In this document: in pieces, positions 1 to 64,000 of the stretch | How the letters are laid out: every line of letters begins with the position of its first letter | How positions within the stretch are numbered: the first letter of the stretch is position 1 | Source: Gimesia aquarii | GTDB taxonomy: Bacteria > Planctomycetota > Planctomycetia > Planctomycetales > Planctomycetaceae | DNA length: 64,000 nt | Assembly: GCF_007748175.1 (NCBI RefSeq) | Contig: NZ_CP037422.1 | Span: forward strand, 5,906,334 to 5,970,333 | Reading direction: 5' to 3' | Translations under genes and position numbers: made by a program | The notes under the pieces: generated by a model | Seen by the model: only the letters and a program-made list of their open reading frames with translations | Database searches by the model: none | Told to the model about the DNA's origin: nothing

Positions 1-1164
1 AAAACTATAATTATTGAAATGAGTTCCCAGGGTTTGAAACTTTGAATTTCGCCAAACCAGTTTTCCTGACTGAAGATCGACGCCAAAACAAACGCCATAA
101 AAATTGAAGTAGGCTCGTTTTGAATCGACTGCCATGGGTGGAACAAAAGTGATATATGATTTCCTTCTGCCATAATAGTTCGACTGAGAATTCATGATGG
201 CCTGCACAACACTCTTATCCAGAAAAGACAATTTCCATTTTGGTTTACTTTTTGTCTGCTGTAGATTCACAGATTGCTTTAATAAAGCAAAACTTGTGTC
301 AGGCTGCTCAACTGAATTCCGAGATTTCACTGGCTTTTCAGTAATCAGCGACTGCAAGTAACTGACTGGATCTATCGATCTTCCTCCCATCATAATTTTT
401 TTATCAGGGAACTGTTGTGCGATTAATTGTATGTTCGCATCTGCGAGTTCAAGTTGATGGCTTCGAATCAAAGCTAACGCTAATTTGACATTCAAATCAA
501 TTTCAGGCAGATTGCTATCGGGATGGTGATCCAAAATTGACTTCCAATAGTGTGCCGCCAGAGCAAATTCTCCGCGTTCAAATGCATCATTTCCCAACAA
601 CTCAGCAACATCATCTCCGACCGATGTCAAAAAGTATTGTGAATAGATGTTCTTAGCCTTGCTAATGACCTTGGGATCGAAAAATCCGCTTTCCGACGAT
701 ATTTCCTCAAACTGCTTATTGGCCTTGCCATCAAAAAATAGACGAAAGGCTTCACGACCTTCTGCTGGTAATGATGTGATCGCCAACCAGATACGATGTT
801 CTGCATCGACTAAAAAACCATCAGTGGTTGGTAGTAGAGGTGAAGTTGACTTTGTTTCGGCCAATTCTTTCAATGTGGACAATGCCTTTTCCCACATCTG
901 ATGCCGTATATATCGCTCGTAATCATCAAGCAGATTCAGTTTCTTTTCATCCACTGAGATACTAAAGCCCGGCATCTTATGGGGAGAAGTGCCAACATCG
1001 CCTACAGTGATGGCTTCTGCTGCTGCTACTGGTTGTGCAAAAATAATTTGGGCGCAAAGTGGTTTCTCCATCGATAATGAAGCACAAAGTGCCACGCAGG
1101 TAAAAAGATGGGAGCAGACCGATTTTAGCTGAAAGAAATTAAAGTGCGCACTCATACGTAACAT
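1..1164 (-). CDS. PQQ-like beta-propeller protein, 3' part outside the window
   Basis: An uninterrupted minus-strand reading frame runs from an ATG at 1164 to the window edge, so the C-terminus is missing. The ATG has an AAGGA Shine-Dalgarno about 7 bases upstream. A second in-frame ATG at 1155 is a weaker start. The first ~45 residues contain a hydrophobic, Cys-rich export-type segment. A helical, TPR-like stretch follows (short motifs such as LDDYERYIRHQMWEKAL). The last visible residues (tract ending DLQSGKLVWRNSKFQTLG) have the 'G+L.W' blade signature of PQQ/BamB-like propellers. Planctomycetes encode many such secreted propeller proteins of unknown substrate. I infer an exported, probably non-enzymatic or dehydrogenase-like protein; the ligand cannot be read from this part. 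Confidence 0.7.
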   Translation of the reverse strand, partial: MLRMSAHFNFFQLKSVCSHLFTCVALCASLSMEKPLCAQIIFAQPVAAAEAITVGDVGTSPHKMPGFSISVDEKKLNLLDDYERYIRHQMWEKALSTLKELAETKSTSPLLPTTDGFLVDAEHRIWLAITSLPAEGREAFRLFFDGKANKQFEEISSESGFFDPKVISKAKNIYSQYFLTSVGDDVAELLGNDAFERGEFALAAHYWKSILDHHPDSNLPEIDLNVKLALALIRSHQLELADANIQLIAQQFPDKKIMMGGRSIDPVSYLQSLITEKPVKSRNSVEQPDTSFALLKQSVNLQQTKSKPKWKLSFLDKSVVQAIMNSQSNYYGRRKSYITFVPPMAVDSKRAYFNFYGVCFGVDLQSGKLVWRNSKFQTLGTHFNNYSF

Positions 1165-1472
1165 TACCCATCCTTAGATCGAGAATGGCCTGTTTATTAG
1201 TTTAGAAATCAAGGTAATCGTGGCGCGATTTATAAGAACAATAACCAGGACGTTTGTGGGGGAGATGAGTTCCCGGTTTCTGTAAATTTTCTGTTTATTT
1301 AGAACAATATTCCATCTCGTACAATAAATTCTCCTGTTAGTTTTAACAAACGTATTGTACACCATTTGATAATCAAAATTTCAAGCACTATTTTGATGCT
1401 TTTCCAATTTTTAATAACTTTTATCAAAATAGAAAATTCGACCATTTTGAAATAACAAAGAACCACCAACTA
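1165..1472. other. Intergenic, AT-rich, no gene seen
   Basis: No convincing coding frame. It lies between the start of the propeller gene and the terminator of the DUF1501 gene, so it should carry the propeller gene's promoter. I could not single out a -35/-10 pair. Confidence 0.4.
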
Positions 1473-1509
1473 CAAAACAAGCCCACCAGTTATTCAAAAG
1501 GTGGGCTTG
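1473..1509 (-). terminator. Rho-independent terminator of the DUF1501 operon
   Basis: Perfect 10-bp inverted repeat CAAGCCCACC (1478-1487) / GGTGGGCTTG (1500-1509), followed on the minus strand by TTTTG. It lies 27 bases past the stop of the DUF1501 gene. Confidence 0.85.
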
Positions 1510-1535
1510 ATTCGTTTCGTAATGAATATGAACTC

Positions 1536-3005
1536 TCACCCCATCAATTTGGTAACAGCCTGAGCTTTTACTAACTCACGAGGTTGGTTCAAGTGATTAT
1601 ACACAATTGTTTCAGGGTTGATGCCAAACGAGTGGTAGATCGTAGCCAACAATTCGCGCGGGTGGATTGGATCTTTTCGAGGACTGGAGCCTGTTTTGTC
1701 AGATTCGCCATGCACATAACCCCGTTTCAAACCTGCACCAGCCATGAGAGACGTGTAACAATAAGGCCAGTGATCTCTTCCATCGTCACTATTTGAGTTA
1801 CCCGACGTACTCACACCGCGTTGCGGGCTTCTTCCAAACTCACCAACGGCGACAACCAAAGTTTCATCGAGAGTACCACGATCATATAAATCGGAAATTA
1901 AACTGGCGAGTCCCTGGTCAAACATGGGAGCTGACTGGTCTTTTAGACGCTTGGAAAGCCCGGTATGCACATCCCAGGAATGATTGTTAGAGTTTGCAAC
2001 TTTAGGCCAAACGACCTCGACAACACGCGTACCCGCTTCAGCAAGACGGCGCGCCAGCAGGAGACTTTGTCCAAAAGTATTTCGCCCATATTTGTCTCGA
2101 ACCGCGTCTGACTCTTGTTCCAGGGCAAATGCATCGCGAGCACGCCCGGAAATTACCAGATCAAGTGCACGAGAATAATATTTATCAAGCTTATAGTCTT
2201 CCACAGCTTTATTGAGCTGTGGCATCCCTTTGTTAATCGATTCTCGTAAACTGGCACGCCGTTGTAATCGAGAAGTATAAACATCCGGACGTAGCTTAAG
2301 GTCGTCTACACTGATCTTATCCATTTTATTCATATCCATATCATCTCCTGGCGGATACAAATAATAGGGGTCATACGCACGTCCCAAGAAACCAGCGGTT
2401 CCTGCTTTACCAACAACATTACTTTCCTGTAGAGGGCGGGGCAGCATTACGAAAGGCAACATAGAGACTTGTGGAGGCTGCAACCGAATGATGTTGGAAC
2501 CAAAGTTTGGAAAGTCTTTGGGACTGGGAGGCTCTAATTGCCCCGAGGGGCTGACCTTATCAGTCGTGTAACCGGTTAACATTTGATAAATGGCAGCTGT
2601 ATGATTGAAGAGCCCTTTCGGCGTGTAGCTCATCGATCGAATCATAGTGAATTTGTCATTTTGCTGTGCAAGATTCGGAAGCAATTCAGTAAACTGGACT
2701 CCTGGAATTTTCGTCGGAATTGGCTTGAATACACTTCGCACGTTATCAGGAACATTTTCTTTTGGATCCCATAGATCGAGATGGCTTGGACCGCCTTGTA
2801 AAAAGATCAAGATCACACTTTTTGCTTTTGCCCAGCCAGGACCGCCACCTTCATTATTGTTGGCAGCCGCTTCCTGAAGTTGTAGCATGGAACCGAGCCC
2901 CATGCCCATCATGCCGGAACCACCGACTCTTAATAAATCACGTCGAGATATCTGGTTTCTGGACTCACACGCTTCCTTGCCGGGTTGACCTGGAATGATT
3001 AGCAT
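1536..3005 (-). CDS. DUF1501 domain protein, Tat-exported
   Basis: A 489-residue protein of the DUF1501 family, which is greatly expanded in planctomycetes and has an alkaline-phosphatase/sulfatase-like fold. Residues 20-40 carry a twin-arginine signal ([10 protein letters not shown]), so it should be exported folded, possibly with a cofactor. Family motifs are visible: [15 protein letters not shown] near residue 68, LLPNLAQ...MIRSM near 110, and GEFGRSP with DGRDHWPYC near 390. It lies 80 bases downstream of the 1716-residue cytochrome/DUF1553 gene on the same strand, and a terminator follows, so the two form an operon. This pairing of DUF1501 with a DUF1549/DUF1553 cytochrome is the standard planctomycete arrangement. 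The biochemical reaction is unknown; degradation of complex or sulfated polymers is often suggested. Confidence 0.93.
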
Positions 3006-3085
3006 TTCAGTATCTCCTCACTTTTGTTAGAGGTCGGTTTAAGTATTCTATCCGTTAGATTGTACTATCGCTTGATAATAGAGTC

Positions 3086-6000
3086 TTAGTGATTAAACAG
3101 AAACGCAGGACTGTTGATCAATGCCCAGGTTAAGTCCTGGGCTGCAATGAGTCGCTTCTGCTTAACCTGTTCCCCACTAAGCCGAACATCGTTGCGTAAA
3201 CGGGTTAATTTTCGATCTACAGGGCGAATATTCTGCATCTTCATTAGATGATTTCGTAATTCTACCAGCTTTGGATCAGTGGAACGTGGTTTTTTACTGT
3301 CGGCGACAGCTTTCAACTGTGCTTGTAGCTTACGATCCGACTTACTGTAATAATCAAGCAGTTTCTTATTCTCGGCTGCATTTCGTTTATCATGCTTCTT
3401 TGCAAGGATTTTCTGAATATCCTGGGGATGTTTATCTAACGTTGTGGGACCACCACTGTTAGTGACAGAAAGTCGAAACCGGCCAATGGAATGTGTGTTA
3501 CTGCTAAAGTGTTGTTTTAAGACAAATGTTAAAATCGTTCCCTGATCATCGACTGTCACTTTTGATTGAATATCAAAACTAGCCATATGCGATTTCCCTG
3601 TTTGAGGAGCCAGAGCCCAACCATCACTCGAAGGCTTTACCTTTCCATCAATGGCAGTCGAAACATTATAAACATTCTGGCTAAAATCGGCCTGTGCATT
3701 CGCTAGAGTTAATTTTGTTTTTTGAGCTGGTTTTGATATTGGTGCTGAATAGACCTCGAATTCATTCAATACTATATTTCCATCTGCTGCACGTCCTGGT
3801 CCTTTATTGGGCAATGAATCATGCGTCAGAACTTCGAGACGAACAGCAGAGATCCCTTTTAAATTCGAACGTGCGACAATTTGATAATCACCTTTGCCGT
3901 TCTTTCCTGTTGCTAATACGGAAAGATCCTTCTGGAGCTTTAAAGTCGCTTTATTAGTAGCCGACATACTTTCAGGCTTGAGTGCAATCCACTTCGACCC
4001 CTTCGTATTTTGTTTTTCCCAATTCGTGATTTTCGCTTTTAATTCCTTTTGATATTCAGATAAGACTTTTTGCAACTTAGCAGTACGCGCTTTTTGCTCT
4101 TCGTTCAACCAGGCTTCCCGGGGAGCAATTGCTTTCTGGAACGAAGTGACGGCATGTTGTGCATCTTGTACGTTTTTGACACGTAGATTTTCCTGCTTGA
4201 TTACATCAGGAGCTAAGCTTTTTTCGTAGGCAACGAGACGTTTTGTTAATGCCTCATGCTCACTATGAATCTGTTGTTGAATTAATTTGACTCCTGCCTG
4301 TTTTTCCTCGTCTGTTGCTGGACGACTCAAAACTCTGAGGAAGATCGAGTCGATTAGCGACAGATCGTCCTTTTCCTCTTGAACGAGTTTACTCAGGGCA
4401 TTATTGGGATCGCTGATGGCATTTCCGACAGTCGGACCACTAATTAATGCCATTACTGGTCCCAATTCTACACTGGAAGACCGTTCGCATTCGCAAGGAC
4501 TCTCGCGTTGGGCACGTCCGAACTTTGCCAGGAAATCGCTTTTCAATTTAAAACCAACATCGGGAAGCTCTGCAGCGCGCGTTCCAGCTGGAACTCCTGG
4601 GATATTTGATACGGATCCAGTCACACGGCAAAGTGAATCATACAATACTTCTGCTGGTAAACGCCGTGCTTTTGCGTGTGAATAGTTAATTGAATCATCT
4701 TCATTCCACTTATTCGTCTTAATCGAAAGTTGATAGGTTCGTGACTGACATATCACACGCATTAGGTGACGAATATCAAAATTATGCTTTAAAAAGTCTG
4801 CCGTTAATTGGTCCAATAGTTCCGGATTGGATGGCGGATTTCCAGCACGAATGTCGTCAATCGGCTCAATCAAACCAGTCCCGGTGAGATAACCCCAGAT
4901 GCGATTCGCATACGCTTTGGCAAAATATTGGTTATCACGTGAAGTGATCCAACGGGCCAATTGTTCACGCCGTGAAAGTTCCTTTTTATCTGCTCCGAAT
5001 TCTGCGGGGTAGGGAAACTTAGGTGACGTTTTAGCACCGGTGCGTTCATGAATCATCTCACCATCTTTTTTATCATAGACGACTTCGAACAAAGGTTTTC
5101 CGCTTTCGACGGCTGTACGACCAATTGTACGTCCTTTACTTTCAGGGGCTTTCTTCAGACCATACTGTGCGAAAAATGCAGATGTTTCATAGTATTGGTC
5201 CTGAGTCCACCGCTCGAAGGGGTGGTCGTGGCATTTATTGCAATTGAATCGAATTGAAAGGAATAAATGCGTTGTGTTTTCCATTGTATCGACAGGTGTA
5301 CGATGAATTTTGAAGTAGGAAGCAGCCGGATTCGCTTTGTTCGAACCAGAAGCGGAAAGCACCTTATAAACAAACTGGTCATAGGGAACATTGTCTGCAA
5401 CAGATTTACGAATCCAATTGCGGAATAACTTCGCGCCTTCGACACCCAGATATTTACGATTCACCTGTAAGAGATCAGCCCACTTATTGGTCCAATGTTC
5501 AACAAACTCAGGGCTTCCAATCAGCCGGTCAATCAAAGCATTACGTTTAACTTTCGATTCTCGCTTGTCGGCTAAAAATGTTTTGACATCCTCGATTGTT
5601 GGAGGTAATCCAGTTAAGTCAATGAAAAGACGTCTTATAAATTCGGCATCAGTACATAAATCAGATGGAAGCGTTTTGGTTTTCTTGAGTTTACTATCAA
5701 CCAGTTTGTCAATGTAATTATGAACGGGGACCTGTTTCCAAACAAAGTCTGAGCGATCCCCCATAACGGTCACAGTTGTCGCAGCATACTTTCCTTGGTA
5801 CCGAGCCAGAAGCGGTGCTTCACCTCGTCGGAGTACTTCTGCGATCCCACCATGATGCATTTTCGCAATTTCAATATTGCTGCTATCGATGAACGAATCG
5901 GAAGTTACATCACGAATTTCACCGTTGTCATAAGTTGCCAGCACACGGAACTGCTGCAACAGGCCTGCACGTGGAATGACAGGATTTTCGGGAGTAATCT

Positions 6001-8236
6001 TAATACTTACTACTCGGGCAGAATCTTGTTTTAAAGGAGTCCCATTCTTGATCCAAGATGCAACGATCTCATAATGTGCATCACCGGCGATTGCTACTTG
6101 GCCGCCTTTATGTGGAACTTCTGCAATTGCTTTCAACAAAATGAGGCTCTTCTCAGGTGACGCCAGATTGACACGGCGTGATTTAAGATCATCAGTGAAA
6201 GCTCTGAGATCGAACAGATCATCAGTTCCTCTTAAGGAAAGCTTAAATCCATCTTTTCCTTTATTTGCGCCGTGACATAACCCTGAATTACATCCCATTT
6301 TTGTAAATGCAGGAGCAACATCCCGCCAATAATCGGGACGATAATCTTCAGGAAATTCGGCTATGGTAATTTTCGCTTTCGTTTGAATTCCCTTTTGACT
6401 GAAATTGACATCGACAGTGCCTGGCTGAAGTCCGCGTACCAAGCCAGTTGGAGAAACGTATATTTTCCCTGGCTGGGTTGTATTCACTTTTACTAAACGT
6501 GTCAGATCTGTTTTCGCTCCGGATTTTAAATGTCCTGTAACAATGAACTGAATCGTGTCGTATTTTTGCGCGATCTTGGCAGTCGTCGGTTGTACTTCCA
6601 GTTTCACTACCGGGTCGGAGTCTGAGAGTGTTTCGAGTGGCATTTTTTTCTGATTCAAATCGACTACGACTAACCCAGACTTCTGCGTTTTACTTTTCTT
6701 TTCTGCGATTTGTGTTTGGTTCGCTTCTAAAGGAACAGGTACAAATGATTTTTTTAATTTCCCTGTTTTCGCTTCGAACAGCCGGACCTGACCATCTTGT
6801 CCTGCAGTAGCAATCATTTCGCCCTGCGGGTGATAAGCAACAGTATATAAACCTGACTCTGGAACTTTGACTTCACTTACCAATTTGACTGATTTCGTCC
6901 GGTTCTCTTCGACCTGTTTTTTCTCAGCCGGAGTTCGTGTCACGACTCGTTTTGATAGAATCTTGACTAATTCAGGCGAGAACTTTTTTTCAATCTCGAA
7001 AGAGAAAACTTTCAGTTCCCCTGTGTGATTCAGGCTGCTGACTGCGACCAGTTGTTTCCCATTCGGATGAATATCGACTCCGAAGATTCTTCCTTTGAGG
7101 GCAGGGAAGCGTCGTACCTGATTCGCATCGTCACCGATCACACGTACTGATTGGCGGAATACATGGTAAAGTTTGGGGACTCCATCTGCCCCACCAACCA
7201 GAATCGTATCTTGAGTGGGATGACGGGCAATCGCTGCGAGTCCCCCAGTTAAAGCTTTGGGTGTAATCGAAGTAATATTATCGATAAATCGTTGTGTTTT
7301 TAGTTCTGCGAGTTTCGTTGTTCTATCACGACTGACAGAAATGACATGACTCCCATCTGTTGAAAAAACAGTATCCAGGACCCAATCATAATGAGCATTC
7401 TGATAAAGTACTTCTTTAGCTGTCTCGACTTCGATCACACGCACTGTATTATCAGCACAACCAAATGCCAGTAATTTTCCATCTGGTGACCAACTCGCAC
7501 CGTAAATGGTGTCATAGGTCAATGGGACCGACTTTTTCAATGTTTGTTTTGCCACATCCCAGATTTGAATTTCGCCCCGCTCAGCAGGAGTTCCTCCCGT
7601 CACGGCTAAATATTTTCCATCAGGTGAAAACTGGACCGATTCAATCCGCTGGGATTTTCCAATCAGTCGCCCGACTAATTTATTGCCTTCAGCGGCATGT
7701 AGAACAACTTCGTGAAAACCAGCAACGGCTAGTAATTTCCCGTCTGGAGAATAATCCAGTGAAGTTATTACTGGGGGCGAAGAATACTTGGGCGGATTCT
7801 TTTTATTAAATTGGTACTCGACCTTCTTTGGTGAATCATCAATGGCTCCCTGTTGAATCCAGGAACGAATCAGAATGATCTGATCTTGTAGGAGAGGCGA
7901 TTTCCCTTTTGGCATTTCGGCTTCATTACCATGAGGTGTGATCAGCTTTACCAGATAGCTCTCGTCCGGCTTACCTGGAATAATGGCGGTGCTTTCACTT
8001 TCTCCTCCCTGAAGTAAACGAGAAAATTCTGTGATCACATATTCCCCTTCAGGATTTCGAGGATGGTGACATCCTGCGCAATTTGCCTGAAGTATCGGGC
8101 GAATGTGTTGATAAAAGCTGATTTTACCATCGACACCAGATGGATTCGCAGCGAAAGCATTCGACACTGTGTGTGTACACAAAATAAGTGTAGTGATAGC
8201 AAAAGAAAGGAACTTGTCGATCGACATGAGCCCCAA
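3086..8236 (-). CDS. PSCyt1 / WD40 / DUF1549 / DUF1553 giant secreted cytochrome
   Basis: 1716 residues with a signal peptide (about 1-30). Visible order: PSCyt1 haem site CAGCH at 53-57; WD40-like blades about 150-530; a bacterial Ig-like (Big2-type) strand region about 560-650; a second CNSGLCHG motif near 680; another Ig-like stretch; DUF1549 with CNKCHDHPFERW; then DUF1553. The typical DUF1553 C-terminus (QDLTWALINSPAFLFNH) appears only at the very end. It is separated from the rest by roughly 400 residues of Lys/Gln-rich coiled coil and a discoidin-like section, so DUF1553 looks interrupted by an insertion. An ATG at residue 4 is an alternative start. It heads the operon with the DUF1501 gene. 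Probable periplasmic electron-transfer or polymer-handling protein; exact role unknown. Confidence 0.92.
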   Translation of the reverse strand: MGLMSIDKFLSFAITTLILCTHTVSNAFAANPSGVDGKISFYQHIRPILQANCAGCHHPRNPEGEYVITEFSRLLQGGESESTAIIPGKPDESYLVKLITPHGNEAEMPKGKSPLLQDQIILIRSWIQQGAIDDSPKKVEYQFNKKNPPKYSSPPVITSLDYSPDGKLLAVAGFHEVVLHAAEGNKLVGRLIGKSQRIESVQFSPDGKYLAVTGGTPAERGEIQIWDVAKQTLKKSVPLTYDTIYGASWSPDGKLLAFGCADNTVRVIEVETAKEVLYQNAHYDWVLDTVFSTDGSHVISVSRDRTTKLAELKTQRFIDNITSITPKALTGGLAAIARHPTQDTILVGGADGVPKLYHVFRQSVRVIGDDANQVRRFPALKGRIFGVDIHPNGKQLVAVSSLNHTGELKVFSFEIEKKFSPELVKILSKRVVTRTPAEKKQVEENRTKSVKLVSEVKVPESGLYTVAYHPQGEMIATAGQDGQVRLFEAKTGKLKKSFVPVPLEANQTQIAEKKSKTQKSGLVVVDLNQKKMPLETLSDSDPVVKLEVQPTTAKIAQKYDTIQFIVTGHLKSGAKTDLTRLVKVNTTQPGKIYVSPTGLVRGLQPGTVDVNFSQKGIQTKAKITIAEFPEDYRPDYWRDVAPAFTKMGCNSGLCHGANKGKDGFKLSLRGTDDLFDLRAFTDDLKSRRVNLASPEKSLILLKAIAEVPHKGGQVAIAGDAHYEIVASWIKNGTPLKQDSARVVSIKITPENPVIPRAGLLQQFRVLATYDNGEIRDVTSDSFIDSSNIEIAKMHHGGIAEVLRRGEAPLLARYQGKYAATTVTVMGDRSDFVWKQVPVHNYIDKLVDSKLKKTKTLPSDLCTDAEFIRRLFIDLTGLPPTIEDVKTFLADKRESKVKRNALIDRLIGSPEFVEHWTNKWADLLQVNRKYLGVEGAKLFRNWIRKSVADNVPYDQFVYKVLSASGSNKANPAASYFKIHRTPVDTMENTTHLFLSIRFNCNKCHDHPFERWTQDQYYETSAFFAQYGLKKAPESKGRTIGRTAVESGKPLFEVVYDKKDGEMIHERTGAKTSPKFPYPAEFGADKKELSRREQLARWITSRDNQYFAKAYANRIWGYLTGTGLIEPIDDIRAGNPPSNPELLDQLTADFLKHNFDIRHLMRVICQSRTYQLSIKTNKWNEDDSINYSHAKARRLPAEVLYDSLCRVTGSVSNIPGVPAGTRAAELPDVGFKLKSDFLAKFGRAQRESPCECERSSSVELGPVMALISGPTVGNAISDPNNALSKLVQEEKDDLSLIDSIFLRVLSRPATDEEKQAGVKLIQQQIHSEHEALTKRLVAYEKSLAPDVIKQENLRVKNVQDAQHAVTSFQKAIAPREAWLNEEQKARTAKLQKVLSEYQKELKAKITNWEKQNTKGSKWIALKPESMSATNKATLKLQKDLSVLATGKNGKGDYQIVARSNLKGISAVRLEVLTHDSLPNKGPGRAADGNIVLNEFEVYSAPISKPAQKTKLTLANAQADFSQNVYNVSTAIDGKVKPSSDGWALAPQTGKSHMASFDIQSKVTVDDQGTILTFVLKQHFSSNTHSIGRFRLSVTNSGGPTTLDKHPQDIQKILAKKHDKRNAAENKKLLDYYSKSDRKLQAQLKAVADSKKPRSTDPKLVELRNHLMKMQNIRPVDRKLTRLRNDVRLSGEQVKQKRLIAAQDLTWALINSPAFLFNH

Positions 8237-8276
8237 CCCCCTTATGGCAGACCTAAGTTAAAATAACTCTGGTGAT

Positions 8277-8297
8277 GAAAAGAGATATTCTCTTTTC
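8277..8297. repeat. 21-bp palindrome upstream of the giant cytochrome gene
   Basis: GAAAAGAGA-TAT-TCTCTTTTC is a perfect inverted repeat 41-61 bases upstream of the ATG at 8236. It could be an operator or a 5'-UTR hairpin. There is no U-run typical of a terminator on the minus strand, and no known regulator site is recognised. Confidence 0.4.
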
Positions 8298-8660
8298 ACT
8301 GCCCCTTATTGATCTTGAGAGGACTCTTACGAGATTTAATGATCAATCAGGGTGAGAGTGACGGAAGGATAAGTTGTAAACTGACCGTTTCCAGCCAGGA
8401 ACTTAATTCTCGGATGCAAGAATATATTAACTATTATGAATGTATCGTAAATCTTCGTCGATGACAATTTCTCGTTTTTCAAAAAAAAAAAGAATTTTTC
8501 TTTTTGAATTCTACTGGAAAATCGCAATCAGAAACACGCTATTTTAACCGAAAACAGATGACTATCTGCCTGAGACATCATTTTGTCTCTCAACAACTAG
8601 GTCATTGACAATGAGAGCGATATCCATTTTATAATATCACTAAAATGTAAGGGCACATGA
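8298..8660. other. Intergenic, no gene seen
   Basis: AT-rich spacer between the TadG terminator and the leader of the giant cytochrome gene. A 63-codon minus-strand frame at 8336-8527 has no ribosome site and low-complexity Phe/Lys composition, so it is not called. Confidence 0.4.
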
Positions 8661-8688
8661 AAAAGAGGTGGCTGTTTCCAGCCACCTC
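8661..8688 (-). terminator. Terminator of the tad-like operon
   Basis: GAGGTGGCTG (8665-8674), loop TTTC, CAGCCACCTC (8679-8688): a perfect 10-bp stem, followed on the minus strand by TTTTT. Confidence 0.9.
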
Positions 8689-8747
8689 AATCACTCAGGT
8701 AGAAATCAACCCAAGCAGGCACGAATCATGAAACATTCGATCTCTGA

Positions 8748-10544
8748 TTAAAAATCATTATCTGGGTCAGCCAACAATTTGGCTGGTGGCACATTGGCTG
8801 CAATCTTACCAAAAGCAACCAACAACTGAGCCTGCATGTCTTCAATCGTGGAACCACCGGGAGCATCAATCCAGATACCATTGCACGCTTCGGCGATTGC
8901 CTTCATCAAATTTCGATCTGCTCCTTTTCCAACCGTCATCGTATGCACGGTGTATCCCATGTTGGCTGCTTCCACTGCTTGCCAGAAAGCATACTGTTTA
9001 TCACGGCTCGTTGTTGAATAGTCTGAGTTTCCATCCCCGTCAAAGTCAGTGACTTCATCCCAGTTCCAGCTACCAGGAAGTGACCAGCCTGATGGAGAAC
9101 GATTCGCATTTCCATCGGTCATCACTAGAATTGTAGGTCTGGCACCAACACGACCATGCGAGTACAACAGCTCTCTCGCATCACGAATCCCGTACCCCAT
9201 ACCGGTAAAGGGGGCATAGTGAGAAGCCTGTTTATGTCTCTGAATCGTATTAATGTCGGCATAACGATTCGTAATAAGATCATCTCCTAAATCCACAGTC
9301 TCAGCGACTCCGTCATCGTTGAGTACTGATTCGACTCTCGAAGAATCATCATAGGTTACCAGTCCAATATAATCTCCGAACTGCAACCCGCCGAGGAACT
9401 CTGTGAATAAGGTTACCCCTTCTTTCATCGCATGGAATGGATAAATAGGAGCTCGCCATAAATCCTCAGACTGATTGTTCTTCTTACGTCGTTCAATCAG
9501 ATAACCTACGAGAGTACGATAGCCATAGTCTTTTCTATAGCCATAGTTTTTAACAGCACTATCTTTTCGTACCCAGTTGATGTAGCTTTTCCACGCCGAT
9601 TTATTTGAAGATCCAGTGGGTTGCCCTTTTAAGTTCCCATTAGAATCTTTCCCTTCTTGAGGAAATGGATACTTGAGATTTCCAGATGAATCGACTTCAT
9701 CTAGATCGAGCGCATAGAACACCGTTTCATCACTGTCAGAACTATGATAAGTCCCCACAGCTGAGTTAATCTTTCCATAGCCAGTCGCAGGAAATTTCAG
9801 TTTTCCTGTATCAGAATAAGTAACACCAGATGCGACTAAAGTGTCCCAGATATCGTCCAGGTTTGCTTCCACAGCCGCTTTTCCTAGACTTGACGATGAC
9901 ATCGCATCATATTGACTGTCGTAACTCATTGATCCCGAATAGTCGAGTACAAGAACGATGTCACGGGCTTCAATGAATGCTATTGCGGAAGTGGTGATTG
10001 CCGCTGTTTTATCATTCATGAAACCAGCAAAAAACAATTGCAATTTGGAATCATCTTGACCTTCTGCAGGATTATCCCGTCGTGCAGTCACCCTTACCAC
10101 ATTGTAAGGCTTGGCACCTGGCCCCCATTCCATATGGTCATTCCCCTGGCTATCCTGATAGTTCTTTCCAAATTCGACATCTCTCTCAGGGTCAATGTAA
10201 ACTCCATTTAAACGAGCTACCTTTTCAGCCATGGCTTTTGCGGCATCAACAGCGATCGCATTCGCATCCTGAACCGCGCCCCCCACATCTTGTCCTTCTT
10301 CAATGTCATTAGCAGATTCTTGAATCGTGTTTGTAATTTGCTGAGCAGCGGCCAGGGCTGCTGCATCAACGGCATTCCGCATTCTGGTTTTGGTCATTGT
10401 GATCACAGCGACATCAATACCAAACGCCAAAAATCCCATCGTCGCGATAAGAAATGGGACTGCCATCACCATGAACGCACCGCGGCGATTTTGTTCGCCC
10501 GGCGAGTTCATTTTTTCATTTTGTGTTACTTGGACTTGTTTCAT
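8748..10544 (-). CDS. TadG-like protein with von Willebrand factor A domain
   Basis: 598 residues. A positively charged N-terminus (RRGAF) precedes one membrane helix at about 24-46. A TadE/TadG-type stem then follows (TKTRMRNAVDAAALAAAQQ). From about residue 195 there is a VWA domain with the MIDAS motif D201-Y-S203-G-S205, and later VMTDGNANR and HTMTVGKGADR elements. Tad/Flp 'pseudopilin' proteins of this kind are anchored in the inner membrane and belong to tight-adherence pili or related surface machinery; VWA domains bind metal-dependent ligands. It is the last gene of a three-gene minus-strand operon (TadE, TadE, TadG), with 54 bases separating it from its neighbour and a strong terminator after it. 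No Tad ATPase or secretin is in the window. Confidence 0.88.
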   Translation of the reverse strand: MKQVQVTQNEKMNSPGEQNRRGAFMVMAVPFLIATMGFLAFGIDVAVITMTKTRMRNAVDAAALAAAQQITNTIQESANDIEEGQDVGGAVQDANAIAVDAAKAMAEKVARLNGVYIDPERDVEFGKNYQDSQGNDHMEWGPGAKPYNVVRVTARRDNPAEGQDDSKLQLFFAGFMNDKTAAITTSAIAFIEARDIVLVLDYSGSMSYDSQYDAMSSSSLGKAAVEANLDDIWDTLVASGVTYSDTGKLKFPATGYGKINSAVGTYHSSDSDETVFYALDLDEVDSSGNLKYPFPQEGKDSNGNLKGQPTGSSNKSAWKSYINWVRKDSAVKNYGYRKDYGYRTLVGYLIERRKKNNQSEDLWRAPIYPFHAMKEGVTLFTEFLGGLQFGDYIGLVTYDDSSRVESVLNDDGVAETVDLGDDLITNRYADINTIQRHKQASHYAPFTGMGYGIRDARELLYSHGRVGARPTILVMTDGNANRSPSGWSLPGSWNWDEVTDFDGDGNSDYSTTSRDKQYAFWQAVEAANMGYTVHTMTVGKGADRNLMKAIAEACNGIWIDAPGGSTIEDMQAQLLVAFGKIAANVPPAKLLADPDNDF

Positions 10545-10598
10545 CTTTCCCCCCCATGTTCCCCTGAAGACAGAGTCATACTCTTTTAAAAATGTTTT

Positions 10599-11171
10599 CT
10601 AGTTGACGATCTTTGTCGTGCCATTATTCAAAATCAAATCCCAGACAGGGTCACCATTGAGTGGTTTGGCCATTGACCCTTCCAAATTCATGATGTCGGT
10701 GAGATCTGAACTTAGTGCCCCATCGGGTATCTCAATACCAATTCGAAATAATCGGTTGCGATTGCTTGCATCACTCAAATCAAAGTTATCACCTGAACTT
10801 GGAGGAGATGGCATGGGATCTAGAGGAACCCCATTTTCATCGTCTGCATGCGTGATGGTGATCGTCAGATTGGATTCATCATTCTCAATTCCAGACGCAC
10901 GTAAAAAATTACGGACATCCAGAATGATCTTGTCATTCAAGTTCATTCCCGCAGGCAAATCCAACCCTGCATCCATCGAAGCCAGTCGTCCCGCCTGTGC
11001 TAATGCCGCATCCATAATCGTAGTGGTATGTACGGCACGACGGACGGCAACCATTCCAAGAAGTAACGCCATAAACACTGGCGCAATCACAGCAAATTCC
11101 ATTGCCGCTACTCCTCGGCGGCTTTGAGAATTAATTTTTGAATTTGTTCTTTTGTCTTGTATCACACGCAT
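10599..11171 (-). CDS. TadE family pilus assembly protein
   Basis: 190 residues. The TadE hallmark is at about 18-65: basic RRGVAAMEFAVIAPVF followed by a single hydrophobic helix and a Thr/Ala-rich amphipathic stretch (TIMDAALAQAGRLA). The Glu of 'MEFA' matches the conserved Glu+5-like position of type IV pilin-related proteins. The C-terminal ~100 residues are a short extracytoplasmic domain without recognised motifs. It is the middle gene of the TadE-TadE-TadG operon, 72 bases from the upstream TadE and 54 bases from TadG. Inferred to be a minor pseudopilin or assembly component of a Flp/Tad-like system. Confidence 0.85.
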   Translation of the reverse strand: MRVIQDKRTNSKINSQSRRGVAAMEFAVIAPVFMALLLGMVAVRRAVHTTTIMDAALAQAGRLASMDAGLDLPAGMNLNDKIILDVRNFLRASGIENDESNLTITITHADDENGVPLDPMPSPPSSGDNFDLSDASNRNRLFRIGIEIPDGALSSDLTDIMNLEGSMAKPLNGDPVWDLILNNGTTKIVN

Positions 11172-11243
11172 GAGTTTACTCCTGCAAACAGTGTCTTACC
11201 GAAACGGTAAATATATTTCCTGCTAACAAATTGTTGCAGTGAC

Positions 11244-11771
11244 TTATTCGTGACGTCTGACAGTGTGTCCCGACAACATCAGACTCTCTTCGTGACTCGC
11301 TGCCGCTGCGGCTTCCACCGGATCAACAAAAAATGAACTTAATAAACGGACATCTTTATACGGAACTTCCACACGAACGATAAATAACTGGGCTTTTTCT
11401 GCATCTGCCAGGTTGATGTCAGGAAGGGCAGAATAATCAAGCTGTGAAACGTCTACGCCTTCGGTGTCAAACTGGCTGGCATTTTTCACCATGATTGTGG
11501 CTAAATTCGAATCGAAAACTGTATCGAGTATGGATTTGACTTTGGTCTCTACCTGAGCCGTAGTAACACCCTCAAGACGACCTAATTTGGCACCTTCTTG
11601 TGTTGCTTCCTGAATCATGTTTGATACCACGTAGGCATAACCAAATTCAAAAATGGCATACACGAATGCCAGGAAGACGGGAGCCACAAACGCTAACTCA
11701 ACTAAAGTTGCGCCGGAGCGTTTTTCATCATTTTTTTGATTCAATGCCTGTCGGCGATGCCGCGTCAACAT
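11244..11771 (-). CDS. TadE family pilus assembly protein
   Basis: 175 residues, first gene of the operon. Residues about 18-60 read RSGATLVELAFVAPVFLAFVYAIFEFGYAYVV in pieces: the conserved TadE segment with the Glu five residues after the cleavage-like Gly-Ala and one membrane helix. The QEATQEGAKLGRLEG stretch after it is typical of TadE. The remainder is a small periplasmic domain ending HTVRRHE. It is paralogous to the next gene but only distantly similar. The usual TadE length is about 150-200 residues, so it appears complete. Confidence 0.86.
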   Translation of the reverse strand: MLTRHRRQALNQKNDEKRSGATLVELAFVAPVFLAFVYAIFEFGYAYVVSNMIQEATQEGAKLGRLEGVTTAQVETKVKSILDTVFDSNLATIMVKNASQFDTEGVDVSQLDYSALPDINLADAEKAQLFIVRVEVPYKDVRLLSSFFVDPVEAAAAASHEESLMLSGHTVRRHE

Positions 11772-12181
11772 TTCAGTCCTCTTGAAAATATTAGTATTGA
11801 TCCAACTTTGGTTCGTTTTATATTCTGCAAATCAGCAGATCGCCGGGAGAGTACATTCAAGAGGGGAGGGTTTTATCCACTAAAACAATAGCTTAGAAAT
11901 GAGCTTGAGGAGGGATTTTTCTGTAAAAAAAAACTTATCATCTTATGTAGTAATACTGATACAGGATGCAAATTAAAACGCTTTCACTGGGGTCAATATG
12001 TTGCCAAAAAGCCACATCAAATGGATGAATGCCAAAAAATTGTTAATTTCTTGTATCTAAGGGAGGGTTATCGTTCTACTTCAATTGAAATCCATGCTGC
12101 ATTAGCGATACACTGTCGACTAACGTGCCAATTGGTTTCTCAAAAATTTAAAGATTAAATATGTTTTGGCAGAAATAAATT
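11772..12181. other. Intergenic between the tad-like operon and the small conserved gene
   Basis: 410 bases between divergent genes, expected to hold both promoters. I see no ORF with a ribosome site, no strong hairpin and no confident -35/-10 pair. Confidence 0.35.
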
Positions 12182-12463
12182 ATGGGTAAAAAGGCATCTT
12201 CGACTATCAAAGCAGGCTCAAATATTCAGGTAAAAGAAGAGGTATATGTACCGGAATTTCCAGAAATTTGTTGCGGTGGCTGGACAGGAATGGTGGTGGA
12301 AGTGCGCGGCAAGAAAGTGTCTGAGCGGACCTATATCCTAGAATGGGATGACGAAACGGAAGCGAAAATGCCCGATGCCTATAAATCTCAATGCGAAGAT
12401 CAAGGGCTGTTCTTTAAGATGGCCTGCCTCCCTGGAGACGCTTTGATTCTGCGTGATTCTTAA
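12182..12463 (+). CDS. Small conserved protein, SH3-like fold candidate
   Basis: 93 residues, soluble, no signal. The central part (GGWTGMVVEVRGK...TYILEWDDETEAKMP) has alternating beta-strand and glycine spacing that resembles small SH3-like/KOW barrels. The C-terminal half carries YKSQCEDQGLFFKMACLPGDALIL. Similar short acidic proteins are, to my recollection, widespread in planctomycetes, but I cannot name the family. No Shine-Dalgarno is obvious before the ATG. Its stop overlaps the stop of folK by four bases in a convergent arrangement. Function unknown. Confidence 0.7.
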   Translation: MGKKASSTIKAGSNIQVKEEVYVPEFPEICCGGWTGMVVEVRGKKVSERTYILEWDDETEAKMPDAYKSQCEDQGLFFKMACLPGDALILRDS

Positions 12464-12963
12464 ATTTGCACATCACTAAAGCATATTAACGGATTCTCAT
12501 CAGTAGACGTTAATTTGTTCGCGATTTGCTCCAGTGTCTTGTTTACACCAGGAACCACATATTGGGGAGCAAGTTCCGCTAAAGGAGCGGCCAAAAATGC
12601 TCGCTCAAGTATTTCCGGATCGGGTATGATTCGGTGCCCGATTTCCAACTGCTCTTCATTAAATAGGACCAGATCGATATCAATCGTTCTGGGTCCGTTT
12701 TTATTATCAGGATCGCGGACCCGATCCAGCTGTTGTTCGATCCCGGCAATAATATCCAATCGTAACTTAGATGCTTCTAATGGGGTCTCCATCAGAATTG
12801 CTGCATTCAAAAAATCAGCCTGATTCTCGTCTCCGACAGGACTACTTTGCCAAACGGATGATCTTTTAAGAATAACACCATAGTTACTTAATAATCTGAC
12901 TGCTCGGGGAAGATAGAATTCCGGGCGAATATTACTGCCTAATGCCAGAAAGACCTGATTCAT
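12460..12963 (-). CDS. folK: 6-hydroxymethyl-7,8-dihydropterin pyrophosphokinase
   Basis: 167 residues, the normal length for HPPK, which transfers pyrophosphate from ATP to 6-hydroxymethyldihydropterin in folate synthesis. Motifs: N-terminal LALGSN, the VGDENQADFLNAA substrate loop, and the signature DPDNKNGPRTIDIDLVLFNE, which contains the two metal-binding Asp residues of DIDLVLF. A late IPDPEILERAFLAAPLAELAP motif completes the family pattern. The ATG lies one base after the folB stop with a GGAGTC ribosome site inside the end of folB, so translation is probably coupled. Confidence 0.96.
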   Translation of the reverse strand: MNQVFLALGSNIRPEFYLPRAVRLLSNYGVILKRSSVWQSSPVGDENQADFLNAAILMETPLEASKLRLDIIAGIEQQLDRVRDPDNKNGPRTIDIDLVLFNEEQLEIGHRIIPDPEILERAFLAAPLAELAPQYVVPGVNKTLEQIANKLTSTDENPLICFSDVQI

Positions 12964-12964
12964 G

Positions 12965-13336
12965 TCAGACTCCGAAAAGATCCTCGCGGGTTCTCTCGAT
13001 CGTCACACCTACTGAACGAGCAAAACGCAAAGCCCCAGGCTTTTCAATTCTGACCGTTGCCCGTAGTACTCGTTCATCTTTTAAGCAAAGTTTGGCAACT
13101 TCTGCAGCCATTTTTTCTACAAGTTCAAACTGTGAGTTTTCGACTAAATTGATTATTTCTTTAGTAATAGTCCGATAGTTGACTGCATCACAAATATCAT
13201 CTGACTTACCGGCTTCATTTAAGTCCACATGCAAAGTTAAATTGATCAGGACGTCTTGTTTTTTGTCCCTTTCTTCATCATTGATGCCAATAATGGCTCG
13301 TAATAATAAATCAGAAATGTTGATTTGATCAGGCAT
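12965..13336 (-). CDS. folB: Dihydroneopterin aldolase
   Basis: Product begins at MPDQINISDLLLRAIIGI and is about 123 residues, the usual FolB size. An in-frame upstream start at 13405 would add 23 mostly hydrophobic residues that the family lacks, so I use the internal ATG at 13336 (13348 is also possible). Visible motifs: GINDEERDKKQDVLINLTL at the N-terminus, the DAVNYRTITKEI core, EKMAAEVAKLCL, and V.IEKPGALRFARSVGV near the end. It converts 7,8-dihydroneopterin to 6-hydroxymethyl-7,8-dihydropterin, the substrate of the adjacent FolK. The two genes are one base apart. Confidence 0.93.
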   Translation of the reverse strand: MPDQINISDLLLRAIIGINDEERDKKQDVLINLTLHVDLNEAGKSDDICDAVNYRTITKEIINLVENSQFELVEKMAAEVAKLCLKDERVLRATVRIEKPGALRFARSVGVTIERTREDLFGV

Positions 13337-13517
13337 TGTGATAATCATGATGAATATAAAAAGAGGATGCAGCAAGCTAATAAACGTTGAAACAGTTAAC
13401 TTCACTATAATGTTAGTACAACTGGTTGCACAGGACAGGGCGCTTTTCTAAAAATAGAATTGATTTATTTCTTACCAAATCATTGATCTGGGCCGAACAT
13501 TGAGAGAAAAAACTCAC

Positions 13518-14858
13518 ATGAACAATCAGCAGCAGAATCTCTCGCGTCGTAGTTGGTTAAAACAGTCTATCAATCACTCATTAGGTCTGGCAGGGGGACT
13601 TTGCAGTGGTATGCTCATACAAGCGCAATCGTTCTCACAATCGACATCGAAACCGGTTAAAACTCCGACTATTTTACTGAGATCTGGCTGGCAAACGGTG
13701 AATATTGGAGATATTGGTCATACTCCCGGAATCTTGAAATTACTCGAATTATACGCTCCCGAGTTTCAGGTCATTCTGTGGCCTAATAGTTTCGATCGGG
13801 GGGTCGAACCAATGTTAAAAAAACGGTTTCCCCACCTCAAAATCGTAAAAGGCCGCCTTCAACGCGATGGAAAACTGAACTCAGAGTCTCTCCGACAAGC
13901 ATTTCAGCATGCAGATTTTTTTCTCCATGGTTCCGGCCCAAGCGTTGTTTCGCAAAGAGAATTAGCATTCTGGAAAAAAATGACGAGAAAACCCTATGGA
14001 ATCTATGGGGTCACAATCACTAAATTTAACAAAGAGTTACACAGCCTCTTGTCAGAAGCTGCCTTTATCTTCACGCGCGAAACACAATCCCTTAAAAATC
14101 TAACTGCAGCCAAAGTAACATCTTCACATCAGGACTTTGCTCCCGATGCGACGTTTGCGATTGATATCACGGATGATCAAAAGGCAACCGCCTTTCAAAA
14201 GAAAAATCAGCTTGAAAAAGGAAAATATCTCTGTGCTGTCCCCCGACTCAGATTCACACCGTATCATAAAATTCATAAATCGATTCGTTGGTCAAAAGAA
14301 AAAATTCAAGAAGTAGAGAGTGTCAATCAAAAATACCAGGAAATCGATCATGCAAAGTTAAGGTCCGCAATCCAGGAATGGGTGCGTCTAACAGGCCATA
14401 AAGTAGTCGTTTGTCCTGAAATGACCTATCAAACTGCAATAATTCATCCACTGGTGATTGATCCGCTTCCGCCAGATGTCAAATCAATGGTCATTGCCCA
14501 CGATGATTATTGGCTCCCAGACGAAGCAAGTTCACTTTATCGCGACGCAGCCGCTGTTGTGAGTATGGAATGTCACTCGCCTATTATCGCCTGTGCACAT
14601 GGAACTCCCGGCTTATATATTAGACAGCCAACAGACACCATAAAGGGGCAAATGTGGTACGATATCGGGCTCAAAGATTGGACGTTTGAAATTGACGAAG
14701 TGAATCAACAGCAAATCGCCAAAAAGGTCACTAATGTCTATCGCAACTATGAGCAGTCGCTCGGACATCTGGAATCAGTGATGCAATCGATTCAAGACCG
14801 CCAGAAAAATACGATGCAAGTTGTGAAAAACGCTATCGGCAATAGTCATTCTTCCTGA
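13518..14858 (+). CDS. Polysaccharide pyruvyl transferase family protein with Tat signal
   Basis: 446 residues from the ATG at 13518; an upstream TTG at 13500 would add six residues. Residues 5-35 form a twin-arginine signal (SRRSWLKQS) followed by a Gly/Leu-rich stretch. The body matches the polysaccharide pyruvyl transferase fold (PF04230 type): an early LLRSGWQTVNIGDIGH, then FFLHGSGPSVV, YGIYGVT, FTRE.QSL and a late ECHSPIIACAHGTPGLYI. Members normally transfer pyruvate to sugars of surface polysaccharides in the cytoplasm. A Tat signal is therefore unusual, but several planctomycete versions appear exported. It lies on the opposite strand to folB and to the SDR gene and has no obvious operon partner. 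Confidence 0.85.
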   Translation: MNNQQQNLSRRSWLKQSINHSLGLAGGLCSGMLIQAQSFSQSTSKPVKTPTILLRSGWQTVNIGDIGHTPGILKLLELYAPEFQVILWPNSFDRGVEPMLKKRFPHLKIVKGRLQRDGKLNSESLRQAFQHADFFLHGSGPSVVSQRELAFWKKMTRKPYGIYGVTITKFNKELHSLLSEAAFIFTRETQSLKNLTAAKVTSSHQDFAPDATFAIDITDDQKATAFQKKNQLEKGKYLCAVPRLRFTPYHKIHKSIRWSKEKIQEVESVNQKYQEIDHAKLRSAIQEWVRLTGHKVVVCPEMTYQTAIIHPLVIDPLPPDVKSMVIAHDDYWLPDEASSLYRDAAAVVSMECHSPIIACAHGTPGLYIRQPTDTIKGQMWYDIGLKDWTFEIDEVNQQQIAKKVTNVYRNYEQSLGHLESVMQSIQDRQKNTMQVVKNAIGNSHSS

Positions 14859-14886
14859 TCACTGAATAACACGCTCATTCTTCGTT

Positions 14887-15618
14887 TTAGAGTTGTTCGC
14901 CACCTGTGACCGTTAAGACTTCTCCTGTTACAAAATCAGATTCGAGTAAATAGAGCAGGGCATGGCAAATATCGTCGGGACTACCTGCGCGTTTGAGTGG
15001 TATATGTTCCGCCCTTTTTTCGAGATAAGAGGCATCCTGATCTGGTGGTGGGAGGATAGCACCAGGAGCTATGGCATTCACTTGGATTTCGGGAGCCAGT
15101 TCAAGTGCAAGACATTCCGTTAACGTCACTAACCCAGCCTTGGAAATTCGATATGGTAAGTGACCGACTCCTGCTCTTCGAGCTCTCCAGTCAACCAAAT
15201 TGATAATGTGCCCTCTTTGACCCGAGTGAATCGCTTTTGCGAACTGCTGACTCAAAAAATAGGGAGCCTTTAAATTAATATTGAGGTGGGAGTCCCAATC
15301 ATGCTCAGAAGAATTTAGCAATGTCTTATTTTCAAAAACGGAAGCACTATTAATGAGAATGTCGACCTTACCAAACTCGCTAATAACCGCATCGATAATT
15401 TCAGTGGCTGCGTTCTTCGAATTAGCCAAATCTGCTGATACCGCAAACGCATTTCTTCCGATGCACTGAATTTCATGGCATGTTTGCTCTGCTTCCTGTT
15501 TTGAAGATCCATAATGGATACAAATATCAGCACCAGATTCAGCGAGAGTTAAAGCCATACTACGTCCAATGCGTACTGCTGCACCGGTGATGACAGCTAC
15601 TTTTCCTTTCAAATCCAA
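14887..15618 (-). CDS. SDR oxidoreductase, pteridine reductase-like
   Basis: 243 residues, classic short-chain dehydrogenase length. Residues 11-18 read TGAAVRIG, the nucleotide-binding glycine motif in the form typical of pteridine reductases (PTR1/FolM) rather than TGxxxGIG. The catalytic Tyr156-x3-Lys160 is present (YRISK). The usual catalytic Ser is replaced by Asp143 in NLVDWRARR, exactly 13 residues before the Tyr, the same spacing as Asp181/Tyr194 in Leishmania PTR1. The C-terminus ends FVTGEVLTVTGGEQL. I infer NADPH-dependent reduction of dihydropterin or dihydrofolate, which fits folB-folK lying 2 kb away. An unrelated SDR activity remains possible. Confidence 0.85.
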   Translation of the reverse strand: MDLKGKVAVITGAAVRIGRSMALTLAESGADICIHYGSSKQEAEQTCHEIQCIGRNAFAVSADLANSKNAATEIIDAVISEFGKVDILINSASVFENKTLLNSSEHDWDSHLNINLKAPYFLSQQFAKAIHSGQRGHIINLVDWRARRAGVGHLPYRISKAGLVTLTECLALELAPEIQVNAIAPGAILPPPDQDASYLEKRAEHIPLKRAGSPDDICHALLYLLESDFVTGEVLTVTGGEQL

Positions 15619-15650
15619 CTTACAACTCCAAAAATATAGATTCGATAAAC

Positions 15651-15676
15651 AAAAAACCCCGGTTAATCAACCGGGG
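15651..15676 (-). terminator. Terminator of the CheX-receiver gene
   Basis: CCCCGGTT (15657-15664), loop AATC, AACCGGGG (15669-15676). On the minus strand it is followed by TTTTTTG. It lies 35 bases past the stop at 15711. Confidence 0.9.
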
Positions 15677-15710
15677 TCATGTAAAAGATTTTGATACATG
15701 AAAGGATATT

Positions 15711-16640
15711 CTAGTTGACAGAAGCCACTTCTTCTTTCACAACCGGTGTTCTCCCGAATGCGCGTTCTATTTTGCCAACTAAAATCTGTTTTGTGAAGTC
15801 CGATTTGAGGATGTAATCACTGGCTCCATGGTTGAATGACTGAATAATGGATGTCGTAGAACGATTTGCCGTCATAACAAGGACTTCAACATCACTAGTT
15901 AAAGGTGACTGCTTAATATATTTTACCGATTCTGCATGATTTCCATCAGGTGAATCAATATCGAGCAGAATCAGGTCGGGAGTATTCAGAGCCGCGTCCA
16001 TAAAAGCTTCTTCAACTGAAGCGGCACTTTCGACAGTGTAACGTTCGTGTAGCAGACCCTCAAAAAGTGCACGATCCATCTCATCAGAATCAATAATCAG
16101 GATACGCTTTTTATCGACCTGCTCTTCATCATAATCGACAATTTCACCCAGCTGTCCCACAAAGCCAAAATGAACAATAATGGGACCAATACCAGTATTA
16201 AAAATACCACATTGTGAACCAGCTTCCGGTGGATATAAGGTGTTTATGGACTCTGTTTCAATGACTGTTGGGTGACCTAATAGAAAACCCATGTGGTCGA
16301 CTGCCTTTTTGGCCTGACCTGCGATCATATTCGACAATTCACAGACAAAGTCGGTTAAAACGTGTTCATCATCAGCCAAAGATTCGTCTATGAGTAGGGA
16401 GACTGCTTTTGAAACTAATTCAGTAGGAACATTGATAACCACAATCCCTTTCCCAGGGCCATTAACTTCAATGGCTGAGCTTTTTTCAAAGCGTGGCGCT
16501 TCATGCACAGGGACTATTTTGGCTAATTCGGCAGTCGTGCCCACAAAATATTTAAAAACATCAACTACGGAGTTAATCACCGGATCGGAAAACCGTTTGG
16601 TTAATGTTTCGGTCGTATGAGTAGCTGGAATTAAAGACAT
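15711..16640 (-). CDS. CheX-like phosphatase fused to a response-regulator receiver domain
   Basis: 309 residues in two parts. Residues about 10-165 resemble CheX, a CheY-P phosphatase of chemotaxis: the helix CELSNMIAGQAK contains the ExxN motif (Glu101, Asn104) used by CheC/CheX/FliY phosphatases. Residues 178-295 are a receiver domain with acidic pair Asp184/Asp186, phospho-acceptor Asp227 (LILLDID), Thr257 (VLVMTANR) and Lys279 (YILKSD). So the protein carries both a phosphorylatable aspartate and a potential phosphatase. There is no membrane segment, so it is cytoplasmic. It is monocistronic with its own terminator. I infer a self-limiting signalling regulator; whether the target is flagella or another behaviour is not visible here. 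Confidence 0.88.
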   Translation of the reverse strand: MSLIPATHTTETLTKRFSDPVINSVVDVFKYFVGTTAELAKIVPVHEAPRFEKSSAIEVNGPGKGIVVINVPTELVSKAVSLLIDESLADDEHVLTDFVCELSNMIAGQAKKAVDHMGFLLGHPTVIETESINTLYPPEAGSQCGIFNTGIGPIIVHFGFVGQLGEIVDYDEEQVDKKRILIIDSDEMDRALFEGLLHERYTVESAASVEEAFMDAALNTPDLILLDIDSPDGNHAESVKYIKQSPLTSDVEVLVMTANRSTTSIIQSFNHGASDYILKSDFTKQILVGKIERAFGRTPVVKEEVASVN

Positions 16641-16998
16641 AGCAGAAACTCGTCTTATTTAAATAAATACTTCTGTTTAACGAATGCGATTTATGTAGAA
16701 TCAAATCATTCTTCCACACATGAATCCAAACACAGGATTCTCGCAACAGTTTCAATATGATATTTGTTTGCCTAAACTATATGTCAAAAAATTGTTTGAG
16801 ACATAAACCTTTAATTATCAGGTAAAGGCTTTGCGAATACCTGAAAACCTATATCCAGTAAAACCAATACAATCCTTCGAGCAAATGATGAAATTTTTGT
16901 TAACTGAATCGATTAAGCGAAAACGCTAACTGTTTAAGAAATCAATATATACCTCAATTGCTCAACAGATAGCCAAACTCAACCTGAAAAGACAAGAA
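16641..16998. other. Intergenic between divergent genes, nothing specific seen
   Basis: 358 bases between the CheX-receiver gene and the esterase gene. It must hold two divergent promoters. I found no confident hexamer pair, hairpin or small gene. Confidence 0.35.
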
Positions 16999-18570
16999 AT
17001 GAAATCACGACATCGATTTTTTCCATTTTTTTTCAATACTGCTTTGCTTCTGATTTTGACCTCCCCAGAATATGAAGTATATGCCTCCTCAATAGCGACA
17101 GGGAAATCCGAATGGGAAGGTCGACAAGATGTTTGGCATGGTTTCAAACGGTTTCATTTTCAGCTAGACAACCGTAAATGTTATGTCGTAGTCCCAACTC
17201 AAACTGCTTTTCGAAAGCCCTGGATCTGGCGTGCTCGTTTTCCGGATTTTCATTACGAAATGGATGTGGAATTGCTGAGACAAGGTTTTCACATTGCCTA
17301 TATCGATGTTGCCAATCTGTTTGGGTCACCACAGGCAATCGAGTATGGGAACAAATTTTACCAATATTTAACGAAGCAACATGGGTTTCAACAGAAGGTC
17401 GCATTGGAAGGTGTAAGTCGTGGAGGTTTGTTTATTTATAATTGGGCCGTGGTGAATCCAGAAAAGGTAAGCTGTATCTATGCTGACACACCTGTTTGTG
17501 ATTTCAAAAGTTGGCCCGGTGGAAAAGGAAAAAGTGAAGGCTCAAAAGCGAGTTGGAAAGCTTGTCTTAAAGCCTACGGTCTGACTGAAGCAGAAGCCTT
17601 GTTATATAAAAACAACCCGATAGATCAAATCCAAACTATCGCTAAGGCACGCATCCCAGTTCTTCATATTGTTTCAGAGAATGATCAAGTTGTGCCTCCC
17701 GATGAAAACACTTATCTAATGTTTAGACGAATTCCAGAAAGTGATAGAAAACATAATTTTAAAGTTCTGTCAGTCAAAACAGGAACTAAAAAATCGAAAG
17801 GACATCACTTTCAACATCCTTATCCAAATCGCGTTGTTTCGTTTATTGTTAAAAATACGGTGTATGAAGGGGGAAGCATCAATGAGAAAACAACACGCAC
17901 CTTAAAGCAGATCAAGAAAATCAATCAAACGATTCCACCGATCAATTATATGCCAAATCCCAGACGCCTGAAACACCTCAAACAAACCCGTCATAAAATT
18001 ACGAGGGGCGGAAATCTTCGTGTTGTGATGTTGGGAGATAGTATCGTAAACGATACTTCACGCTCCCAGTGGCATCTTCTAATTGAAGAAAAATATCCTG
18101 CATGCAAGATTACCAAAATCACATCAGTTCGTGGATCTACTGGATGCTGGTGGTATCAAGAAAATCAACGCGTTCAACTTTATGTGACCGAGCAAAATCC
18201 AGACCTTGTTATTATTGGAGGAATTAGCCACCGAAATGATATTGATGCGATCCAAAGTGTTGTTCGACAAATCAGAGAGCAATCAAACGCAGAGATCTTG
18301 TTAACGACAGGTGCCTTTGGGAGAGTTGACCCTCATAATGATCAACAATGGCAATTAAGTATTGATCAAGAGAAGACTCCGTATCGATATCAACTTCAAC
18401 AGCTTGCACAAAATCAAAACTGCGGTTTTCTGGATCTCCGCGCACATTGGGGGCAATATATCCGAAACTCTGATAAAAACGTGGACTGGTTTCAGCGTGA
18501 TCCCGTCCACGCAAATGACAAAGGGGAACAAATTCTAGGCAATATTCTGGCACGATATCTGGCGCCTTAA
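16999..18570 (+). CDS. Secreted alpha/beta-hydrolase fused to SGNH/GDSL hydrolase
   Basis: 523 residues with a signal peptide (1-30, cleaved near YASS). Residues 40-290 are an alpha/beta-hydrolase: nucleophile elbow GVSRGG (Ser140), an acid candidate in SENDQVVPP (Asp229) and a His in GHHFQHP (269-270). Residues 338-523 are an SGNH hydrolase: block I GDSIVND (Ser348), a block III-like GGISHRND, and block V DPVHAND with the catalytic Asp-x2-His near the C-terminus. Both halves keep apparent catalytic residues, so this is probably a bifunctional exported esterase, for example deacetylating or de-esterifying plant or algal polysaccharides. That substrate is inference only. The start ATG follows AAAAGACAAGAA. 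Confidence 0.87.
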   Translation: MKSRHRFFPFFFNTALLLILTSPEYEVYASSIATGKSEWEGRQDVWHGFKRFHFQLDNRKCYVVVPTQTAFRKPWIWRARFPDFHYEMDVELLRQGFHIAYIDVANLFGSPQAIEYGNKFYQYLTKQHGFQQKVALEGVSRGGLFIYNWAVVNPEKVSCIYADTPVCDFKSWPGGKGKSEGSKASWKACLKAYGLTEAEALLYKNNPIDQIQTIAKARIPVLHIVSENDQVVPPDENTYLMFRRIPESDRKHNFKVLSVKTGTKKSKGHHFQHPYPNRVVSFIVKNTVYEGGSINEKTTRTLKQIKKINQTIPPINYMPNPRRLKHLKQTRHKITRGGNLRVVMLGDSIVNDTSRSQWHLLIEEKYPACKITKITSVRGSTGCWWYQENQRVQLYVTEQNPDLVIIGGISHRNDIDAIQSVVRQIREQSNAEILLTTGAFGRVDPHNDQQWQLSIDQEKTPYRYQLQQLAQNQNCGFLDLRAHWGQYIRNSDKNVDWFQRDPVHANDKGEQILGNILARYLAP

Positions 18571-18698
18571 AAAATTGTCTCACTTAGGCAAAAAACGTTA
18601 TTACTCTCTTTTCATCACCACTCTGCTTAGAGACAATAATCAACACAGGGATGTTGAGACATAACAGCAGGACCTAAACAAAGCCTGTGTGCTGATGA

Positions 18699-19232
18699 GT
18701 GCATCAAGTGATTTCCCACCGAGTATTTAGAATATGTAGATTTCAAAGAGCAAACTTCTGTGGAACGCTACTGCGCACCGTCAGTATTGTCGTTCTTTGT
18801 ATTCTCTTTCTGATTACTAATACAAGAGTTCTACCTGGACTGACTCTGGGAAAGAATTGCCATTGTGAAAGCCAGTTAAAAACAACATCGCAATGTTGCT
18901 GCATCAATAGTACGAAAACAGAAAAAATAACCAAACCGAAAGCCTGTTGTTCATCAAAAAAACAAACGACATCCCAAAGCTGTTGCTCAAATCAGAACAA
19001 GTGTCTTTCTAATTCAAATACTAAAACCAAAAACAAAAATGCCTCTTCCATTTGTGGCTGTAGTCATTCCACAAAGCAAGGACTCTCTGTTGTCAATCAA
19101 TGGGATCTGAATCCTCCCCTGACATTAAACACAGCAAATGAGCTGATCATTCCGCTAAACTTTCTCAACGATCTACCTATCAAGAGATCGTTCGTACCAG
19201 AGATCCCGCCTCCCCAACTGATCATGCTCTGA
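18699..19232 (+). CDS. Cys/Lys-rich membrane-anchored small protein
   Basis: 177 residues from a GTG at 18699; the true start is uncertain because no good ribosome site precedes it. One hydrophobic helix (about 25-43) is followed by a low-complexity, Lys/Ser/Thr-rich stretch with about 12 cysteines in 75 residues, arranged as CHC, CCC, CC, CC, C and CGC. The remainder (about 125-177) is a Pro/Leu-rich tail ending PPPQLIML. Cys clusters of this type suggest metal binding or heavy disulfide formation outside the membrane. I do not recognise a named family. It lies 140 bases upstream of the DUF1559 gene on the same strand; a functional link is unproven. Confidence 0.55.
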   Translation: MHQVISHRVFRICRFQRANFCGTLLRTVSIVVLCILFLITNTRVLPGLTLGKNCHCESQLKTTSQCCCINSTKTEKITKPKACCSSKKQTTSQSCCSNQNKCLSNSNTKTKNKNASSICGCSHSTKQGLSVVNQWDLNPPLTLNTANELIIPLNFLNDLPIKRSFVPEIPPPQLIML

Positions 19233-19371
19233 TTATCTTTTTGCTTGTGGTTTATTTGGGTATCAATCTCTATTAATGCCCTGAGAACCCGCTACCGCTT
19301 TACCCACCTTAGTAATTGATTCATGTCGAGGACGCTTCGATCTTGACAAATAATCACAAAGGGAAACATCC

Positions 19372-20340
19372 ATGCAATTTCCTATACCGTTAGCATCCCG
19401 CTCAAATCGCGGATTTACACTCATTGAACTCTTAGTTGTCATTGCAATCATTGCAATTTTGATTGCGCTGCTTCTTCCCGCGGTCCAACAGGCCAGGGAA
19501 GCTGCCCGCCGTTCGACTTGTAAAAACAGTCTGAAACAGATTGGACTGGCTCTACATAATTATCACAACGCTCACAAAACTTATCCACCTGGATATATCG
19601 CCCGAGGAGTTACTCCAACAGATCGAAGTGATACAGAGACAGGCTCCGGATTTGCATGGGGAGTGATGCTTTTACCGTTTCTGGATCAAGCTCCCTTGTA
19701 CAATCAACTTGATTTGAATTTGGATTGCACGGATAGCCCCAATATTGATCTTGCGGATGAAGCACTCCCCATCTTTCGCTGTGCCAGTGACCCGAATCAG
19801 GGTGTGTTTTCAGTTTCAGACGGGACAAATACATATCAACTTTCTTCAGCAAACTATGTCGGCGTCTATGGTTATGGAAGTTTAACCGTGGCCCCTGGAA
19901 ACCCCGCTGAGAAGGGGATCATGTATCGCAATAGTAATACCAAAGTTCGTGATCTCACCGACGGGGCGTCGAATACGATTGTTGTAGGAGAGCGTTCTTA
20001 TCAGCATCAGTTTGTCGGGGCTAGTTCAACGATTCAGGCAGACTCTACATGGTATGCTGCGATTCCGGGAGTCATGCGACCGGCTGGTATGGCCATGGCC
20101 TCTATGATGGAAGGTCAAGCCTCATTAATCCTTGGGCACGTGGGGCAGGGAGGAACAATGATAATGCAGCATCCCCCCAACACCACAAACCATATCGCAA
20201 ATTTCTCCAGTAAGCACGAGGGAGGAGCACATTTTCTTTTGGGCGACGGAAGAGTTCGTTTTCTCAGCGAAAACATGAACTACGAAACCTTTAAGAATTT
20301 GGGGACAATTGCTGATGGGAACGTTCTCGGGGAATTCTAA
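19372..20340 (+). CDS. DUF1559 protein with type II/IV prepilin N-terminus
   Basis: 322 residues. The leader ends in the prepilin peptidase motif [18 protein letters not shown] (Gly-Phe cleavage, Glu+5), followed by the hydrophobic helix and [16 protein letters not shown], a hallmark of the planctomycete DUF1559 (SBP_bac_10-named) family. The C-terminus has the second hallmark [17 protein letters not shown]. The family normally runs 280-380 residues, so the gene is complete. These are thought to be pseudopilin-like surface or secretion proteins, very numerous per planctomycete genome; individual roles are unknown. A strong terminator follows. Confidence 0.95.
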
Positions 20341-20369
20341 GCATCTCTATAAAACTGAAGGACTTCTAA

Positions 20370-20395
20370 GGCCGAGAGAATTTCTCGGCCTTTTT
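20370..20395 (+). terminator. Terminator of the DUF1559 gene
   Basis: GGCCGAGA (20370-20377), loop of 5, TCTCGGCC (20383-20390), then TTTTT. It lies 30 bases past the stop. Confidence 0.92.
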
Positions 20396-20436
20396 CTCAT
20401 AATATAGCTGACTGGTTTCCACTTTTGGAACTGTAC

Positions 20437-23400
20437 CTAGTCACTTACGACCATTTCACCGTTCATAACCAGCCAATGTCCCGGAAAAGTGCAGAGGAAT
20501 GGGTACCTACCAGGTTGGTCAGGGGCTTTGAAAAAAATCGTAAAACGATCTTTTGGCAAAACAACATCGGTATAGCACAAAACATCACTCGATTCAGGAA
20601 TATAATGTCGCGCTACCGCATTGGGATCAGAGACCAAATGATTAGAAAGTTCGCCAACTCGTTGTAACGTGCCAGGCTTCACTAATGCCCAATTGTGTGG
20701 AACGACATCAGGATTCGAAAGCGTAAACTCGATTCGTTCTCCTGGTTTCACCTTAAACGAGCGTGTTGCGAAAGATAAATTGCTCCCCGTCTCAATCGTA
20801 ATTTTCCTGGCTCCCTTTAAAGGTTTTTTATAGGGGTTGGGGACACGATGCTTCACCAAAGCTAAATCAGCAAGAATGGGGTGTGGATTGATCAGCTTTC
20901 CCTCTAAGGGATCTAATTTTGGCCCCTCAATAAAAGAATGCTGCGAAAGTTTATGCACAGTGGCAAACAACTCATGCGAGTGTTGCTGATTCGTTTGAAT
21001 CCTCAGATGTAGTTGATTGACCGGTTGCAGGTCAGGCATCTCTAGAAAGAGAGACTGGTCATCACCCACAACATGTGCAGACTTGATTGCAACAAGATCG
21101 TGACCCCGCATACCCATATGCCGAGTCGAAAATTCTGGAGAGCCATATGCCCCGCTGTAACGATAGTTCCAGCATTGTGCCAAATGATTGACTGACTGTT
21201 CTGCGATTTCTGTGTCCAATGGAGCAGAAAATTTCAATAAAATACCATTCTTAAACACCTTGAAACCAATAGGCAATTGCACAGAATCCCCCGTGTAACG
21301 AACACGTTGAAAACATCCCGTTTCAGGTGTGTAACTGCCCCAGCCCTGCATTCCAGTAACATAGAGTTGACCATCTTCGTCGTTGAAACGTCCCCGGTGC
21401 GCACCTGAAAGAAACTCGCCTGGCAAAGGAACCACTGCGCCCTGGACTTGCCCCTCAACTTCATCACGTAAGACCAGAAAATGTGATCCCATACCAAACG
21501 AGAAGTGCAATAACTGATTTTTCAAAGGCCCCCAACGATCACTGCGTACTGTTTGTTGGCCTCCCGATGAGTTGTCTAAACCACGCGGTAAATAAACAAG
21601 CGGAAGTGCCGGTGGTTGATCATTTTGCGGACCTCCATAGCCAAAATAGGGAATCTTTGATTTCGCTTTCTCCAGGTGCTGACCAGGACGAAAGGCACAA
21701 ATCATTGATGCAGGAGTCCAACTGCCTTCTGAACAAGGAACTGTAATCATTCCACCCGCAGTCAAACCAATGCCATCCGGATTCCGAAAACCTGTCGCCA
21801 TGATATCAGCGCGTTGGCCATCAGGTGAAATTCGAACAATACCCTGGTTGCCAGACGACATATAAAAATAACCATCCACATCCCGTTCTAACCCGCAAAT
21901 AAAATCATGCCCTTTGTCAGACGTTTTGAACGCATTACTAAAACAATGGTAATAATCAGCTTCCCCATCATGATTCAGGTCTTTCAATAATGTGATTTGA
22001 TCGCGGCATAAGACAAAAATACCATCATCATCGACGATCATCCCTTGGCAATGGTGCAATCCAGAAGCAAACCGCTTCCAGGTTGCAGCTTTTGATGGAT
22101 ACCTGAAACCGGTAACACGCCAAACGTCACCATGCATTGTGCAAACAAAAGCTGCTCCATCGCGACGAAAACCAAGGCCGCCGCCAAATATTGGAATATT
22201 CCAGGGGTTCTTTACAGGAAGTTCTATCGTATCAATTGTATATGGAGACATGCTGCCATGTTTAATCGCCGTTTTAAACGTTTGAGGCCACTTCTGTGAA
22301 TTGTTTTTAAGCTGATTGGCCAATGGATGCTCTGTGAATGGAGCAACTTGCCGCACAAATTTACCATGTTCAATCCAGGGCGAATCCAGGAAATGTGTCT
22401 TTCCAATCCGATACGAAAATGCAACACGATTTCCGATACGGTAATAACCTTCATAGCGAAACGGCTCATCAATTTTTTTACCATTTGGCCCCAGACCGCG
22501 ACTTGAATTAGGAATAACAGTCCCATCCATAGTTACTCCGTGTAGAAATCCATGACGTACTGAAGAAAATTTTAAGAAGCCATCTTTCCAGACGAGATCA
22601 TATGACAGTGTTTCCGGATTGAAACAGCAGGCCATCTCTCCTTGTTCACCAAGTTGCACACACACTCCACGTGGCACAGTAATCCCGGCACCTCTAAAAA
22701 TGCCTGCTTGCACTGAACCAAGTTTGACTTTCGACCAGGCATCACTGGCCCATGTCGTTTCGTTTTGATTTCCCCAATGCCCGAGCGTCCCACCGTCGAG
22801 TCCTGGGTGATCCATTAATAAACCTGGTACAGGTTTACCTGACTTGGCCTGTCCTATGAAATAATCAGCCTTTTTGGCATAAAAGTCATAGATGCGATTA
22901 CGGTTGACATGGTGCTCCCAATGCGGCCAATGCTCAGGTTGAAGAGGCTTACGATTGAATGGGAACGAGACTGCTCCATGTAGATGGGCATGGGCATGAT
23001 AGAGCACCGAATCGATTTGTGTAATCCGGATTCCGTTTAAGCGTCCGAGATTGACAAGTAGACTCAATAAGTCATGCAACTGTTGTTCCGACATCGCTGC
23101 AGTCAGGTTCTCAGGCATGAGTGAGCCGGTCTCGCGTTGAAATTCGATGTCATTGACGGGAATCACAACTTTATGGTTGAGTCCCTTGGTGGGATCGCGG
23201 AGTACAAGCTCTTTTGCATCCTTATTGATGATATAACCTGTATGTGTTCGACCATCAACAGTCAGCACAACATGCGCAATATATTCACGTTTCGTATGCC
23301 GTTTCGGCCACAATACTGATTCGATAATCTCACGAGGTTTACGCTGTTTCCCGATTTCTGTTAGATCTGGACCGACAGTGCCTCCATGTTTGCCGATTTT

Positions 23401-25038
23401 ATGACAACTGAGACAGGCTGACTTTGCCGCCGAAAACACCATCAAACCACGGGCAGCATTCCCATGTGAATTAGTTTGATCAAGTAGTTTTTCAACAAGC
23501 TCTGGGGAATAGTGGGGAGTTTTGCCCAATGGTCTCGCTGAACGAGCAGTAATAGAGTGCCTGTGGTTGTGAGATTGGATGTGGACCGCCTTTTGATTGT
23601 TCTCGACAGGTATTCCACGCTTCCAGTTAAGTAAAGTGTAAGCATCTTTGGGTGGTGCAGTGAACTGATTCCAGGGTTGATGACGTGCTGTATGACTGAT
23701 GCGAACCCATTCGATTGCACCAGTGCAACCAAGACCATTTTCAACGAGACTACCAATGGCCAATCCACTAGGAATTACTGTCATTCCACTCGGTTTTACA
23801 TTTTGAGTGGCAACAACTTTTCCATCTACAAAAAGTTGAATCCGATTTGACTCATAAACCATGGCAACGGTATGTGGTTTCCCATCGCAGATCATTGCTT
23901 TTGAGTAAGTATGATTGGGAATCAATCCCGGTGTGTATGCAGTGAACATACCACTCTGAACCATTGAAAAGAGTTCCCAATGGGCGCCTGATTTTTTGGT
24001 ATCACTTGCCACAATGATGTTATAGACATCTTGACGAGGCAACAGAATCCGACACTCAACCGTAATCGGCGGTTTACGGTATTCAATTCGACCTTCAAGT
24101 TGAATCGCTGAAACTTTAGAACCATTCTTTCTTGGCGACCAGGTGCGTAACTTCGGCTTCGGTGCAGGGGGAGTCCCATCGAGTTGAGGGATGATCCATT
24201 CAAGCCCATCGAGGTTATCTTGTAATCTTTGCTCGACGTCATCCTGTGTATGCCCAATAATTCCGATTGGCCCGCTATAACCTGAATCCTTAATGATTTT
24301 CAGTAATGCAACATCATATTCACCTTCTCCCAAGGGCAAAATCTTCTTTCCATGTTTGTCCCCCTCACGTGTCATACCGTTTAAATTCAAACAAAGTAAA
24401 TGTGGTTTCATCAATACGATAACTTTCGCAAAGTCGTCGATTCGGCTGTGCGCGTGGTGTTGGTTATAAACGATACCCACATGTTGTGCATCATGGTGTT
24501 TTTTGAGGTATTCACAAACAGCTATAAGGTTTTCCGGCTCGCCTCCCCAACCGCCGTGATTGTAGAGGCCTAGTTTTGATCCCATCTTGGCCGTACGTCT
24601 AACAAGCGGTAGCAGTTGTTTTGCTGCCATCTGGATTCTCTGCTTCTGAGTCCCTTTATCTGGCCCTCGAAGCGTCACCCATATTTGAGGATGTAGATCA
24701 TGTTTTTTAAACAATTTGAAGGCGGCTTCGTGCTCACCCCAAAAAGCGAAGTACTCTAATCCGTTTTTTTTGTATTCCAGAATCTCCTCTTCAAAGGTGG
24801 GTATATGCTCCTGACGCCAGTCATAGGCAATCTTCTTCAGACCAAGCTTAGCACACATTGCTGCTCGCTCAGCTGGTCCACGTTTTTTTCCATCAAAGGG
24901 TACGATACACCAGGCGACGAGATTCTGTTTTGCATAAATACTGGGAACTGGTTTGTCTGATGTTTCTCCAAACGAGTCTGATATGATCAAAAGCAGGCTG
25001 GCAATTGTTATTCCTACACATTGCTGGATTTTCATCAT
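20437..25038 (-). CDS. TIM barrel / LamG / cytochrome c / propeller / cupredoxin fusion
   Basis: 1533 residues with a signal peptide (1-24). In order: residues about 30-290 resemble a sugar-phosphate isomerase/epimerase TIM barrel (GEHEAAF, GLYNHGGWGGEPEN, LCLNLNG); about 310-455 is a LamG/concanavalin-like sandwich (GRIEYRKPPITVECR, QLFVDGKVV); a c-type haem domain with CLSCH at 542-546 (PVC-type, followed by GPDLTEIG); about 720-1330 is a long propeller region similar to PQQ/sorbosone-dehydrogenase-like proteins (GTMHGDVWRVTGF, ATGFRNPDGIGL); and a C-terminal plastocyanin/azurin-like domain with PHNWALV and LCTFPGHWLVMNGEM, holding the His, Cys and Met copper ligands. An extracellular redox enzyme on sugars with built-in electron transfer is a plausible inference. 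Confidence 0.9.
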   Translation of the reverse strand: MMKIQQCVGITIASLLLIISDSFGETSDKPVPSIYAKQNLVAWCIVPFDGKKRGPAERAAMCAKLGLKKIAYDWRQEHIPTFEEEILEYKKNGLEYFAFWGEHEAAFKLFKKHDLHPQIWVTLRGPDKGTQKQRIQMAAKQLLPLVRRTAKMGSKLGLYNHGGWGGEPENLIAVCEYLKKHHDAQHVGIVYNQHHAHSRIDDFAKVIVLMKPHLLCLNLNGMTREGDKHGKKILPLGEGEYDVALLKIIKDSGYSGPIGIIGHTQDDVEQRLQDNLDGLEWIIPQLDGTPPAPKPKLRTWSPRKNGSKVSAIQLEGRIEYRKPPITVECRILLPRQDVYNIIVASDTKKSGAHWELFSMVQSGMFTAYTPGLIPNHTYSKAMICDGKPHTVAMVYESNRIQLFVDGKVVATQNVKPSGMTVIPSGLAIGSLVENGLGCTGAIEWVRISHTARHQPWNQFTAPPKDAYTLLNWKRGIPVENNQKAVHIQSHNHRHSITARSARPLGKTPHYSPELVEKLLDQTNSHGNAARGLMVFSAAKSACLSCHKIGKHGGTVGPDLTEIGKQRKPREIIESVLWPKRHTKREYIAHVVLTVDGRTHTGYIINKDAKELVLRDPTKGLNHKVVIPVNDIEFQRETGSLMPENLTAAMSEQQLHDLLSLLVNLGRLNGIRITQIDSVLYHAHAHLHGAVSFPFNRKPLQPEHWPHWEHHVNRNRIYDFYAKKADYFIGQAKSGKPVPGLLMDHPGLDGGTLGHWGNQNETTWASDAWSKVKLGSVQAGIFRGAGITVPRGVCVQLGEQGEMACCFNPETLSYDLVWKDGFLKFSSVRHGFLHGVTMDGTVIPNSSRGLGPNGKKIDEPFRYEGYYRIGNRVAFSYRIGKTHFLDSPWIEHGKFVRQVAPFTEHPLANQLKNNSQKWPQTFKTAIKHGSMSPYTIDTIELPVKNPWNIPIFGGGLGFRRDGAAFVCTMHGDVWRVTGFRYPSKAATWKRFASGLHHCQGMIVDDDGIFVLCRDQITLLKDLNHDGEADYYHCFSNAFKTSDKGHDFICGLERDVDGYFYMSSGNQGIVRISPDGQRADIMATGFRNPDGIGLTAGGMITVPCSEGSWTPASMICAFRPGQHLEKAKSKIPYFGYGGPQNDQPPALPLVYLPRGLDNSSGGQQTVRSDRWGPLKNQLLHFSFGMGSHFLVLRDEVEGQVQGAVVPLPGEFLSGAHRGRFNDEDGQLYVTGMQGWGSYTPETGCFQRVRYTGDSVQLPIGFKVFKNGILLKFSAPLDTEIAEQSVNHLAQCWNYRYSGAYGSPEFSTRHMGMRGHDLVAIKSAHVVGDDQSLFLEMPDLQPVNQLHLRIQTNQQHSHELFATVHKLSQHSFIEGPKLDPLEGKLINPHPILADLALVKHRVPNPYKKPLKGARKITIETGSNLSFATRSFKVKPGERIEFTLSNPDVVPHNWALVKPGTLQRVGELSNHLVSDPNAVARHYIPESSDVLCYTDVVLPKDRFTIFFKAPDQPGRYPFLCTFPGHWLVMNGEMVVSD

Positions 25039-25086
25039 TGGTCTCTGTCACCTCTTCGTCGATTGTTTCTACTACTTGGATTTTTG

Positions 25087-25761
25087 TTATTCTTCAGTAA
25101 ACAGCTGCTCTAAAACAGTCTCTTTTCGGGCTTGAATATGAGAAACCATTGCCTGACGAGCTAATAGAGGTTCCCTTGACTCAATTGCTTCAATTATCAC
25201 GATGTGTTCTTTAAGAGCCTGCAGTAGTGTTTCTTCAGAACCTGTCATTCGACAAAAACCGCGAACTAATAACCGATAACGCATGATTTCCTTTAACAAT
25301 CGTCTATTTCCACTTTCAGTAGCAAGTATTGTGTGAAATCGAATATCGTAGTTAACAGCTTTCGATGCCCAGGATAATTCACCATATGTATGTAGCAGTG
25401 ACTCAGATTCACTTCGTAATTGATTTAACACTTTTTCATCAATGGACTGAGTTACCTTCTCGACTGCCGCTCCTTCCAGTTGTTCGCGCAGCTCATAAAT
25501 CTCGCAAATATCCTGACTGGTAAATTGGGCAACTCGTGCTTTATGATTATTGACCTGCTCTACAAGCCCATCATGAATCAGTAACTTGATGGCTTCCTTC
25601 ACAGGTGTACGGCTCACTTCCAATTGTTGGGCCAATTCGACACTGTTTAACTCAGCGCCAGGTGCTAAACCTCCAGATACAATCGCTTCCAAAAGCGACT
25701 CATAGACCGCATCAACCAGAGAGGTCCGCTTGATTTGAGCATTCAAGCCTGTCGTATTCAT
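25087..25761 (-). CDS. GntR-family regulator, FadR/FCD type
   Basis: About 224 residues from the ATG at 25761, which has a GAGAG ribosome site; a GTG at 25791 would add ten residues. An N-terminal winged helix (SLVDAVYESLLEAIVSGGLAPG, then VELAQQLEVSRTPVKEAI) is followed by an all-helical FCD ligand domain. In that domain, ELREQLEGAAVE, the D..FH pair in YDIRFHTIL and a late H in KEHIVIIEAI match the metal-binding pattern. Such proteins are usually repressors released by small organic acids or sugar acids. The gene is divergent from the hydrolase-amidohydrolase pair, and a palindrome with an overlapping promoter sits in between, so it probably regulates those genes. Its stop is 48 bases upstream of the start of the 1533-residue gene, so that gene may also be under its control. 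Confidence 0.9.
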   Translation of the reverse strand: MNTTGLNAQIKRTSLVDAVYESLLEAIVSGGLAPGAELNSVELAQQLEVSRTPVKEAIKLLIHDGLVEQVNNHKARVAQFTSQDICEIYELREQLEGAAVEKVTQSIDEKVLNQLRSESESLLHTYGELSWASKAVNYDIRFHTILATESGNRRLLKEIMRYRLLVRGFCRMTGSEETLLQALKEHIVIIEAIESREPLLARQAMVSHIQARKETVLEQLFTEE

Positions 25762-25795
25762 CTGAATTCTCTCAATCTCTTTTTGATTCACTCGA

Positions 25796-25824
25796 TTGAC
25801 AACTAATTTCTAATCTCATAAAAT
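25796..25824 (+). promoter_or_regulatory. Sigma-70-type promoter for the hydrolase-amidohydrolase operon
   Basis: TTGACA (25796-25801), 17-base spacer, TAAAAT (25819-25824). The -35 is perfect and the -10 is five of six. Transcription would start within the palindrome just downstream. A second TATAAT lies at 25847-25852. Confidence 0.6.
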
Positions 25825-25838
25825 GGATCCTGGATCCA
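25824..25838. promoter_or_regulatory. Palindromic operator candidate for the GntR-type regulator
   Basis: TGGATCC-T-GGATCCA is an inverted repeat that abuts the -10 element and covers the expected transcription start. Size, symmetry and position fit an FCD/GntR repressor site; binding is inferred. Confidence 0.6.
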
Positions 25839-25884
25839 GAATACACTATAATCAGACAGTTGGTGCACTACAAGAGTATTTTTG

Positions 25885-26745
25885 ATGATCTCAGAAAATC
25901 GTTTTGATCGATGGGGACTGGACCTGAACTATGCAACCAGTCCCCCAAATGGTACTCCATTGCTTTTGTTACATGGAGTTACGAGACGCTGGCAAACATT
26001 TCTTCCTGTCATAACAGACCTTGTAATTGACTGGCAGCTATTTGCCCCCGACTTTCGTGGTCATGGAAAATCGTCAAACTCCGAGGCAGGGTATCTGGTT
26101 ACTGATTATGTTCTTGATATGATCACATTCACAAAGCAGTTTAACCACCCATTTGTCATTTATGGACACTCACTGGGGGCGATGGTGGCAGCGGCTCTGG
26201 CAGCTACATTACCAGAACAAGTTCGCGCCGTGATTCTTGAAGACCCACCACTACATACAATGGGTAATCGTATTTCAGAATCAAACTTACTCGACCTCTT
26301 TAATGGCTTTCTTCAATTTGCAGGTGACCAACGTAACCTCGATCAAATCATTAATGACTTATCGCAACAAAAACTACGAAATCCACAGACTGGCAAAGAA
26401 GTAATATTGGGTGATATTCGAGATGAGGCTTCACTTCGTTTCACAGCAAGTTGTCTTCAAGAACTCGATCCCGCAGTGCTGCCCCCCATTCTTGCAGGGC
26501 AATGGCTTGAAGGATATGAAACCGAATCTATTTTTCGTCGAATACGATGCCCGACTTTACTTATTCAAGCTGATGTCTCAGCAGGGGGAATGTTGATCGA
26601 TGCCGATGCAACACAAATCGAATCCTGGTCAAAGGCGGTTTCGCGTATCAAATTATCGAAGGTCGGTCATTTAATTCATTGGTCAGCCACGCAAAAGCTT
26701 ATCAATGCAATCATGGGATTTCTCAAATCTGTACCACAGGATTGA
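25885..26745 (+). CDS. Alpha/beta-hydrolase
   Basis: 286 residues from the ATG at 25885 (a TTG one codon earlier is also in frame). Typical alpha/beta-hydrolase features: oxyanion LLLLHGVTRRW near 30, APDFRGHGKS near 60, nucleophile elbow YGHSLGAMV (Ser ~99), a late acid candidate in LLIQADVSAGGML, and the catalytic His in KVGHLIHWS near 263. No signal peptide, so cytoplasmic. It is the first gene after the putative GntR-controlled promoter and is followed 33 bases later by an amidohydrolase. A small catabolic operon acting on an ester/amide substrate is likely; the substrate cannot be read. Confidence 0.87.
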   Translation: MISENRFDRWGLDLNYATSPPNGTPLLLLHGVTRRWQTFLPVITDLVIDWQLFAPDFRGHGKSSNSEAGYLVTDYVLDMITFTKQFNHPFVIYGHSLGAMVAAALAATLPEQVRAVILEDPPLHTMGNRISESNLLDLFNGFLQFAGDQRNLDQIINDLSQQKLRNPQTGKEVILGDIRDEASLRFTASCLQELDPAVLPPILAGQWLEGYETESIFRRIRCPTLLIQADVSAGGMLIDADATQIESWSKAVSRIKLSKVGHLIHWSATQKLINAIMGFLKSVPQD

Positions 26746-26778
26746 TTCAAATAATAACATCATTTGGGAGTAGAGAGA

Positions 26779-28065
26779 ATGAAGATCGCGACGACTCGTA
26801 TGCTCATCAAAAATGGACAGGTGGTTGACGGAACGGGGGCTCCTCCCATTACCGATGGTGCAGTCTTGATTGATGATGGTTCTATTTCATTCGTTGGCAA
26901 GGCAACGGAATTACCAGAAATGGCAAATGATACCACCGAAATTGATGCTAATGGTGGAACGATCATGCCAGGTCTGGTTGAAGCTCATTTCCATCCAACC
27001 TATTTCAATGTCGCAGCTCTGGAAGATCTCGACATAAAATATCCTGTTGAATATGTCACGCTGCTTGCTTCTACAAATGCGAAGCTAGCCCTCGAATGCG
27101 GGTATACGGCCGCACGCAGTGGTGGGAGCCTGTTTAATATCGATGTCTGGATGAAAAAAGCGATTGAAAACGATCTGATTCCCGGCCCACGTTTGGCTGC
27201 AAGTGGTCGCGAAATCTGTGGTGCTGGCGGATTGATGGACTGGAATCCCGAATTCCGTAAAATCGGAATGGAAGGGTTAATTCTGTTGATCAATGGCGCG
27301 GACGAAGCGCGGGCTGCAGTACGTAAGCTGATCAAAGATGGTGTAGAATGGGTCAAAACTTACCCCACGGGTGATGCTGCGGCAGCCGATGCTAATGACC
27401 ACCATACCCTATGCATGACTTTTGACGAAATGCATGCAGTTGTTGAAACCGCTCATAATCACAATATGAAAGTAACTGGCCACTGCCGCGCGACAGAGGG
27501 CATTAAGAATGCACTATTGGCTGGTTATGACACACTCGAACATGGAACATTTATTGATAATGAAACCCTGGACTTACTATTAGCACGAGACGTACCTGTC
27601 GTTCCAGCACTATATTTTGAACGGGCAAGCATCGACCGAGGTGTTGAATTTGGTATGTCACAAGCCGTCATCGATGGCCATAAAGAAACGCTCGAAGGTG
27701 GAGCAGAAAGTGCGCGCCGCATTCTTGCTGCAGGTGGTCGAGTGGGGATGGGCGGTGACTATGGGTTCGCCTGGAACCCACACGGTGACTATGCGAAAGA
27801 ATTGGAATTCTTCGTGAATTACGTAGGATTTAAACCGCTAGATGTCATCAAGTGCGCTACGCAAACCGGTGCCGAAATTATGGGACGCGGCAAAGAATTG
27901 GGTACACTCACACCAGGCAAACTCGGTGATGTACTAGTTGTTGATGGTGACGTCGTATCTGATATTTCTCTACTTCAAGACCGCAAACGGTTTATTGCTG
28001 TCATACAGGGAGGGATCGTCAAGAGTGGCCAGGCTCGCGGAATTTTCGCAACTCAGAATTCTTAG
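26779..28065 (+). CDS. Amidohydrolase family protein
   Basis: 428 residues from the ATG at 26779, preceded by GGGAG and AGAGAGA; a TTG at 26764 would add five residues. Metal-dependent amidohydrolase signatures in order: N-terminal small beta domain with IKNGQVVDGTGAPP; GLVEAHFHPT (HxH metal pair); WVKTYPTGD (candidate carbamylated Lys); TGHCRA and LEHGTFI (two metal His); MGGDYGFAWNP (catalytic Asp); and C-terminal GTLTPGKLGDVLVVDGD. Members hydrolyse amides or related bonds; this subtype resembles imidazolonepropionase/prolidase-like enzymes. It is co-transcribed with the upstream hydrolase. Confidence 0.9.
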   Translation: MKIATTRMLIKNGQVVDGTGAPPITDGAVLIDDGSISFVGKATELPEMANDTTEIDANGGTIMPGLVEAHFHPTYFNVAALEDLDIKYPVEYVTLLASTNAKLALECGYTAARSGGSLFNIDVWMKKAIENDLIPGPRLAASGREICGAGGLMDWNPEFRKIGMEGLILLINGADEARAAVRKLIKDGVEWVKTYPTGDAAAADANDHHTLCMTFDEMHAVVETAHNHNMKVTGHCRATEGIKNALLAGYDTLEHGTFIDNETLDLLLARDVPVVPALYFERASIDRGVEFGMSQAVIDGHKETLEGGAESARRILAAGGRVGMGGDYGFAWNPHGDYAKELEFFVNYVGFKPLDVIKCATQTGAEIMGRGKELGTLTPGKLGDVLVVDGDVVSDISLLQDRKRFIAVIQGGIVKSGQARGIFATQNS

Positions 28066-28084
28066 GATATTCAATTAGAGTTCA

Positions 28085-29467
28085 TTAAGACCCTCTATCC
28101 GATCTTGGAGAGTCTTTTGATTTTGCTGCCCAATGAATTGCGTTCACAAAAGCAGATCGAGGGCCTGGAGCGCGCTCGCAATGTGGGCTGAATAGTAACA
28201 CACGTCCTTTTCCATAATTCCCACTGACAATAGCCGGAGAGTCAGTCAATTTACGACTCGTGGTTTTCTCAAGTGGTTCTGACCGGAAATAAGCCAGTAT
28301 TTTGACATTCTTTTCAGAAGGATCTAATTTACGAACTTTGACAGGACCTCCTGAAAATTTGGCTGGATACGTTCCTTTTAACTGGATTTCTATATCAGCA
28401 TCAAAGTCAAGCTTTATTTTTCCTATTCCAGAACAGGATGCGGAATCAATTGGCAATAGACCGAGACGATAATCAGACGAGGAACAAGCTAAAAACATAC
28501 CTGCACAGATTCCGATATAGCCACCTCCTGCTTTGACAAACTTCTTGATAGAATCGCGCCCCCGTCTCCCGAGTCCCTTCGACTGACGATTTGAGAGCCC
28601 ACCTCCAACCAGCAGAACATCAAACTGAGACAGTTTTCCAGCTTGAATTTCAACAGGACCGATAAGAGACGTTTGGAAATCTGGTACAAGCCTTAGTGTA
28701 TGTTGAATCCAGACCGGGTCATGGCCACTACTACTGACCGCTCCTGGACCGTGATAAATCGCTAAGCGAATTTTTCCTTGTTCTCGATGGTTAGGCATGA
28801 TGTCATCATACGAAGAACCTTCTGCTCTCATCTCCAATCTACTTAATAACTCATGCATTGCAGCTCGCTGCTGCCGTGATCGAACCCATAGACGCCTCTT
28901 TTGGGGATGTTTCGCTGAGGTAACAACAGAAATCATTTGTGGTAATTCGACATCTTTCATTTCCAGGATATGGTGCTTCCATTTGGGCTCGTCTTTTAAT
29001 CCAGCGACTTCAGCAGCACGACTCATCTTTGAAACTAGTTCAGCTAAATTGGCAACGTTTCCTTTCCCATAGATCGTTGAACCATGAGATTCGCTAATGA
29101 GAGATTTTGCATCAAATGATTCAGAAAGCTGAATAACCCAATCGGGCTTGACCTCTTCCAAAATCTTATTAACAGATTCAGTCCATTGACTGCGATTTCC
29201 CAATCGAGCGATCTGTTTTTTATGAATTAACTCAGAGGAATCACTCTCTCGAAAAACAACAAATGTTCCTCTTGATAATTCCCAAGTTGCAATTTGAGAA
29301 AGAGCGTGTACCCCCGCATTTCCAGCCTCGGATTGATAACCAATCACGGCAATCGTTGGTCCCGATTTCTGTGAAGAACGTTTTAGATACTCAAAAGAAT
29401 TAGCGAATAAAGTAATCTGCAGAAATAGAAGTGCGAAAACAAATGCTGTAACTCGGAGTAAACTCAT
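28085..29467 (-). CDS. BPL_N (glutamine-amidotransferase-like) protein with degenerate peptidase-like N-terminus
   Basis: 460 residues with a signal peptide (1-22). Residues about 230-450 match the biotin-protein-ligase N-terminal (BPL_N)/class I amidotransferase-like fold: LAIYHGPGAVS, FDVLLVGGGLSN and GGGYIGICAGMFLA with a nucleophile-like Cys, then a late FSPHCERAPG. The N-terminal 35-200 looks like an M14/succinylglutamate-desuccinylase-type domain (VIGYQSEAGN, PDWVIQLSES). However, the expected zinc motifs, such as DLHEG, are replaced, so this half is probably inactive. It is exported. The nearest upstream minus-strand gene, 281 bases away, encodes an intact M14 peptidase. Function unknown. 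Confidence 0.78.
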   Translation of the reverse strand: MSLLRVTAFVFALLFLQITLFANSFEYLKRSSQKSGPTIAVIGYQSEAGNAGVHALSQIATWELSRGTFVVFRESDSSELIHKKQIARLGNRSQWTESVNKILEEVKPDWVIQLSESFDAKSLISESHGSTIYGKGNVANLAELVSKMSRAAEVAGLKDEPKWKHHILEMKDVELPQMISVVTSAKHPQKRRLWVRSRQQRAAMHELLSRLEMRAEGSSYDDIMPNHREQGKIRLAIYHGPGAVSSSGHDPVWIQHTLRLVPDFQTSLIGPVEIQAGKLSQFDVLLVGGGLSNRQSKGLGRRGRDSIKKFVKAGGGYIGICAGMFLACSSSDYRLGLLPIDSASCSGIGKIKLDFDADIEIQLKGTYPAKFSGGPVKVRKLDPSEKNVKILAYFRSEPLEKTTSRKLTDSPAIVSGNYGKGRVLLFSPHCERAPGPRSAFVNAIHWAAKSKDSPRSDRGS

Positions 29468-29748
29468 AATCCATTCACTTATGTAAGGGAGGAACCAACA
29501 AGACCATAATGTTAATTGATGGAGATTATAAGAAAAGAAAGACAGCCATGATAATGAAATCGGCTTTGTTGGCAGGTGCTTCGAACTTCAAAGAAAAAAC
29601 GTCGACCGGATTAGATGGTCTGGTAAATGCTAAAATCGTAGGCGATTTTTCAACTCGCGTTGAGCACTCAATTAAGCTGTTGCATTTTGCGTAAGTTTCT
29701 TTACTGATTTTTCATTAAAAATAAATAGTAAAACATATAGTTTGAGAG

Positions 29749-31011
29749 TCAGTCAAAATCATGGGGCTTCCGAGGATCATTTTCTAAATAGCGTGCGATA
29801 CCTCGCCCTAATTGTTTGCCCACTGCCATATAGCCAGCAGTAGTACTATGTGGCGTATTCCAGCAAGTTTCCAACGTAATTCCCACCACATACTCGTGTG
29901 TTTCACTTCTAACCCAATTACTGGAAATTGCTTTCCAGCGTTTGTCATATTTTGGCCCTGTCGAGGGAGTGCTATTACTTAATCGAAAGGGCGTTTTCAT
30001 TTCCCTGCTACAGGCTGCAATAAATGCAGACTGAAGTTGACTTCCTCTTTTTGTAGCAAGCTCTGGCGGTGCTACGTAAAAGAAAGGAAGTTTCGAATTT
30101 GCCCCTGGATTATGTAAATCGACAAACAAAACCAGCCGCTTTGCCTGGTCAAATTCTTTGAGATATTGCATGGCTGATTTGACTGAGTTCCACTGCGATG
30201 TTTTCGTCCAATCTCGATTATGGTCGTGGGGGACCTGTGATTTTCCACCATTACCAGTTGCCACGTTATCTATGTCCATAATCGGTACAAAATAAATGTC
30301 AGCTTTTTCTCTCAGCCGTACCGCCTGGGGATCATCGCTCACAGCCCATTCAATAAAACCACGCCCGACCCAACTTCCACCAGATTCCCAGGCATGCTGG
30401 CGCGCCTGAACCCAAATCACCATTCTTTGAGCGTCTTTTTCATGTTTCGCTTGTGTTACAGACAGAGCCGGGACTGCACGACCAGCCCTAGTCTTGCACA
30501 ATTCAAACGCAGTTGCATGTGCATGCTTCTTGCTCAACTCCTTCACTAACTCCTGGGCATCCGTAGGAACAAAGGGAGGTCCCCAGGCAAACCAGACCTT
30601 ATTTGCCTCGATTTTTACTTTCCACTGGCACGTTTCCTTGTTTCGTATTCCAGGTGGAGTCTGTTGCCACTCTTTTTGATTCGTGCTAAATGCTGCTTGA
30701 TTTGGTAGCGCCCAGATAGCGGAAAATTTTCTGCCATTCGCTTGTTTCAGTTCACTCGCATCGACTGTGACTGAGATCTCTTCACCTGGTGTGACACCTG
30801 TAACTTGAAAGTACCACCAGCAAGGCCAACCAAATTGGGGATCACCGGCTGGTCTAATTTTGATCGCTCGTTTCCTTTGATCAATTTCGATGACTTCTGC
30901 CGATCCCCCTTCATATGCAGATGAGACAACCAATTCTTCCGCCATCAGTTGCACTGGGAAAACTATACTAAGTAACAGGAATGCGATTAGATGAAAATAC
31001 ATCCTCGTCAT
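29749..31011 (-). CDS. Secreted M14 zinc carboxypeptidase
   Basis: 420 residues with a signal peptide (1-24). An N-terminal beta domain (about 25-155) is of the type found in cytosolic-carboxypeptidase-like M14 enzymes (WPCWWYFQVTGV, KVWFAWGPPFVP). The catalytic domain starts near 160. It has QARQHAWESG with the HxxE zinc pair, DNVATGNGGKSQ, DLHNPG with the third zinc His, and ITLETCWN with the catalytic Glu. It resembles the AGBL/CCP branch rather than classical digestive carboxypeptidases. It lies 26 bases downstream of a DUF1501 gene and so probably belongs to that operon, with the DUF1553 gene ahead. The substrate may be peptides or a peptide-modified polymer; this is inference. Confidence 0.88.
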   Translation of the reverse strand: MTRMYFHLIAFLLLSIVFPVQLMAEELVVSSAYEGGSAEVIEIDQRKRAIKIRPAGDPQFGWPCWWYFQVTGVTPGEEISVTVDASELKQANGRKFSAIWALPNQAAFSTNQKEWQQTPPGIRNKETCQWKVKIEANKVWFAWGPPFVPTDAQELVKELSKKHAHATAFELCKTRAGRAVPALSVTQAKHEKDAQRMVIWVQARQHAWESGGSWVGRGFIEWAVSDDPQAVRLREKADIYFVPIMDIDNVATGNGGKSQVPHDHNRDWTKTSQWNSVKSAMQYLKEFDQAKRLVLFVDLHNPGANSKLPFFYVAPPELATKRGSQLQSAFIAACSREMKTPFRLSNSTPSTGPKYDKRWKAISSNWVRSETHEYVVGITLETCWNTPHSTTAGYMAVGKQLGRGIARYLENDPRKPHDFD

Positions 31012-31036
31012 TGATGCTTTCTAATGAATAAATGAA

Positions 31037-32491
31037 CTACTTCAGGATGCCTGTAGCAACGTTTCCTTGCCCAGGTTCAACTAATGCGACAGGCTGCGTA
31101 TTATGAGTATAATGCAGATCTTTATGCTTTAGACCAAATTGATTTAACAAAGTCGCGTGAAAATCGTGTTGTGTCATCACGTCTTCGACCGCCCGGTGAC
31201 CAAAATCATCAGTCGCGCCATATATATGTCCCTCTTTGATTCCACCGCCGGCCATCCAAATGCTGAAGCCTTCTGTATTATGATCGCGACCCGGTTTTTT
31301 ACCTGCGCCACGATCCTGAATCACGGGCAGACGTCCCATTTCTCCGCCCCACTGCACAACGGTTGAATCTAAGAGCCCACGATTCTTCAAGTCTGTTACT
31401 AACGCAGCACAAGGTTTATCTGAAGCATCACAGCGTCTCTTTAAATATTCAAAAATGTTTTCATGCATATCCCAACCATAATTCCAGATTTGTACGAAAC
31501 GCACACCACGTTCTACAAATCGACGTGCCAGGATACAGGCGTCGGCAAATTCTTTCGTAACTGGATCGTCGGCACCATAGAGCTCTTGTGTTGATTTCGT
31601 TTCTTTTGATAAATCTAAAGCTTCAGATGCTGCTGTTTGCATGCGAGCAGCTAATTCGTAACTGGCAATTCTTGCAGAAAGGTCATGTTCGCCCGGATGA
31701 CGCTCAAGATGAATCTGATTCAACTCTTTCAGCAAATCCAGTTGATGTCCCTGAGGTTTTCCTTTGAGTTGTGTTATCGGATTTAAGTTGGCAATACGAG
31801 GTTCATTTTTACTGACAACAGTCCCCTGATAAATGGATGGTAACTGACGGCTGTCCCAATAAGGTGACCCAACTGGATTTTTGGGAATTGTAATGGCAAC
31901 GAATGCAGGTAAATTTTGCGTCTCAGATCCTAATCCATAAGTCAACCAACTTCCCAGAGAAGGCCAACCTTCACGACCACGACCTGTAGTCATAGCACGC
32001 ATGCCTGCCACATGATTTCGAATGTTCGGTAACTGCATTGATCGAATCAGCGTGACATCGTCAACAATTTCCGCAAAGTGGGGTAGCATTTCTACATTGA
32101 TTTCCATGCCTGATTCTCCGCATTTTTCAAATGTATTCGGAGAAGGCATAATAATGGACGTCGCCTGACCGGCGTTATCATATTTGATTCCATCACCGGG
32201 AAACCGCTTACCTGCATATTCATCGAGAATCGGTTTACGATCAAAGAGATCTATATGACTGGGACCGCCTCCACAGAATATGGAAATCATCGATTTTGCT
32301 CGGGCAGGGTGGTCCGTCCTTTTAGGCAATAAATCGTATGTTTGTGCTTCTAATTCGGGCTTATCAGGTGCCGCTAAAAGTAGTTCCTCTTTTAACAAAC
32401 TCGCCAGACCAAGTGTTGAAATTCCAAAAGCACCTTGTGCCAGAAAATGACGACGCGAACTTATAGTTGAATTTGAAGAGACCAGAGACAC
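31037..32491 (-). CDS. DUF1501 domain protein, Tat-exported
   Basis: 484 residues. The twin-arginine signal SRRHFLAQGAFG lies at about 12-35. DUF1501 motifs: ISIFCGGGPSHIDLFDRKP near 70, EMLPHFAEIVDDVTLIRSM near 135, VQIWNYGWDMHENIF near 340, WGGEMGRLP near 385 and GRDHNTEGFSIWMAGGG near 405. It is the second gene of a likely operon (DUF1553 gene, this gene, M14 peptidase), 67 bases after the DUF1553 stop. It is only distantly similar to the DUF1501 copy at 1536-3005 and belongs to the more common subtype that keeps GRDHN. Confidence 0.94.
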   Translation of the reverse strand: MSLVSSNSTISSRRHFLAQGAFGISTLGLASLLKEELLLAAPDKPELEAQTYDLLPKRTDHPARAKSMISIFCGGGPSHIDLFDRKPILDEYAGKRFPGDGIKYDNAGQATSIIMPSPNTFEKCGESGMEINVEMLPHFAEIVDDVTLIRSMQLPNIRNHVAGMRAMTTGRGREGWPSLGSWLTYGLGSETQNLPAFVAITIPKNPVGSPYWDSRQLPSIYQGTVVSKNEPRIANLNPITQLKGKPQGHQLDLLKELNQIHLERHPGEHDLSARIASYELAARMQTAASEALDLSKETKSTQELYGADDPVTKEFADACILARRFVERGVRFVQIWNYGWDMHENIFEYLKRRCDASDKPCAALVTDLKNRGLLDSTVVQWGGEMGRLPVIQDRGAGKKPGRDHNTEGFSIWMAGGGIKEGHIYGATDDFGHRAVEDVMTQHDFHATLLNQFGLKHKDLHYTHNTQPVALVEPGQGNVATGILK

Positions 32492-32558
32492 AACAGACTC
32501 CCTCTTTAGAATTTCGAATAAAAGTCAGACAACATTCAGAGTTAACGGTCGTTGAAAT

Positions 32559-35207
32559 TCATTCAATATATAAAAATTGATTCGTACCAAATAAGACATG
32601 ACATAGTGCAGCCAAAGATTCCTCCCGTGGGTTTTGCACTTTCTGCGTCTTGTATTCTTTCATCTGTAATTGCATATGTTTTTGTAATGCCTGCATTTCA
32701 GCCGGCGACGGTTCACTGCACAATGCCATTTTCCATGCAGTTCGAATTATGGTTTCGGCATCAGCTTTTTGGCTTACACTTGCGATGACGCGCTTTGCGA
32801 ATGCAATAGATTGAGTACGCATGAATTCACTATTGAGTAACGCTAATGATTGCGTTGCTACCGTTGAAGAAACTCTTCTTTCACAATTCGGCTCCATGCT
32901 GGGAGCATCAAAGGCATTCAACATAGTAACTGGTTGTGTTCTACGTACCTGAATATAAACCGACCGTTTTAATTCGCGACGATCCTTCGATATTTTTCCA
33001 GCACCGACTGTAATCAAACCGCTATCAGACAAGGAAACGGGAACAGGCACACCAAATTGCTCTCGGTTCAATTCTCCACTGACAGCTAAGATTGCATCCC
33101 GAATCGCTTCAGCTTCCAATCGTTTCATTGGCATTCTCCACAGCAAACGATTGTCGGCATCGATGGCAGCCGCTTTCTCCGAATGCGTTGTCGAAGTTTG
33201 ACGATAAGTTTTCGAAGTCATTATCAAACGATGAATACGTTTTAACTGCCATCCATGTTCCATAAAATCAGCAGCCAACCAATCCAACAGTTCTGGATGT
33301 GTTGGTGTTGCAGAGCGTGTACCAAAATCACCGGTGGAATCAACAATCGCACGCCCAAAATGGTGCATCCAGAAACGGTTCATTAACACACGGGCTACCA
33401 GCGGGTGTTTTCCGTTTGTTAAATAGCGAGCAAACGCCAAACGACGACCGGTTGTTGGTAATTGTGGGTCATTATCAGGAAATGTATTATTTGATTTCTG
33501 TCCGATCACAGTCAGGCCACCAGGATCAATTCGATCTGACTCTGGTGAGGAAATATCTCCACGATAAAAGACAAAGGTTTCGGGAATATGCCGTGAATCT
33601 TCTGTCGCAATTCTGATATATTCTGGCTTAGGAATTTTTGTTCGTAATTTGTCTGCTTTCTCCTTAATCTCCTCATATCGCTTTTTCAAATCATTACCAT
33701 CCTTATAGCGTGCTATGAATAAATGTAGATTTCCCAGAGAAAGTAAATCTAACATGGGATACTTCTTTTTGAGAAACTCGGCCTGTTCCGTAGATCGTTC
33801 TTTGCGCTCTGTTTCAAAAGCGTTTTTGGCAAGCTCTCGATCCTCTTCAGGAATTTCTTTGAAAACGCGTTCTGAAATCAACTGAAGAACTTCGCTCTTA
33901 ACTTTATTGTGCTGCTCATCAAGGGCTTTCACTTTTGCTGAAAGTTGAGCGACTTTTTCTTTATCTTCTTTCGCTAGTAACGCAGCCCGACGATTCTTGG
34001 GAACACGCCATTTGAAAGGATCAAATACAGGAGCAATCACAGCGCGTAAACGGTAAAAGTCCTGTTGGGGAATAGGATCAAATCGATGGTGGTGGCATTC
34101 AGCACACCCAACAGTCATTCCCAGTAGCGACGAAGACATAATCTTGACAGTTTCCGTAATCACTTGATTACGTGCGATTGCTGGATCCATTGGACTCGAT
34201 CCAGTTCCATCGGGAGCCAGACGCAAAAAACCAGTCGCCGTTAACTTATCATAGGCATCCGGATCTTCATCAATCAGTTTCTGGGCAGAGGCATGTGTCG
34301 CTTTGATTAACTCATCACCAGCGAGTTGTTCAATGATAAATTGGTCCCAGGGTTTGTCTGCATTCAGCGCACGAATGACATAATCACGATAATGCCAGGC
34401 ATCGGGGCGAATGAGGTCTTTGTCATTATAGCCTTCTGAGTCTGCATAGCCGGCCACATCCAACCAATGGCGCGCCCAACGCTCACCATAATGAGGTGAT
34501 TCGAGTAAACGATCAATCAGTTTCTCATAAGCGTCAGGTGACTCATCGGCAAGAAAATTGTCAACTTCTTCAAGAGTTGGTGGTAAGCCTGTCAAATTAT
34601 ATGAAGCGCGTCTGATGAGAGTTCTTCGATCTGCTGCTGGAGAGAACCACAGTCCTTTCTTTTTGAGCTTTCGTCCGATGAAAGCATCCACAGGATTGAT
34701 TTCTGCCGGGGATTCCTCTTTCAATAAATCAGCGACAACAGGAACAGATGATTTTTTAATCGGACGAAAAGCCCAGTGCGACCGTTCATCAGGTGAAATC
34801 AGAAATTGCCCTGGTTTGATTTCTCCATCTGGTTCCGGACCAGCAGTCTTAGCCCCTTGATCAATCCATTTTGCAATAATCGATACTTCTTCTGGCTTAA
34901 GTTGCAATTTTTCATCGGGAGGCATCTCGCCAGACTCAACGTATTGAAAGAGTAGACTTTCGGCATGTTTACCAGTTTCAATAACTGCTCCTGAATCGCC
35001 TCCTTGCATGATCAATCGTCGCAACCGCAAATCCAGCGCACCGGAAAGTTCTTTTTCCTCGCCGTGACAATGAAAACAATACGTCTTGAAAATCGGACGA
35101 ATGTCATTCTCAAACGTTAGTTTCTTCTCAGAGTCTGCCAAGCACGGCAAGCAAAAGAGAAGCACAATAGAACTGGTGATCCATCTTGAAATCGTTTGGT
35201 CAAACAA
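32559..35207 (-). CDS. PSCyt1 / DUF1549 / DUF1553 cytochrome protein
   Basis: About 882 residues using a TTG at 35207 that has AAGGA eight bases upstream and gives a clean signal peptide (FDQTISRWITSSIVLLFCLP). The frame stays open to a TTG at 35294, but that would add an unlikely basic extension. PSCyt1 follows the signal with the haem motif CFHCH. DUF1549 runs about 150-380 (residue numbers from 35294 are 29 higher) with LIRRASYNLTGLPPT and CAECHHHRFDPIP. A Lys/Glu-rich coiled coil separates it from DUF1553 (GRRLAFARYLTNGKHPLVARVLMNRFW...). It ends CHVLFGTNQFLYIE. It heads the operon with the DUF1501 and M14 genes. Confidence 0.93.
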   Translation of the reverse strand: MFDQTISRWITSSIVLLFCLPCLADSEKKLTFENDIRPIFKTYCFHCHGEEKELSGALDLRLRRLIMQGGDSGAVIETGKHAESLLFQYVESGEMPPDEKLQLKPEEVSIIAKWIDQGAKTAGPEPDGEIKPGQFLISPDERSHWAFRPIKKSSVPVVADLLKEESPAEINPVDAFIGRKLKKKGLWFSPAADRRTLIRRASYNLTGLPPTLEEVDNFLADESPDAYEKLIDRLLESPHYGERWARHWLDVAGYADSEGYNDKDLIRPDAWHYRDYVIRALNADKPWDQFIIEQLAGDELIKATHASAQKLIDEDPDAYDKLTATGFLRLAPDGTGSSPMDPAIARNQVITETVKIMSSSLLGMTVGCAECHHHRFDPIPQQDFYRLRAVIAPVFDPFKWRVPKNRRAALLAKEDKEKVAQLSAKVKALDEQHNKVKSEVLQLISERVFKEIPEEDRELAKNAFETERKERSTEQAEFLKKKYPMLDLLSLGNLHLFIARYKDGNDLKKRYEEIKEKADKLRTKIPKPEYIRIATEDSRHIPETFVFYRGDISSPESDRIDPGGLTVIGQKSNNTFPDNDPQLPTTGRRLAFARYLTNGKHPLVARVLMNRFWMHHFGRAIVDSTGDFGTRSATPTHPELLDWLAADFMEHGWQLKRIHRLIMTSKTYRQTSTTHSEKAAAIDADNRLLWRMPMKRLEAEAIRDAILAVSGELNREQFGVPVPVSLSDSGLITVGAGKISKDRRELKRSVYIQVRRTQPVTMLNAFDAPSMEPNCERRVSSTVATQSLALLNSEFMRTQSIAFAKRVIASVSQKADAETIIRTAWKMALCSEPSPAEMQALQKHMQLQMKEYKTQKVQNPREESLAALCHVLFGTNQFLYIE

Positions 35208-35428
35208 AGTTCTGTTCCTTGTTGGGGCGGGAACAAAATGAGGCAGGTTTTTCTTCAAGAAAACAAAAGAAGAAAACGTTTTGATAGGGTACAAATATAG
35301 CGTTTATCGGCAGTAAAGTCAAATTATTTAACTTTACTTAAATTGTAAGCAGGCATTTTGGGAATATTCTTTCTCTGCTGAATCGCTCTTTGTCAAAGCA
35401 GTGAACGAACCATCGAAAGTATGTCGTA

Positions 35429-37771
35429 TTACTCTGAAACCAAACTTCCCTCAACCGGCTGGATCGGGGCCTGTTCTGGTTCTTGAATCGCGGGAACCTG
35501 TGATCGTTTTGCGTACTGTGCCAAGAGAGCAGGTAAGAAGACCAAATCACCAAAGAGCGCAGACGAAATCGTCAAGCCGCTCATAATGGCAAAGATGCGT
35601 TGATCGCGCATATCACTAAACACTACAGTGGAAAAGCCGGCGACTAATACAATTGTGGTCATGATAAGCGCAGTCCCCACTCCCGTAAATGCACGGTGAA
35701 TGGCTTCATGATCATTCTCGACATTCAGTTGTTCTTCTCGAAAGCGCGTCAAAAAATGAATGGTATCATCGACGGCAATTCCCAGACAAACTGTGAATGC
35801 ACATACGCTGACGACTTCCAGTGCCTGTCCCGTGAAAACGAGATAAGTACCTGTGACAGCCAAAGGAAACATGTTCGGAATAATCGAAATCAAACCCAGT
35901 CTCAAGGATTGAAAAGCAAACGCCAGCACAATGAAAATAATGATCGCCGCGCTCCCCAGACTGGTCGCTAAGTCAACAACAATCTGATACAGATTTCTCC
36001 AACGCCAAACAGCAGAACCGGTCAAGCTAAACTGAAAGTCGGGGTGCTCTGCATTGATTGCCGTTAATCCCTCTTCGATTCGAGTAAAGGTGGGACCATA
36101 CCTGGCAATTCCTAAATCCTGTACATGAAAACTGACATCAGCGCGATGTTGTTCGGGAGTATAAAAAGCACGTTTTAATGGAGGCGGTAATAAATCAAGC
36201 ATTGACATTCGCTCTTCTGGATCCCCCTCACCAGGAAGGGCTCCCAAAATGTTACGAATTGAAATCGGATGTCCAATTAATGGTTCCTGCTGCAATAAAT
36301 CATCAATTTTACTGATGGCGATTAATACCTCGGGGGAATCCGATTCTACATTGTCGTTCCATGTCACTTGAATCCGTGAATGTTCCAGGCCACCTAATGC
36401 CTTGTCCATATGATTCAGCGCCAACGCTGCCTCCGAACCTTCTGGTAACATATTTGCGCGACGTTCATCGGGTCTGAGTGTCGAAGAGATCAAAATCAAG
36501 ACAACTGTGATACCGATTCCTAATGAACTGATCAATTTCGTCCGTGTGAGTACCAGATCGATGACCACACTAATGCGCCCCAAATGACGGTCGATGATTC
36601 CCTTATTATGACCGACATGAATAGAGCGTCCGAGCCAGGTACGACAGGCAAGGGGAATCACCGTAATCACAGCGACAAATGTTAAAATTACGCCGATTAC
36701 ACAACTATAACCAAACTCTCGAACAGTTTCATGATGTGCTAACGAAAGGGAACCAAAGCCAATCGCAGTCGTCAGTGAAGTCAGGGCACAAGCAAGACCC
36801 ACCTCTTGAACTCCTCGACGGGCAGCATCACGTCCACTCAAGCCTGCTGCACGATGTCGTCTGATCTGTACCATCAAGTGCACACCATCAGTAAAACCAA
36901 CTAGACTCAGCAAGACAGGTAAAACAACATCATTAAAGGGATTGTTCTGAAAATCAAAAAACTGAATGACTCCCATTGTCAGAAAGACGCCGAACATCGG
37001 CGCCAGTGCCACGATAATGACGGCAGAAATGCCACGAAATAGAATGACCGCCATCAGCAAGATCATTCCATAACCGATTACCTGATATTTAACTTTGTTA
37101 GCATTATGTGTGCGAATTGCTGTTAGGTAGGTGGGGATATGGCCTGTTGTCATAAAAGAAAAGTTAACATCAGGATATTCTTCAGCAACCTGTTGTGCCA
37201 CTTGCTTTAGTCCGGTGGTACAATCTTCATCGTCATCAACATAGAACCAGTCAAATTTCACCATCAATAATAAAGTTCGACCATCTTCAGAGAGTAATTG
37301 TCCTCCCACTAATGGATGGGCTATTGCTTTCTCTTTTGCAGCCATCAATCGTTTTTCAGAAGCCCGTTCGTTGGGAACAATTGGTTCTCTTAAACCGAAA
37401 ATATTAAGATTAGGGACATCATCCAGCCAGAACACACTTCGTACATAATCAAGCGATTCGATTTTCTCAACGATCGCTCTGAGCGCTTTGATCCCCTCTG
37501 TGGTAAAGAACTCATCTGAGTCAACCACAAGAATCGTGTGGGCATCGGTTAGACTGATGGGGTCGACATCAGGAGGTGCTTGACGTATGAGTTTTAGTTT
37601 TGAAGGATTGCTTTGTTTCTCTACAACAGGGGCTGGTTTAAACCAGTCACGAATCTGTTCCGGAACAGTATACCCCAGCAGCGCAATCCCGCTCAAAATC
37701 AGAATCAAAATTGTTACGATAGCAGGATGGTCAACTAACCAAGTCGAACATCGATTAAATGTACGAAACAC
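35429..37771 (-). CDS. MMPL/RND-family transporter
   Basis: 780 residues with the RND/MMPL layout: one N-terminal helix (17-35), a large periplasmic loop (about 40-225), a six-helix block (about 228-430) with LVGFTDGVHLMVQIRRHRAAG, a second periplasmic loop (about 450-600), and a second helix block (about 605-770) with the equivalent CLGIAVDDTIHFLTRFREEQ. The repeated 'GxxDxxH' acidic motif in helix 4/10 is the proton-relay region. It resembles hopanoid/lipid-exporting MMPL proteins more than multidrug AcrB types and has no adjacent membrane-fusion or outer-membrane partner. Probably lipid or hydrophobic compound export; the substrate is unknown. Confidence 0.92.
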   Translation of the reverse strand: MFRTFNRCSTWLVDHPAIVTILILILSGIALLGYTVPEQIRDWFKPAPVVEKQSNPSKLKLIRQAPPDVDPISLTDAHTILVVDSDEFFTTEGIKALRAIVEKIESLDYVRSVFWLDDVPNLNIFGLREPIVPNERASEKRLMAAKEKAIAHPLVGGQLLSEDGRTLLLMVKFDWFYVDDDEDCTTGLKQVAQQVAEEYPDVNFSFMTTGHIPTYLTAIRTHNANKVKYQVIGYGMILLMAVILFRGISAVIIVALAPMFGVFLTMGVIQFFDFQNNPFNDVVLPVLLSLVGFTDGVHLMVQIRRHRAAGLSGRDAARRGVQEVGLACALTSLTTAIGFGSLSLAHHETVREFGYSCVIGVILTFVAVITVIPLACRTWLGRSIHVGHNKGIIDRHLGRISVVIDLVLTRTKLISSLGIGITVVLILISSTLRPDERRANMLPEGSEAALALNHMDKALGGLEHSRIQVTWNDNVESDSPEVLIAISKIDDLLQQEPLIGHPISIRNILGALPGEGDPEERMSMLDLLPPPLKRAFYTPEQHRADVSFHVQDLGIARYGPTFTRIEEGLTAINAEHPDFQFSLTGSAVWRWRNLYQIVVDLATSLGSAAIIIFIVLAFAFQSLRLGLISIIPNMFPLAVTGTYLVFTGQALEVVSVCAFTVCLGIAVDDTIHFLTRFREEQLNVENDHEAIHRAFTGVGTALIMTTIVLVAGFSTVVFSDMRDQRIFAIMSGLTISSALFGDLVFLPALLAQYAKRSQVPAIQEPEQAPIQPVEGSLVSE

Positions 37772-37859
37772 TCTATATTACTTTCTGCCGGAAAAGAGAT
37801 TCTAGAAATAAAGTGATGAGTATTCCGAACACAAATTTAAAAAATGACGTTTACGATCG

Positions 37860-39824
37860 TTATCTGGCTGCACTTTCGATTTCTTTCCTTTGCAACCTTC
37901 CATCGTCATTATGATCAAGATTTCGAAATCCAAAACGCTTGGTCGACAAAGGCATCTCATCAACATCGACATGTCCGTCTTTGTTTTTGTCAAATCGCTG
38001 GATAAACTCAGCGACAAATTTCTCAACTCGCTGCTTTCGCTCCTGTTCAGAGTTCACCTTTTTCTTTTCTGGCTTTTTCATCTTTTGCTTAGTAAAACGA
38101 GGCTCTGCGATTTCAAAAAAGGCGATCGCCATCTCTTCCCATGTTTGATCACCCCAAGTCACATATTCATTTGGATCAGGATTAAAGGGGTTCTCTTCAG
38201 AATTATCAAACTTCACGGTAAATTTAAGCTCATCTACCGTGTCGAGTTTCATCGGCTGACTCAACTCGTAAATATGTTGCCAATTGAAATCGTAATTGGG
38301 CACATCCAATAATATTTGTGAATCGCCTTTTTGTTTCATAAACAGACGAAACGACTTGCCTCGCAGATGCATATGAGGCGCGATGGCTAATAACTCTGCT
38401 TGCGGTGGAATGCGTCGTACTTTCGCAGAGACGGGAAAATCTTTTGCGTGAGGCGGTATTTCGAATTCCTGATCAATACCCACCAGGGTAAAAACTTCGT
38501 GAGTGATGTCTTTCTCCTCACCAAATAGTAACCCGACTTTTGAAATATCCTCTTCCACCGATCCAGTCGGTGTGTAATGCATCTGGAAAACCAACTTGGA
38601 GCCAGCGGGAACTCTTCGAGCGCGCCCCGGGGGTAACATGCTGACGCGTTGCCCAGGCACATAAGCAGTCAACCAGCCGATCCCTCTAAAATCGGATCCG
38701 TCAGGTGGACGAATAAAAACAATTGCATGATGAACAACAGATCGATTCCCTGGGAGAACTTGAGCACCAGTAACCCACTTGTCTTCTTTAAATCCTGGAT
38801 CTACTACAAAATACTGATACTCTACAACACCTTCTTTCGGAACGATAAACGGTCGCTTTCGCATATGATAAACCGTTTTGGGGACTTGAGGTAAATGCCA
38901 ACCGTTTTGAAACTCTGGAAGTTGTGGTAGATCTTTGACATCGCCAAATGGCATTCCTCCAGCAACCCAATCACGCAGAACGTCCTTATCGGCTTCCGAC
39001 ATGTACCGGGCATTCGCATACTTCCCATACTTTGGACTCGCGTGCCAGGGAGGCATGCGACCGTCTTCAATGGTTTCCAGCATAGTTTCGGCCCAGCCAC
39101 GCACTTCATCATATTCAGTCAAGCCGAACGGCGCTATCTCGCCTTTGCGATGACACTCAACACAATGTCGATTTAAAACCCCCGCAACTTCTTTACAAAA
39201 AGTCAGTGTCGTTTTTCCAGTCGTTTTTTTTACACGGCCAATAAAACAACCATTCGGTTCGGTGCTGGCCACCTTAATCGTCTGACCCGCAAGAAGTTGA
39301 TCAAGTGCATTCTTCAAGTCATGCGACGTCGTCTCCGCACGAGAAATGCCGGGTAAATATTGATTATCAACACGGCCGCGATAACGAATCTTTAAGTTTT
39401 TATCGAGCACAAATACTTCAGGAGTGCGAATCGCTTTGAACTGATCGGCAACCGCGTTTCCGTAATCCTTGGCTACTGGAAATTGAATCTCATAGCGTTT
39501 GACATATTTCTGCACATCTTCCAGAGAATCCTGTTGGTTACTATTCACACCAATGAACCGAACTCCCCGTGATTCATAGTCGGCCTGCATCTGGTTTAAT
39601 TTCGGTCCGTATAATCTCGCCAGCGGACATTCGGCTCCCAAAAAGCAGACGACAATTGCGGAGTGCTTAGGTTTTTCGGCCAATTCTGCGATCCCCCCAT
39701 CTGAGGTCGGCAGTCGAAATGTCAGTAACTCTGATTTTGTAGATTTCGTCCCTTCGTTAGCAAGCAAGAAGCTGCTAGAGAGGGAAAACAATGAAAACAA
39801 ACATATCAAACAGATACGTAACAT
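37860..39824 (-). CDS. Redoxin / cytochrome c / copper type II monooxygenase-like / EF-hand fusion
   Basis: 654 residues with a signal peptide (1-22). Residues 30-180 are an AhpC/TSA-type redoxin with a single Cys at 66 (GAECPLARLYGP; no resolving CxxC). Residues about 205-290 contain a haem site, C221-V-E-C224-H225. Residues about 320-580 match the copper type II ascorbate-dependent monooxygenase (PHM-like) fold with HH at 365-366 and a later PHMHLRGKSF, likely copper ligands. The C-terminus has two EF-hands (DKNKDGHVDVDE and DHNDDGRLQRKE). An AGGAGGAAGGA ribosome site precedes the ATG. A secreted, Cu- and Ca-binding redox protein is expected; the substrate is unknown. It lies 88 bases upstream of the MMPL gene. 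Confidence 0.9.
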   Translation of the reverse strand: MLRICLICLFSLFSLSSSFLLANEGTKSTKSELLTFRLPTSDGGIAELAEKPKHSAIVVCFLGAECPLARLYGPKLNQMQADYESRGVRFIGVNSNQQDSLEDVQKYVKRYEIQFPVAKDYGNAVADQFKAIRTPEVFVLDKNLKIRYRGRVDNQYLPGISRAETTSHDLKNALDQLLAGQTIKVASTEPNGCFIGRVKKTTGKTTLTFCKEVAGVLNRHCVECHRKGEIAPFGLTEYDEVRGWAETMLETIEDGRMPPWHASPKYGKYANARYMSEADKDVLRDWVAGGMPFGDVKDLPQLPEFQNGWHLPQVPKTVYHMRKRPFIVPKEGVVEYQYFVVDPGFKEDKWVTGAQVLPGNRSVVHHAIVFIRPPDGSDFRGIGWLTAYVPGQRVSMLPPGRARRVPAGSKLVFQMHYTPTGSVEEDISKVGLLFGEEKDITHEVFTLVGIDQEFEIPPHAKDFPVSAKVRRIPPQAELLAIAPHMHLRGKSFRLFMKQKGDSQILLDVPNYDFNWQHIYELSQPMKLDTVDELKFTVKFDNSEENPFNPDPNEYVTWGDQTWEEMAIAFFEIAEPRFTKQKMKKPEKKKVNSEQERKQRVEKFVAEFIQRFDKNKDGHVDVDEMPLSTKRFGFRNLDHNDDGRLQRKEIESAAR

Positions 39825-40077
39825 GAAGTGATCCTTCCTCCTGAATCAATTAGATAGGAGCATTTATTTTATCAACGCGTCGGAAACCCACGCAACCCTC
39901 ATTGAAATGATTGTAGGCCTCCCACGTTGATTGGACAGTTTCAATTAGATATACTCGACGTAACTTACATTGGTTGCAGATTTTGGCAACAGAATTAAAA
40001 ATTCTCTTTAAAAGAAATTAACACGATCCACACATGTGTGATTGTGCCTCCGATCAGTACTAAAGAAAGGTAGCAGA

Positions 40078-42267
40078 GTGAAAGCTCCTCGTAGCGGCGG
40101 CGGTTGGAAAGCGATTAAATATAGCCTGAAACTCGCAAATCGGGTCGGTTGGTGGAAACTTTGGAAGTCGATGCGTTCCAAGAATGCCTGTAAAACCTGT
40201 GCAGTGGGAATGGGTGGCCAAAAGGGGGGAATGGTCAATGAGGCAGGCCTATTCCCAGAAGTCTGTAAAAAGTCGTTTCAAGCAATGGCTTCGGATATGC
40301 AACCCTCAGTATCTTCAGAATTCTTTGCGAAAAATACTCTCAGCCAATTACAGTCACTTTCTTCGCGGAAGCTGGAGTACAGTGGTAGACTTACCGAGCC
40401 TTTATTACTTTCCAAAGGGGAAGAACATTATCGCCCCATTTCCTGGGAAAAAGCGATTGATCTGGTCGTTGATCGTCTGAAAGCTGCTGGAGCTGACCGT
40501 AGTTTTTTCTATGCCAGTGGACGTTCTTCCAATGAAGCTGGTTTCCTCTTCCAAATGCTCTCGCGTTTAATGGGCACCAACTATGTTAACAATTGCTCAT
40601 TTTACTGCCACCAAGCCAGTGGTGTAGGCTTAGGCTCCAGTATCGGCACCGGAGCAGGGACCATTCGCCTGGAAGACCTGGACCATACAGATCTCTATAT
40701 CTTAATTGGAGCCAATCCCTCTTCTAATCATCCGCGTTTAATGAAAGCATTTATGGAAATCCGTCGTCGTGGCGGAAAAGTGATTGTCATTAACCCGGTC
40801 AAGGAATTGGGACTCGTCAATTTTAAAGTTCCCAGTGATGTACGAAGTTTGTTATTTGGCTCAAGCATCGCTTCGATGTACGTACAGCCTCATATTGGTG
40901 GTGACATGGCTTTGCTGACCGGTATTGCAAAAGAAGTACTGGAGCAAGGTGTTCACGACTCAGATTTCATTGCCAAACATACAGAAAATTTTGAAGCATT
41001 CCAGGAACAGGTGAAAAACACCAGCTGGGATGAAGTCATAAAACACAGTGGTGTTAATCGACAAACTATTAAAAAAATCGCAGACCAATACATTTCTGCA
41101 AAAAATGTAGTCATCGGTTGGTGTATGGGAATCACTCATCATCTGCATGGCACGAATAACGTTCAATCAATTGTTAATGTTTCTCTATTAAGAGGCATGG
41201 TTGGCCGCCGTAAGGCAGGCTTAATGCCAATTCGTGGACATAGCAATGTTCAAGGTCTGGGATCAGTGGGTGTGACCCCCGGCATGAAACAAGCGATGCT
41301 CGAGCGTTTTGAAAGTCAATTGAATATCAAAGTTCCCACAACTCCTGGCTATGACACGATGGCCTGTATGGAAGCCTCCCATCGTGGAGAAATTGATTTT
41401 GCATTCTGTCTGGGTGGTAATTTGTTTGGCAGTAATCCCGATACAAAATACGCTCTGGAAGCAATGAATCGTATCAAAACAGTGTTGTATCTCTCGACAA
41501 CATTAAATACCGGTCATGTCTGGGGAACTGGTGAAGAAACATTAATTCTCCCCGTTCTACCGCGCGACGAAGAACCACAGTCAACAACTCAGGAATCGAT
41601 GTTTAGCTATGTTCGTATGAGCGATGGAGGGAAATCACGTTTTGAAGGCCCTCGGAGTGAAGTCTCAATTCTGGCTGCCATCGGCCAAAAATTATTCGCT
41701 GACGACAATCGGATCGACTGGAAAAAACTGGAGAGCCATACAGCGATCCGTGAATTGATTGCAGAACTCATTCCCGGTTATGAAGGTATGAAAGAAACAA
41801 TTCAATCGAATAAAGAGTTTCACGTCACAGGTCGTGCCGTCGAGGAATACCAATTCCCTACCGAAAGCGGCAAAGCTAAATTTCATGCAATTCCGTTACC
41901 CACACTGCCTGAAGATCAGAATCAGCTTCGCTTAATGACGGTGCGATCAGAAGGACAATTCAACAGTGTCGTTTATGACGATGAAGACATCTATCGCGGC
42001 CAGGAACGACGTGACGTGATTCTGATGAATAAAGCGGACATCGAACGACTCGGTTTCAAACCTGATCAACGCGTAAGCATCAAAAGTGAAGCAGGGGAGA
42101 TGCAGTACATTCTGGTGAGAGAGTTCGACGTCCGTGCAGGGAACGCACTCATGTATTATCCTGAAGCCAATGTCCTCGTCCCACATACAGTCGATCCGCT
42201 TTCAAAGACACCGGGCTTCAAATCTGTGTGGATTACCATCACAGCAGAAGAACCAGCGGTCGCTTGA
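40078..42267 (+). CDS. Molybdopterin oxidoreductase, YdeP/FdhF-like
   Basis: 729 residues from a GTG at 40078 with AAAGG upstream; the open frame extends to a TTG at 40042. It resembles the YdeP branch of bis-MGD molybdoenzymes. The N-terminus has CKTCAVGMGGQKGG (two cysteines instead of the four of an Fe4S4 binding site). The body has the family motifs SGRSSNEAGFLFQMLSR, NNCSFYCHQASG, ILIGANPSSNHPR, MPIRGHSNVQG and TTLNTGHVWG, and a C-terminal molydopterin-dinucleotide domain (ERRDVILMNKADIERLG). No selenocysteine or cysteine ligand like that of true formate dehydrogenase stands out. Cytoplasmic; physiological substrate uncertain (acid-resistance or formate-like roles are proposed for relatives). 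Confidence 0.9.
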   Translation: MKAPRSGGGWKAIKYSLKLANRVGWWKLWKSMRSKNACKTCAVGMGGQKGGMVNEAGLFPEVCKKSFQAMASDMQPSVSSEFFAKNTLSQLQSLSSRKLEYSGRLTEPLLLSKGEEHYRPISWEKAIDLVVDRLKAAGADRSFFYASGRSSNEAGFLFQMLSRLMGTNYVNNCSFYCHQASGVGLGSSIGTGAGTIRLEDLDHTDLYILIGANPSSNHPRLMKAFMEIRRRGGKVIVINPVKELGLVNFKVPSDVRSLLFGSSIASMYVQPHIGGDMALLTGIAKEVLEQGVHDSDFIAKHTENFEAFQEQVKNTSWDEVIKHSGVNRQTIKKIADQYISAKNVVIGWCMGITHHLHGTNNVQSIVNVSLLRGMVGRRKAGLMPIRGHSNVQGLGSVGVTPGMKQAMLERFESQLNIKVPTTPGYDTMACMEASHRGEIDFAFCLGGNLFGSNPDTKYALEAMNRIKTVLYLSTTLNTGHVWGTGEETLILPVLPRDEEPQSTTQESMFSYVRMSDGGKSRFEGPRSEVSILAAIGQKLFADDNRIDWKKLESHTAIRELIAELIPGYEGMKETIQSNKEFHVTGRAVEEYQFPTESGKAKFHAIPLPTLPEDQNQLRLMTVRSEGQFNSVVYDDEDIYRGQERRDVILMNKADIERLGFKPDQRVSIKSEAGEMQYILVREFDVRAGNALMYYPEANVLVPHTVDPLSKTPGFKSVWITITAEEPAVA

Positions 42268-42294
42268 TTTGTCACAGTCAAACTGACGTAAGAA

Positions 42295-42801
42295 TCATTT
42301 TTCATCCTCTAGTACGCGCTGGATAAACGGCCATTTCATCTGGGTATAAGTTTCACGATCTTCCTTATATCGTGCGGCAAGTTCTCTTTTTAAATCCGAA
42401 TATTCTTTTGCGATTTTTTGATTAGTAATTAAGAGATCACGGAATTGAATACGCTCGTTCCAGAGTGGACTTTGAAATGGTATTAAATGCAGGTGATGTG
42501 TTCGAAATGCATCCGATGGTTTACAGAACCAGTGCATAACTTCCGCTTTGTAGGGCCAATACTCATACCCATTGTTTACCAGCACATCAATAGCTGGACG
42601 TGACTCATTGAGTGACTTAACTCCGAACATAATATCAATCACTGGCTTTGCAAGGAGTCCTGGAATAGCAGTACTCCCCACATGCTCTATGCTGCCGTAA
42701 AACCATTGGCCAATTATCTGCATTAAGAAGGCCCTCTCAGCTTCAAACTTGTCAGGCCACTCGGGGTCATATTCTACTAACTCAACTGGTGCTCTTTTCA
42801 T
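42295..42801 (-). CDS. GrpB family (UPF0157) nucleotidyltransferase-like protein
   Basis: 168 residues, the full family length. Motifs: VELVEYDPEWPDKFEAE at the N-terminus, SIEHVGSTAIPGLLAKPVIDIMFGV (the nucleotidyltransferase-like GSTA..G...KP.IDI core) and HHLHLIPFQSPLWNERIQFRDLL. GrpB proteins share a fold with nucleotidyltransferases, and some members act in CoA-related or dephospho-CoA-type chemistry; the role of this one is not established. It is convergent with the YdeP-like gene and 47 bases from the small membrane protein gene on the same strand. Confidence 0.92.
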   Translation of the reverse strand: MKRAPVELVEYDPEWPDKFEAERAFLMQIIGQWFYGSIEHVGSTAIPGLLAKPVIDIMFGVKSLNESRPAIDVLVNNGYEYWPYKAEVMHWFCKPSDAFRTHHLHLIPFQSPLWNERIQFRDLLITNQKIAKEYSDLKRELAARYKEDRETYTQMKWPFIQRVLEDEK

Positions 42802-42848
42802 TTCTATACACTCAACATTCGATTGTTCCCAAGGTTTTTAAAGTTATT

Positions 42849-43175
42849 TTAATCAACATCTACTTCGCCACTTTTTGACATTACTGATTCCAGAAAGGAC
42901 ATCAAAATTTTCAGTAGAAATCCGGTAAATAAAGAAACTGGTACAATGACACAAGAAACGAGTGTTGCCAAGAATAAACATAACAATAGACGTACCGCTG
43001 TGGAAACATCTCCATTATGGAGACCTACGCCATCAAGAAGACCAATAATAAGTACAACAATAAAGGAAAAGTAAGTCAGCCCAATCGAATAAATAGAACC
43101 TAATGCAAAACCATATCGATAGATAAACAAGCTACATACTATCCAAAGCATTGTCAGAATCGAATTAATCTCCAT
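42849..43175 (-). CDS. Small multi-pass membrane protein
   Basis: 108 residues with three hydrophobic helices (about 5-22, 28-47 and 60-92, the last possibly split in two) and an acidic tail SGEVDVD. I recognise no family. The ATG precedes MEINSILTMLWIV, and no clear ribosome site was found. It lies upstream of GrpB on the same strand and could be co-transcribed. The composition is clearly membrane-like and not low-complexity, which favours a real gene. Confidence 0.55.
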   Translation of the reverse strand: MEINSILTMLWIVCSLFIYRYGFALGSIYSIGLTYFSFIVVLIIGLLDGVGLHNGDVSTAVRLLLCLFLATLVSCVIVPVSLFTGFLLKILMSFLESVMSKSGEVDVD

Positions 43176-43695
43176 ATACTGTTTCCTTACATATCATTGA
43201 TTTCTTCAACAGAGTGGATAATGTTTCTTTTGATTCTGCCTCGACCGCTTCTTTCAGTGGATGTGGTTGCTCAGATTACCAACCACAGTCAAAAATAACA
43301 AAGAGAACAAGTAGATAGAATCTATACTTCTTTGTATCTGTATTATTTCACTATTAACCGTTCAAATTAATGGCTGAGATTCAGCAGTAAACATAGACCA
43401 ATATGATCGACAAAACCAAATCAAGTTAATCTGTCATCCATCCAGATTAATGCCCCTCAGAATTTTACTGTCCATAATCAAGAACTGGTTTCAACGTGTA
43501 AGATGCAAATAAGCCATATACGTGACTATATACAGGAGCTAGCATATTATTTGAGTAACATACGGATAAAGAATTGACAAGCCAAATACCTGCTAACACT
43601 CCGACTTGCCTACGCTCAAAATACTAATTCGAGATCTTGCTTGGTAAGACCTATTTGGATAAAAAACCATAATAACAACGTTATTAACAATCTGG
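43176..43695. other. 520-base intergenic region, nothing recognised
   Basis: AT-rich, with stops in all frames at short intervals, no strong hairpin with U-run and no RNA motif that I can recognise. Confidence 0.35.
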
Positions 43696-45363
43696 TCAAT
43701 CTAGTAACTCCTGTGACTCTGTATGATTTAAACTCTTGATAATCACAGGCGCGTTTTCCTCAGAAGTGACTTCGTGAATGCGAATCGCATCTTTCAGAAC
43801 CTGATTAACTCCAGGACGAGGGCGACATTCTACGAGAATCTGAAATGCGAATAACGATGGCCACAGTTTTGCAAATAGATTCGCCAGCCAACCTAGCGCA
43901 CGACCAGTGCGACCCGGCATAACTGCTGCGAAGGGAACACCGACTCCGTGCACGTGTTCAATTTCGTATCCACACACCTTTAACATCTGCAGCAGGGAAC
44001 GACGTGTAAAAAGTCGTTTGTGAGTGATGTCTAAAATCCCGCGCTCAGCGTATCTGAATTGACCCATCAATAAATTGAGCCGTATTGCAGCAAACGCCAC
44101 ATTGGGAGTGGACAACACAAGCAATGGCTGAGATAGATTGCTCGCTGCTAAGTTAGGATCATTTCCAGGGACGCTATTGGTTCGATCACACTCAGAAACT
44201 GGAAGCTGATCTGAGGAAACCGGTTCTTCAAGCGCGTCTGCTGGGTGGTTTCGGTCATCATTGCGCATCGACAACAAAAAATCCTCTGGGTTGGCTAAAT
44301 GCTCAATCACGTCCAATAATAACACCGCGTCAAAGTCTCTTATTGATACTGGTAACACATCAGTTTCCAGATTTGCTGAATGGAACTCCGTCATTGTTTC
44401 GGGTAGTGGGCTTACACAATCTACACCTGTCACTTCCATTCCAGATCGCTCGCATTGCGATGCTACATGTCCCAAACCACAACCAAGATCCAGAACTTTT
44501 TGCGCCTTGTGTTTTTTTAATAGATTCAGCGCGAGCGCGTGAGAGGAATATTCAGCCTGTGTCTTGTCACGATAACGGTCGGTAGACAAATTTCTTAGTT
44601 TTAACGAACACAACATCCCCCACTGGTGCATTTTGAATTGTATCGTCGCAGTTACCACATTCCAGGCATATTTCAAACCTGGCACGCGACAAACTTCATT
44701 GCCATAAAAGGTAGGAATCTCAATCTCTCTTACGCTGGCTCCAACATGGGCTGCCTGGAGTAGAATCTCCGTATCGAAGTGAAATTCGTTTGTATTAATC
44801 TCAAACGGAACACTTGCCAGAAATTTTGTTGCGTAGGCACGATAGCCGGTGTGATACTCACTCAATTTCCAACCCGTGAGCCAATTTTGAAAAGTTGTCA
44901 GAATTCGATTTCCGACAAGCTTATACAATGGCATCCCCCCTTTACGTGCACTACTGGTTGAATGCATTCGCGTACCCAAAATCAAATCGGGCTGCGACTC
45001 TTGCCAGACTTTCATAAATTCGGGCAAAAGCTCAGGAGTATACTGTCCATCACCGTGTAATAAAATTACACAGTCATATCCTTCATCAATTGCTACGCGA
45101 AAACCGATTTTCTGGTTCCCCCCGTAACCTTGATTGTCACGGTTTTTTAGAATTGTAATGTTGTAGATTTCATGAGCTTCCAACCACTCTTTTAATATGT
45201 TGGGACCATTGTCCGATGAAGCATCATCACTTACCAGAAAGTGGATATCCGACCGGTTAAATAATTCATATGGGATCCGTTCGAACAAATCGTGCAAATG
45301 CTGTTCGGCTTCATAGGCGACAACATAAATCAGGAACCGGTATGAGGAATGAGTGATCTGCAT
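43696..45363 (-). CDS. GT2 glycosyltransferase fused to SAM methyltransferase
   Basis: 555 residues. The N-terminal 1-240 is a DPM1/GT2-type glycosyltransferase: LIYVVAYEAEQHL, FLVSDDASSDNGP (donor-binding Asp pair), GYGGNQKIGFRVAIDEGYDCVILLHGDGQY with the D-x-D-like HGDGQY, and LILGTRM. From about 290 a class I methyltransferase follows: AQKVLDLGCGLGHVASQC (SAM site), VTGVDC, FDAVLLLDVIEHLANPEDFL and a late LLVLSTPNVAFAAIR. No membrane helices are obvious except near 475-500. It is transcribed after the polytopic glycosyltransferase gene (46 bases). I infer cell-surface glycan or lipid-linked sugar synthesis, with the methyltransferase acting on the same product. Confidence 0.88.
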   Translation of the reverse strand: MQITHSSYRFLIYVVAYEAEQHLHDLFERIPYELFNRSDIHFLVSDDASSDNGPNILKEWLEAHEIYNITILKNRDNQGYGGNQKIGFRVAIDEGYDCVILLHGDGQYTPELLPEFMKVWQESQPDLILGTRMHSTSSARKGGMPLYKLVGNRILTTFQNWLTGWKLSEYHTGYRAYATKFLASVPFEINTNEFHFDTEILLQAAHVGASVREIEIPTFYGNEVCRVPGLKYAWNVVTATIQFKMHQWGMLCSLKLRNLSTDRYRDKTQAEYSSHALALNLLKKHKAQKVLDLGCGLGHVASQCERSGMEVTGVDCVSPLPETMTEFHSANLETDVLPVSIRDFDAVLLLDVIEHLANPEDFLLSMRNDDRNHPADALEEPVSSDQLPVSECDRTNSVPGNDPNLAASNLSQPLLVLSTPNVAFAAIRLNLLMGQFRYAERGILDITHKRLFTRRSLLQMLKVCGYEIEHVHGVGVPFAAVMPGRTGRALGWLANLFAKLWPSLFAFQILVECRPRPGVNQVLKDAIRIHEVTSEENAPVIIKSLNHTESQELLD

Positions 45364-45409
45364 CTGTTCGAATTTGACCTCAGTTGAAAATTTGATTTGA
45401 GTTAAAAGG

Positions 45410-47101
45410 TCAAGGAGTTTCTTTCTTACTTGACTTAACCGTTAATTTTTTGCCCGGATCACGAAACTGTACATGTAAAATCTGATTATCCAAGTGACTT
45501 ATTTTTTTGATCAGACGTCCTGGTGGGAATCGTTTAAAAATTAATGAGGTATCGTTATCAGGTACTTCAAATCCAAGGTATGTCACCCAGATTGGTTTTG
45601 TCGCATTCTCGCCAAAAGCCTTGAAAAAATTCGTCCAGTCGGCTCGTATGTCATACATAAAGAAATGAAATTTCGGAATCGAGATGACTCGATAGCCAGC
45701 CATCTGATATTCAGTGTAGCCACCCCCAAGTGCTTTTCTATGAGTCATAGAATCACCGACAAGATAGTATTCAAGAACATTACGCGTGCTACCGTCTGTT
45801 AAAATAGTGGCCCCCTCGGGCACAGTCTTCTTCAATAACGCTATTGTTTCGCGCGCCATAATGGGAGTTTGTGTGGTCTGTAATTTCCAGACATTCGGAT
45901 ACGCGTATGAATAGATCCATAAAGAAATCACCAATGTAAAAACTGTCACACGTCCAAAACCGGGTCGTCTTACCAGTGGCAAAGTTGCTGCTGCGAGACC
46001 AAGAACCACAAATGGAATGAGCCACATCGAATGCCTTGTGTGCCCGACAGGATAAATACGGAAATGAAACAGTAGCATTGCGACAACCAGCGGCAGCAAA
46101 ACCATCATACTACGTTCGAGTGCAATCCATTTCGACCCGGTATCTTGAAATCCTTTTCTTAACATGACTAGGGAACCAAAGATCACTAAGCCAGCGATTA
46201 ACATCCACAATGCCCCAGAGAGATATTTGATATACTCAAGAGTCCGCATTAACGCGAGATAAACAGGATGAGTGGTTACGGGGTCATAGGAACTGTCATA
46301 CAACCAGAAATCCCATAAATCTGTTTTTGCATTGCTATTGATAAATTGTTTTATATGGCCAAAATACATTGCAACACAAATACCTAGCAGTACAAATTGA
46401 AGGATGATCCAACTTACAACCGCCCTTCGAGGCAGTGTTCCCGAGATCACTCGAAATGTAACTAAGAGTCCGAGCACCAACATTAACCATGCTGTGCTAT
46501 AATGCGTCAACATGGCAAGTGCCAGACAACATCCAGATCCAGCAAGCGCAACAGTTGAGTGAGTACGCAAAAAACGTTCTTGTAAATAAAGTGCCGCGAA
46601 GATAAAGGTGAGCAAAAGTGTATAGCCACGCATTAACGCGCCAAGATGAACCATCGGCATTGAAAAAGTCAGAAACGCGAGGCCTACTAAAGCTGGTCGT
46701 GGCCCCAATAATTCCTTGAGCCACACAAAACCTAAGACCAAAGCCGAAATACTAAAGAGTAGGGCAGGTAATCGGAGCATTCGCTCAGAATCACCTAGTT
46801 TCATCCAGTAATGATAAACTAAGAACGCCAATGGAGGATGCGTGTGCTCGCGACTGGCATGCCAGGCATCGGATAATGTAGGCTGACGTGCCACCTGGAA
46901 GTGCATCGATTCGTCAAAGTCCAGAAAGAATGCATCCAACAGCTTTGCTCGAAATGCGAGCCCTATAAGTATAATACCGGCTACTATCAACCAAACCTTA
47001 TAAGAACTCTCAACACCTCGGGTAGAGTCAGCTTTTGAACATTTGGAAGTCTGATTTTCATCATCCCTCGCAGTTGATTCAGCCAACTTATCATCCTTCA
47101 T
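45410..47101 (-). CDS. GT39-like dolichyl-phosphate-mannose-type glycosyltransferase
   Basis: 563 residues. After a charged cytoplasmic tail (1-30), multiple membrane helices span about 32-420. The first extracytoplasmic loop has DFDESMHFQVARQ and a later HTHPPLAFLVYHYW, the acidic-residue-containing loops typical of ArnT/PMT-type GT-C enzymes that use polyprenyl-phosphate sugars. The C-terminal ~140 residues form a soluble periplasmic domain (EGATILTDGSTRNVLEYYLVG). It is the first gene of an operon with the GT2-methyltransferase; a polyprenyl-phosphate sugar made by the GT2 domain could be its donor (inference). Confidence 0.88.
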   Translation of the reverse strand: MKDDKLAESTARDDENQTSKCSKADSTRGVESSYKVWLIVAGIILIGLAFRAKLLDAFFLDFDESMHFQVARQPTLSDAWHASREHTHPPLAFLVYHYWMKLGDSERMLRLPALLFSISALVLGFVWLKELLGPRPALVGLAFLTFSMPMVHLGALMRGYTLLLTFIFAALYLQERFLRTHSTVALAGSGCCLALAMLTHYSTAWLMLVLGLLVTFRVISGTLPRRAVVSWIILQFVLLGICVAMYFGHIKQFINSNAKTDLWDFWLYDSSYDPVTTHPVYLALMRTLEYIKYLSGALWMLIAGLVIFGSLVMLRKGFQDTGSKWIALERSMMVLLPLVVAMLLFHFRIYPVGHTRHSMWLIPFVVLGLAAATLPLVRRPGFGRVTVFTLVISLWIYSYAYPNVWKLQTTQTPIMARETIALLKKTVPEGATILTDGSTRNVLEYYLVGDSMTHRKALGGGYTEYQMAGYRVISIPKFHFFMYDIRADWTNFFKAFGENATKPIWVTYLGFEVPDNDTSLIFKRFPPGRLIKKISHLDNQILHVQFRDPGKKLTVKSSKKETP

Positions 47102-47557
47102 GATTGTTCATTATCCCGATTTTGATGTAACGGCCTGAGTAGACCTCAAAGAGTGAGTGAGAGTGCGTTTGATTGATCAGTTAATATTGATTTGTACGAT
47201 TCGTTTTAAAAGCTCTATCAACTTTGTTTTGCGCTAGTCTAAGGTCGTAAGGGGAAATAAATTCTCTTTGCTGAATTTATGGGAAAGTTATCGTGATGCG
47301 TAAAGACCACTAACACATACTTGCAAGCTCTGATTACGGTAAATATCCAGCGTACTAAAGCTTATAACCAAAATCCATTGGAAATTGATTCTAAGGGGCA
47401 AGGTCCTGGCCTGCCTGAATTTAAGCAATTGTCATACCTAATCATTGTAGACATATTGCAGGCAACTGAAGTTTCCCACTCAACAGTACGACTGTAAGAT
47501 TCGTTGTAACTTGAGTCTAGAATTCTTATCAAATCGAAGAAAACTGTTTAATATTCT
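47102..47557. other. 456-base intergenic region, no gene seen
   Basis: Upstream of the GT39-like gene and downstream of the acidic small-protein gene. No convincing frame, hairpin or promoter pair was identified. Confidence 0.35.
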
Positions 47558-47656
47558 TTACCAGTGGTCATGTTTTGGGACAGGTTCATCAACGACACAT
47601 CGGTTATACTTAAATTCGTCGTCGCCAAAATCGTTAATCACTTTTGTACTTGTCAT
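47558..47656 (-). CDS. Possible 32-residue ORF overlapping the end of the acidic protein gene
   Basis: ATG at 47656, stop TAA at 47560-47558. It overlaps the last 23 bases of the 114-residue gene in another frame. The peptide (MTSTKVINDFGDDEFKYNRC + VVDEPVPKHDHW) has balanced, protein-like composition, with acidic and aromatic residues like those of its neighbour. It could be a coupled small gene, or the old C-terminus of the 114-residue protein after a +1 frameshift. Too short to be certain. Confidence 0.3.
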   Translation of the reverse strand: MTSTKVINDFGDDEFKYNRCVVDEPVPKHDHW

Positions 47657-47978
47657 GCCCAAATTGAACGGCTTCGTTGATTTCATTATCTCTTAAAATG
47701 AAATCTAATTCTCCCCAACTCAACTCTTTAATTTGATGTGGGAGCCAGGAATACTTATCCATGATCCATTTGTGAATCGCTTCTTCACCAACATAGCGAT
47801 CATAGTGCTTATATTCTGCGAGATAGTCCCCCAGCTGTTTGACGGTGAAGTCTTTACGGAACTGAATGACTTCTTCAGAAAGGGGATAATCGTCATCAAA
47901 CAGATGTTCGAATAATCCAAACAGAAAGGGATCTGACTCCTCCATACCATCATCGTCGTCTCGATGATCATCGGACAT
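47634..47978 (-). CDS. Acidic small hypothetical protein
   Basis: 114 residues, very acidic, with an Asp run at the N-terminus (SDDHRDDDDGMEESD) and a Trp/Tyr-rich body (HKWIMDKYSWLPHQIKELSWGELDFIL). No signal, membrane helix or known domain. The composition is uneven but not repetitive, and the reading frame is closed by a normal stop. It is the last chromosomal gene before the tRNA-Phe scar. The downstream +1 frame continues with sensible codons for 24 residues (see the overlapping ORF). Confidence 0.6.
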   Translation of the reverse strand: MSDDHRDDDDGMEESDPFLFGLFEHLFDDDYPLSEEVIQFRKDFTVKQLGDYLAEYKHYDRYVGEEAIHKWIMDKYSWLPHQIKELSWGELDFILRDNEINEAVQFGHDKYKSD

Positions 47979-48189
47979 AATGCTTGCCTTTTTGAGTTTT
48001 AATGAGATGGATCAAGTTGACAGGAAAAGAGTTGAACAGACTAAATAAGAGAAATAGATCTCTAATCTTAATGACTGCTATGACCCTGATGATCACAGGC
48101 TCAGTTCTCTGCCATCTTTAGTTTTGATTTATACCAACACATAACGACTTGGTATAAACGTTCAAAAAGGCCTGCTTATTAAGGAGCAA
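47979..48189. other. Spacer left of the tRNA-Phe remnant
   Basis: No gene seen. It probably represents chromosomal sequence next to the original tRNA-Phe 3' end. Confidence 0.35.
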
Positions 48190-48236
48190 TGGGCACGGGC
48201 GGGATCGAACCGCCGACACCAGGATTTTCAGTCCTG
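48190..48236 (-). pseudogene. 3' half of a tRNA-Phe gene (attachment-site scar)
   Basis: On the minus strand, 47 bases fold as the 3' half of a tRNA: anticodon arm CAGGA-CTGAAAA-TCCTG (anticodon GAA, Phe), variable GTGTC, T arm GGCGG-TTCGATC-CCGCC, acceptor strand CGTGCCC and discriminator A. The expected 5' acceptor GGGCACG and the D arm are absent from the adjacent sequence, where homology stops at the anticodon stem. It cannot make a tRNA. This is the classic remnant left at one end of an element that integrated into the 3' part of a tRNA gene. Confidence 0.88.
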
Positions 48237-48397
48237 ATACATTGTTTAATGTTCATGATTGAATGCTATTTATCGATTAGTTCAACTGTTGAAAGCAGGC
48301 TGGATCAACTGAAATAATTTATTCGCGTGGAGTAACTAGGATCTGCAATTCAAAATAGATCGTAGGTATTTTTTTGAAAATTTACTTTTTCATTGAG

Positions 48398-48577
48398 ATG
48401 TTAGTTTTTGTGATCTGCTCGTTCATATTTCCATTTATCGTCATAGGTATGTTTACAAAAATGAGTAATCAGGAGAGAGCAGGGCATAATGGATTTTTAA
48501 TGTAGTATTTCACAATTCTGATTTTCATGATTATCCTCATTTGTGTGATTCGTGTTTATCACTACATAGAAAAATGA
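48398..48577 (+). pseudogene. Possible small two-helix membrane ORF split by an amber codon
   Basis: From ATG 48398 the frame encodes 35 residues (hydrophobic start MLVFVICSFIFPFIVIGMF, then a polar loop), a TAG at 48503-48505, and then in the same frame 23 more residues (YFTILIFMIILICVIRVYHY + IEK) before TGA. The two halves together look like a hairpin membrane protein. No ribosome site is visible. It may be a decayed gene of the integrated element, or chance in AT-rich DNA. Confidence 0.3.
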
Positions 48578-48774
48578 GGTGATTTCTTCACAACAAATAA
48601 CACAAGTAAGTTTTTGGAATTAGGTAGCCATATACGCAATGTGGAAATATTGCATCAACAAACTTTCGGCCAGATCATCTTCAGAAATCCAGTTCGCGTA
48701 GTTTCATAGAGTCAAACAATGGGTAGTACCATGTTGATTTCGATATAGGGTCTTACCTGACTAGAACAAAAAAG

Positions 48775-48984
48775 TCATACGAACTTTTTGAATTCTTTAT
48801 TATTTTTGGGTTTGAAATTGCAGCGGGCGCAGGAAAGAAAGTAAATTCTGCCGCTTGCTGTGCGTGATTGTGAGTAGCTGCTCAGTTTTCCCGTACATTT
48901 TTTGTTCGGACAAGGATCTCCACGACGCGGGTTTTTATTATTTACCGTACACTTTTTGTCGGATTTGTTAATCTGTTCGGCCAT
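48775..48984 (-). CDS. Small zinc-ribbon-like protein
   Basis: 69 residues from the ATG at 48984, which has a near-perfect Shine-Dalgarno (AAGGAGGTGG) seven bases upstream. The open frame extends further but lacks a ribosome site there. The protein is basic and carries CPNKKC and CARCNF pairs 28 residues apart, a likely four-cysteine zinc ribbon. It is the last gene of the phage-like minus-strand operon, 44 bases after the Nu1-like gene. Probably nucleic-acid binding; no named family recognised. Confidence 0.7.
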   Translation of the reverse strand: MAEQINKSDKKCTVNNKNPRRGDPCPNKKCTGKLSSYSQSRTASGRIYFLSCARCNFKPKNNKEFKKFV

Positions 48985-49027
48985 TGGCGGCCACCTCCTT
49001 CGGTTCAGGGATTGGGAGTTTGAGCGA

Positions 49028-49612
49028 TCATTTTTTCGGTCCCTCTTCGATTTCAGATAACCGCTGCAATGCCTGCTCAATCAATCTTCGCATTTCTTCT
49101 ACTTTTACATGACATTTTTTACAGAGATGGCGCCGCATCTCCTTTGGTAGTGTCAACATCTGGTCGCGGGCCTCGATCACACATTCCGCAGCAAACAACT
49201 CGTATTCTTCCCGACTGATCAGCTTCTCATCTGCGATTAAATCTTTACGCTCCAGGTCCTTCCGCTTCAATTTCTCCTGAAGCAGCTTTTCTTTTTTGAG
49301 TTCTTCGTTGAGCTTCTGGGACTCTCTGTCTGCTTTCTCATCACGATAAGATGCTACCCACGCATCACACTCAGAAACATCGAACACTCTCTTTCGTTGA
49401 GTTCCACTAACCGGAAGTCCTTTTTTGATCCAGTTCTGGATCGTCTTGTCGCTAACGTCCCATCGTTCGGCAGCAGCAGTAAATCCAATGACACATTTGA
49501 CCGGCTCTGTTTTTTTCGCTGGAGCCTGTTTTTTAGCGGTTTTTTTCGTTTTTGACGTCGTGCGTTTTGAAGTGGCTCTTTTGGATGATCGCTTTGCTGA
49601 TTTTTTGCGCAT
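49028..49612 (-). CDS. Terminase small subunit-like / Nu1-type DNA-binding protein
   Basis: 194 residues. A very basic Lys/Ser/Thr-rich N-terminus (1-38) precedes a MerR/Nu1-type winged helix-turn-helix (GFTAAAERWDVSDKTIQNWIKKGLPV, then RVFDVSECDAWV) like the DNA-packaging protein Nu1 of lambda. A highly charged coiled coil (about 95-135) and a C-terminal CKKCHVKVEEMRRLIEQAL helix follow. The ATG at 49612 is the second codon of the open frame. I infer recognition of a phage packaging site. The large terminase that would be its partner is not in the visible part of the element. Confidence 0.65.
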   Translation of the reverse strand: MRKKSAKRSSKRATSKRTTSKTKKTAKKQAPAKKTEPVKCVIGFTAAAERWDVSDKTIQNWIKKGLPVSGTQRKRVFDVSECDAWVASYRDEKADRESQKLNEELKKEKLLQEKLKRKDLERKDLIADEKLISREEYELFAAECVIEARDQMLTLPKEMRRHLCKKCHVKVEEMRRLIEQALQRLSEIEEGPKK

Positions 49613-49684
49613 CAATTTAATAGGAAGAAGAAGAAGAAGTCACTTAAAATTTCGTTTTGAAACCAAAAAAGTGCGATTAGGGAA

Positions 49685-49722
49685 CCGCGCGCGGCCCCGG
49701 GCTCCCCGCAGGAGGACCCGAG
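49685..49722. other. GC-rich island between the gam-like and terminase-like genes
   Basis: A sharply GC-rich stretch (about 90%) in AT-rich surroundings, starting with the perfect palindrome CCGCGCGCGG (49685-49694) and continuing CCCCGGGCTCCCCGCAGGAG. Its place just ahead of a Nu1-like gene suggests a packaging (cos/pac) or processing site, but this is only positional inference. Confidence 0.35.
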
Positions 49723-49728
49723 AAATTT

Positions 49729-50391
49729 TCAGCCAGGCTTGTACTCAGCCGGCTTGATCGTCAGCTGTTCTTTGCCTTGGGAATATTTCAAGCCGAGTTG
49801 TTTCAGATGATCTGCCGTCAATCGTTTTTCTTCGAATGCTTTTTTGATCTTGGAAACACTGAGCTTCGGTTTGAGTTCGACGATTTCAGATAACAGGCGC
49901 GCCTCTTTGTTCTTTCCAAAAACACAAATCGACATCAACCAGGCTGTGATCTGTTCAACCAACGATGACTGCATGAGCTTATCTAATAGACTAAGACTGT
50001 CTGCTTCTTTCAGACCAGATCGATACTCCACCCTGGCTGGCTGATCTTTGAAGCTCACCGAACCGTGTGGAAACGATTTGGTTTTCTTCTTTCCATCGAT
50101 CAAGCTCGATCGATTAGCTTTGCAATACTCGTTCACTCGCTTGTTGAGCAGCTCCCTTCGGCTTTCAATCGTGACTGGGTCTTGATCATCGATCAAAACA
50201 TATTTGCGTTGCTCAGATTCCTGTTTGAGTTTCTCGATATACCTGGTGCAAGTCGCGTTCACAGACTGATCAAAGGCGTTCAAAAATGAGAGTTCATTTA
50301 AAGCCTTGTCGAGATCTTCCTCTGTCTGAATGACGGGATCCGCTCCCAGCAATTCCGCAGCGGGTCGATCATTGGCGGTGAGGCTTTTCAC
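49729..50391 (-). CDS. Mu Gam-like host-nuclease inhibitor
   Basis: 220 residues from a GTG at 50391 with AGGA upstream, inside the end of the preceding gene. An N-terminal coiled coil is followed by ESRRELLNKRVNEYCKANRS, then GKKKTKSFPHGSVSFKDQPARVEYRSG. The 'L..(R)..y...nr..l.....K......G.v..r..p..v' pattern resembles the Gam family of phage Mu, proteins that bind DNA ends and block RecBCD-like nucleases (Ku-like fold). The C-terminal third (SVSKIKKAFEEKRLTADHLKQLGL) also occurs in this family. It is longer than Mu Gam (174 residues) by an extra segment about 120-170. Confidence 0.72.
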   Translation of the reverse strand: MKSLTANDRPAAELLGADPVIQTEEDLDKALNELSFLNAFDQSVNATCTRYIEKLKQESEQRKYVLIDDQDPVTIESRRELLNKRVNEYCKANRSSLIDGKKKTKSFPHGSVSFKDQPARVEYRSGLKEADSLSLLDKLMQSSLVEQITAWLMSICVFGKNKEARLLSEIVELKPKLSVSKIKKAFEEKRLTADHLKQLGLKYSQGKEQLTIKPAEYKPG

Positions 50392-50911
50392 GTTTGATTC
50401 CTTTCAACAATTTGAAACCAAGATAGATCAACGTCATCAAAGCAATGAAGACAAGAAAAACAGTTCCACTGTTTGATTCTGATTGATCCGCATTCAGCTG
50501 ATCCGAATCGCTTGAATCTTCCGGAACCTCATACAACGGATCCGGTTTCGGTTCGATGATTTCGACGACTTCCGGATCGGGTTCTTGAACCGTAATCGTT
50601 TCAACTTTCTCGATCATGTCGAGTGCATCGTTTGCCAGAATTCCAGCAACGGCCGGCACCGGAGTTTTCTCCAATACCTCATCGACACGGTCCGCAGCTC
50701 CCTGGATCGGTTTCCGGATCTTTTCGCTGGGCCGGACTCGTTTTGAGGGGGGATTGTAAAAGGGGCGATACTGTTGTTTTTGATCGTCTGACTGACAACC
50801 AGGCAGTGTCAATAAAAGGATCAGGAAAGCGAAGATCCAAAGCAAAAGCATCGAAATAGAATCGAAAACTTTGGATTCCGGTCTATTTGGATCCGGGGAA
50901 ATGGCCATCAT
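50369..50911 (-). CDS. Membrane-anchored lipoprotein-like phage protein
   Basis: 180 residues from the ATG at 50911 (GGGAG upstream). The ATGA overlaps the stop of the previous gene, implying translational coupling. Helix 1 (about 19-38) ends in a lipobox-like LPGC. A Pro/Glu/Asp-rich region follows (VQEPDPEVVEIIEPKPDPL), and a second helix (VFLVFIALMTLIYLGFKLL) near the C-terminus is followed by basic residues. Topology suggests a periplasmic spanning segment. Family unknown. Its position between the spanin-like pair and the Gam-like gene suggests a role in lysis, exclusion or envelope contact. Confidence 0.62.
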   Translation of the reverse strand: MMAISPDPNRPESKVFDSISMLLLWIFAFLILLLTLPGCQSDDQKQQYRPFYNPPSKRVRPSEKIRKPIQGAADRVDEVLEKTPVPAVAGILANDALDMIEKVETITVQEPDPEVVEIIEPKPDPLYEVPEDSSDSDQLNADQSESNSGTVFLVFIALMTLIYLGFKLLKGIKREKPHRQ

Positions 50912-51183
50912 TTGTGGTCGCTCCCGTAAGGCCCCTTTTGCCAATAGGGAGCGTACTCATTAAAAAGGGAATCTGAAAAGAGCCAACCGTCATAGGGAGC
51001 TGGATCACCTTGATCGAGCATATCCGGAACCATTTTGTCTGGTACCGCGATCACTTTGGGTTCCGGTTTGCGTTTGAGACGATCCACCAAATTACAACCA
51101 CTAACGATCGTTAGTAATGCGACCACGAGAACGCATACGGTGAAACTGTGATTGAACCGCTTGTTCGTCTCGATTGGTCGCAT
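50908..51183 (-). CDS. Small lipoprotein, o-spanin-like
   Basis: 91 residues. A signal (FTVCVLVVALLTIVSGC) with lipobox IVSGC predicts lipidation at Cys30; the mature part is Pro/Asp-rich. The ATG has AAAGGA nine bases upstream. The gene starts inside the preceding membrane-protein gene in another frame (83-base overlap), the arrangement typical of Rz/Rz1 spanin pairs. I infer the outer-membrane spanin; the sequence alone does not prove it. Confidence 0.6.
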   Translation of the reverse strand: MRPIETNKRFNHSFTVCVLVVALLTIVSGCNLVDRLKRKPEPKVIAVPDKMVPDMLDQGDPAPYDGWLFSDSLFNEYAPYWQKGPYGSDHK

Positions 51184-51298
51184 TGCGTTGAATCCTTTCC
51201 GCTTCTTCCAGCCGTTCGTTTTCGTTGCTATGTTTTTTCTTGGTCCAGAAAAACAACAGCTCCAAAAGGGCTGCGATGATTCTTAATAGACCGCTCAT
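51101..51298 (-). CDS. Small membrane protein, i-spanin-like
   Basis: 65 residues: an N-terminal helix (LLRIIAALLELLFFW), then a charged helical tail (KKKHSNENERLEEAERIQRN). It begins three bases after the stop of the holin-like gene, and its 3' part overlaps the next lipoprotein gene in a different frame. Layout and topology match an inner-membrane spanin, but at 65 residues it is shorter than most. Confidence 0.55.
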   Translation of the reverse strand: MSGLLRIIAALLELLFFWTKKKHSNENERLEEAERIQRNATNRDEQAVQSQFHRMRSRGRITNDR

Positions 51299-51301
51299 TG
51301 A

Positions 51302-51562
51302 TCACTCATTTGAAAACTGACTTGGATCGTGATATCTCTCCTCAGTTGGTTCGATTTCTCCAAACACCATTTGAATGGGAGCACTCTTTTCTAATTTGTG
51401 ACCAATCCCGACAAGGCCGAAGGCGGCCAGTAATAGCTTGATCGCTTCCGCTGTCTGAATTTCACCAAGTAGCATTCCGCTTAGGGAAAAGACAATGGTA
51501 AGAAATGCAGTGAGATACGTTTTCTTACCGTCAAGCGCTTTGAATGGGAGTTTGTCGAGCAT
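51302..51562 (-). CDS. Holin-like protein
   Basis: 86 residues from the ATG at 51562 (AAGGAAG eight bases upstream). Two hydrophobic helices (YLTAFLTIVFSLSGMLLG and AIKLLLAAFGLVGIGHKLE) are separated by a short charged turn, with a polar C-terminal tail. Small two-helix proteins at the head of a lysis cassette are generally holins, which permeabilise the inner membrane. It is followed at three bases by the i-spanin-like gene. Confidence 0.65.
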   Translation of the reverse strand: MLDKLPFKALDGKKTYLTAFLTIVFSLSGMLLGEIQTAEAIKLLLAAFGLVGIGHKLEKSAPIQMVFGEIEPTEERYHDPSQFSNE

Positions 51563-51600
51563 CAATCTGGCTTCCTTGCCATGCTGAGAAATGATATAAA

Positions 51601-51628
51601 AGCGGTATTGCTTCCCTGCGCTACCGCT
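51601..51628. repeat. Inverted repeat in the leader of the phage operon
   Basis: AGCGGTA (51601-51607) and TACCGCT (51622-51628), 14 bases apart, between the predicted minus-strand promoter and the holin-like gene. Possible operator or leader hairpin. Confidence 0.4.
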
Positions 51629-51690
51629 CTGAAATTAACCGTCGCTTCTCCGCTCCATGGTTCGGCTCCGGCTTTTCGATTGCGTTTTAA

Positions 51691-51720
51691 ATTAAGGATG
51701 GTACAACTCGCAAAAGTCAA
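51691..51720 (-). promoter_or_regulatory. Promoter candidate for the phage-like operon
   Basis: On the minus strand TTGACT (51720-51715), 18-base spacer, CTTAAT (51696-51691). It points into the holin-like gene and lies between two divergent genes. Confidence 0.4.
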
Positions 51721-51729
51721 GGGCAGATT

Positions 51730-51927
51730 ATGAAGAGAAACAGGAAGATTGTTCAAGTAGAACTCAATACTGATGAGTGGTTGCCGTTAAGTCGTTATGC
51801 AGCCAAAGAGAAACGATCTATTCGCGGAATCGCGAAGGAGCAATTGATGCCGTTGATCCAGGAAGCAAAACGGAAGTTTCCGCGACAACCCATCAATGCA
51901 TCCCCGCCGATCGATGATGTTCATTAA
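51730..51927 (+). CDS. Ribbon-helix-helix (CopG/Arc-like) candidate
   Basis: 65 residues, ATG at 51730 with AAGGG upstream. A short strand (KIVQVELNTDEW) followed by two helices (LPLSRYAAKEKRS and IRGIAKEQLMPLIQEAKRK) gives the beta-alpha-alpha pattern of ribbon-helix-helix repressors. It is divergent from the phage-like operon, so it may be its regulator. Family assignment rests on pattern only. Confidence 0.6.
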   Translation: MKRNRKIVQVELNTDEWLPLSRYAAKEKRSIRGIAKEQLMPLIQEAKRKFPRQPINASPPIDDVH

Positions 51928-52305
51928 TGGAATAATAATTTCGTCAATAAGACCGTCTTTTATCCTGAGAGGCTCTGGCTATGCACCGTCCCAGTGAAAC
52001 GTTTATTAGAGCTTAAATGAAAAGATATCACTTGATTAAGGCCATCTAACCAATCTTCCTTGCATTAAGATACAAATTAAATTTCACTGATTTCAATGTT
52101 CAATGACTGTAGCGGAAGTATCATTCTCAGATACACTCACGGCTTGAGTACCTGACATATGAGTGTTAAGAAAAAACTTCGTAATCCGTTTGAAAACAGT
52201 TGAAACATGAACATAAATGCTTACAATCATAATGCACAAAATGACATGTTTGGGAGTATTAATTCATCTGAAGATCAGAAACTGAATTATAGACAAAGGA
52301 AAACA
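51928..52305. other. Intergenic, no gene assigned
   Basis: An open frame reaches from 52207 into the next gene, but a strong AAAGGA ribosome site supports the start at 52306 instead. The rest shows no recognisable feature. Confidence 0.35.
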
Positions 52306-53286
52306 ATGAAATTCATATTAGTAATCTTATGCCTTTTCATTCATACGCCTGTCTGTAAAGCAGATACCCCCCCTTTAGTCGCAGAAATTAAGTCGATTTC
52401 GCAATTGCATGGCTCATATCGTAGTAAGTATTCGCATTCTGCTCCACTTCACCTCAGTGGTATTACGACACATAGCGGAAACCTGTTTGTGGTTGGAGAC
52501 AAGTCGAACGATCGATACCTTTACGGTATCGAACACAAGAATGGCCACTGGCACATAGTCAGCAGGCTCTCTCTTAACTACGAAAATGATAAAAGAATGC
52601 CGAGCTTTGAAGGTGTAGCGTGTAAAGGAAATACACTCTTTGTCGTCAATGAGGATCCAACGCACATTTACTCATTTTCATTTAATAGTAAAAGTACTCA
52701 ACTCGATTACAATAATGAAATTAAAATAGACTTCGATCCGACTGGCCTATCAATAAACCACTGGGATAACTCAGGTTTTGAAGGAATCGCGTATGATAAT
52801 CAATCGCGATTGCTGTATTTGGCTAAGGAACGGAACCCTAGATTCATTCTAGCTGTATCTCTTAATCATGCTGTTACTCGTGGCATAGTAGTTTCTCAGT
52901 TCGATGTTCCAGGAACAACCTTTACAGATGACACTCAAAGGCATCTTGGTCGAAAGAAAACGTACTCTGGACTCACGTTTCACAATGGCTTTCTTTATGC
53001 ATTGGAACGACGTGGCTATTCGATAATAAAGATTGATCCCACAAAGAAAATAATTGTATCACGTCTGTCATTTGCCGCACTCAAAGATGGTAAATATGGT
53101 TCTTTATACAAAGAGGGGACACGATATGGCCTAGCCGAGGGTATCGTATTTCACAACGGAAATATTTTAATAGGGATTGACAATAATGGAAAAGATGTTG
53201 ATCGAGATCATAATTTAGTAAAAATGTATAACCTCTCCGGAAACGAACCTTCAATCGTAATACTTGGCAAGCCGGATGAATTCTAA
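52306..53286 (+). CDS. Exported phytase-like / SdiA-regulated-type beta-propeller
   Basis: 326 residues from the ATG at 52306, AAAGGA six bases upstream, giving a typical signal peptide (KFILVILCLFIHTPVCKA). The mature part repeats propeller blades with LSGITTHSGNLFVVGD, FEGVACKGNTLFVVNED, FEGIAYDNQSRLLYLAKER and YSGLTFHNGFLYALER. This is the 'E-G-x-x-x-(D/H)...L.v..(D/E)' pattern of the esterase-like-activity-of-phytase / SdiA-regulated families. No catalytic function is established. It is the first gene of the plus-strand accessory block. Confidence 0.75.
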   Translation: MKFILVILCLFIHTPVCKADTPPLVAEIKSISQLHGSYRSKYSHSAPLHLSGITTHSGNLFVVGDKSNDRYLYGIEHKNGHWHIVSRLSLNYENDKRMPSFEGVACKGNTLFVVNEDPTHIYSFSFNSKSTQLDYNNEIKIDFDPTGLSINHWDNSGFEGIAYDNQSRLLYLAKERNPRFILAVSLNHAVTRGIVVSQFDVPGTTFTDDTQRHLGRKKTYSGLTFHNGFLYALERRGYSIIKIDPTKKIIVSRLSFAALKDGKYGSLYKEGTRYGLAEGIVFHNGNILIGIDNNGKDVDRDHNLVKMYNLSGNEPSIVILGKPDEF

Positions 53287-53677
53287 CGTCGGTTTTTTAA
53301 CAATTACGTAAACCAAATAAAAATTTTACTTTTCTACTCATATAAATTGCATTAGTGGATTTACAATATGAGAATTGAATTAGGTTCCTGAAAGAAGAGC
53401 TTTAACATATCACTTCTTTCTATTCTCGCAACTATCAATTCATCCCACGTTCGCTCCTAGAAAAACAAATCACTTATCGCGTCAATTGACATTTTATATG
53501 TTTTTCCAGGCTTCTCTTGTTTTAATATCAACAGGCAAAATGAGTTTGCCGAAGGGGCCTGATTTTGAGTTGAAGCTGCTACATCACTGCCGACCGGCAA
53601 GTATGGCAGCAATCCATATAGAGCCAATTGATAATATACAGAATCAGATTCTGCCTATTAAAAGTTATGAGTAAATC
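53287..53677. other. Cassette-like spacer, repeats but no gene
   Basis: Contains TTCTCT-GTTTTAATATCAAC (53512-53532), matched with one mismatch at 55824-55844, and CAATTGATAATATACAGAAT (53625-53644), matched at 54550-54569. A 62-codon frame spans these repeats but is not called because it lacks a ribosome site and includes repeat sequence. Confidence 0.45.
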
Positions 53678-54244
53678 ATGATCACGGAATTGCGCCAAAG
53701 ACTGAAAACACTTGCATTGCTTGACGCTATCATTGAGCCCGAGTGGCAGTACCGTTATTTTTCCTATAACTCAAAATGGTCTGATTCTGAAGAGATGGGA
53801 TCCCTTAGAGATGGTTCTGGTGGAGAGTGGTTTTTATGGATATCTGGTCAACTCGCTGGGTACAAGTGCTTAAGTCCTGAAGACGGACTAATGTCGAATA
53901 TTGAGAGCGTGAATAACAAGATACCGAGTAGCTATGATTCGTTTGTTTCCGAACCGGCATTTAGCATGGATAAAGCCACCTGCGTTTGGTACCTAGAAAA
54001 ATCAGAGTGGGTAAAGTTCGGATTACCTATTAAGTGGTTAATCGACCTAGAAACAGTATTGAAATGGTATGCGATTGATTATCACGTCTGGGCAACAGGT
54101 TATTATGAAAGAGAAATAAATATATCTGTTCTCGAGAAAATATTCGAAGGTAGTTTTAGTAGTGATCTTGCTATTAAACTAAATCCCGACATAGAAATGG
54201 ATGGGTTGCAAATAGAGCTAGAAGAAATTGGAATTTACTTATAA
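53678..54244 (+). CDS. Hypothetical cassette protein, immunity-protein-like
   Basis: 188 residues, soluble, acidic. The N-terminal WQYRYFSYNSKW...EEMGSLRDGSGGEWFLWISG block resembles proteins commonly seen in integron cassettes and some SMI1/immunity-type families, but I cannot name one. A Trp/Tyr-rich middle (YLEKSEWVKFGLPIKWLIDL) follows. The stop codon TAA is the first part of an attC-like foldable sequence. No toxin gene is adjacent. The start ATG follows GAGTAAATC with a weak ribosome site. Confidence 0.7.
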   Translation: MITELRQRLKTLALLDAIIEPEWQYRYFSYNSKWSDSEEMGSLRDGSGGEWFLWISGQLAGYKCLSPEDGLMSNIESVNNKIPSSYDSFVSEPAFSMDKATCVWYLEKSEWVKFGLPIKWLIDLETVLKWYAIDYHVWATGYYEREINISVLEKIFEGSFSSDLAIKLNPDIEMDGLQIELEEIGIYL

Positions 54245-54310
54245 CAAGCATATGCAGTCGAACCGTTCCACTCGCTACCCGAGTGAAACGGCCGTTGATG
54301 CGAAGTGTTA
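54242..54310 (+). other. attC-like recombination site candidate 1
   Basis: 69 bases from the gene's own stop codon (TAACA, 54242-54246) to TGTTA (54306-54310). Outer pairs TAACA/TGTTA and GCAT/ATGC enclose a strong hairpin, CCGTT-c-CACTCG / CGAGTG-a-AACGG (54263-54291). Size, stop-codon position and folding fit integron attC sites, although the 3' core GTTACTC departs from the GTTRRRY consensus. Confidence 0.5.
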
Positions 54311-54316
54311 CTCTTG

Positions 54317-54390
54317 CCCTCGTTCGATATACTCAAATGCGTTTTTAAATGACTGTTTTAAAAGACACCCTCTAAAATAATGACTGAGTA
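54317..54390 (+). repeat. Cassette leader repeat, copy A
   Basis: Starts CCCTCGTTCGATA and ends in the block AAAAGACACCCTCTAAAATA followed by rTGACYGrGTA. Copy B is at 55408-55490 (25 bases identical, 54355-54379 = 55455-55479). Each copy follows an attC-like site. Confidence 0.75.
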
Positions 54391-54549
54391 TCTCTTATTT
54401 ACCAGACCATTTTCTGGGACTTTAGATTTCAATTTCGGCAAAGGAACGTCACTCTGCCCCTCGTCTCGATCATGGTCGGATTGCCAGAAGATCAACATTC
54501 GCTGTCATTCCAGTCTTCCCTGAATAAACCTGAAGCGGATACATACCAT

Positions 54550-54604
54550 CAATTGATAATAGACAGAATTCTTGATAGATATAGACAGAATCAAATTCTG
54601 TCTA
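54550..54604 (+). repeat. TAGACAGAAT palindromic repeat cluster
   Basis: CAATTGATAATAGACAGAAT (54550-54569; copy at 53625-53644 with one mismatch), then a perfect hairpin TAGACAGAAT-CAA-ATTCTGTCTA (54582-54604), then a GTTAGGC at 54611-54617. Both copies of the first unit lie just upstream of a gene start. Confidence 0.65.
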
Positions 54605-54639
54605 TCAATAGTTAGGCCTCAAATATACGAGTAGCAAAT

Positions 54640-55320
54640 ATGTCGGATAATGGTGAGCCACTTATCGAAGCTCTTGAAGAAGCAGACGCGGGTGTCGCTC
54701 CATCACCATTCGGTGAGTTGTCTGTCAAGATCCCCGGCGCACCGGCATCCATTCAATCCAAAAAAGCCCAGCGAAACGCCTACATCGCACAAATCAAAAC
54801 CGAGCTGTCAAAGTTTCAGTTCATTTTAACGGGACAGATAATTCTCGAGATCACATGGAACGTTCCAGCGAAGAGTCGCTACGAGACCGACGCCAAAGCA
54901 GACATTGACAACTGTCTGAAACCAATCATTGACGCGTTCACTGGGCCTGATGGAATCATGATCGACGATTGCCAGCTTAAGGGGCTTTATATCTCTTGGA
55001 CCCACATCAATTCAGGAGATGAGTATTTGCATTTCCAATTCAAGTTTGATTCGGACCACTATTGTGAGCGAGATGATTTGGTATTCATTCGCCTCGAAAA
55101 GGGCCTGCGTTGTCCAGTGAACACCAATTGGCCCAAAGAGCTGAAAACTATTTGGGTTAAAGCGATCCAAGCAGGTGAAGACCTCAAAGCGATTCTTGAG
55201 AATGAAAATGTATCTTACTTGACGCTTGCCTCGATGACTGGTGGAGCACAACCGTTTCACGCAACGAGAACAGTTGGCTTTAGAGACTTGTCACCTGAAG
55301 AGTTTGCTGGCGAAACATAA
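54640..55320 (+). CDS. RusA-like Holliday junction resolvase with extra C-terminus
   Basis: 226 residues. The RusA fold spans about 25-130: a start strand VKIPGAPASIQSKKAQRN, VPAKSRYETDAKADIDNCLKPIIDAFTGPDGIMIDDCQ. The catalytic aspartates are recognisable (Asp88/Asp90 of DIDN, Asp98, and Asp109-Asp110 of DDCQ). RusA cleaves four-way DNA junctions and is usually phage-borne, about 120 residues long. Here an N-terminal acidic tail (1-24) and a C-terminal ~95-residue extension of unknown function are added. It lies between the two leader repeats, so it looks like a complete mobile cassette. Its stop TAA begins the second attC-like site. Confidence 0.8.
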   Translation: MSDNGEPLIEALEEADAGVAPSPFGELSVKIPGAPASIQSKKAQRNAYIAQIKTELSKFQFILTGQIILEITWNVPAKSRYETDAKADIDNCLKPIIDAFTGPDGIMIDDCQLKGLYISWTHINSGDEYLHFQFKFDSDHYCERDDLVFIRLEKGLRCPVNTNWPKELKTIWVKAIQAGEDLKAILENENVSYLTLASMTGGAQPFHATRTVGFRDLSPEEFAGET

Positions 55321-55381
55321 CAACAGGTCGAACTGGAGAGACCGTTCACGCGAAATATGAAATCACATTCGTTGGCTGTTA
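55318..55381 (+). other. attC-like recombination site candidate 2
   Basis: 64 bases from the stop codon of the RusA-like gene (TAACA, 55318-55322) to TGTTA (55377-55381), with a small internal stem GAAC-T-GG / CC-GTTC. Same outer pentamers and placement as candidate 1, though the inner sequence differs, as usual for attC sites. Confidence 0.45.
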
Positions 55382-55407
55382 CCCGATCAACCTAAAATTT
55401 ACTTTTA

Positions 55408-55490
55408 CCCTCGTTCGATAAAATCAAACGTTTTCTCAATTGCGTTTTTAAACCGTTTTAAAAGACACCCTCTAAAATAGTGACCGGGTA
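55408..55490 (+). repeat. Cassette leader repeat, copy B
   Basis: Imperfect second copy of the leader at 54317-54390, with an extra 14-base insertion after CCCTCGTTCGATA. It leads into GGGTAA hairpins. Confidence 0.75.
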
Positions 55491-55534
55491 ACTCATATTA
55501 CCCAGACAAGAGGTCGGGTAAATATTATTTCCCG
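55486..55534 (+). repeat. Two adjacent GGGTAA hairpins
   Basis: GGGTAA-ctcata-TTACCC (55486-55503) and CGGG-tAA...TT-cCCG (55515-55534). A third related stem forms the terminator at 55770-55808. All flank the 66-residue gene. Confidence 0.55.
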
Positions 55535-55560
55535 GAGACTTGTTATGATGGGGCACTGAA

Positions 55561-55761
55561 ATGATTCTGCCTGTTTTTATCAATGGGGTTAAATTTCCTT
55601 ATGGCGAATCTTGTGAAATCGACTTTGGGCTAAAGCATCAAGAGATCAAGACGCATGTCATTCAAGCGAGCCCAATGATTAGAATTGATGGTCTGATCTT
55701 GGACAATTATGATTTGATTTCTATTATTCTTCAAAAAATGAATCAAGCGGGTCGTGATTGA
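55561..55761 (+). CDS. Small hypothetical cassette protein
   Basis: 66 residues, ATG at 55561 preceded by a GGGG stretch. The sequence (MILPVFINGVKFPYGESCEI..., ending LQKMNQAGRD) shows no domain that I recognise. It has balanced composition with several hydrophobic strands, so a small folded protein is likely. It sits between GGGTAA hairpins with its own terminator downstream, which supports an independent transcription unit. Confidence 0.55.
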   Translation: MILPVFINGVKFPYGESCEIDFGLKHQEIKTHVIQASPMIRIDGLILDNYDLISIILQKMNQAGRD

Positions 55762-55769
55762 ATGAAATT

Positions 55770-55810
55770 AAAAGTGTCCGGGTAACAACAATTTTACCGG
55801 ACACTTTTTT
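55770..55810 (+). terminator. Terminator after the small cassette gene
   Basis: AAAAGTGTCCGG (55770-55781) and CCGGACACTTTT (55797-55808), perfect 12-bp stem followed by TT. The strand-symmetric A/U ends would allow bidirectional function. Confidence 0.85.
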
Positions 55811-56060
55811 CTATTTTTCAGAATTCTCTCGTTTTAATATCAACTGTCATCGAGGACTTTCTTTGGAAACAGTCTTTTAGTGGAAGTTGTGTTTGATCGG
55901 AGCTGCGAAATTTTTCAGATTAGCAGATCAAGAACGTTGGCTAAAAAACTCGATAATGTCTCTTCTTTTTGCTTCGATGTCTGTAGAATAATCAAATGAA
56001 GTGTATTGTTTGTTCTACACTGATTTCTAATAACTGTTGTGATTATAGACAGGGAACAAA

Positions 56061-57251
56061 ATGGCAGATATTGTCCAATATCTCGTGCTTCGCCGCAGAA
56101 AAATTGCATCACCTACTTCGATTGAAGAGATTTACGGTCATCCGTATACCGTTAATCCCCGAGCGTCGGAAGATATGATAGTTGAGCAGATAAATGCGCC
56201 ACTTGTAGAGCTCAACGAAATTCGGAGTGAGGAAGACTGCCTCGGTATCGCACCGGTCATCCCCTTAAGGCATATTGCCCCGATGAATCGAACTCAGCGC
56301 CCTTCAAATGGCGACACATCCATTTTGCCATGGGGGCTACGGGCAGTCGGTGTGGAGCGAACGGAATTGACGGGTCATGGTGTGACTGTTGCCGTACTTG
56401 ATACCGGCATCGAGAAAGAGCACCCAGCGTTCTCCCACATTTTTTCGGGAATCGAATGTGAAAACTTCACCGGCGAAGAGGCTGTAGACTACGATGGTCA
56501 TGGCACTCATGTCGCGGGGACAATCTTTGGTGAGAGTATCAACGGCGTCCGAATTGGCGTTGCACCTGGAATCAAAAAAGCGCTAATCGGCAAAATCATT
56601 GGAAGGCAAGGAACGACATCGGTGCAACTTCAACGCGGGCTTCAATGGGCCATTGAAAACGGTGCCAATATTGTTTCCATGTCTCTTGGCTTTGATTTCC
56701 CTCGCTACACCAAGAAACTGTGTGAGGAACTGCCGCGCGATGTGGCTTTCTCAAGAGCCCTACGAGCTTATCAGCAGAATTTGGATTTCTTCTCTACTTA
56801 TGCCTCTCATGCGACTATTTCTGCCACTCAGCCATTGCTACTGGTTGCAGCCGCTGGCAACGAAACTAGGCGCGACGAAAGATCGGATTATGCAATAGAC
56901 AAATCCCTGCCAGCGGCAGCTCCAGGATTTCTGAGCGTCGGTGCCCTCATGAATTCCGGTACGAAGCTTGAAGTGGCGTCGTTTTCTAACACCGGAGTCA
57001 GAGTTTCTGCGCCGGGTGTTGATATTCTATCCGCGATCCCTGGAGGCGGCGATTCAGAGATGAGCGGCACTAGTATGGCAACACCGCATGTGTCCGGTGT
57101 TGCCGCGCTATGGCTGGAATATCTGACGAAGAAGCAGGGGATCGTTTCCAGCGGTTTACTTGCGGATAAGGTGGTTGGAAGCGCCACCGATCAGTTTTTG
57201 GAAGGTGCTCCAGAAAGCGATGTAGGTGCCGGGATTGTGCAAACACCATAG
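56061..57251 (+). CDS. Signal-less S8 subtilisin-like serine protease
   Basis: 396 residues, ATG at 56061 with AGGGA seven bases upstream. No signal peptide, so the protein is expected to be cytoplasmic. Residues 1-90 form a prodomain-like stretch. The catalytic domain keeps the full triad: Asp114 (VAVLDTGI), His147 (DYDGHGTHVAG) and Ser338 (SGTSMATPHVSG), plus the oxyanion Asn267 (AAAGNE). There is no C-terminal extra domain. It is convergent with the WD40 membrane protein gene (33-base gap), so three genes of the locus (S8, WD40, CHAT) face one another. Cytosolic subtilases next to CHAT and repeat proteins occur in predicted bacterial conflict systems; the target is unknown. Confidence 0.88.
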   Translation: MADIVQYLVLRRRKIASPTSIEEIYGHPYTVNPRASEDMIVEQINAPLVELNEIRSEEDCLGIAPVIPLRHIAPMNRTQRPSNGDTSILPWGLRAVGVERTELTGHGVTVAVLDTGIEKEHPAFSHIFSGIECENFTGEEAVDYDGHGTHVAGTIFGESINGVRIGVAPGIKKALIGKIIGRQGTTSVQLQRGLQWAIENGANIVSMSLGFDFPRYTKKLCEELPRDVAFSRALRAYQQNLDFFSTYASHATISATQPLLLVAAAGNETRRDERSDYAIDKSLPAAAPGFLSVGALMNSGTKLEVASFSNTGVRVSAPGVDILSAIPGGGDSEMSGTSMATPHVSGVAALWLEYLTKKQGIVSSGLLADKVVGSATDQFLEGAPESDVGAGIVQTP

Positions 57252-57284
57252 AGGGTCCCGGCCAGTGGCAACACAAGCGTTGCT

Positions 57285-60200
57285 TTATTTCTGTTGAAAT
57301 ATGGAACGGTTGATTCGACACTTTTCAAACAGTACTAAACCCCTTTCATCTAGTCCGACACAAATTCCACTCACACGGACTCGTTGGCCGTCTTTGATTT
57401 GAACATATTGTCCGCCAGCTTCGATGAAATCATTCAGGAATCGATTCTCTTTAATGAGTTCAAAATCCTGATATCCGAACTCACAGTGTACCATGTCTTT
57501 TCCAGTCGTAGAGTCGCTGATTCGAAAAACGGGATATCGGCTTGTCATAAAGCCTTCAATCATAAAATTTCTTCCAACATATTCTTCTTCCGCCCATGTT
57601 GGCCGAGTCTCAAAATCGTTCCATAAAAGATCAATGGGAACGGGATTTCCTGGAATCCCTTCAAAAGTGTTCGGAAGCGTACCGCGACCGCTAGTGGTGC
57701 CCTCTGGAGAAATCTGCATCAAAGCACTAATGGCCATCGAAGTTGGATACTCCAGCAATGTCAACCCAAAGCTAAACAAAACGATCGGAAGACCAATAAT
57801 AACCGTAGCAATCATGTGCGAAGCCCCAAAGCTCATTCCGGAAAACTTATTAAGATCTGTCGAGAATGATTGGTGCCCAAGGTTGTTAAGTACATGGACT
57901 CTAATGACTATGCAGGTCGCGATCACAATTCCGATAGACCATCCAAAAAGTGATATAAAAAGGATCCAGAAAAGTTCGTTAAGCAAAAAGTGGAGCACCC
58001 AATTAGTCCAGCTTGTGGAAACCACATAGCATAAAACGGTCGCGGGAAGGATAAGCCAACGGATTCCTCCCAAGATGCCGAGTTCTCCATAGATTCGTAC
58101 AATTTCCGCATGCCACCTGCTGATCATTGAGATGATAGAAGCGAGTAACACAAAAAACATGCCCGTAATACCACAAATATGCCATCCGGATGACATGCCT
58201 TCACGCCACGCACGTGTCATCACGATACTGAAATTATCAAAATCGGTGGGGTCTGAGCTTTCATAGAAAATCGCGGCAGACAGCATTTGAAATGATCCGC
58301 CAACACCCCAGCCAGCCATACCAAACAGGCCATAAGCGCCAACTGTTGAGAACAAGACAAGTACCGCGCGAACAATAAATCCGTTGCGGTTGCGTTCATA
58401 GACGCTGTATTGGGCGGATTCTAAATGTCTTTCAATCAATTCCGTAAATACGTTTCCTTTCTTTGGTTCACCAGCAGGTTCACAGGGACTCTTATTATAC
58501 CTGGAAAGCATATCGCCATTACGGTGGACTAAATATGGTGTAGGACTTTCTTGAATTGAGTGGCTCTGGATTCCAAACAATTTATTTTCTGCTGCCGCAA
58601 CTGCGAGTGTCGCGATCCTGCTGTCACATGAGAGCTCGCGTGTGAATTCCGACTTAAGATCCCAGCAATGAGTTCCTTCACTGGTGCAGATCAGCACTTC
58701 ATCAGATTCTGCGTCATACTCTAGAGCGATCACAGCAGATATCTCATCCGGGCCATCATTACTAGTGTGAAATGATGCTTGAACGACCAGTGTCAAGTTT
58801 TCAGAAGTCACCGAGCTGATGCCATGAGTACCGGCAATGACAAGTAGGTCAAATGAAGGTACCAGCGTCATCAACACAGAGTTACCAACTTCGAAAAGAG
58901 CTTCACATGACATCGAATTGGTGACGACATCTATACGGCATACCCTTCCATTATCAAAGCATACAAAACAGGTGTTGCGGTCGTGAATATCAAACGCAAT
59001 ACTTGTTACGATGCCTGGCCCCAAACTCAGATGACTGATAGATTTCCATTTCGTAGCATCCCAGACAAGAATAGTACCGGACGCAGTACCTGTTGCCAGA
59101 AGCGAACCACAACTGCTCCAACCAATTGCGGTTACTGATGTTGCGTGGCCGTATAGGACTGCGATATTCGCATTGTCCTCCCAGCACCAGACGCAAGCCG
59201 TCGCATCACAGGATGCCGAAGCAAAAAAGGCTCCTGAAGGTGCAAACGAGATCGCTGTGATCCTCCACGAATGCTTCCAAATTGGAGCCAGTTCCGCTGC
59301 CTGAGTCTGGATGTAGCAACTCTCACCGTCCGTGAAGACACATTTCTCCCCAAACCTATCGACAGCAATGACGGGATTCCAGTTTTTTTTCACCGATGAG
59401 AGTGACTGGAAGCGATTTTGTGGCTCTGATTTCCATCGGCCGTACGATTGAAAGACAATTAGACCGGGAATGATTGAACCGGTGAAACACGACAGCAATA
59501 GAAACAATGCGTCGCCACCCGGCATAAAACAAGTAAAATGTAAGAGTGCCTCTGGATCTTCATCATAGAAAGCAATCACATCAAGATAATAAGCTCCTAA
59601 CACAACTAGCAAGGCAATCAGAAGATACTTCACAGCTCGTTGTTTGAACAACAGAATAACTGCAACTCCTAAGATGATTCCAAAGCAGGTCGCAACAAGC
59701 GAGTTCCATGTAGGTGGAAGAATGGATTCAACAACAACGAGAGTTACTCCGGTTGCTCCCGAACACAACGCTGCTCCCCAAACCGCTAATATCACTGAAT
59801 GCCGATCAGTTATGCTGTCAAAAACGTGCTTCATAGGCGTAATAGGAATCGCGATTCGAAAGAAAAAGATCGCAAAAAGTGCACCGATGACGGCAGCCCA
59901 GAAACCGCACCACGTTGCATTGGTAAATCCTTCTCGCCATCGGTTTTGTTCGTCAATTGCCCAAAGATACCAGAACAGCTGTCGCAAAAGGACAACCCCC
60001 AGCAACACAGCAAATGCGGCGTTAAACATACTGAATTTTTGTTTGTAAGGTGCGATTTGGTCTGACGAAACAGGTACCCCCAGAGCAACGCTCCAAGTTG
60101 ATAGGATCCAATCTGATAGATCTACGTCAAGACTGTTGTCTTTGAGTTGTGCTATGCACCGGGACGAGATCAGTTCGTATTTTCTTGGATCATCAAGACG

Positions 60201-60602
60201 CAGTAAATCAGCCACCACCCCGCTGTCAATCGCTCTGACTAGCAACGATATCAGAAAGCCCCTTTCCGGACATGCCTGCATAAGACGACTCCTGATTTCA
60301 TCGGAGTTAAGAGCGATGTCAGGAGATTTTTCGATGATTAATTTGAGACTTTGACGCAAATTGCAGCCAACCGCCGCCGCAGCTTCATTGAGAGCTTCCA
60401 AAGCATTGGTTGTGTCAATTGCCGGGTCAGCCTTCTGAAGGTCACCCAGCCATTCTGGAACACAATCCTCATATGGAAGTTCTGCCGGAAGCGCCTTCAT
60501 CTGCTCAACGATACCTAGCCGTTTAATAACAGCTTGAACTCGTAGCCGATTGGCCTGAGTCGTATAGGTTGAATCGGGTAAAGCCTTCTCCGGCTTCGTC
60601 AT
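57285..60602 (-). CDS. Membrane WD40 protein with helical N-terminus and OB-fold-like C-terminus
   Basis: 1105 residues from the ATG at 60602; the frame stays open to a TTG at 60662 inside the CHAT gene. Order (numbering from 60602): an alpha-helical N-terminus about 15-170 (possibly two death-like/effector-associated helical bundles); about six to seven membrane helices 185-385; WD40-like blades about 415-680 (FAPSGAFFASASCDATACVW, VTAIGWSSCGSLLATGTASGTILVWD); a second membrane block about 745-970; and a C-terminal domain about 1015-1105 (YVGRNFMIEGFMTSRYP... IKDGQRVRVSGICVGL... LFEKCRI) resembling tRNA_anti-like OB folds. It is co-transcribed with the TPR-CHAT gene, 28 bases after its stop. 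Probably a membrane sensor or scaffold; ligand unknown. Confidence 0.85.
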   Translation of the reverse strand: MTKPEKALPDSTYTTQANRLRVQAVIKRLGIVEQMKALPAELPYEDCVPEWLGDLQKADPAIDTTNALEALNEAAAAVGCNLRQSLKLIIEKSPDIALNSDEIRSRLMQACPERGFLISLLVRAIDSGVVADLLRLDDPRKYELISSRCIAQLKDNSLDVDLSDWILSTWSVALGVPVSSDQIAPYKQKFSMFNAAFAVLLGVVLLRQLFWYLWAIDEQNRWREGFTNATWCGFWAAVIGALFAIFFFRIAIPITPMKHVFDSITDRHSVILAVWGAALCSGATGVTLVVVESILPPTWNSLVATCFGIILGVAVILLFKQRAVKYLLIALLVVLGAYYLDVIAFYDEDPEALLHFTCFMPGGDALFLLLSCFTGSIIPGLIVFQSYGRWKSEPQNRFQSLSSVKKNWNPVIAVDRFGEKCVFTDGESCYIQTQAAELAPIWKHSWRITAISFAPSGAFFASASCDATACVWCWEDNANIAVLYGHATSVTAIGWSSCGSLLATGTASGTILVWDATKWKSISHLSLGPGIVTSIAFDIHDRNTCFVCFDNGRVCRIDVVTNSMSCEALFEVGNSVLMTLVPSFDLLVIAGTHGISSVTSENLTLVVQASFHTSNDGPDEISAVIALEYDAESDEVLICTSEGTHCWDLKSEFTRELSCDSRIATLAVAAAENKLFGIQSHSIQESPTPYLVHRNGDMLSRYNKSPCEPAGEPKKGNVFTELIERHLESAQYSVYERNRNGFIVRAVLVLFSTVGAYGLFGMAGWGVGGSFQMLSAAIFYESSDPTDFDNFSIVMTRAWREGMSSGWHICGITGMFFVLLASIISMISRWHAEIVRIYGELGILGGIRWLILPATVLCYVVSTSWTNWVLHFLLNELFWILFISLFGWSIGIVIATCIVIRVHVLNNLGHQSFSTDLNKFSGMSFGASHMIATVIIGLPIVLFSFGLTLLEYPTSMAISALMQISPEGTTSGRGTLPNTFEGIPGNPVPIDLLWNDFETRPTWAEEEYVGRNFMIEGFMTSRYPVFRISDSTTGKDMVHCEFGYQDFELIKENRFLNDFIEAGGQYVQIKDGQRVRVSGICVGLDERGLVLFEKCRINRSIFQQK

Positions 60603-60630
60603 TGAATTATTCTTCAGTTGTCTCGGTTTA

Positions 60631-63600
60631 TCATGTTGCAAAAGAACGTCCTCCGTCTCCAATCAACATCAGGCCACTCCAAAAATACGGATGATCGAAA
60701 AAAGGTACGTCCCAGTCTGCATCCGGTCCCTTGTAGTTTTTGACTTCGAGTACTGCAGCTCTGAAACTTGCCCCTACTGCGAGGCCCTCCTCACGCAGGC
60801 ACATGTAAAATTTTTCAAAGAAGATCTGGCCCGGCTTTGAGTAGAGAAGCCAGCGTGCGCCTATAAAAGCTGGCACACCAAGCGACAGAATCGCTGCTGG
60901 AAATCCACTGATATCAGTTCTGGTATAGTCGCCCGGACGGCTCATTTCCGCTGAAAAGCAGACATTCATTGTCAGCAGTTGACAGCGTGGAAACCGCTTG
61001 CCGTTCTTCACGAGGCGAAACAGCGTATCACTGGAAAATTGTTCTCCAGGAAACAACCCGTCCACACCGGCGAACTCAAGCGAGGGAGCATTGGCCCGGC
61101 GGGAACTGTGGGAACTTCCGTGTAACATCAGATGAATCACGTCTGCCTGAGGCGCGAGATCAACGAAATCTCTTGCCGATGCGCGAGCCCCCATGAGAAG
61201 ATGAGATTCTTCGCTGAAGTGACCAAGGATCCGATCCCGGACGAACTTACCATCACCAGATGCAGCGAGGTCGGATCCTATCGGCTGGGCAACGCCAAGC
61301 AATACAGGTGTTGCCGTCTGAGACTCTCTTTGGCGGGAGGCTGCAAGGACTTCGATGCTTGGCGCGAGAACAACTTCATACTCCTCGATGATGTGTCTTT
61401 TCGTGCGGATGTTGATCAGAGCTGGGAATGGGATCTGGTTTAAGTTCTTATCAGGAATTATCACCAGTCGATCAACTCCAGAATTCATCAATAATTCCAT
61501 GACTTGGGACGGCAGGAAATAACGCGACAACTGCATTAGTGAAATGATAAAGGCTTTTTTAGAATCGAAGATCGATGTAAGGCTGCCGCCTGAGGCTTTC
61601 AGGCCTGAAGTCACCTCACTCAATAGACATTCGAACTCTTCCAGTGCACATTCAATTCCTTTTGTCTCAAGACGTATCAGATGGTGATCTCCTTCACTAA
61701 AGATTACTACCAGCAGCAATCTGTCACCGGCATCTGTTCTGTCATGGAACCAGGTAAAGTGCAGGATTGCTTCGCGATGGCCTGGTACATAGGCAACGTT
61801 AGACTGTGATGAATTTATTTTTGATGTATAACTGTTGTCTCTGCTGATCCATTCGCAGAGTGTTTGGGCTCGGCGCAGTTCTGATAGACGAACAACTTCA
61901 CTGACGTCGTTTTCCGCTTCAGCAAGCCGAATGGAATTGTCAAAAGCAATTTGTGAAACCTGAAGCAGACGGTTGCGAGAAGGTGTTCCGACAGCTTCTG
62001 ATTGAATAGGTGGCAGTGACATCCGCTCTTGGAAATAACAATCCACTGCGCGTTTGTAATAAGAGCGAGCAGCAGCGTAATTCTTTTCTTCAATTTGAAA
62101 CTCATAGCACCACCCGAGTCTCTCAAGAACAACTCGCTGAAGATCCATCCTTTCGGTTCGGAGGATCAGTTGAGCAGCTTCTTCAAGTAAGCTGATTGCC
62201 TTCGCCGTATCAGCACGGTCTCGTTCTTCTTTGCCGATTAAAAGGTTAGCTTTTGCCAGCAGTATACGGGCCTGACCTGTCACGTTTTCTCCATCCCTGG
62301 CAAGAGTCATTGCTCTGTCGAGATGCTCAGAATCGACATCGGATGCCTTCCTCAATAAACTTGATTCGACGAGACGCAATAGTGCTTCCAGTTCGTAGTC
62401 GGGCAACTCAAGTTCGCGGCCGAGACTCCGGGCATCCTGAAACGTTGCATCTGCCTCCTTGAAGAGACCTTGCTCAAGTTCGGCATTGCCACGAATTAAC
62501 AGAGACTCAGTCTCAGCAACATGTAGGCCTAGAGAAGAAAAAATAGCGATGGCCTGGGCAATCGTCTGCATTGCATCAGCGTATATCCCACATCTTGACA
62601 ATGCTTCTGCGTAGTCTTTTAGGAGATGACCGGTGCCAATCTTCTGCTCACTTCTGTTAGCAACTTCTATGGCTGAATTAAAGCAGTCGCGGACATCGTC
62701 ACCATTTCGCAACTGCCCGCTAATCACGCACAGTCGACGGTAGGAAAGCAGCACAGCTTCCTCGTCACCTGAATGTTTATGTCGTTCGAGAGCCTCCCGC
62801 TCAACAATGAGCCAGTGTCTTAAATGTCCCAACCGTGCAAATGCAGCCAAGACGAAGTCCATACTTACACCGACAATCCCATCGTCAGGAAACTTAGAAA
62901 TAATCTCTCGCGCCGAATCCAAATCACCACGTCGCAGATACAGACGGTACAGTTCTTCCAACGCAAGTTTATCTCCAAGTTCTGATGCGCAAGAAAATGC
63001 TTCTGCGGATTCAGTAATGCGCCCTTGAAGCAAATATTGTTCACCGAGTTGGCGTTGAGCGGCTGAGACAGAATCATTCCCGAGCCAAATCGACTCACTA
63101 CTGATAGCTTGCTTTGCATATTCCTCGGCTTCACCGAACTCCCCGCGTGCAGCATGTATTTCAGAAAGGAACAGTAGGACTTTTGTAAGTTCCGCCTTTG
63201 GACGAGACGTCCAGGACGTCGCACGTGACAAATCGTGCAGCGCACCATCTATATCTCCACGCCGATATCGCAGCTGTCCTAAAGAATAGAGCGAACGGAC
63301 TGCAGCTGCATCGTTACCAGCTAAGCAAGCAGCATCGAATGCCCGGCCAAAGGCTTCTGTCGCATTATCAAAGAAACCAGCCCGGGTTGCACGTTCAGCA
63401 AAGGACAACGCGGTAGTCAACTGCAGTCGTGTATCACCCACGGCCCGCGAAGCTGTGTCGTTCAGCATTGCCACGATTGCCAGCTTGCGATCTGACAAAT
63501 CCCAGTCGAGAAAACCGTCATGTTTGGTATCGTTGTTTCTGCCAGTCAACACAACGTCAATCGCCCTAATTCTTTCCTGAACAAGCAATGACCTGAGTGG

Positions 63601-63822
63601 TTCGGTCTTCAGAGCCTGCTGGGCATCGGAAATTGAGAGTATATTGGATTGTTGGTTTCCCGGAACATCCCCAACCACCTGATGCGCTAGCAACAAAACA
63701 GGATGATTGTACAACATTGTTTTTTGTTGCAGTACAGAGAGAATAATTGGGCGTACCAGGAACTCCGGAATACGAAGAGAAAATACAAGGACGCGACTAA
63801 GCGATTTGAATAGCAAACGCAA
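60631..63822 (-). CDS. TPR-CHAT protein (caspase-like protease candidate)
   Basis: 1063 residues from a TTG at 63822 with AAGGTG five bases upstream; the next ATG (63717) has no ribosome site. Residues about 100-660 are helical TPR-like repeats (for example FGRAFDAACLAGNDAAAVRSL, ALHDLSRATSW). Residues about 700-1060 are a CHAT domain: strands VDRLVIIPDKNLNQIPFPAL, EVVLAPSIEVL and PVLLGVAQP, then the catalytic dyad His901 (HLMLHGSS) and Cys955 (LLTMNVCFSAE), and a late GVPAFIGARW...FFEKFY segment. CHAT proteins are caspase/separase-type cysteine proteases; TPR-CHAT partners are known, for example, in type III-E CRISPR (Craspase). No CRISPR array or cas gene is in the window. It forms an operon with the WD40 membrane gene. 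Confidence 0.9.
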   Translation of the reverse strand: MRLLFKSLSRVLVFSLRIPEFLVRPIILSVLQQKTMLYNHPVLLLAHQVVGDVPGNQQSNILSISDAQQALKTEPLRSLLVQERIRAIDVVLTGRNNDTKHDGFLDWDLSDRKLAIVAMLNDTASRAVGDTRLQLTTALSFAERATRAGFFDNATEAFGRAFDAACLAGNDAAAVRSLYSLGQLRYRRGDIDGALHDLSRATSWTSRPKAELTKVLLFLSEIHAARGEFGEAEEYAKQAISSESIWLGNDSVSAAQRQLGEQYLLQGRITESAEAFSCASELGDKLALEELYRLYLRRGDLDSAREIISKFPDDGIVGVSMDFVLAAFARLGHLRHWLIVEREALERHKHSGDEEAVLLSYRRLCVISGQLRNGDDVRDCFNSAIEVANRSEQKIGTGHLLKDYAEALSRCGIYADAMQTIAQAIAIFSSLGLHVAETESLLIRGNAELEQGLFKEADATFQDARSLGRELELPDYELEALLRLVESSLLRKASDVDSEHLDRAMTLARDGENVTGQARILLAKANLLIGKEERDRADTAKAISLLEEAAQLILRTERMDLQRVVLERLGWCYEFQIEEKNYAAARSYYKRAVDCYFQERMSLPPIQSEAVGTPSRNRLLQVSQIAFDNSIRLAEAENDVSEVVRLSELRRAQTLCEWISRDNSYTSKINSSQSNVAYVPGHREAILHFTWFHDRTDAGDRLLLVVIFSEGDHHLIRLETKGIECALEEFECLLSEVTSGLKASGGSLTSIFDSKKAFIISLMQLSRYFLPSQVMELLMNSGVDRLVIIPDKNLNQIPFPALINIRTKRHIIEEYEVVLAPSIEVLAASRQRESQTATPVLLGVAQPIGSDLAASGDGKFVRDRILGHFSEESHLLMGARASARDFVDLAPQADVIHLMLHGSSHSSRRANAPSLEFAGVDGLFPGEQFSSDTLFRLVKNGKRFPRCQLLTMNVCFSAEMSRPGDYTRTDISGFPAAILSLGVPAFIGARWLLYSKPGQIFFEKFYMCLREEGLAVGASFRAAVLEVKNYKGPDADWDVPFFDHPYFWSGLMLIGDGGRSFAT

Positions 63823-63921
63823 TTGGCACCTTTATTGTTTTGAGACATGACAGTTAGGATGCATTAATCTATCTGACCACACAGAACTGTGCTCAAAAAT
63901 ACACACTGTCAATCAAAACAC

Positions 63922-63950
63922 AAGATACAGAACTAATGCTCACTTGTCAA
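63922..63950 (-). promoter_or_regulatory. Promoter candidate for the CHAT-WD40 operon
   Basis: On the minus strand TTGACA (63950-63945), 17-base spacer, TATCTT (63927-63922), about 100 bases before the TTG start. A second TTGACA (63912-63907) has no good -10 partner. Confidence 0.5.
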
Positions 63951-64000
63951 AACTTAGATTAGTTCAACAAAATTAGACAATCAAATATCCTTCCAGCAAT

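What the first reader, a model, noticed from the sequence alone, without database searches (positions are those of the whole stretch)
56061..63822. S8 subtilisin / membrane WD40 / TPR-CHAT locus: candidate new protease-based conflict system
Seen: a cytoplasmic subtilisin with an intact triad (Asp114, His147, Ser338) convergent with an operon of a TPR-CHAT protein with an intact His901/Cys955 dyad and a polytopic WD40 protein with a helical N-terminus and an OB-like C-terminus. Known: CHAT, subtilase/trypsin, WD40, TPR and small helical adaptor domains recur in predicted NLR-like bacterial conflict systems, and TPR-CHAT acts as a regulated protease in Craspase. Inference: the WD40/TPR parts sense a phage or stress signal at the membrane and trigger a CHAT-to-S8 (or S8-to-CHAT) proteolytic cascade. 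The exact gene set, with a membrane-embedded WD40 partner instead of a STAND NTPase, does not match a system that I can name.
Basis: partly seen in the sequence, partly recalled or inferred. Interest (0 to 1): 0.88.

Follow-up and report, generated by a model that had tools for sequence, protein, structure and literature searches.

The report
Island-borne CHAT and subtilisin protease module
A mobile DNA island in a bacterial chromosome carries a caspase-like protease, a membrane-anchored WD40 protein and a subtilisin zymogen, with likely immune genes elsewhere on the island; relatives of the subtilisin sit beside caspase-like proteases in some other bacteria, which hints at a variant of two-protease bacterial defence.

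Summary
The three genes are real and intact: S8 subtilisin (56061-57251, +), WD40/polytopic membrane protein (57285-60662, -) and TPR-CHAT protease (60631-63822, -), with the triad and dyad named. They lie in a 43 kb tyrosine-integrase island at tRNA-Phe (48237 to about 91230, past the window end), absent from a close relative. The island also carries TIR-TM, DUF4062, pentapeptide-TIR and DNA methyltransferase genes. The exact three-gene set was found in no other genome searched. The S8 belongs to a clade with an I9-like pro-domain and an invariant triad; 6 of 16 clade loci read carry CHAT, in 4 of them 22-60 bp away on the same strand. In 3 of 11 genomes CHAT and S8 are linked (P=2.9e-5; 0.0018 without this genome), but the contrast with other S8 loci (1 of 12) is not significant (P=0.09). 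Best reading: a mobile conflict module pairing a membrane WD40/TPR-CHAT sensor protease with a subtilisin zymogen. Defence function and cascade direction are inferred. S8 with trypsin and nuclease in a predicted proteolytic cascade is already in print (PMC7159879); S8 with CHAT I did not find in print. Not Craspase (no RAMP gene), not IetAS. New variant of a known kind.

The parts
56061..57251 (+). S8 subtilisin, 396 aa, no hydrophobic signal segment; I9-like pro-domain (about 5-71), linker (pLDDT under 50 at 76-87), catalytic domain (from about 91) with D114/H147/N267/S338
57285..60662 (-). WD40 polytopic membrane protein, up to 1125 aa: helical N-terminus, 6 hydrophobic segments (215-404), WD40 region (Pfam matches within 444-694), 5 hydrophobic segments (762-969), OB-like tail 1008-1125; likely start ATG 60602
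60631..63822 (-). TPR-CHAT protease, 1063 aa, dyad H901/C955; upstream gene of the same apparent operon; the only CHAT match of the genome at E<=0.001
57267..57284 (+). terminator-like hairpin between the convergent S8 and WD40 genes (such sites are not above chance in the region: 11 found, 8.3 expected, sd 3.5)
48165..48236 (.). left attachment repeat: 72 bp identical to 91159-91230, which covers the 3' part of tRNA-Phe
48237..64000 (.). part of the integrative island that lies in the window; the island continues to about 91230 in extrapolated coordinates
49729..50391 (-). Mu Gam-like gene (phage-type cargo of the island)
54640..55320 (+). RusA-like gene of the island

Best explanation
This is a mobile, island-borne conflict (probably anti-phage) module built from two proteases. 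The membrane-anchored WD40 protein and the TPR-CHAT protease form a sensor/initiator pair; the S8 is a cytoplasmic zymogen kept quiet by its I9-like pro-domain. On a signal at the membrane the CHAT protease is released or activated and cuts the S8 linker or pro-domain (or the S8, once free, cuts CHAT or the membrane protein), and runaway proteolysis stops the infected cell. Shown: gene intactness, zymogen-like S8 architecture, insertion as an island, immune-type genes on the same island, S8-CHAT pairing in several other loci. Inferred: physical partnership here, the order of the cascade, the trigger and the cell-death outcome.
For: Island with integrase at tRNA-Phe, absent from the relative with the most similar flanks. 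Cargo: TIR-TM (PADLOC 4.7e-60), DUF4062 (3.3e-30), pentapeptide-TIR, DNA methyltransferase; DUF4062 proteins are reported as TIR-like antiphage NADases (PMC13174449, outline and abstract). S8 matches the PADLOC model 'subtilase' at 6.2e-26. The S8 clade is one side of a 100/100 branch if one misread row is ignored. CHAT in 6 of 16 clade loci, in 4 of them 22-60 bp from the S8 on the same strand. CHAT matches are linked to the S8 in 3 of 11 genomes: P=2.9e-5, or 0.0018 without this genome. The S8 profile aligns with pro-subtilisin E over 5-211, pro-domain included, and 9 of the 10 best PDB matches of the model are pro-forms.
Against: The S8 gene is convergent with, not part of, the CHAT-WD40 operon. 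Ten of 16 clade loci have no CHAT and 8 of 11 genomes show no linkage. Against 12 other S8 loci (1 with CHAT) the difference is not significant: one-sided Fisher P=0.09, or 0.14 without the window. Some of those other S8 loci also have TIR or trypsin-type neighbours by annotation. Six clade loci (L051-L054, L056, L158) show no recognised immune partner. No substrate, gasdermin or nuclease effector was recognised in the island ORFs scanned, save a PIN-like match below cut-off. No expression or phage data exist here.
Confidence: 0.48

Rival explanations
1. The CHAT-WD40 operon and the S8 gene are two separate cargo items of one defence island that happen to lie tail to tail; each acts alone or with other partners.
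For: Convergent orientation with a terminator-like hairpin between; the island holds other unrelated-looking cargo; 10 of 16 S8 clade loci lack CHAT, and the contrast with other S8 loci is not significant.
Against: The single CHAT match of a 7.2 Mb genome lies 3.4 kb from the single clade member; S8 and CHAT are 22-60 bp apart on the same strand in four other loci.
Confidence: 0.32
2. The S8 processes a peptide or protein (maturation or export), as PatA/PatG, QhpE or mycosin-type subtilisins do, and the locus is not immune.
For: NCBIfam gives sub-threshold hits to mycosin, PatA and QhpE; relatives L051 and L053 lie beside what look by eye like injection-system or DUF4157-type genes.
Against: Those hits are far below cut-off (best 113.8 of 278.75 bits); no maturation enzyme was recognised among the neighbours scanned; partners in part of the other loci are CHAT, caspase, TIR or trypsin.
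Confidence: 0.1
3. A WD40/TPR-CHAT stress-signalling pair with no immune role, like generic TPR-CHAT proteins of other bacteria.
For: TPR-CHAT or CHAT proteins at 20-25% identity occur on cyanobacterial and Caballeronia plasmids (22 records, 20 of them listed).
Against: Carried on an island absent from the relative G002 and not found in 391 other phylum genomes at a strict threshold.
Confidence: 0.1

Closest known systems
System 3 of PMC7159879: peptidases coupled to NucA-type nucleases
   Same: S8 and trypsin peptidases (some with EAD1) in conflict operons, mostly of alphaproteobacteria, proposed to act through a proteolytic cascade (section 32 read); S8 clade loci L050 (EAD1-trypsin) and L159 (trypsin-nuclease fusions) look like this system
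   Different: Core there is trypsin plus NucA nuclease; section 32 names no CHAT. Here no trypsin or NucA was recognised at the locus; CHAT and a WD40-membrane protein take that place
Craspase TPR-CHAT (type III-E CRISPR)
   Same: TPR fused to CHAT with a His/Cys dyad; autoinhibited protease switched on by a partner (PMC9729208, passages)
   Different: No RAMP-family match in the whole genome; partner is a WD40 membrane protein; an S8 protease is present
Other NLR-like and ternary conflict systems (PMC7159879, PMC10907252)
   Same: Same domain vocabulary: a beta-propeller subsystem with a membrane-spanning component (passages); an S8 peptidase with WD40 repeats beside a NACHT gene; a CHAT-TIR protein (passages)
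   Different: No STAND, MoxR or other NTPase among the 23 island ORFs scanned with Pfam; WD40, CHAT and S8 are on three separate proteins
Fungal gasdermin receptors with S8 or CHAT protease fused to WD40 or TPR
   Same: S8 and CHAT serve the same kind of system, with WD40/TPR repeats (PMC12881547, passages)
   Different: In the passages seen they are alternatives; here both occur together, and no gasdermin was recognised
IetAS (S8 anti-phage peptidase)
   Same: S8 protease in defence; weak match to IetS (28.3 bits PADLOC; 24.9 bits NCBIfam)
   Different: Far below the NCBIfam cut-off of 900 bits; no adjacent ATPase recognised
Thoeris-like TIR plus caspase loci
   Same: S8 clade members L046, L047 and L157 lie beside caspase and TIR or TIR-like genes
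   Different: No caspase gene recognised at the window locus; the TIR genes of this island lie 17-20 kb from the CHAT gene

Membership tests
Peptidase S8 (subtilase) | Pfam match over cut-off with Asp/His/Ser triad | tested here: met
   135.5 bits against 21.8; triad in 9 of 9 and 11 of 11 rows
CHAT protease | Pfam CHAT over cut-off with His/Cys dyad | tested here: met
   97.2 bits against 24; H901/C955, conserved in 8 of 8 aligned domains
Craspase (type III-E) | gRAMP/Cas7-11 or other RAMP protein in the genome | tested here: not met
   PF03787: no match in the genome at E<=0.01; rings in 4 of 14 control genomes
Craspase (type III-E) | TPR-CHAT fusion | tested here: met
   but no Craspase chain of the PDB matched by sequence, only designed repeat proteins
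IetAS | IetS equivalog score | tested here: not met
   24.9 bits against 900
IetAS | adjacent IetA ATPase | tested here: not met
   scanned neighbours are WD40-membrane, CHAT, RusA-like, PIN-like (below cut-off) and unassigned ORFs
System 3 of PMC7159879 | trypsin-like peptidase and NucA nuclease | tested here: not met
   neither among 23 island ORFs scanned with Pfam
NLR-like/ternary conflict systems | STAND, MoxR or other NTPase switch | tested here: not met
   none among 23 island ORFs scanned with Pfam; some smaller island ORFs were not scanned with Pfam
NLR-like/ternary conflict systems | effector-associated (Death-like) adaptor domain | tested here: inconclusive
   N-terminus of the WD40 protein is modelled as helices with no Pfam or PDB match
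Thoeris with caspase effector | TIR and caspase genes side by side | tested here: not met
   no caspase among the 23 scanned ORFs; present at L157, L046, L047
Bacterial gasdermin operon | gasdermin gene beside the protease | tested here: inconclusive
   no such match among 23 island ORFs given to PADLOC; whether that library holds gasdermin models was not checked
tRNA-integrated genomic island | integrase, tRNA-end direct repeat, empty site in a relative | tested here: met

The most novel reading that the evidence does not exclude
This S8 clade is the shared part of a family of protease-relay immune systems in which a CHAT or caspase initiator activates a subtilisin zymogen, with interchangeable sensors (a membrane WD40 protein here, a propeller-TM-CHAT receptor in L055 and probably L047, TIR or NACHT-like proteins elsewhere).
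Probability: 0.33. Interest if true: 0.72.

Novelty: new variant of a known kind. Interest (0 to 1): 0.48.

Why it matters
If the pairing is functional, bacteria would run a caspase-family to subtilisin relay, a counterpart of protease relays in cell death, and would join in one system the two protease types that fungi use as alternatives to control gasdermins. The S8 clade gives a sequence handle to collect such loci and makes the idea testable with purified proteins and active-site mutants.

Tried and rejected
Whole WD40 protein as a query: swamped by unrelated WD40 repeats, 99 of 99 genomes hit; replaced by its non-WD40 parts, which hit only this genome (1 of 294; 1 of 199). The whole protein and the helical part gave no plasmid match. 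Structure of the helical N-terminus: too weak for a fold assignment, no PDB match better than E=1. Phage records: no TPR-CHAT match; 40 records with S8 matches, the 10 listed 30-34% identical. A half-remembered motif for the helical region of the WD40 protein matched only copies of this same protein among the loci held and is not used. Gasdermin partner: none recognised. The one genome-contig scan gave a single remote S8 (28%).

Dropped rows: G148 (weak S8 match over residues 88-211) was not followed; plasmid hits H24-H26 show the same query range, identity and E-value as H23, were taken as copies and not opened; only 16 of the 360 plasmid records with an S8 match were opened; L065 was misread (contains stops) in the tree and is left out of the reading of that tree. 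The local CHAT model was trained on domains from the positive loci, so those six match by construction; all six also match Pfam CHAT. The 10 kb limit for linkage was set after the loci had been seen. Changed on re-check: the one subtilisin passage of PMC7159879 had not been shown; reading it lowered interest and confidence slightly, as did the Fisher tests.
Full report
Observation. The three ORFs exist as described. The S8 protein (396 aa) matches Peptidase_S8 at 3e-39, the membrane protein (1125 aa from its first possible start) matches WD40 at 1.2e-11, and the third (1063 aa) matches TPR_12 and CHAT, the latter at 1.6e-27. Triad D114/H147/S338 and dyad H901/C955 are present. CHAT and then WD40 are on the minus strand; the likely WD40 start, ATG 60602, lies 28 nt after the CHAT stop. 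The S8 gene converges on it with a 33 bp gap.

Island. The window is bases 5906334-5970333 of a single 7.22 Mb contig. I read on past the window. A tRNA-Phe gene lies at extrapolated window coordinates 91184-91256 and a tyrosine integrase at 88838-89869 (Phage_integrase 9.7e-13). A 72 bp stretch covering the tRNA 3' end is repeated exactly at 48165-48236. In G002, the relative with the most similar flanks, the two flanking genes, 99% and 97% identical, lie 1.5 kb apart instead of 44.4 kb, and the flanks align up to the repeat. So a 43 kb element was inserted here, or lost there. It carries Mu Gam-like, RusA-like and Nu1-like (below cut-off) genes and a DNA methyltransferase, a repeated Nu1-like block at 92% identity, an IS110-type transposase, a DnaJ-domain protein, a DUF4062 protein (3.3e-30), a pentapeptide-TIR protein and a TIR-TM protein (PADLOC 4.7e-60). 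DUF4062 proteins are reported to be TIR-like NADases with antiphage activity (PMC13174449, outline and abstract).

Relatives of each gene. The TPR-CHAT gene was found in 1 of 392 phylum genomes, this one, at E<=1e-15; few candidates per genome were scored, so more distant relatives may be missed. Plasmids hold 22 records with CHAT or TPR-CHAT proteins, the 20 listed being 20-25% identical. The N-terminal and first membrane part of the WD40 protein was found in 1 of 294 genomes, this one, and its helical part in 1 of 199. The exact three-gene set was therefore not found in any other genome searched. The S8 differs: relatives at 45-51% identity occur in 6 other genomes of 294 (a seventh match, G148, is weak), 5 of 397 class genomes besides this one pass E<=1e-60, one of them shared, and plasmid records of Alphaproteobacteria and one actinobacterial record of 11.9 Mb carry them.

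S8 neighbourhoods. I read 16 clade loci including the window. Sphingomonas (L046): an ORF similar to a TIR gene of L047, caspase, S8, CHAT 33 bp after it, TIR. Agrobacterium (L047): CHAT 33 bp before S8, then TIR, with caspase, TIR and a second annotated CHAT gene further on. Sinorhizobium (L050): CHAT 22 bp before S8, then an EAD1-trypsin protein. G324 (L055): S8, then two CHAT genes about 2 kb and more away on the same strand, the first with Reg_prop repeats and a hydrophobic segment, 32% identical to the L047 CHAT protein. G079 (L160): S8 between two CHAT genes on the same strand. G023 (L157): ThsB-type TIR, caspase, S8. L049 and L159 have trypsin-like genes; L048 has a gene that looks like a NACHT-type membrane NTPase (by eye). 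L051-L054, L056 and L158 show no such partner; L051 and L053 look injection-system-like by eye. CHAT is thus present in 6 of 16 clade loci, against 1 of 12 other S8 loci and 0 of 80 viral S8 loci (the model was trained on the six, which Pfam also recognises). The difference from the 12 other S8 loci is not significant: one-sided Fisher P=0.09, and 0.14 if the window is left out. Flanks also differ in length among loci, and two contigs (L055, L056) end near the S8. In the tree the 16 clade members and 11 other S8 rows fall on the two sides of a 100/100 branch; forks inside the clade are mostly unresolved, and CHAT-linked members do not form one group in the tree drawn (ignoring the misread L065 row).

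Linkage test. CHAT matches were counted in the 11 genomes found to carry a clade member: 1, 1, 1, 3, 1, 1, 2, 10, 0, 1, 0 for G000, G023, G039, G079, G078, G464, G324, G111, G259, G245, G216 (E<=0.001; those of G464 and G245 and one of G111 are below Pfam's cut-off). In G000 the one match, in G324 both and in G079 two of three lie within 10 kb of the S8. With random placement 0.07 linked genomes are expected; P(>=3 of 11)=2.9e-5, and P(>=2 of 10)=0.0018 when this genome, chosen for its linkage, is left out. The 10 kb limit was set after seeing the loci. Eight of the 11 genomes show no linkage. Three plasmid loci (L046, L047, L050) add CHAT-S8 neighbours outside this test.

Structure. A model of the S8 from 11 family rows (mean pLDDT 78.7, pTM 0.84; the other four models scored 55-66) has a small mixed domain at 5-71, partly low in confidence (16-36), a low-confidence stretch at 76-87 and the catalytic domain from 91. 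The family profile aligns with pro-subtilisin E over positions 5-211. Nine of the ten best PDB matches are pro-forms of subtilisin E or Tk-subtilisin, rank 2 being a mature subtilisin; TM-scores by query length are 0.60-0.64 for the pro-forms in the top ten with a large rmsd of about 8 A, so the placing of the pro-domain is rough. No hydrophobic signal segment was found. So the S8 looks like a cytoplasmic zymogen. The WD40 protein has 11 hydrophobic segments outside its helical and WD40 regions; charge counts of the short loops favour a cytoplasmic N-terminus and propeller, while the side of the tail is unclear.

Mechanism. Most likely, in my judgement, the WD40 membrane protein senses or scaffolds, the TPR-CHAT protease is the initiator, and the S8 zymogen is the executioner or amplifier, activated by removal of its pro-domain. 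Subtilisin pro-domains inhibit until degraded (recalled). TPR-CHAT in Craspase is an autoinhibited protease switched on by its partner complex (PMC9729208, passages), and paired proteases activate effectors by cleavage in Hachiman, AVAST and Canu systems (PMC12799240, passages). In fungi, receptors with S8 or CHAT domains and WD40 or TPR repeats control gasdermins (PMC12881547, passages). Every step beyond gene content, zymogen shape and linkage is inference.

What is known. PMC7159879 describes, in alphaproteobacteria above all, trypsin-NucA systems that may include an S8 domain and EAD1-trypsins and proposes a proteolytic cascade (section 32 read); S8 clade loci L050 and L159 resemble it. 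The same paper describes propeller-containing ternary systems with a membrane-spanning component (passages). PMC10907252 (passages) reports an S8 peptidase with WD40 repeats beside a NACHT gene and a CHAT-TIR protein. PMC8195603 (passages) does not hold the word subtilisin in its main text. A search for 'S8 family', 'CHAT domain' and 'defense' returned one paper, again PMC10907252; searches listed none that shows an S8-CHAT gene pair in the titles and abstract beginnings seen. The library lacks most subscription papers, so this is weak evidence of novelty. The paper on TIR-activated caspase-like immunity (Rousset et al. 2025) was seen only as a reference entry. The genome has no RAMP match, which speaks against Craspase.

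Verdict. It is a new variant of known protease-based conflict systems; the S8-CHAT linkage is the part worth following, and it needs a larger survey with a limit fixed beforehand.

Noticed in passing
window 49010-49759 and extrapolated 69014-69758: A block with a Nu1-like/HTH gene is present twice in the island at 92% identity, about 20 kb apart, on either side of the RusA, S8, WD40 and CHAT genes, which suggests two related elements joined or a duplicated segment.
   Followed up: partly
window 47634-47992 and extrapolated 90446-90804: The ORF just outside the left repeat has a similar copy (85%) inside the right end of the island, so the element seems to carry its own version of the sequence behind its target site.
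   Followed up: partly
L060-L069 (all but L068): In the other S8 group an ORF of about 75-103 aa follows the S8 gene directly in 9 of 10 annotated loci; an unnamed S8 plus small protein pair.
   Followed up: no
L055 6439-9960 and L047 3365-6838: CHAT proteins with a hydrophobic segment before the CHAT domain and, in L055, Reg_prop propeller repeats; 32% identical to each other across phyla: they look like one-chain transmembrane CHAT receptors.
   Followed up: partly
L159 13-1518 and 6233-8416: Two trypsin-nuclease proteins (Endonuclease_NS and Endonuclease_1) lie upstream of and near an S8 clade member, like System 3 of PMC7159879.
   Followed up: partly
L058 1183-2253, 7481-8305, 8564-10108: DUF4062, TIR-TM and pentapeptide-TIR genes in the right part of the same island, outside the window.
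   Followed up: partly
S8 at 56061-57251 and TIR-TM at L058 7481-8305: Their best PADLOC models have neighbouring numbers, PDLC03014 'subtilase' and PDLC03016 'TIR-TM'; whether these belong to one PADLOC system was not checked.
   Followed up: no
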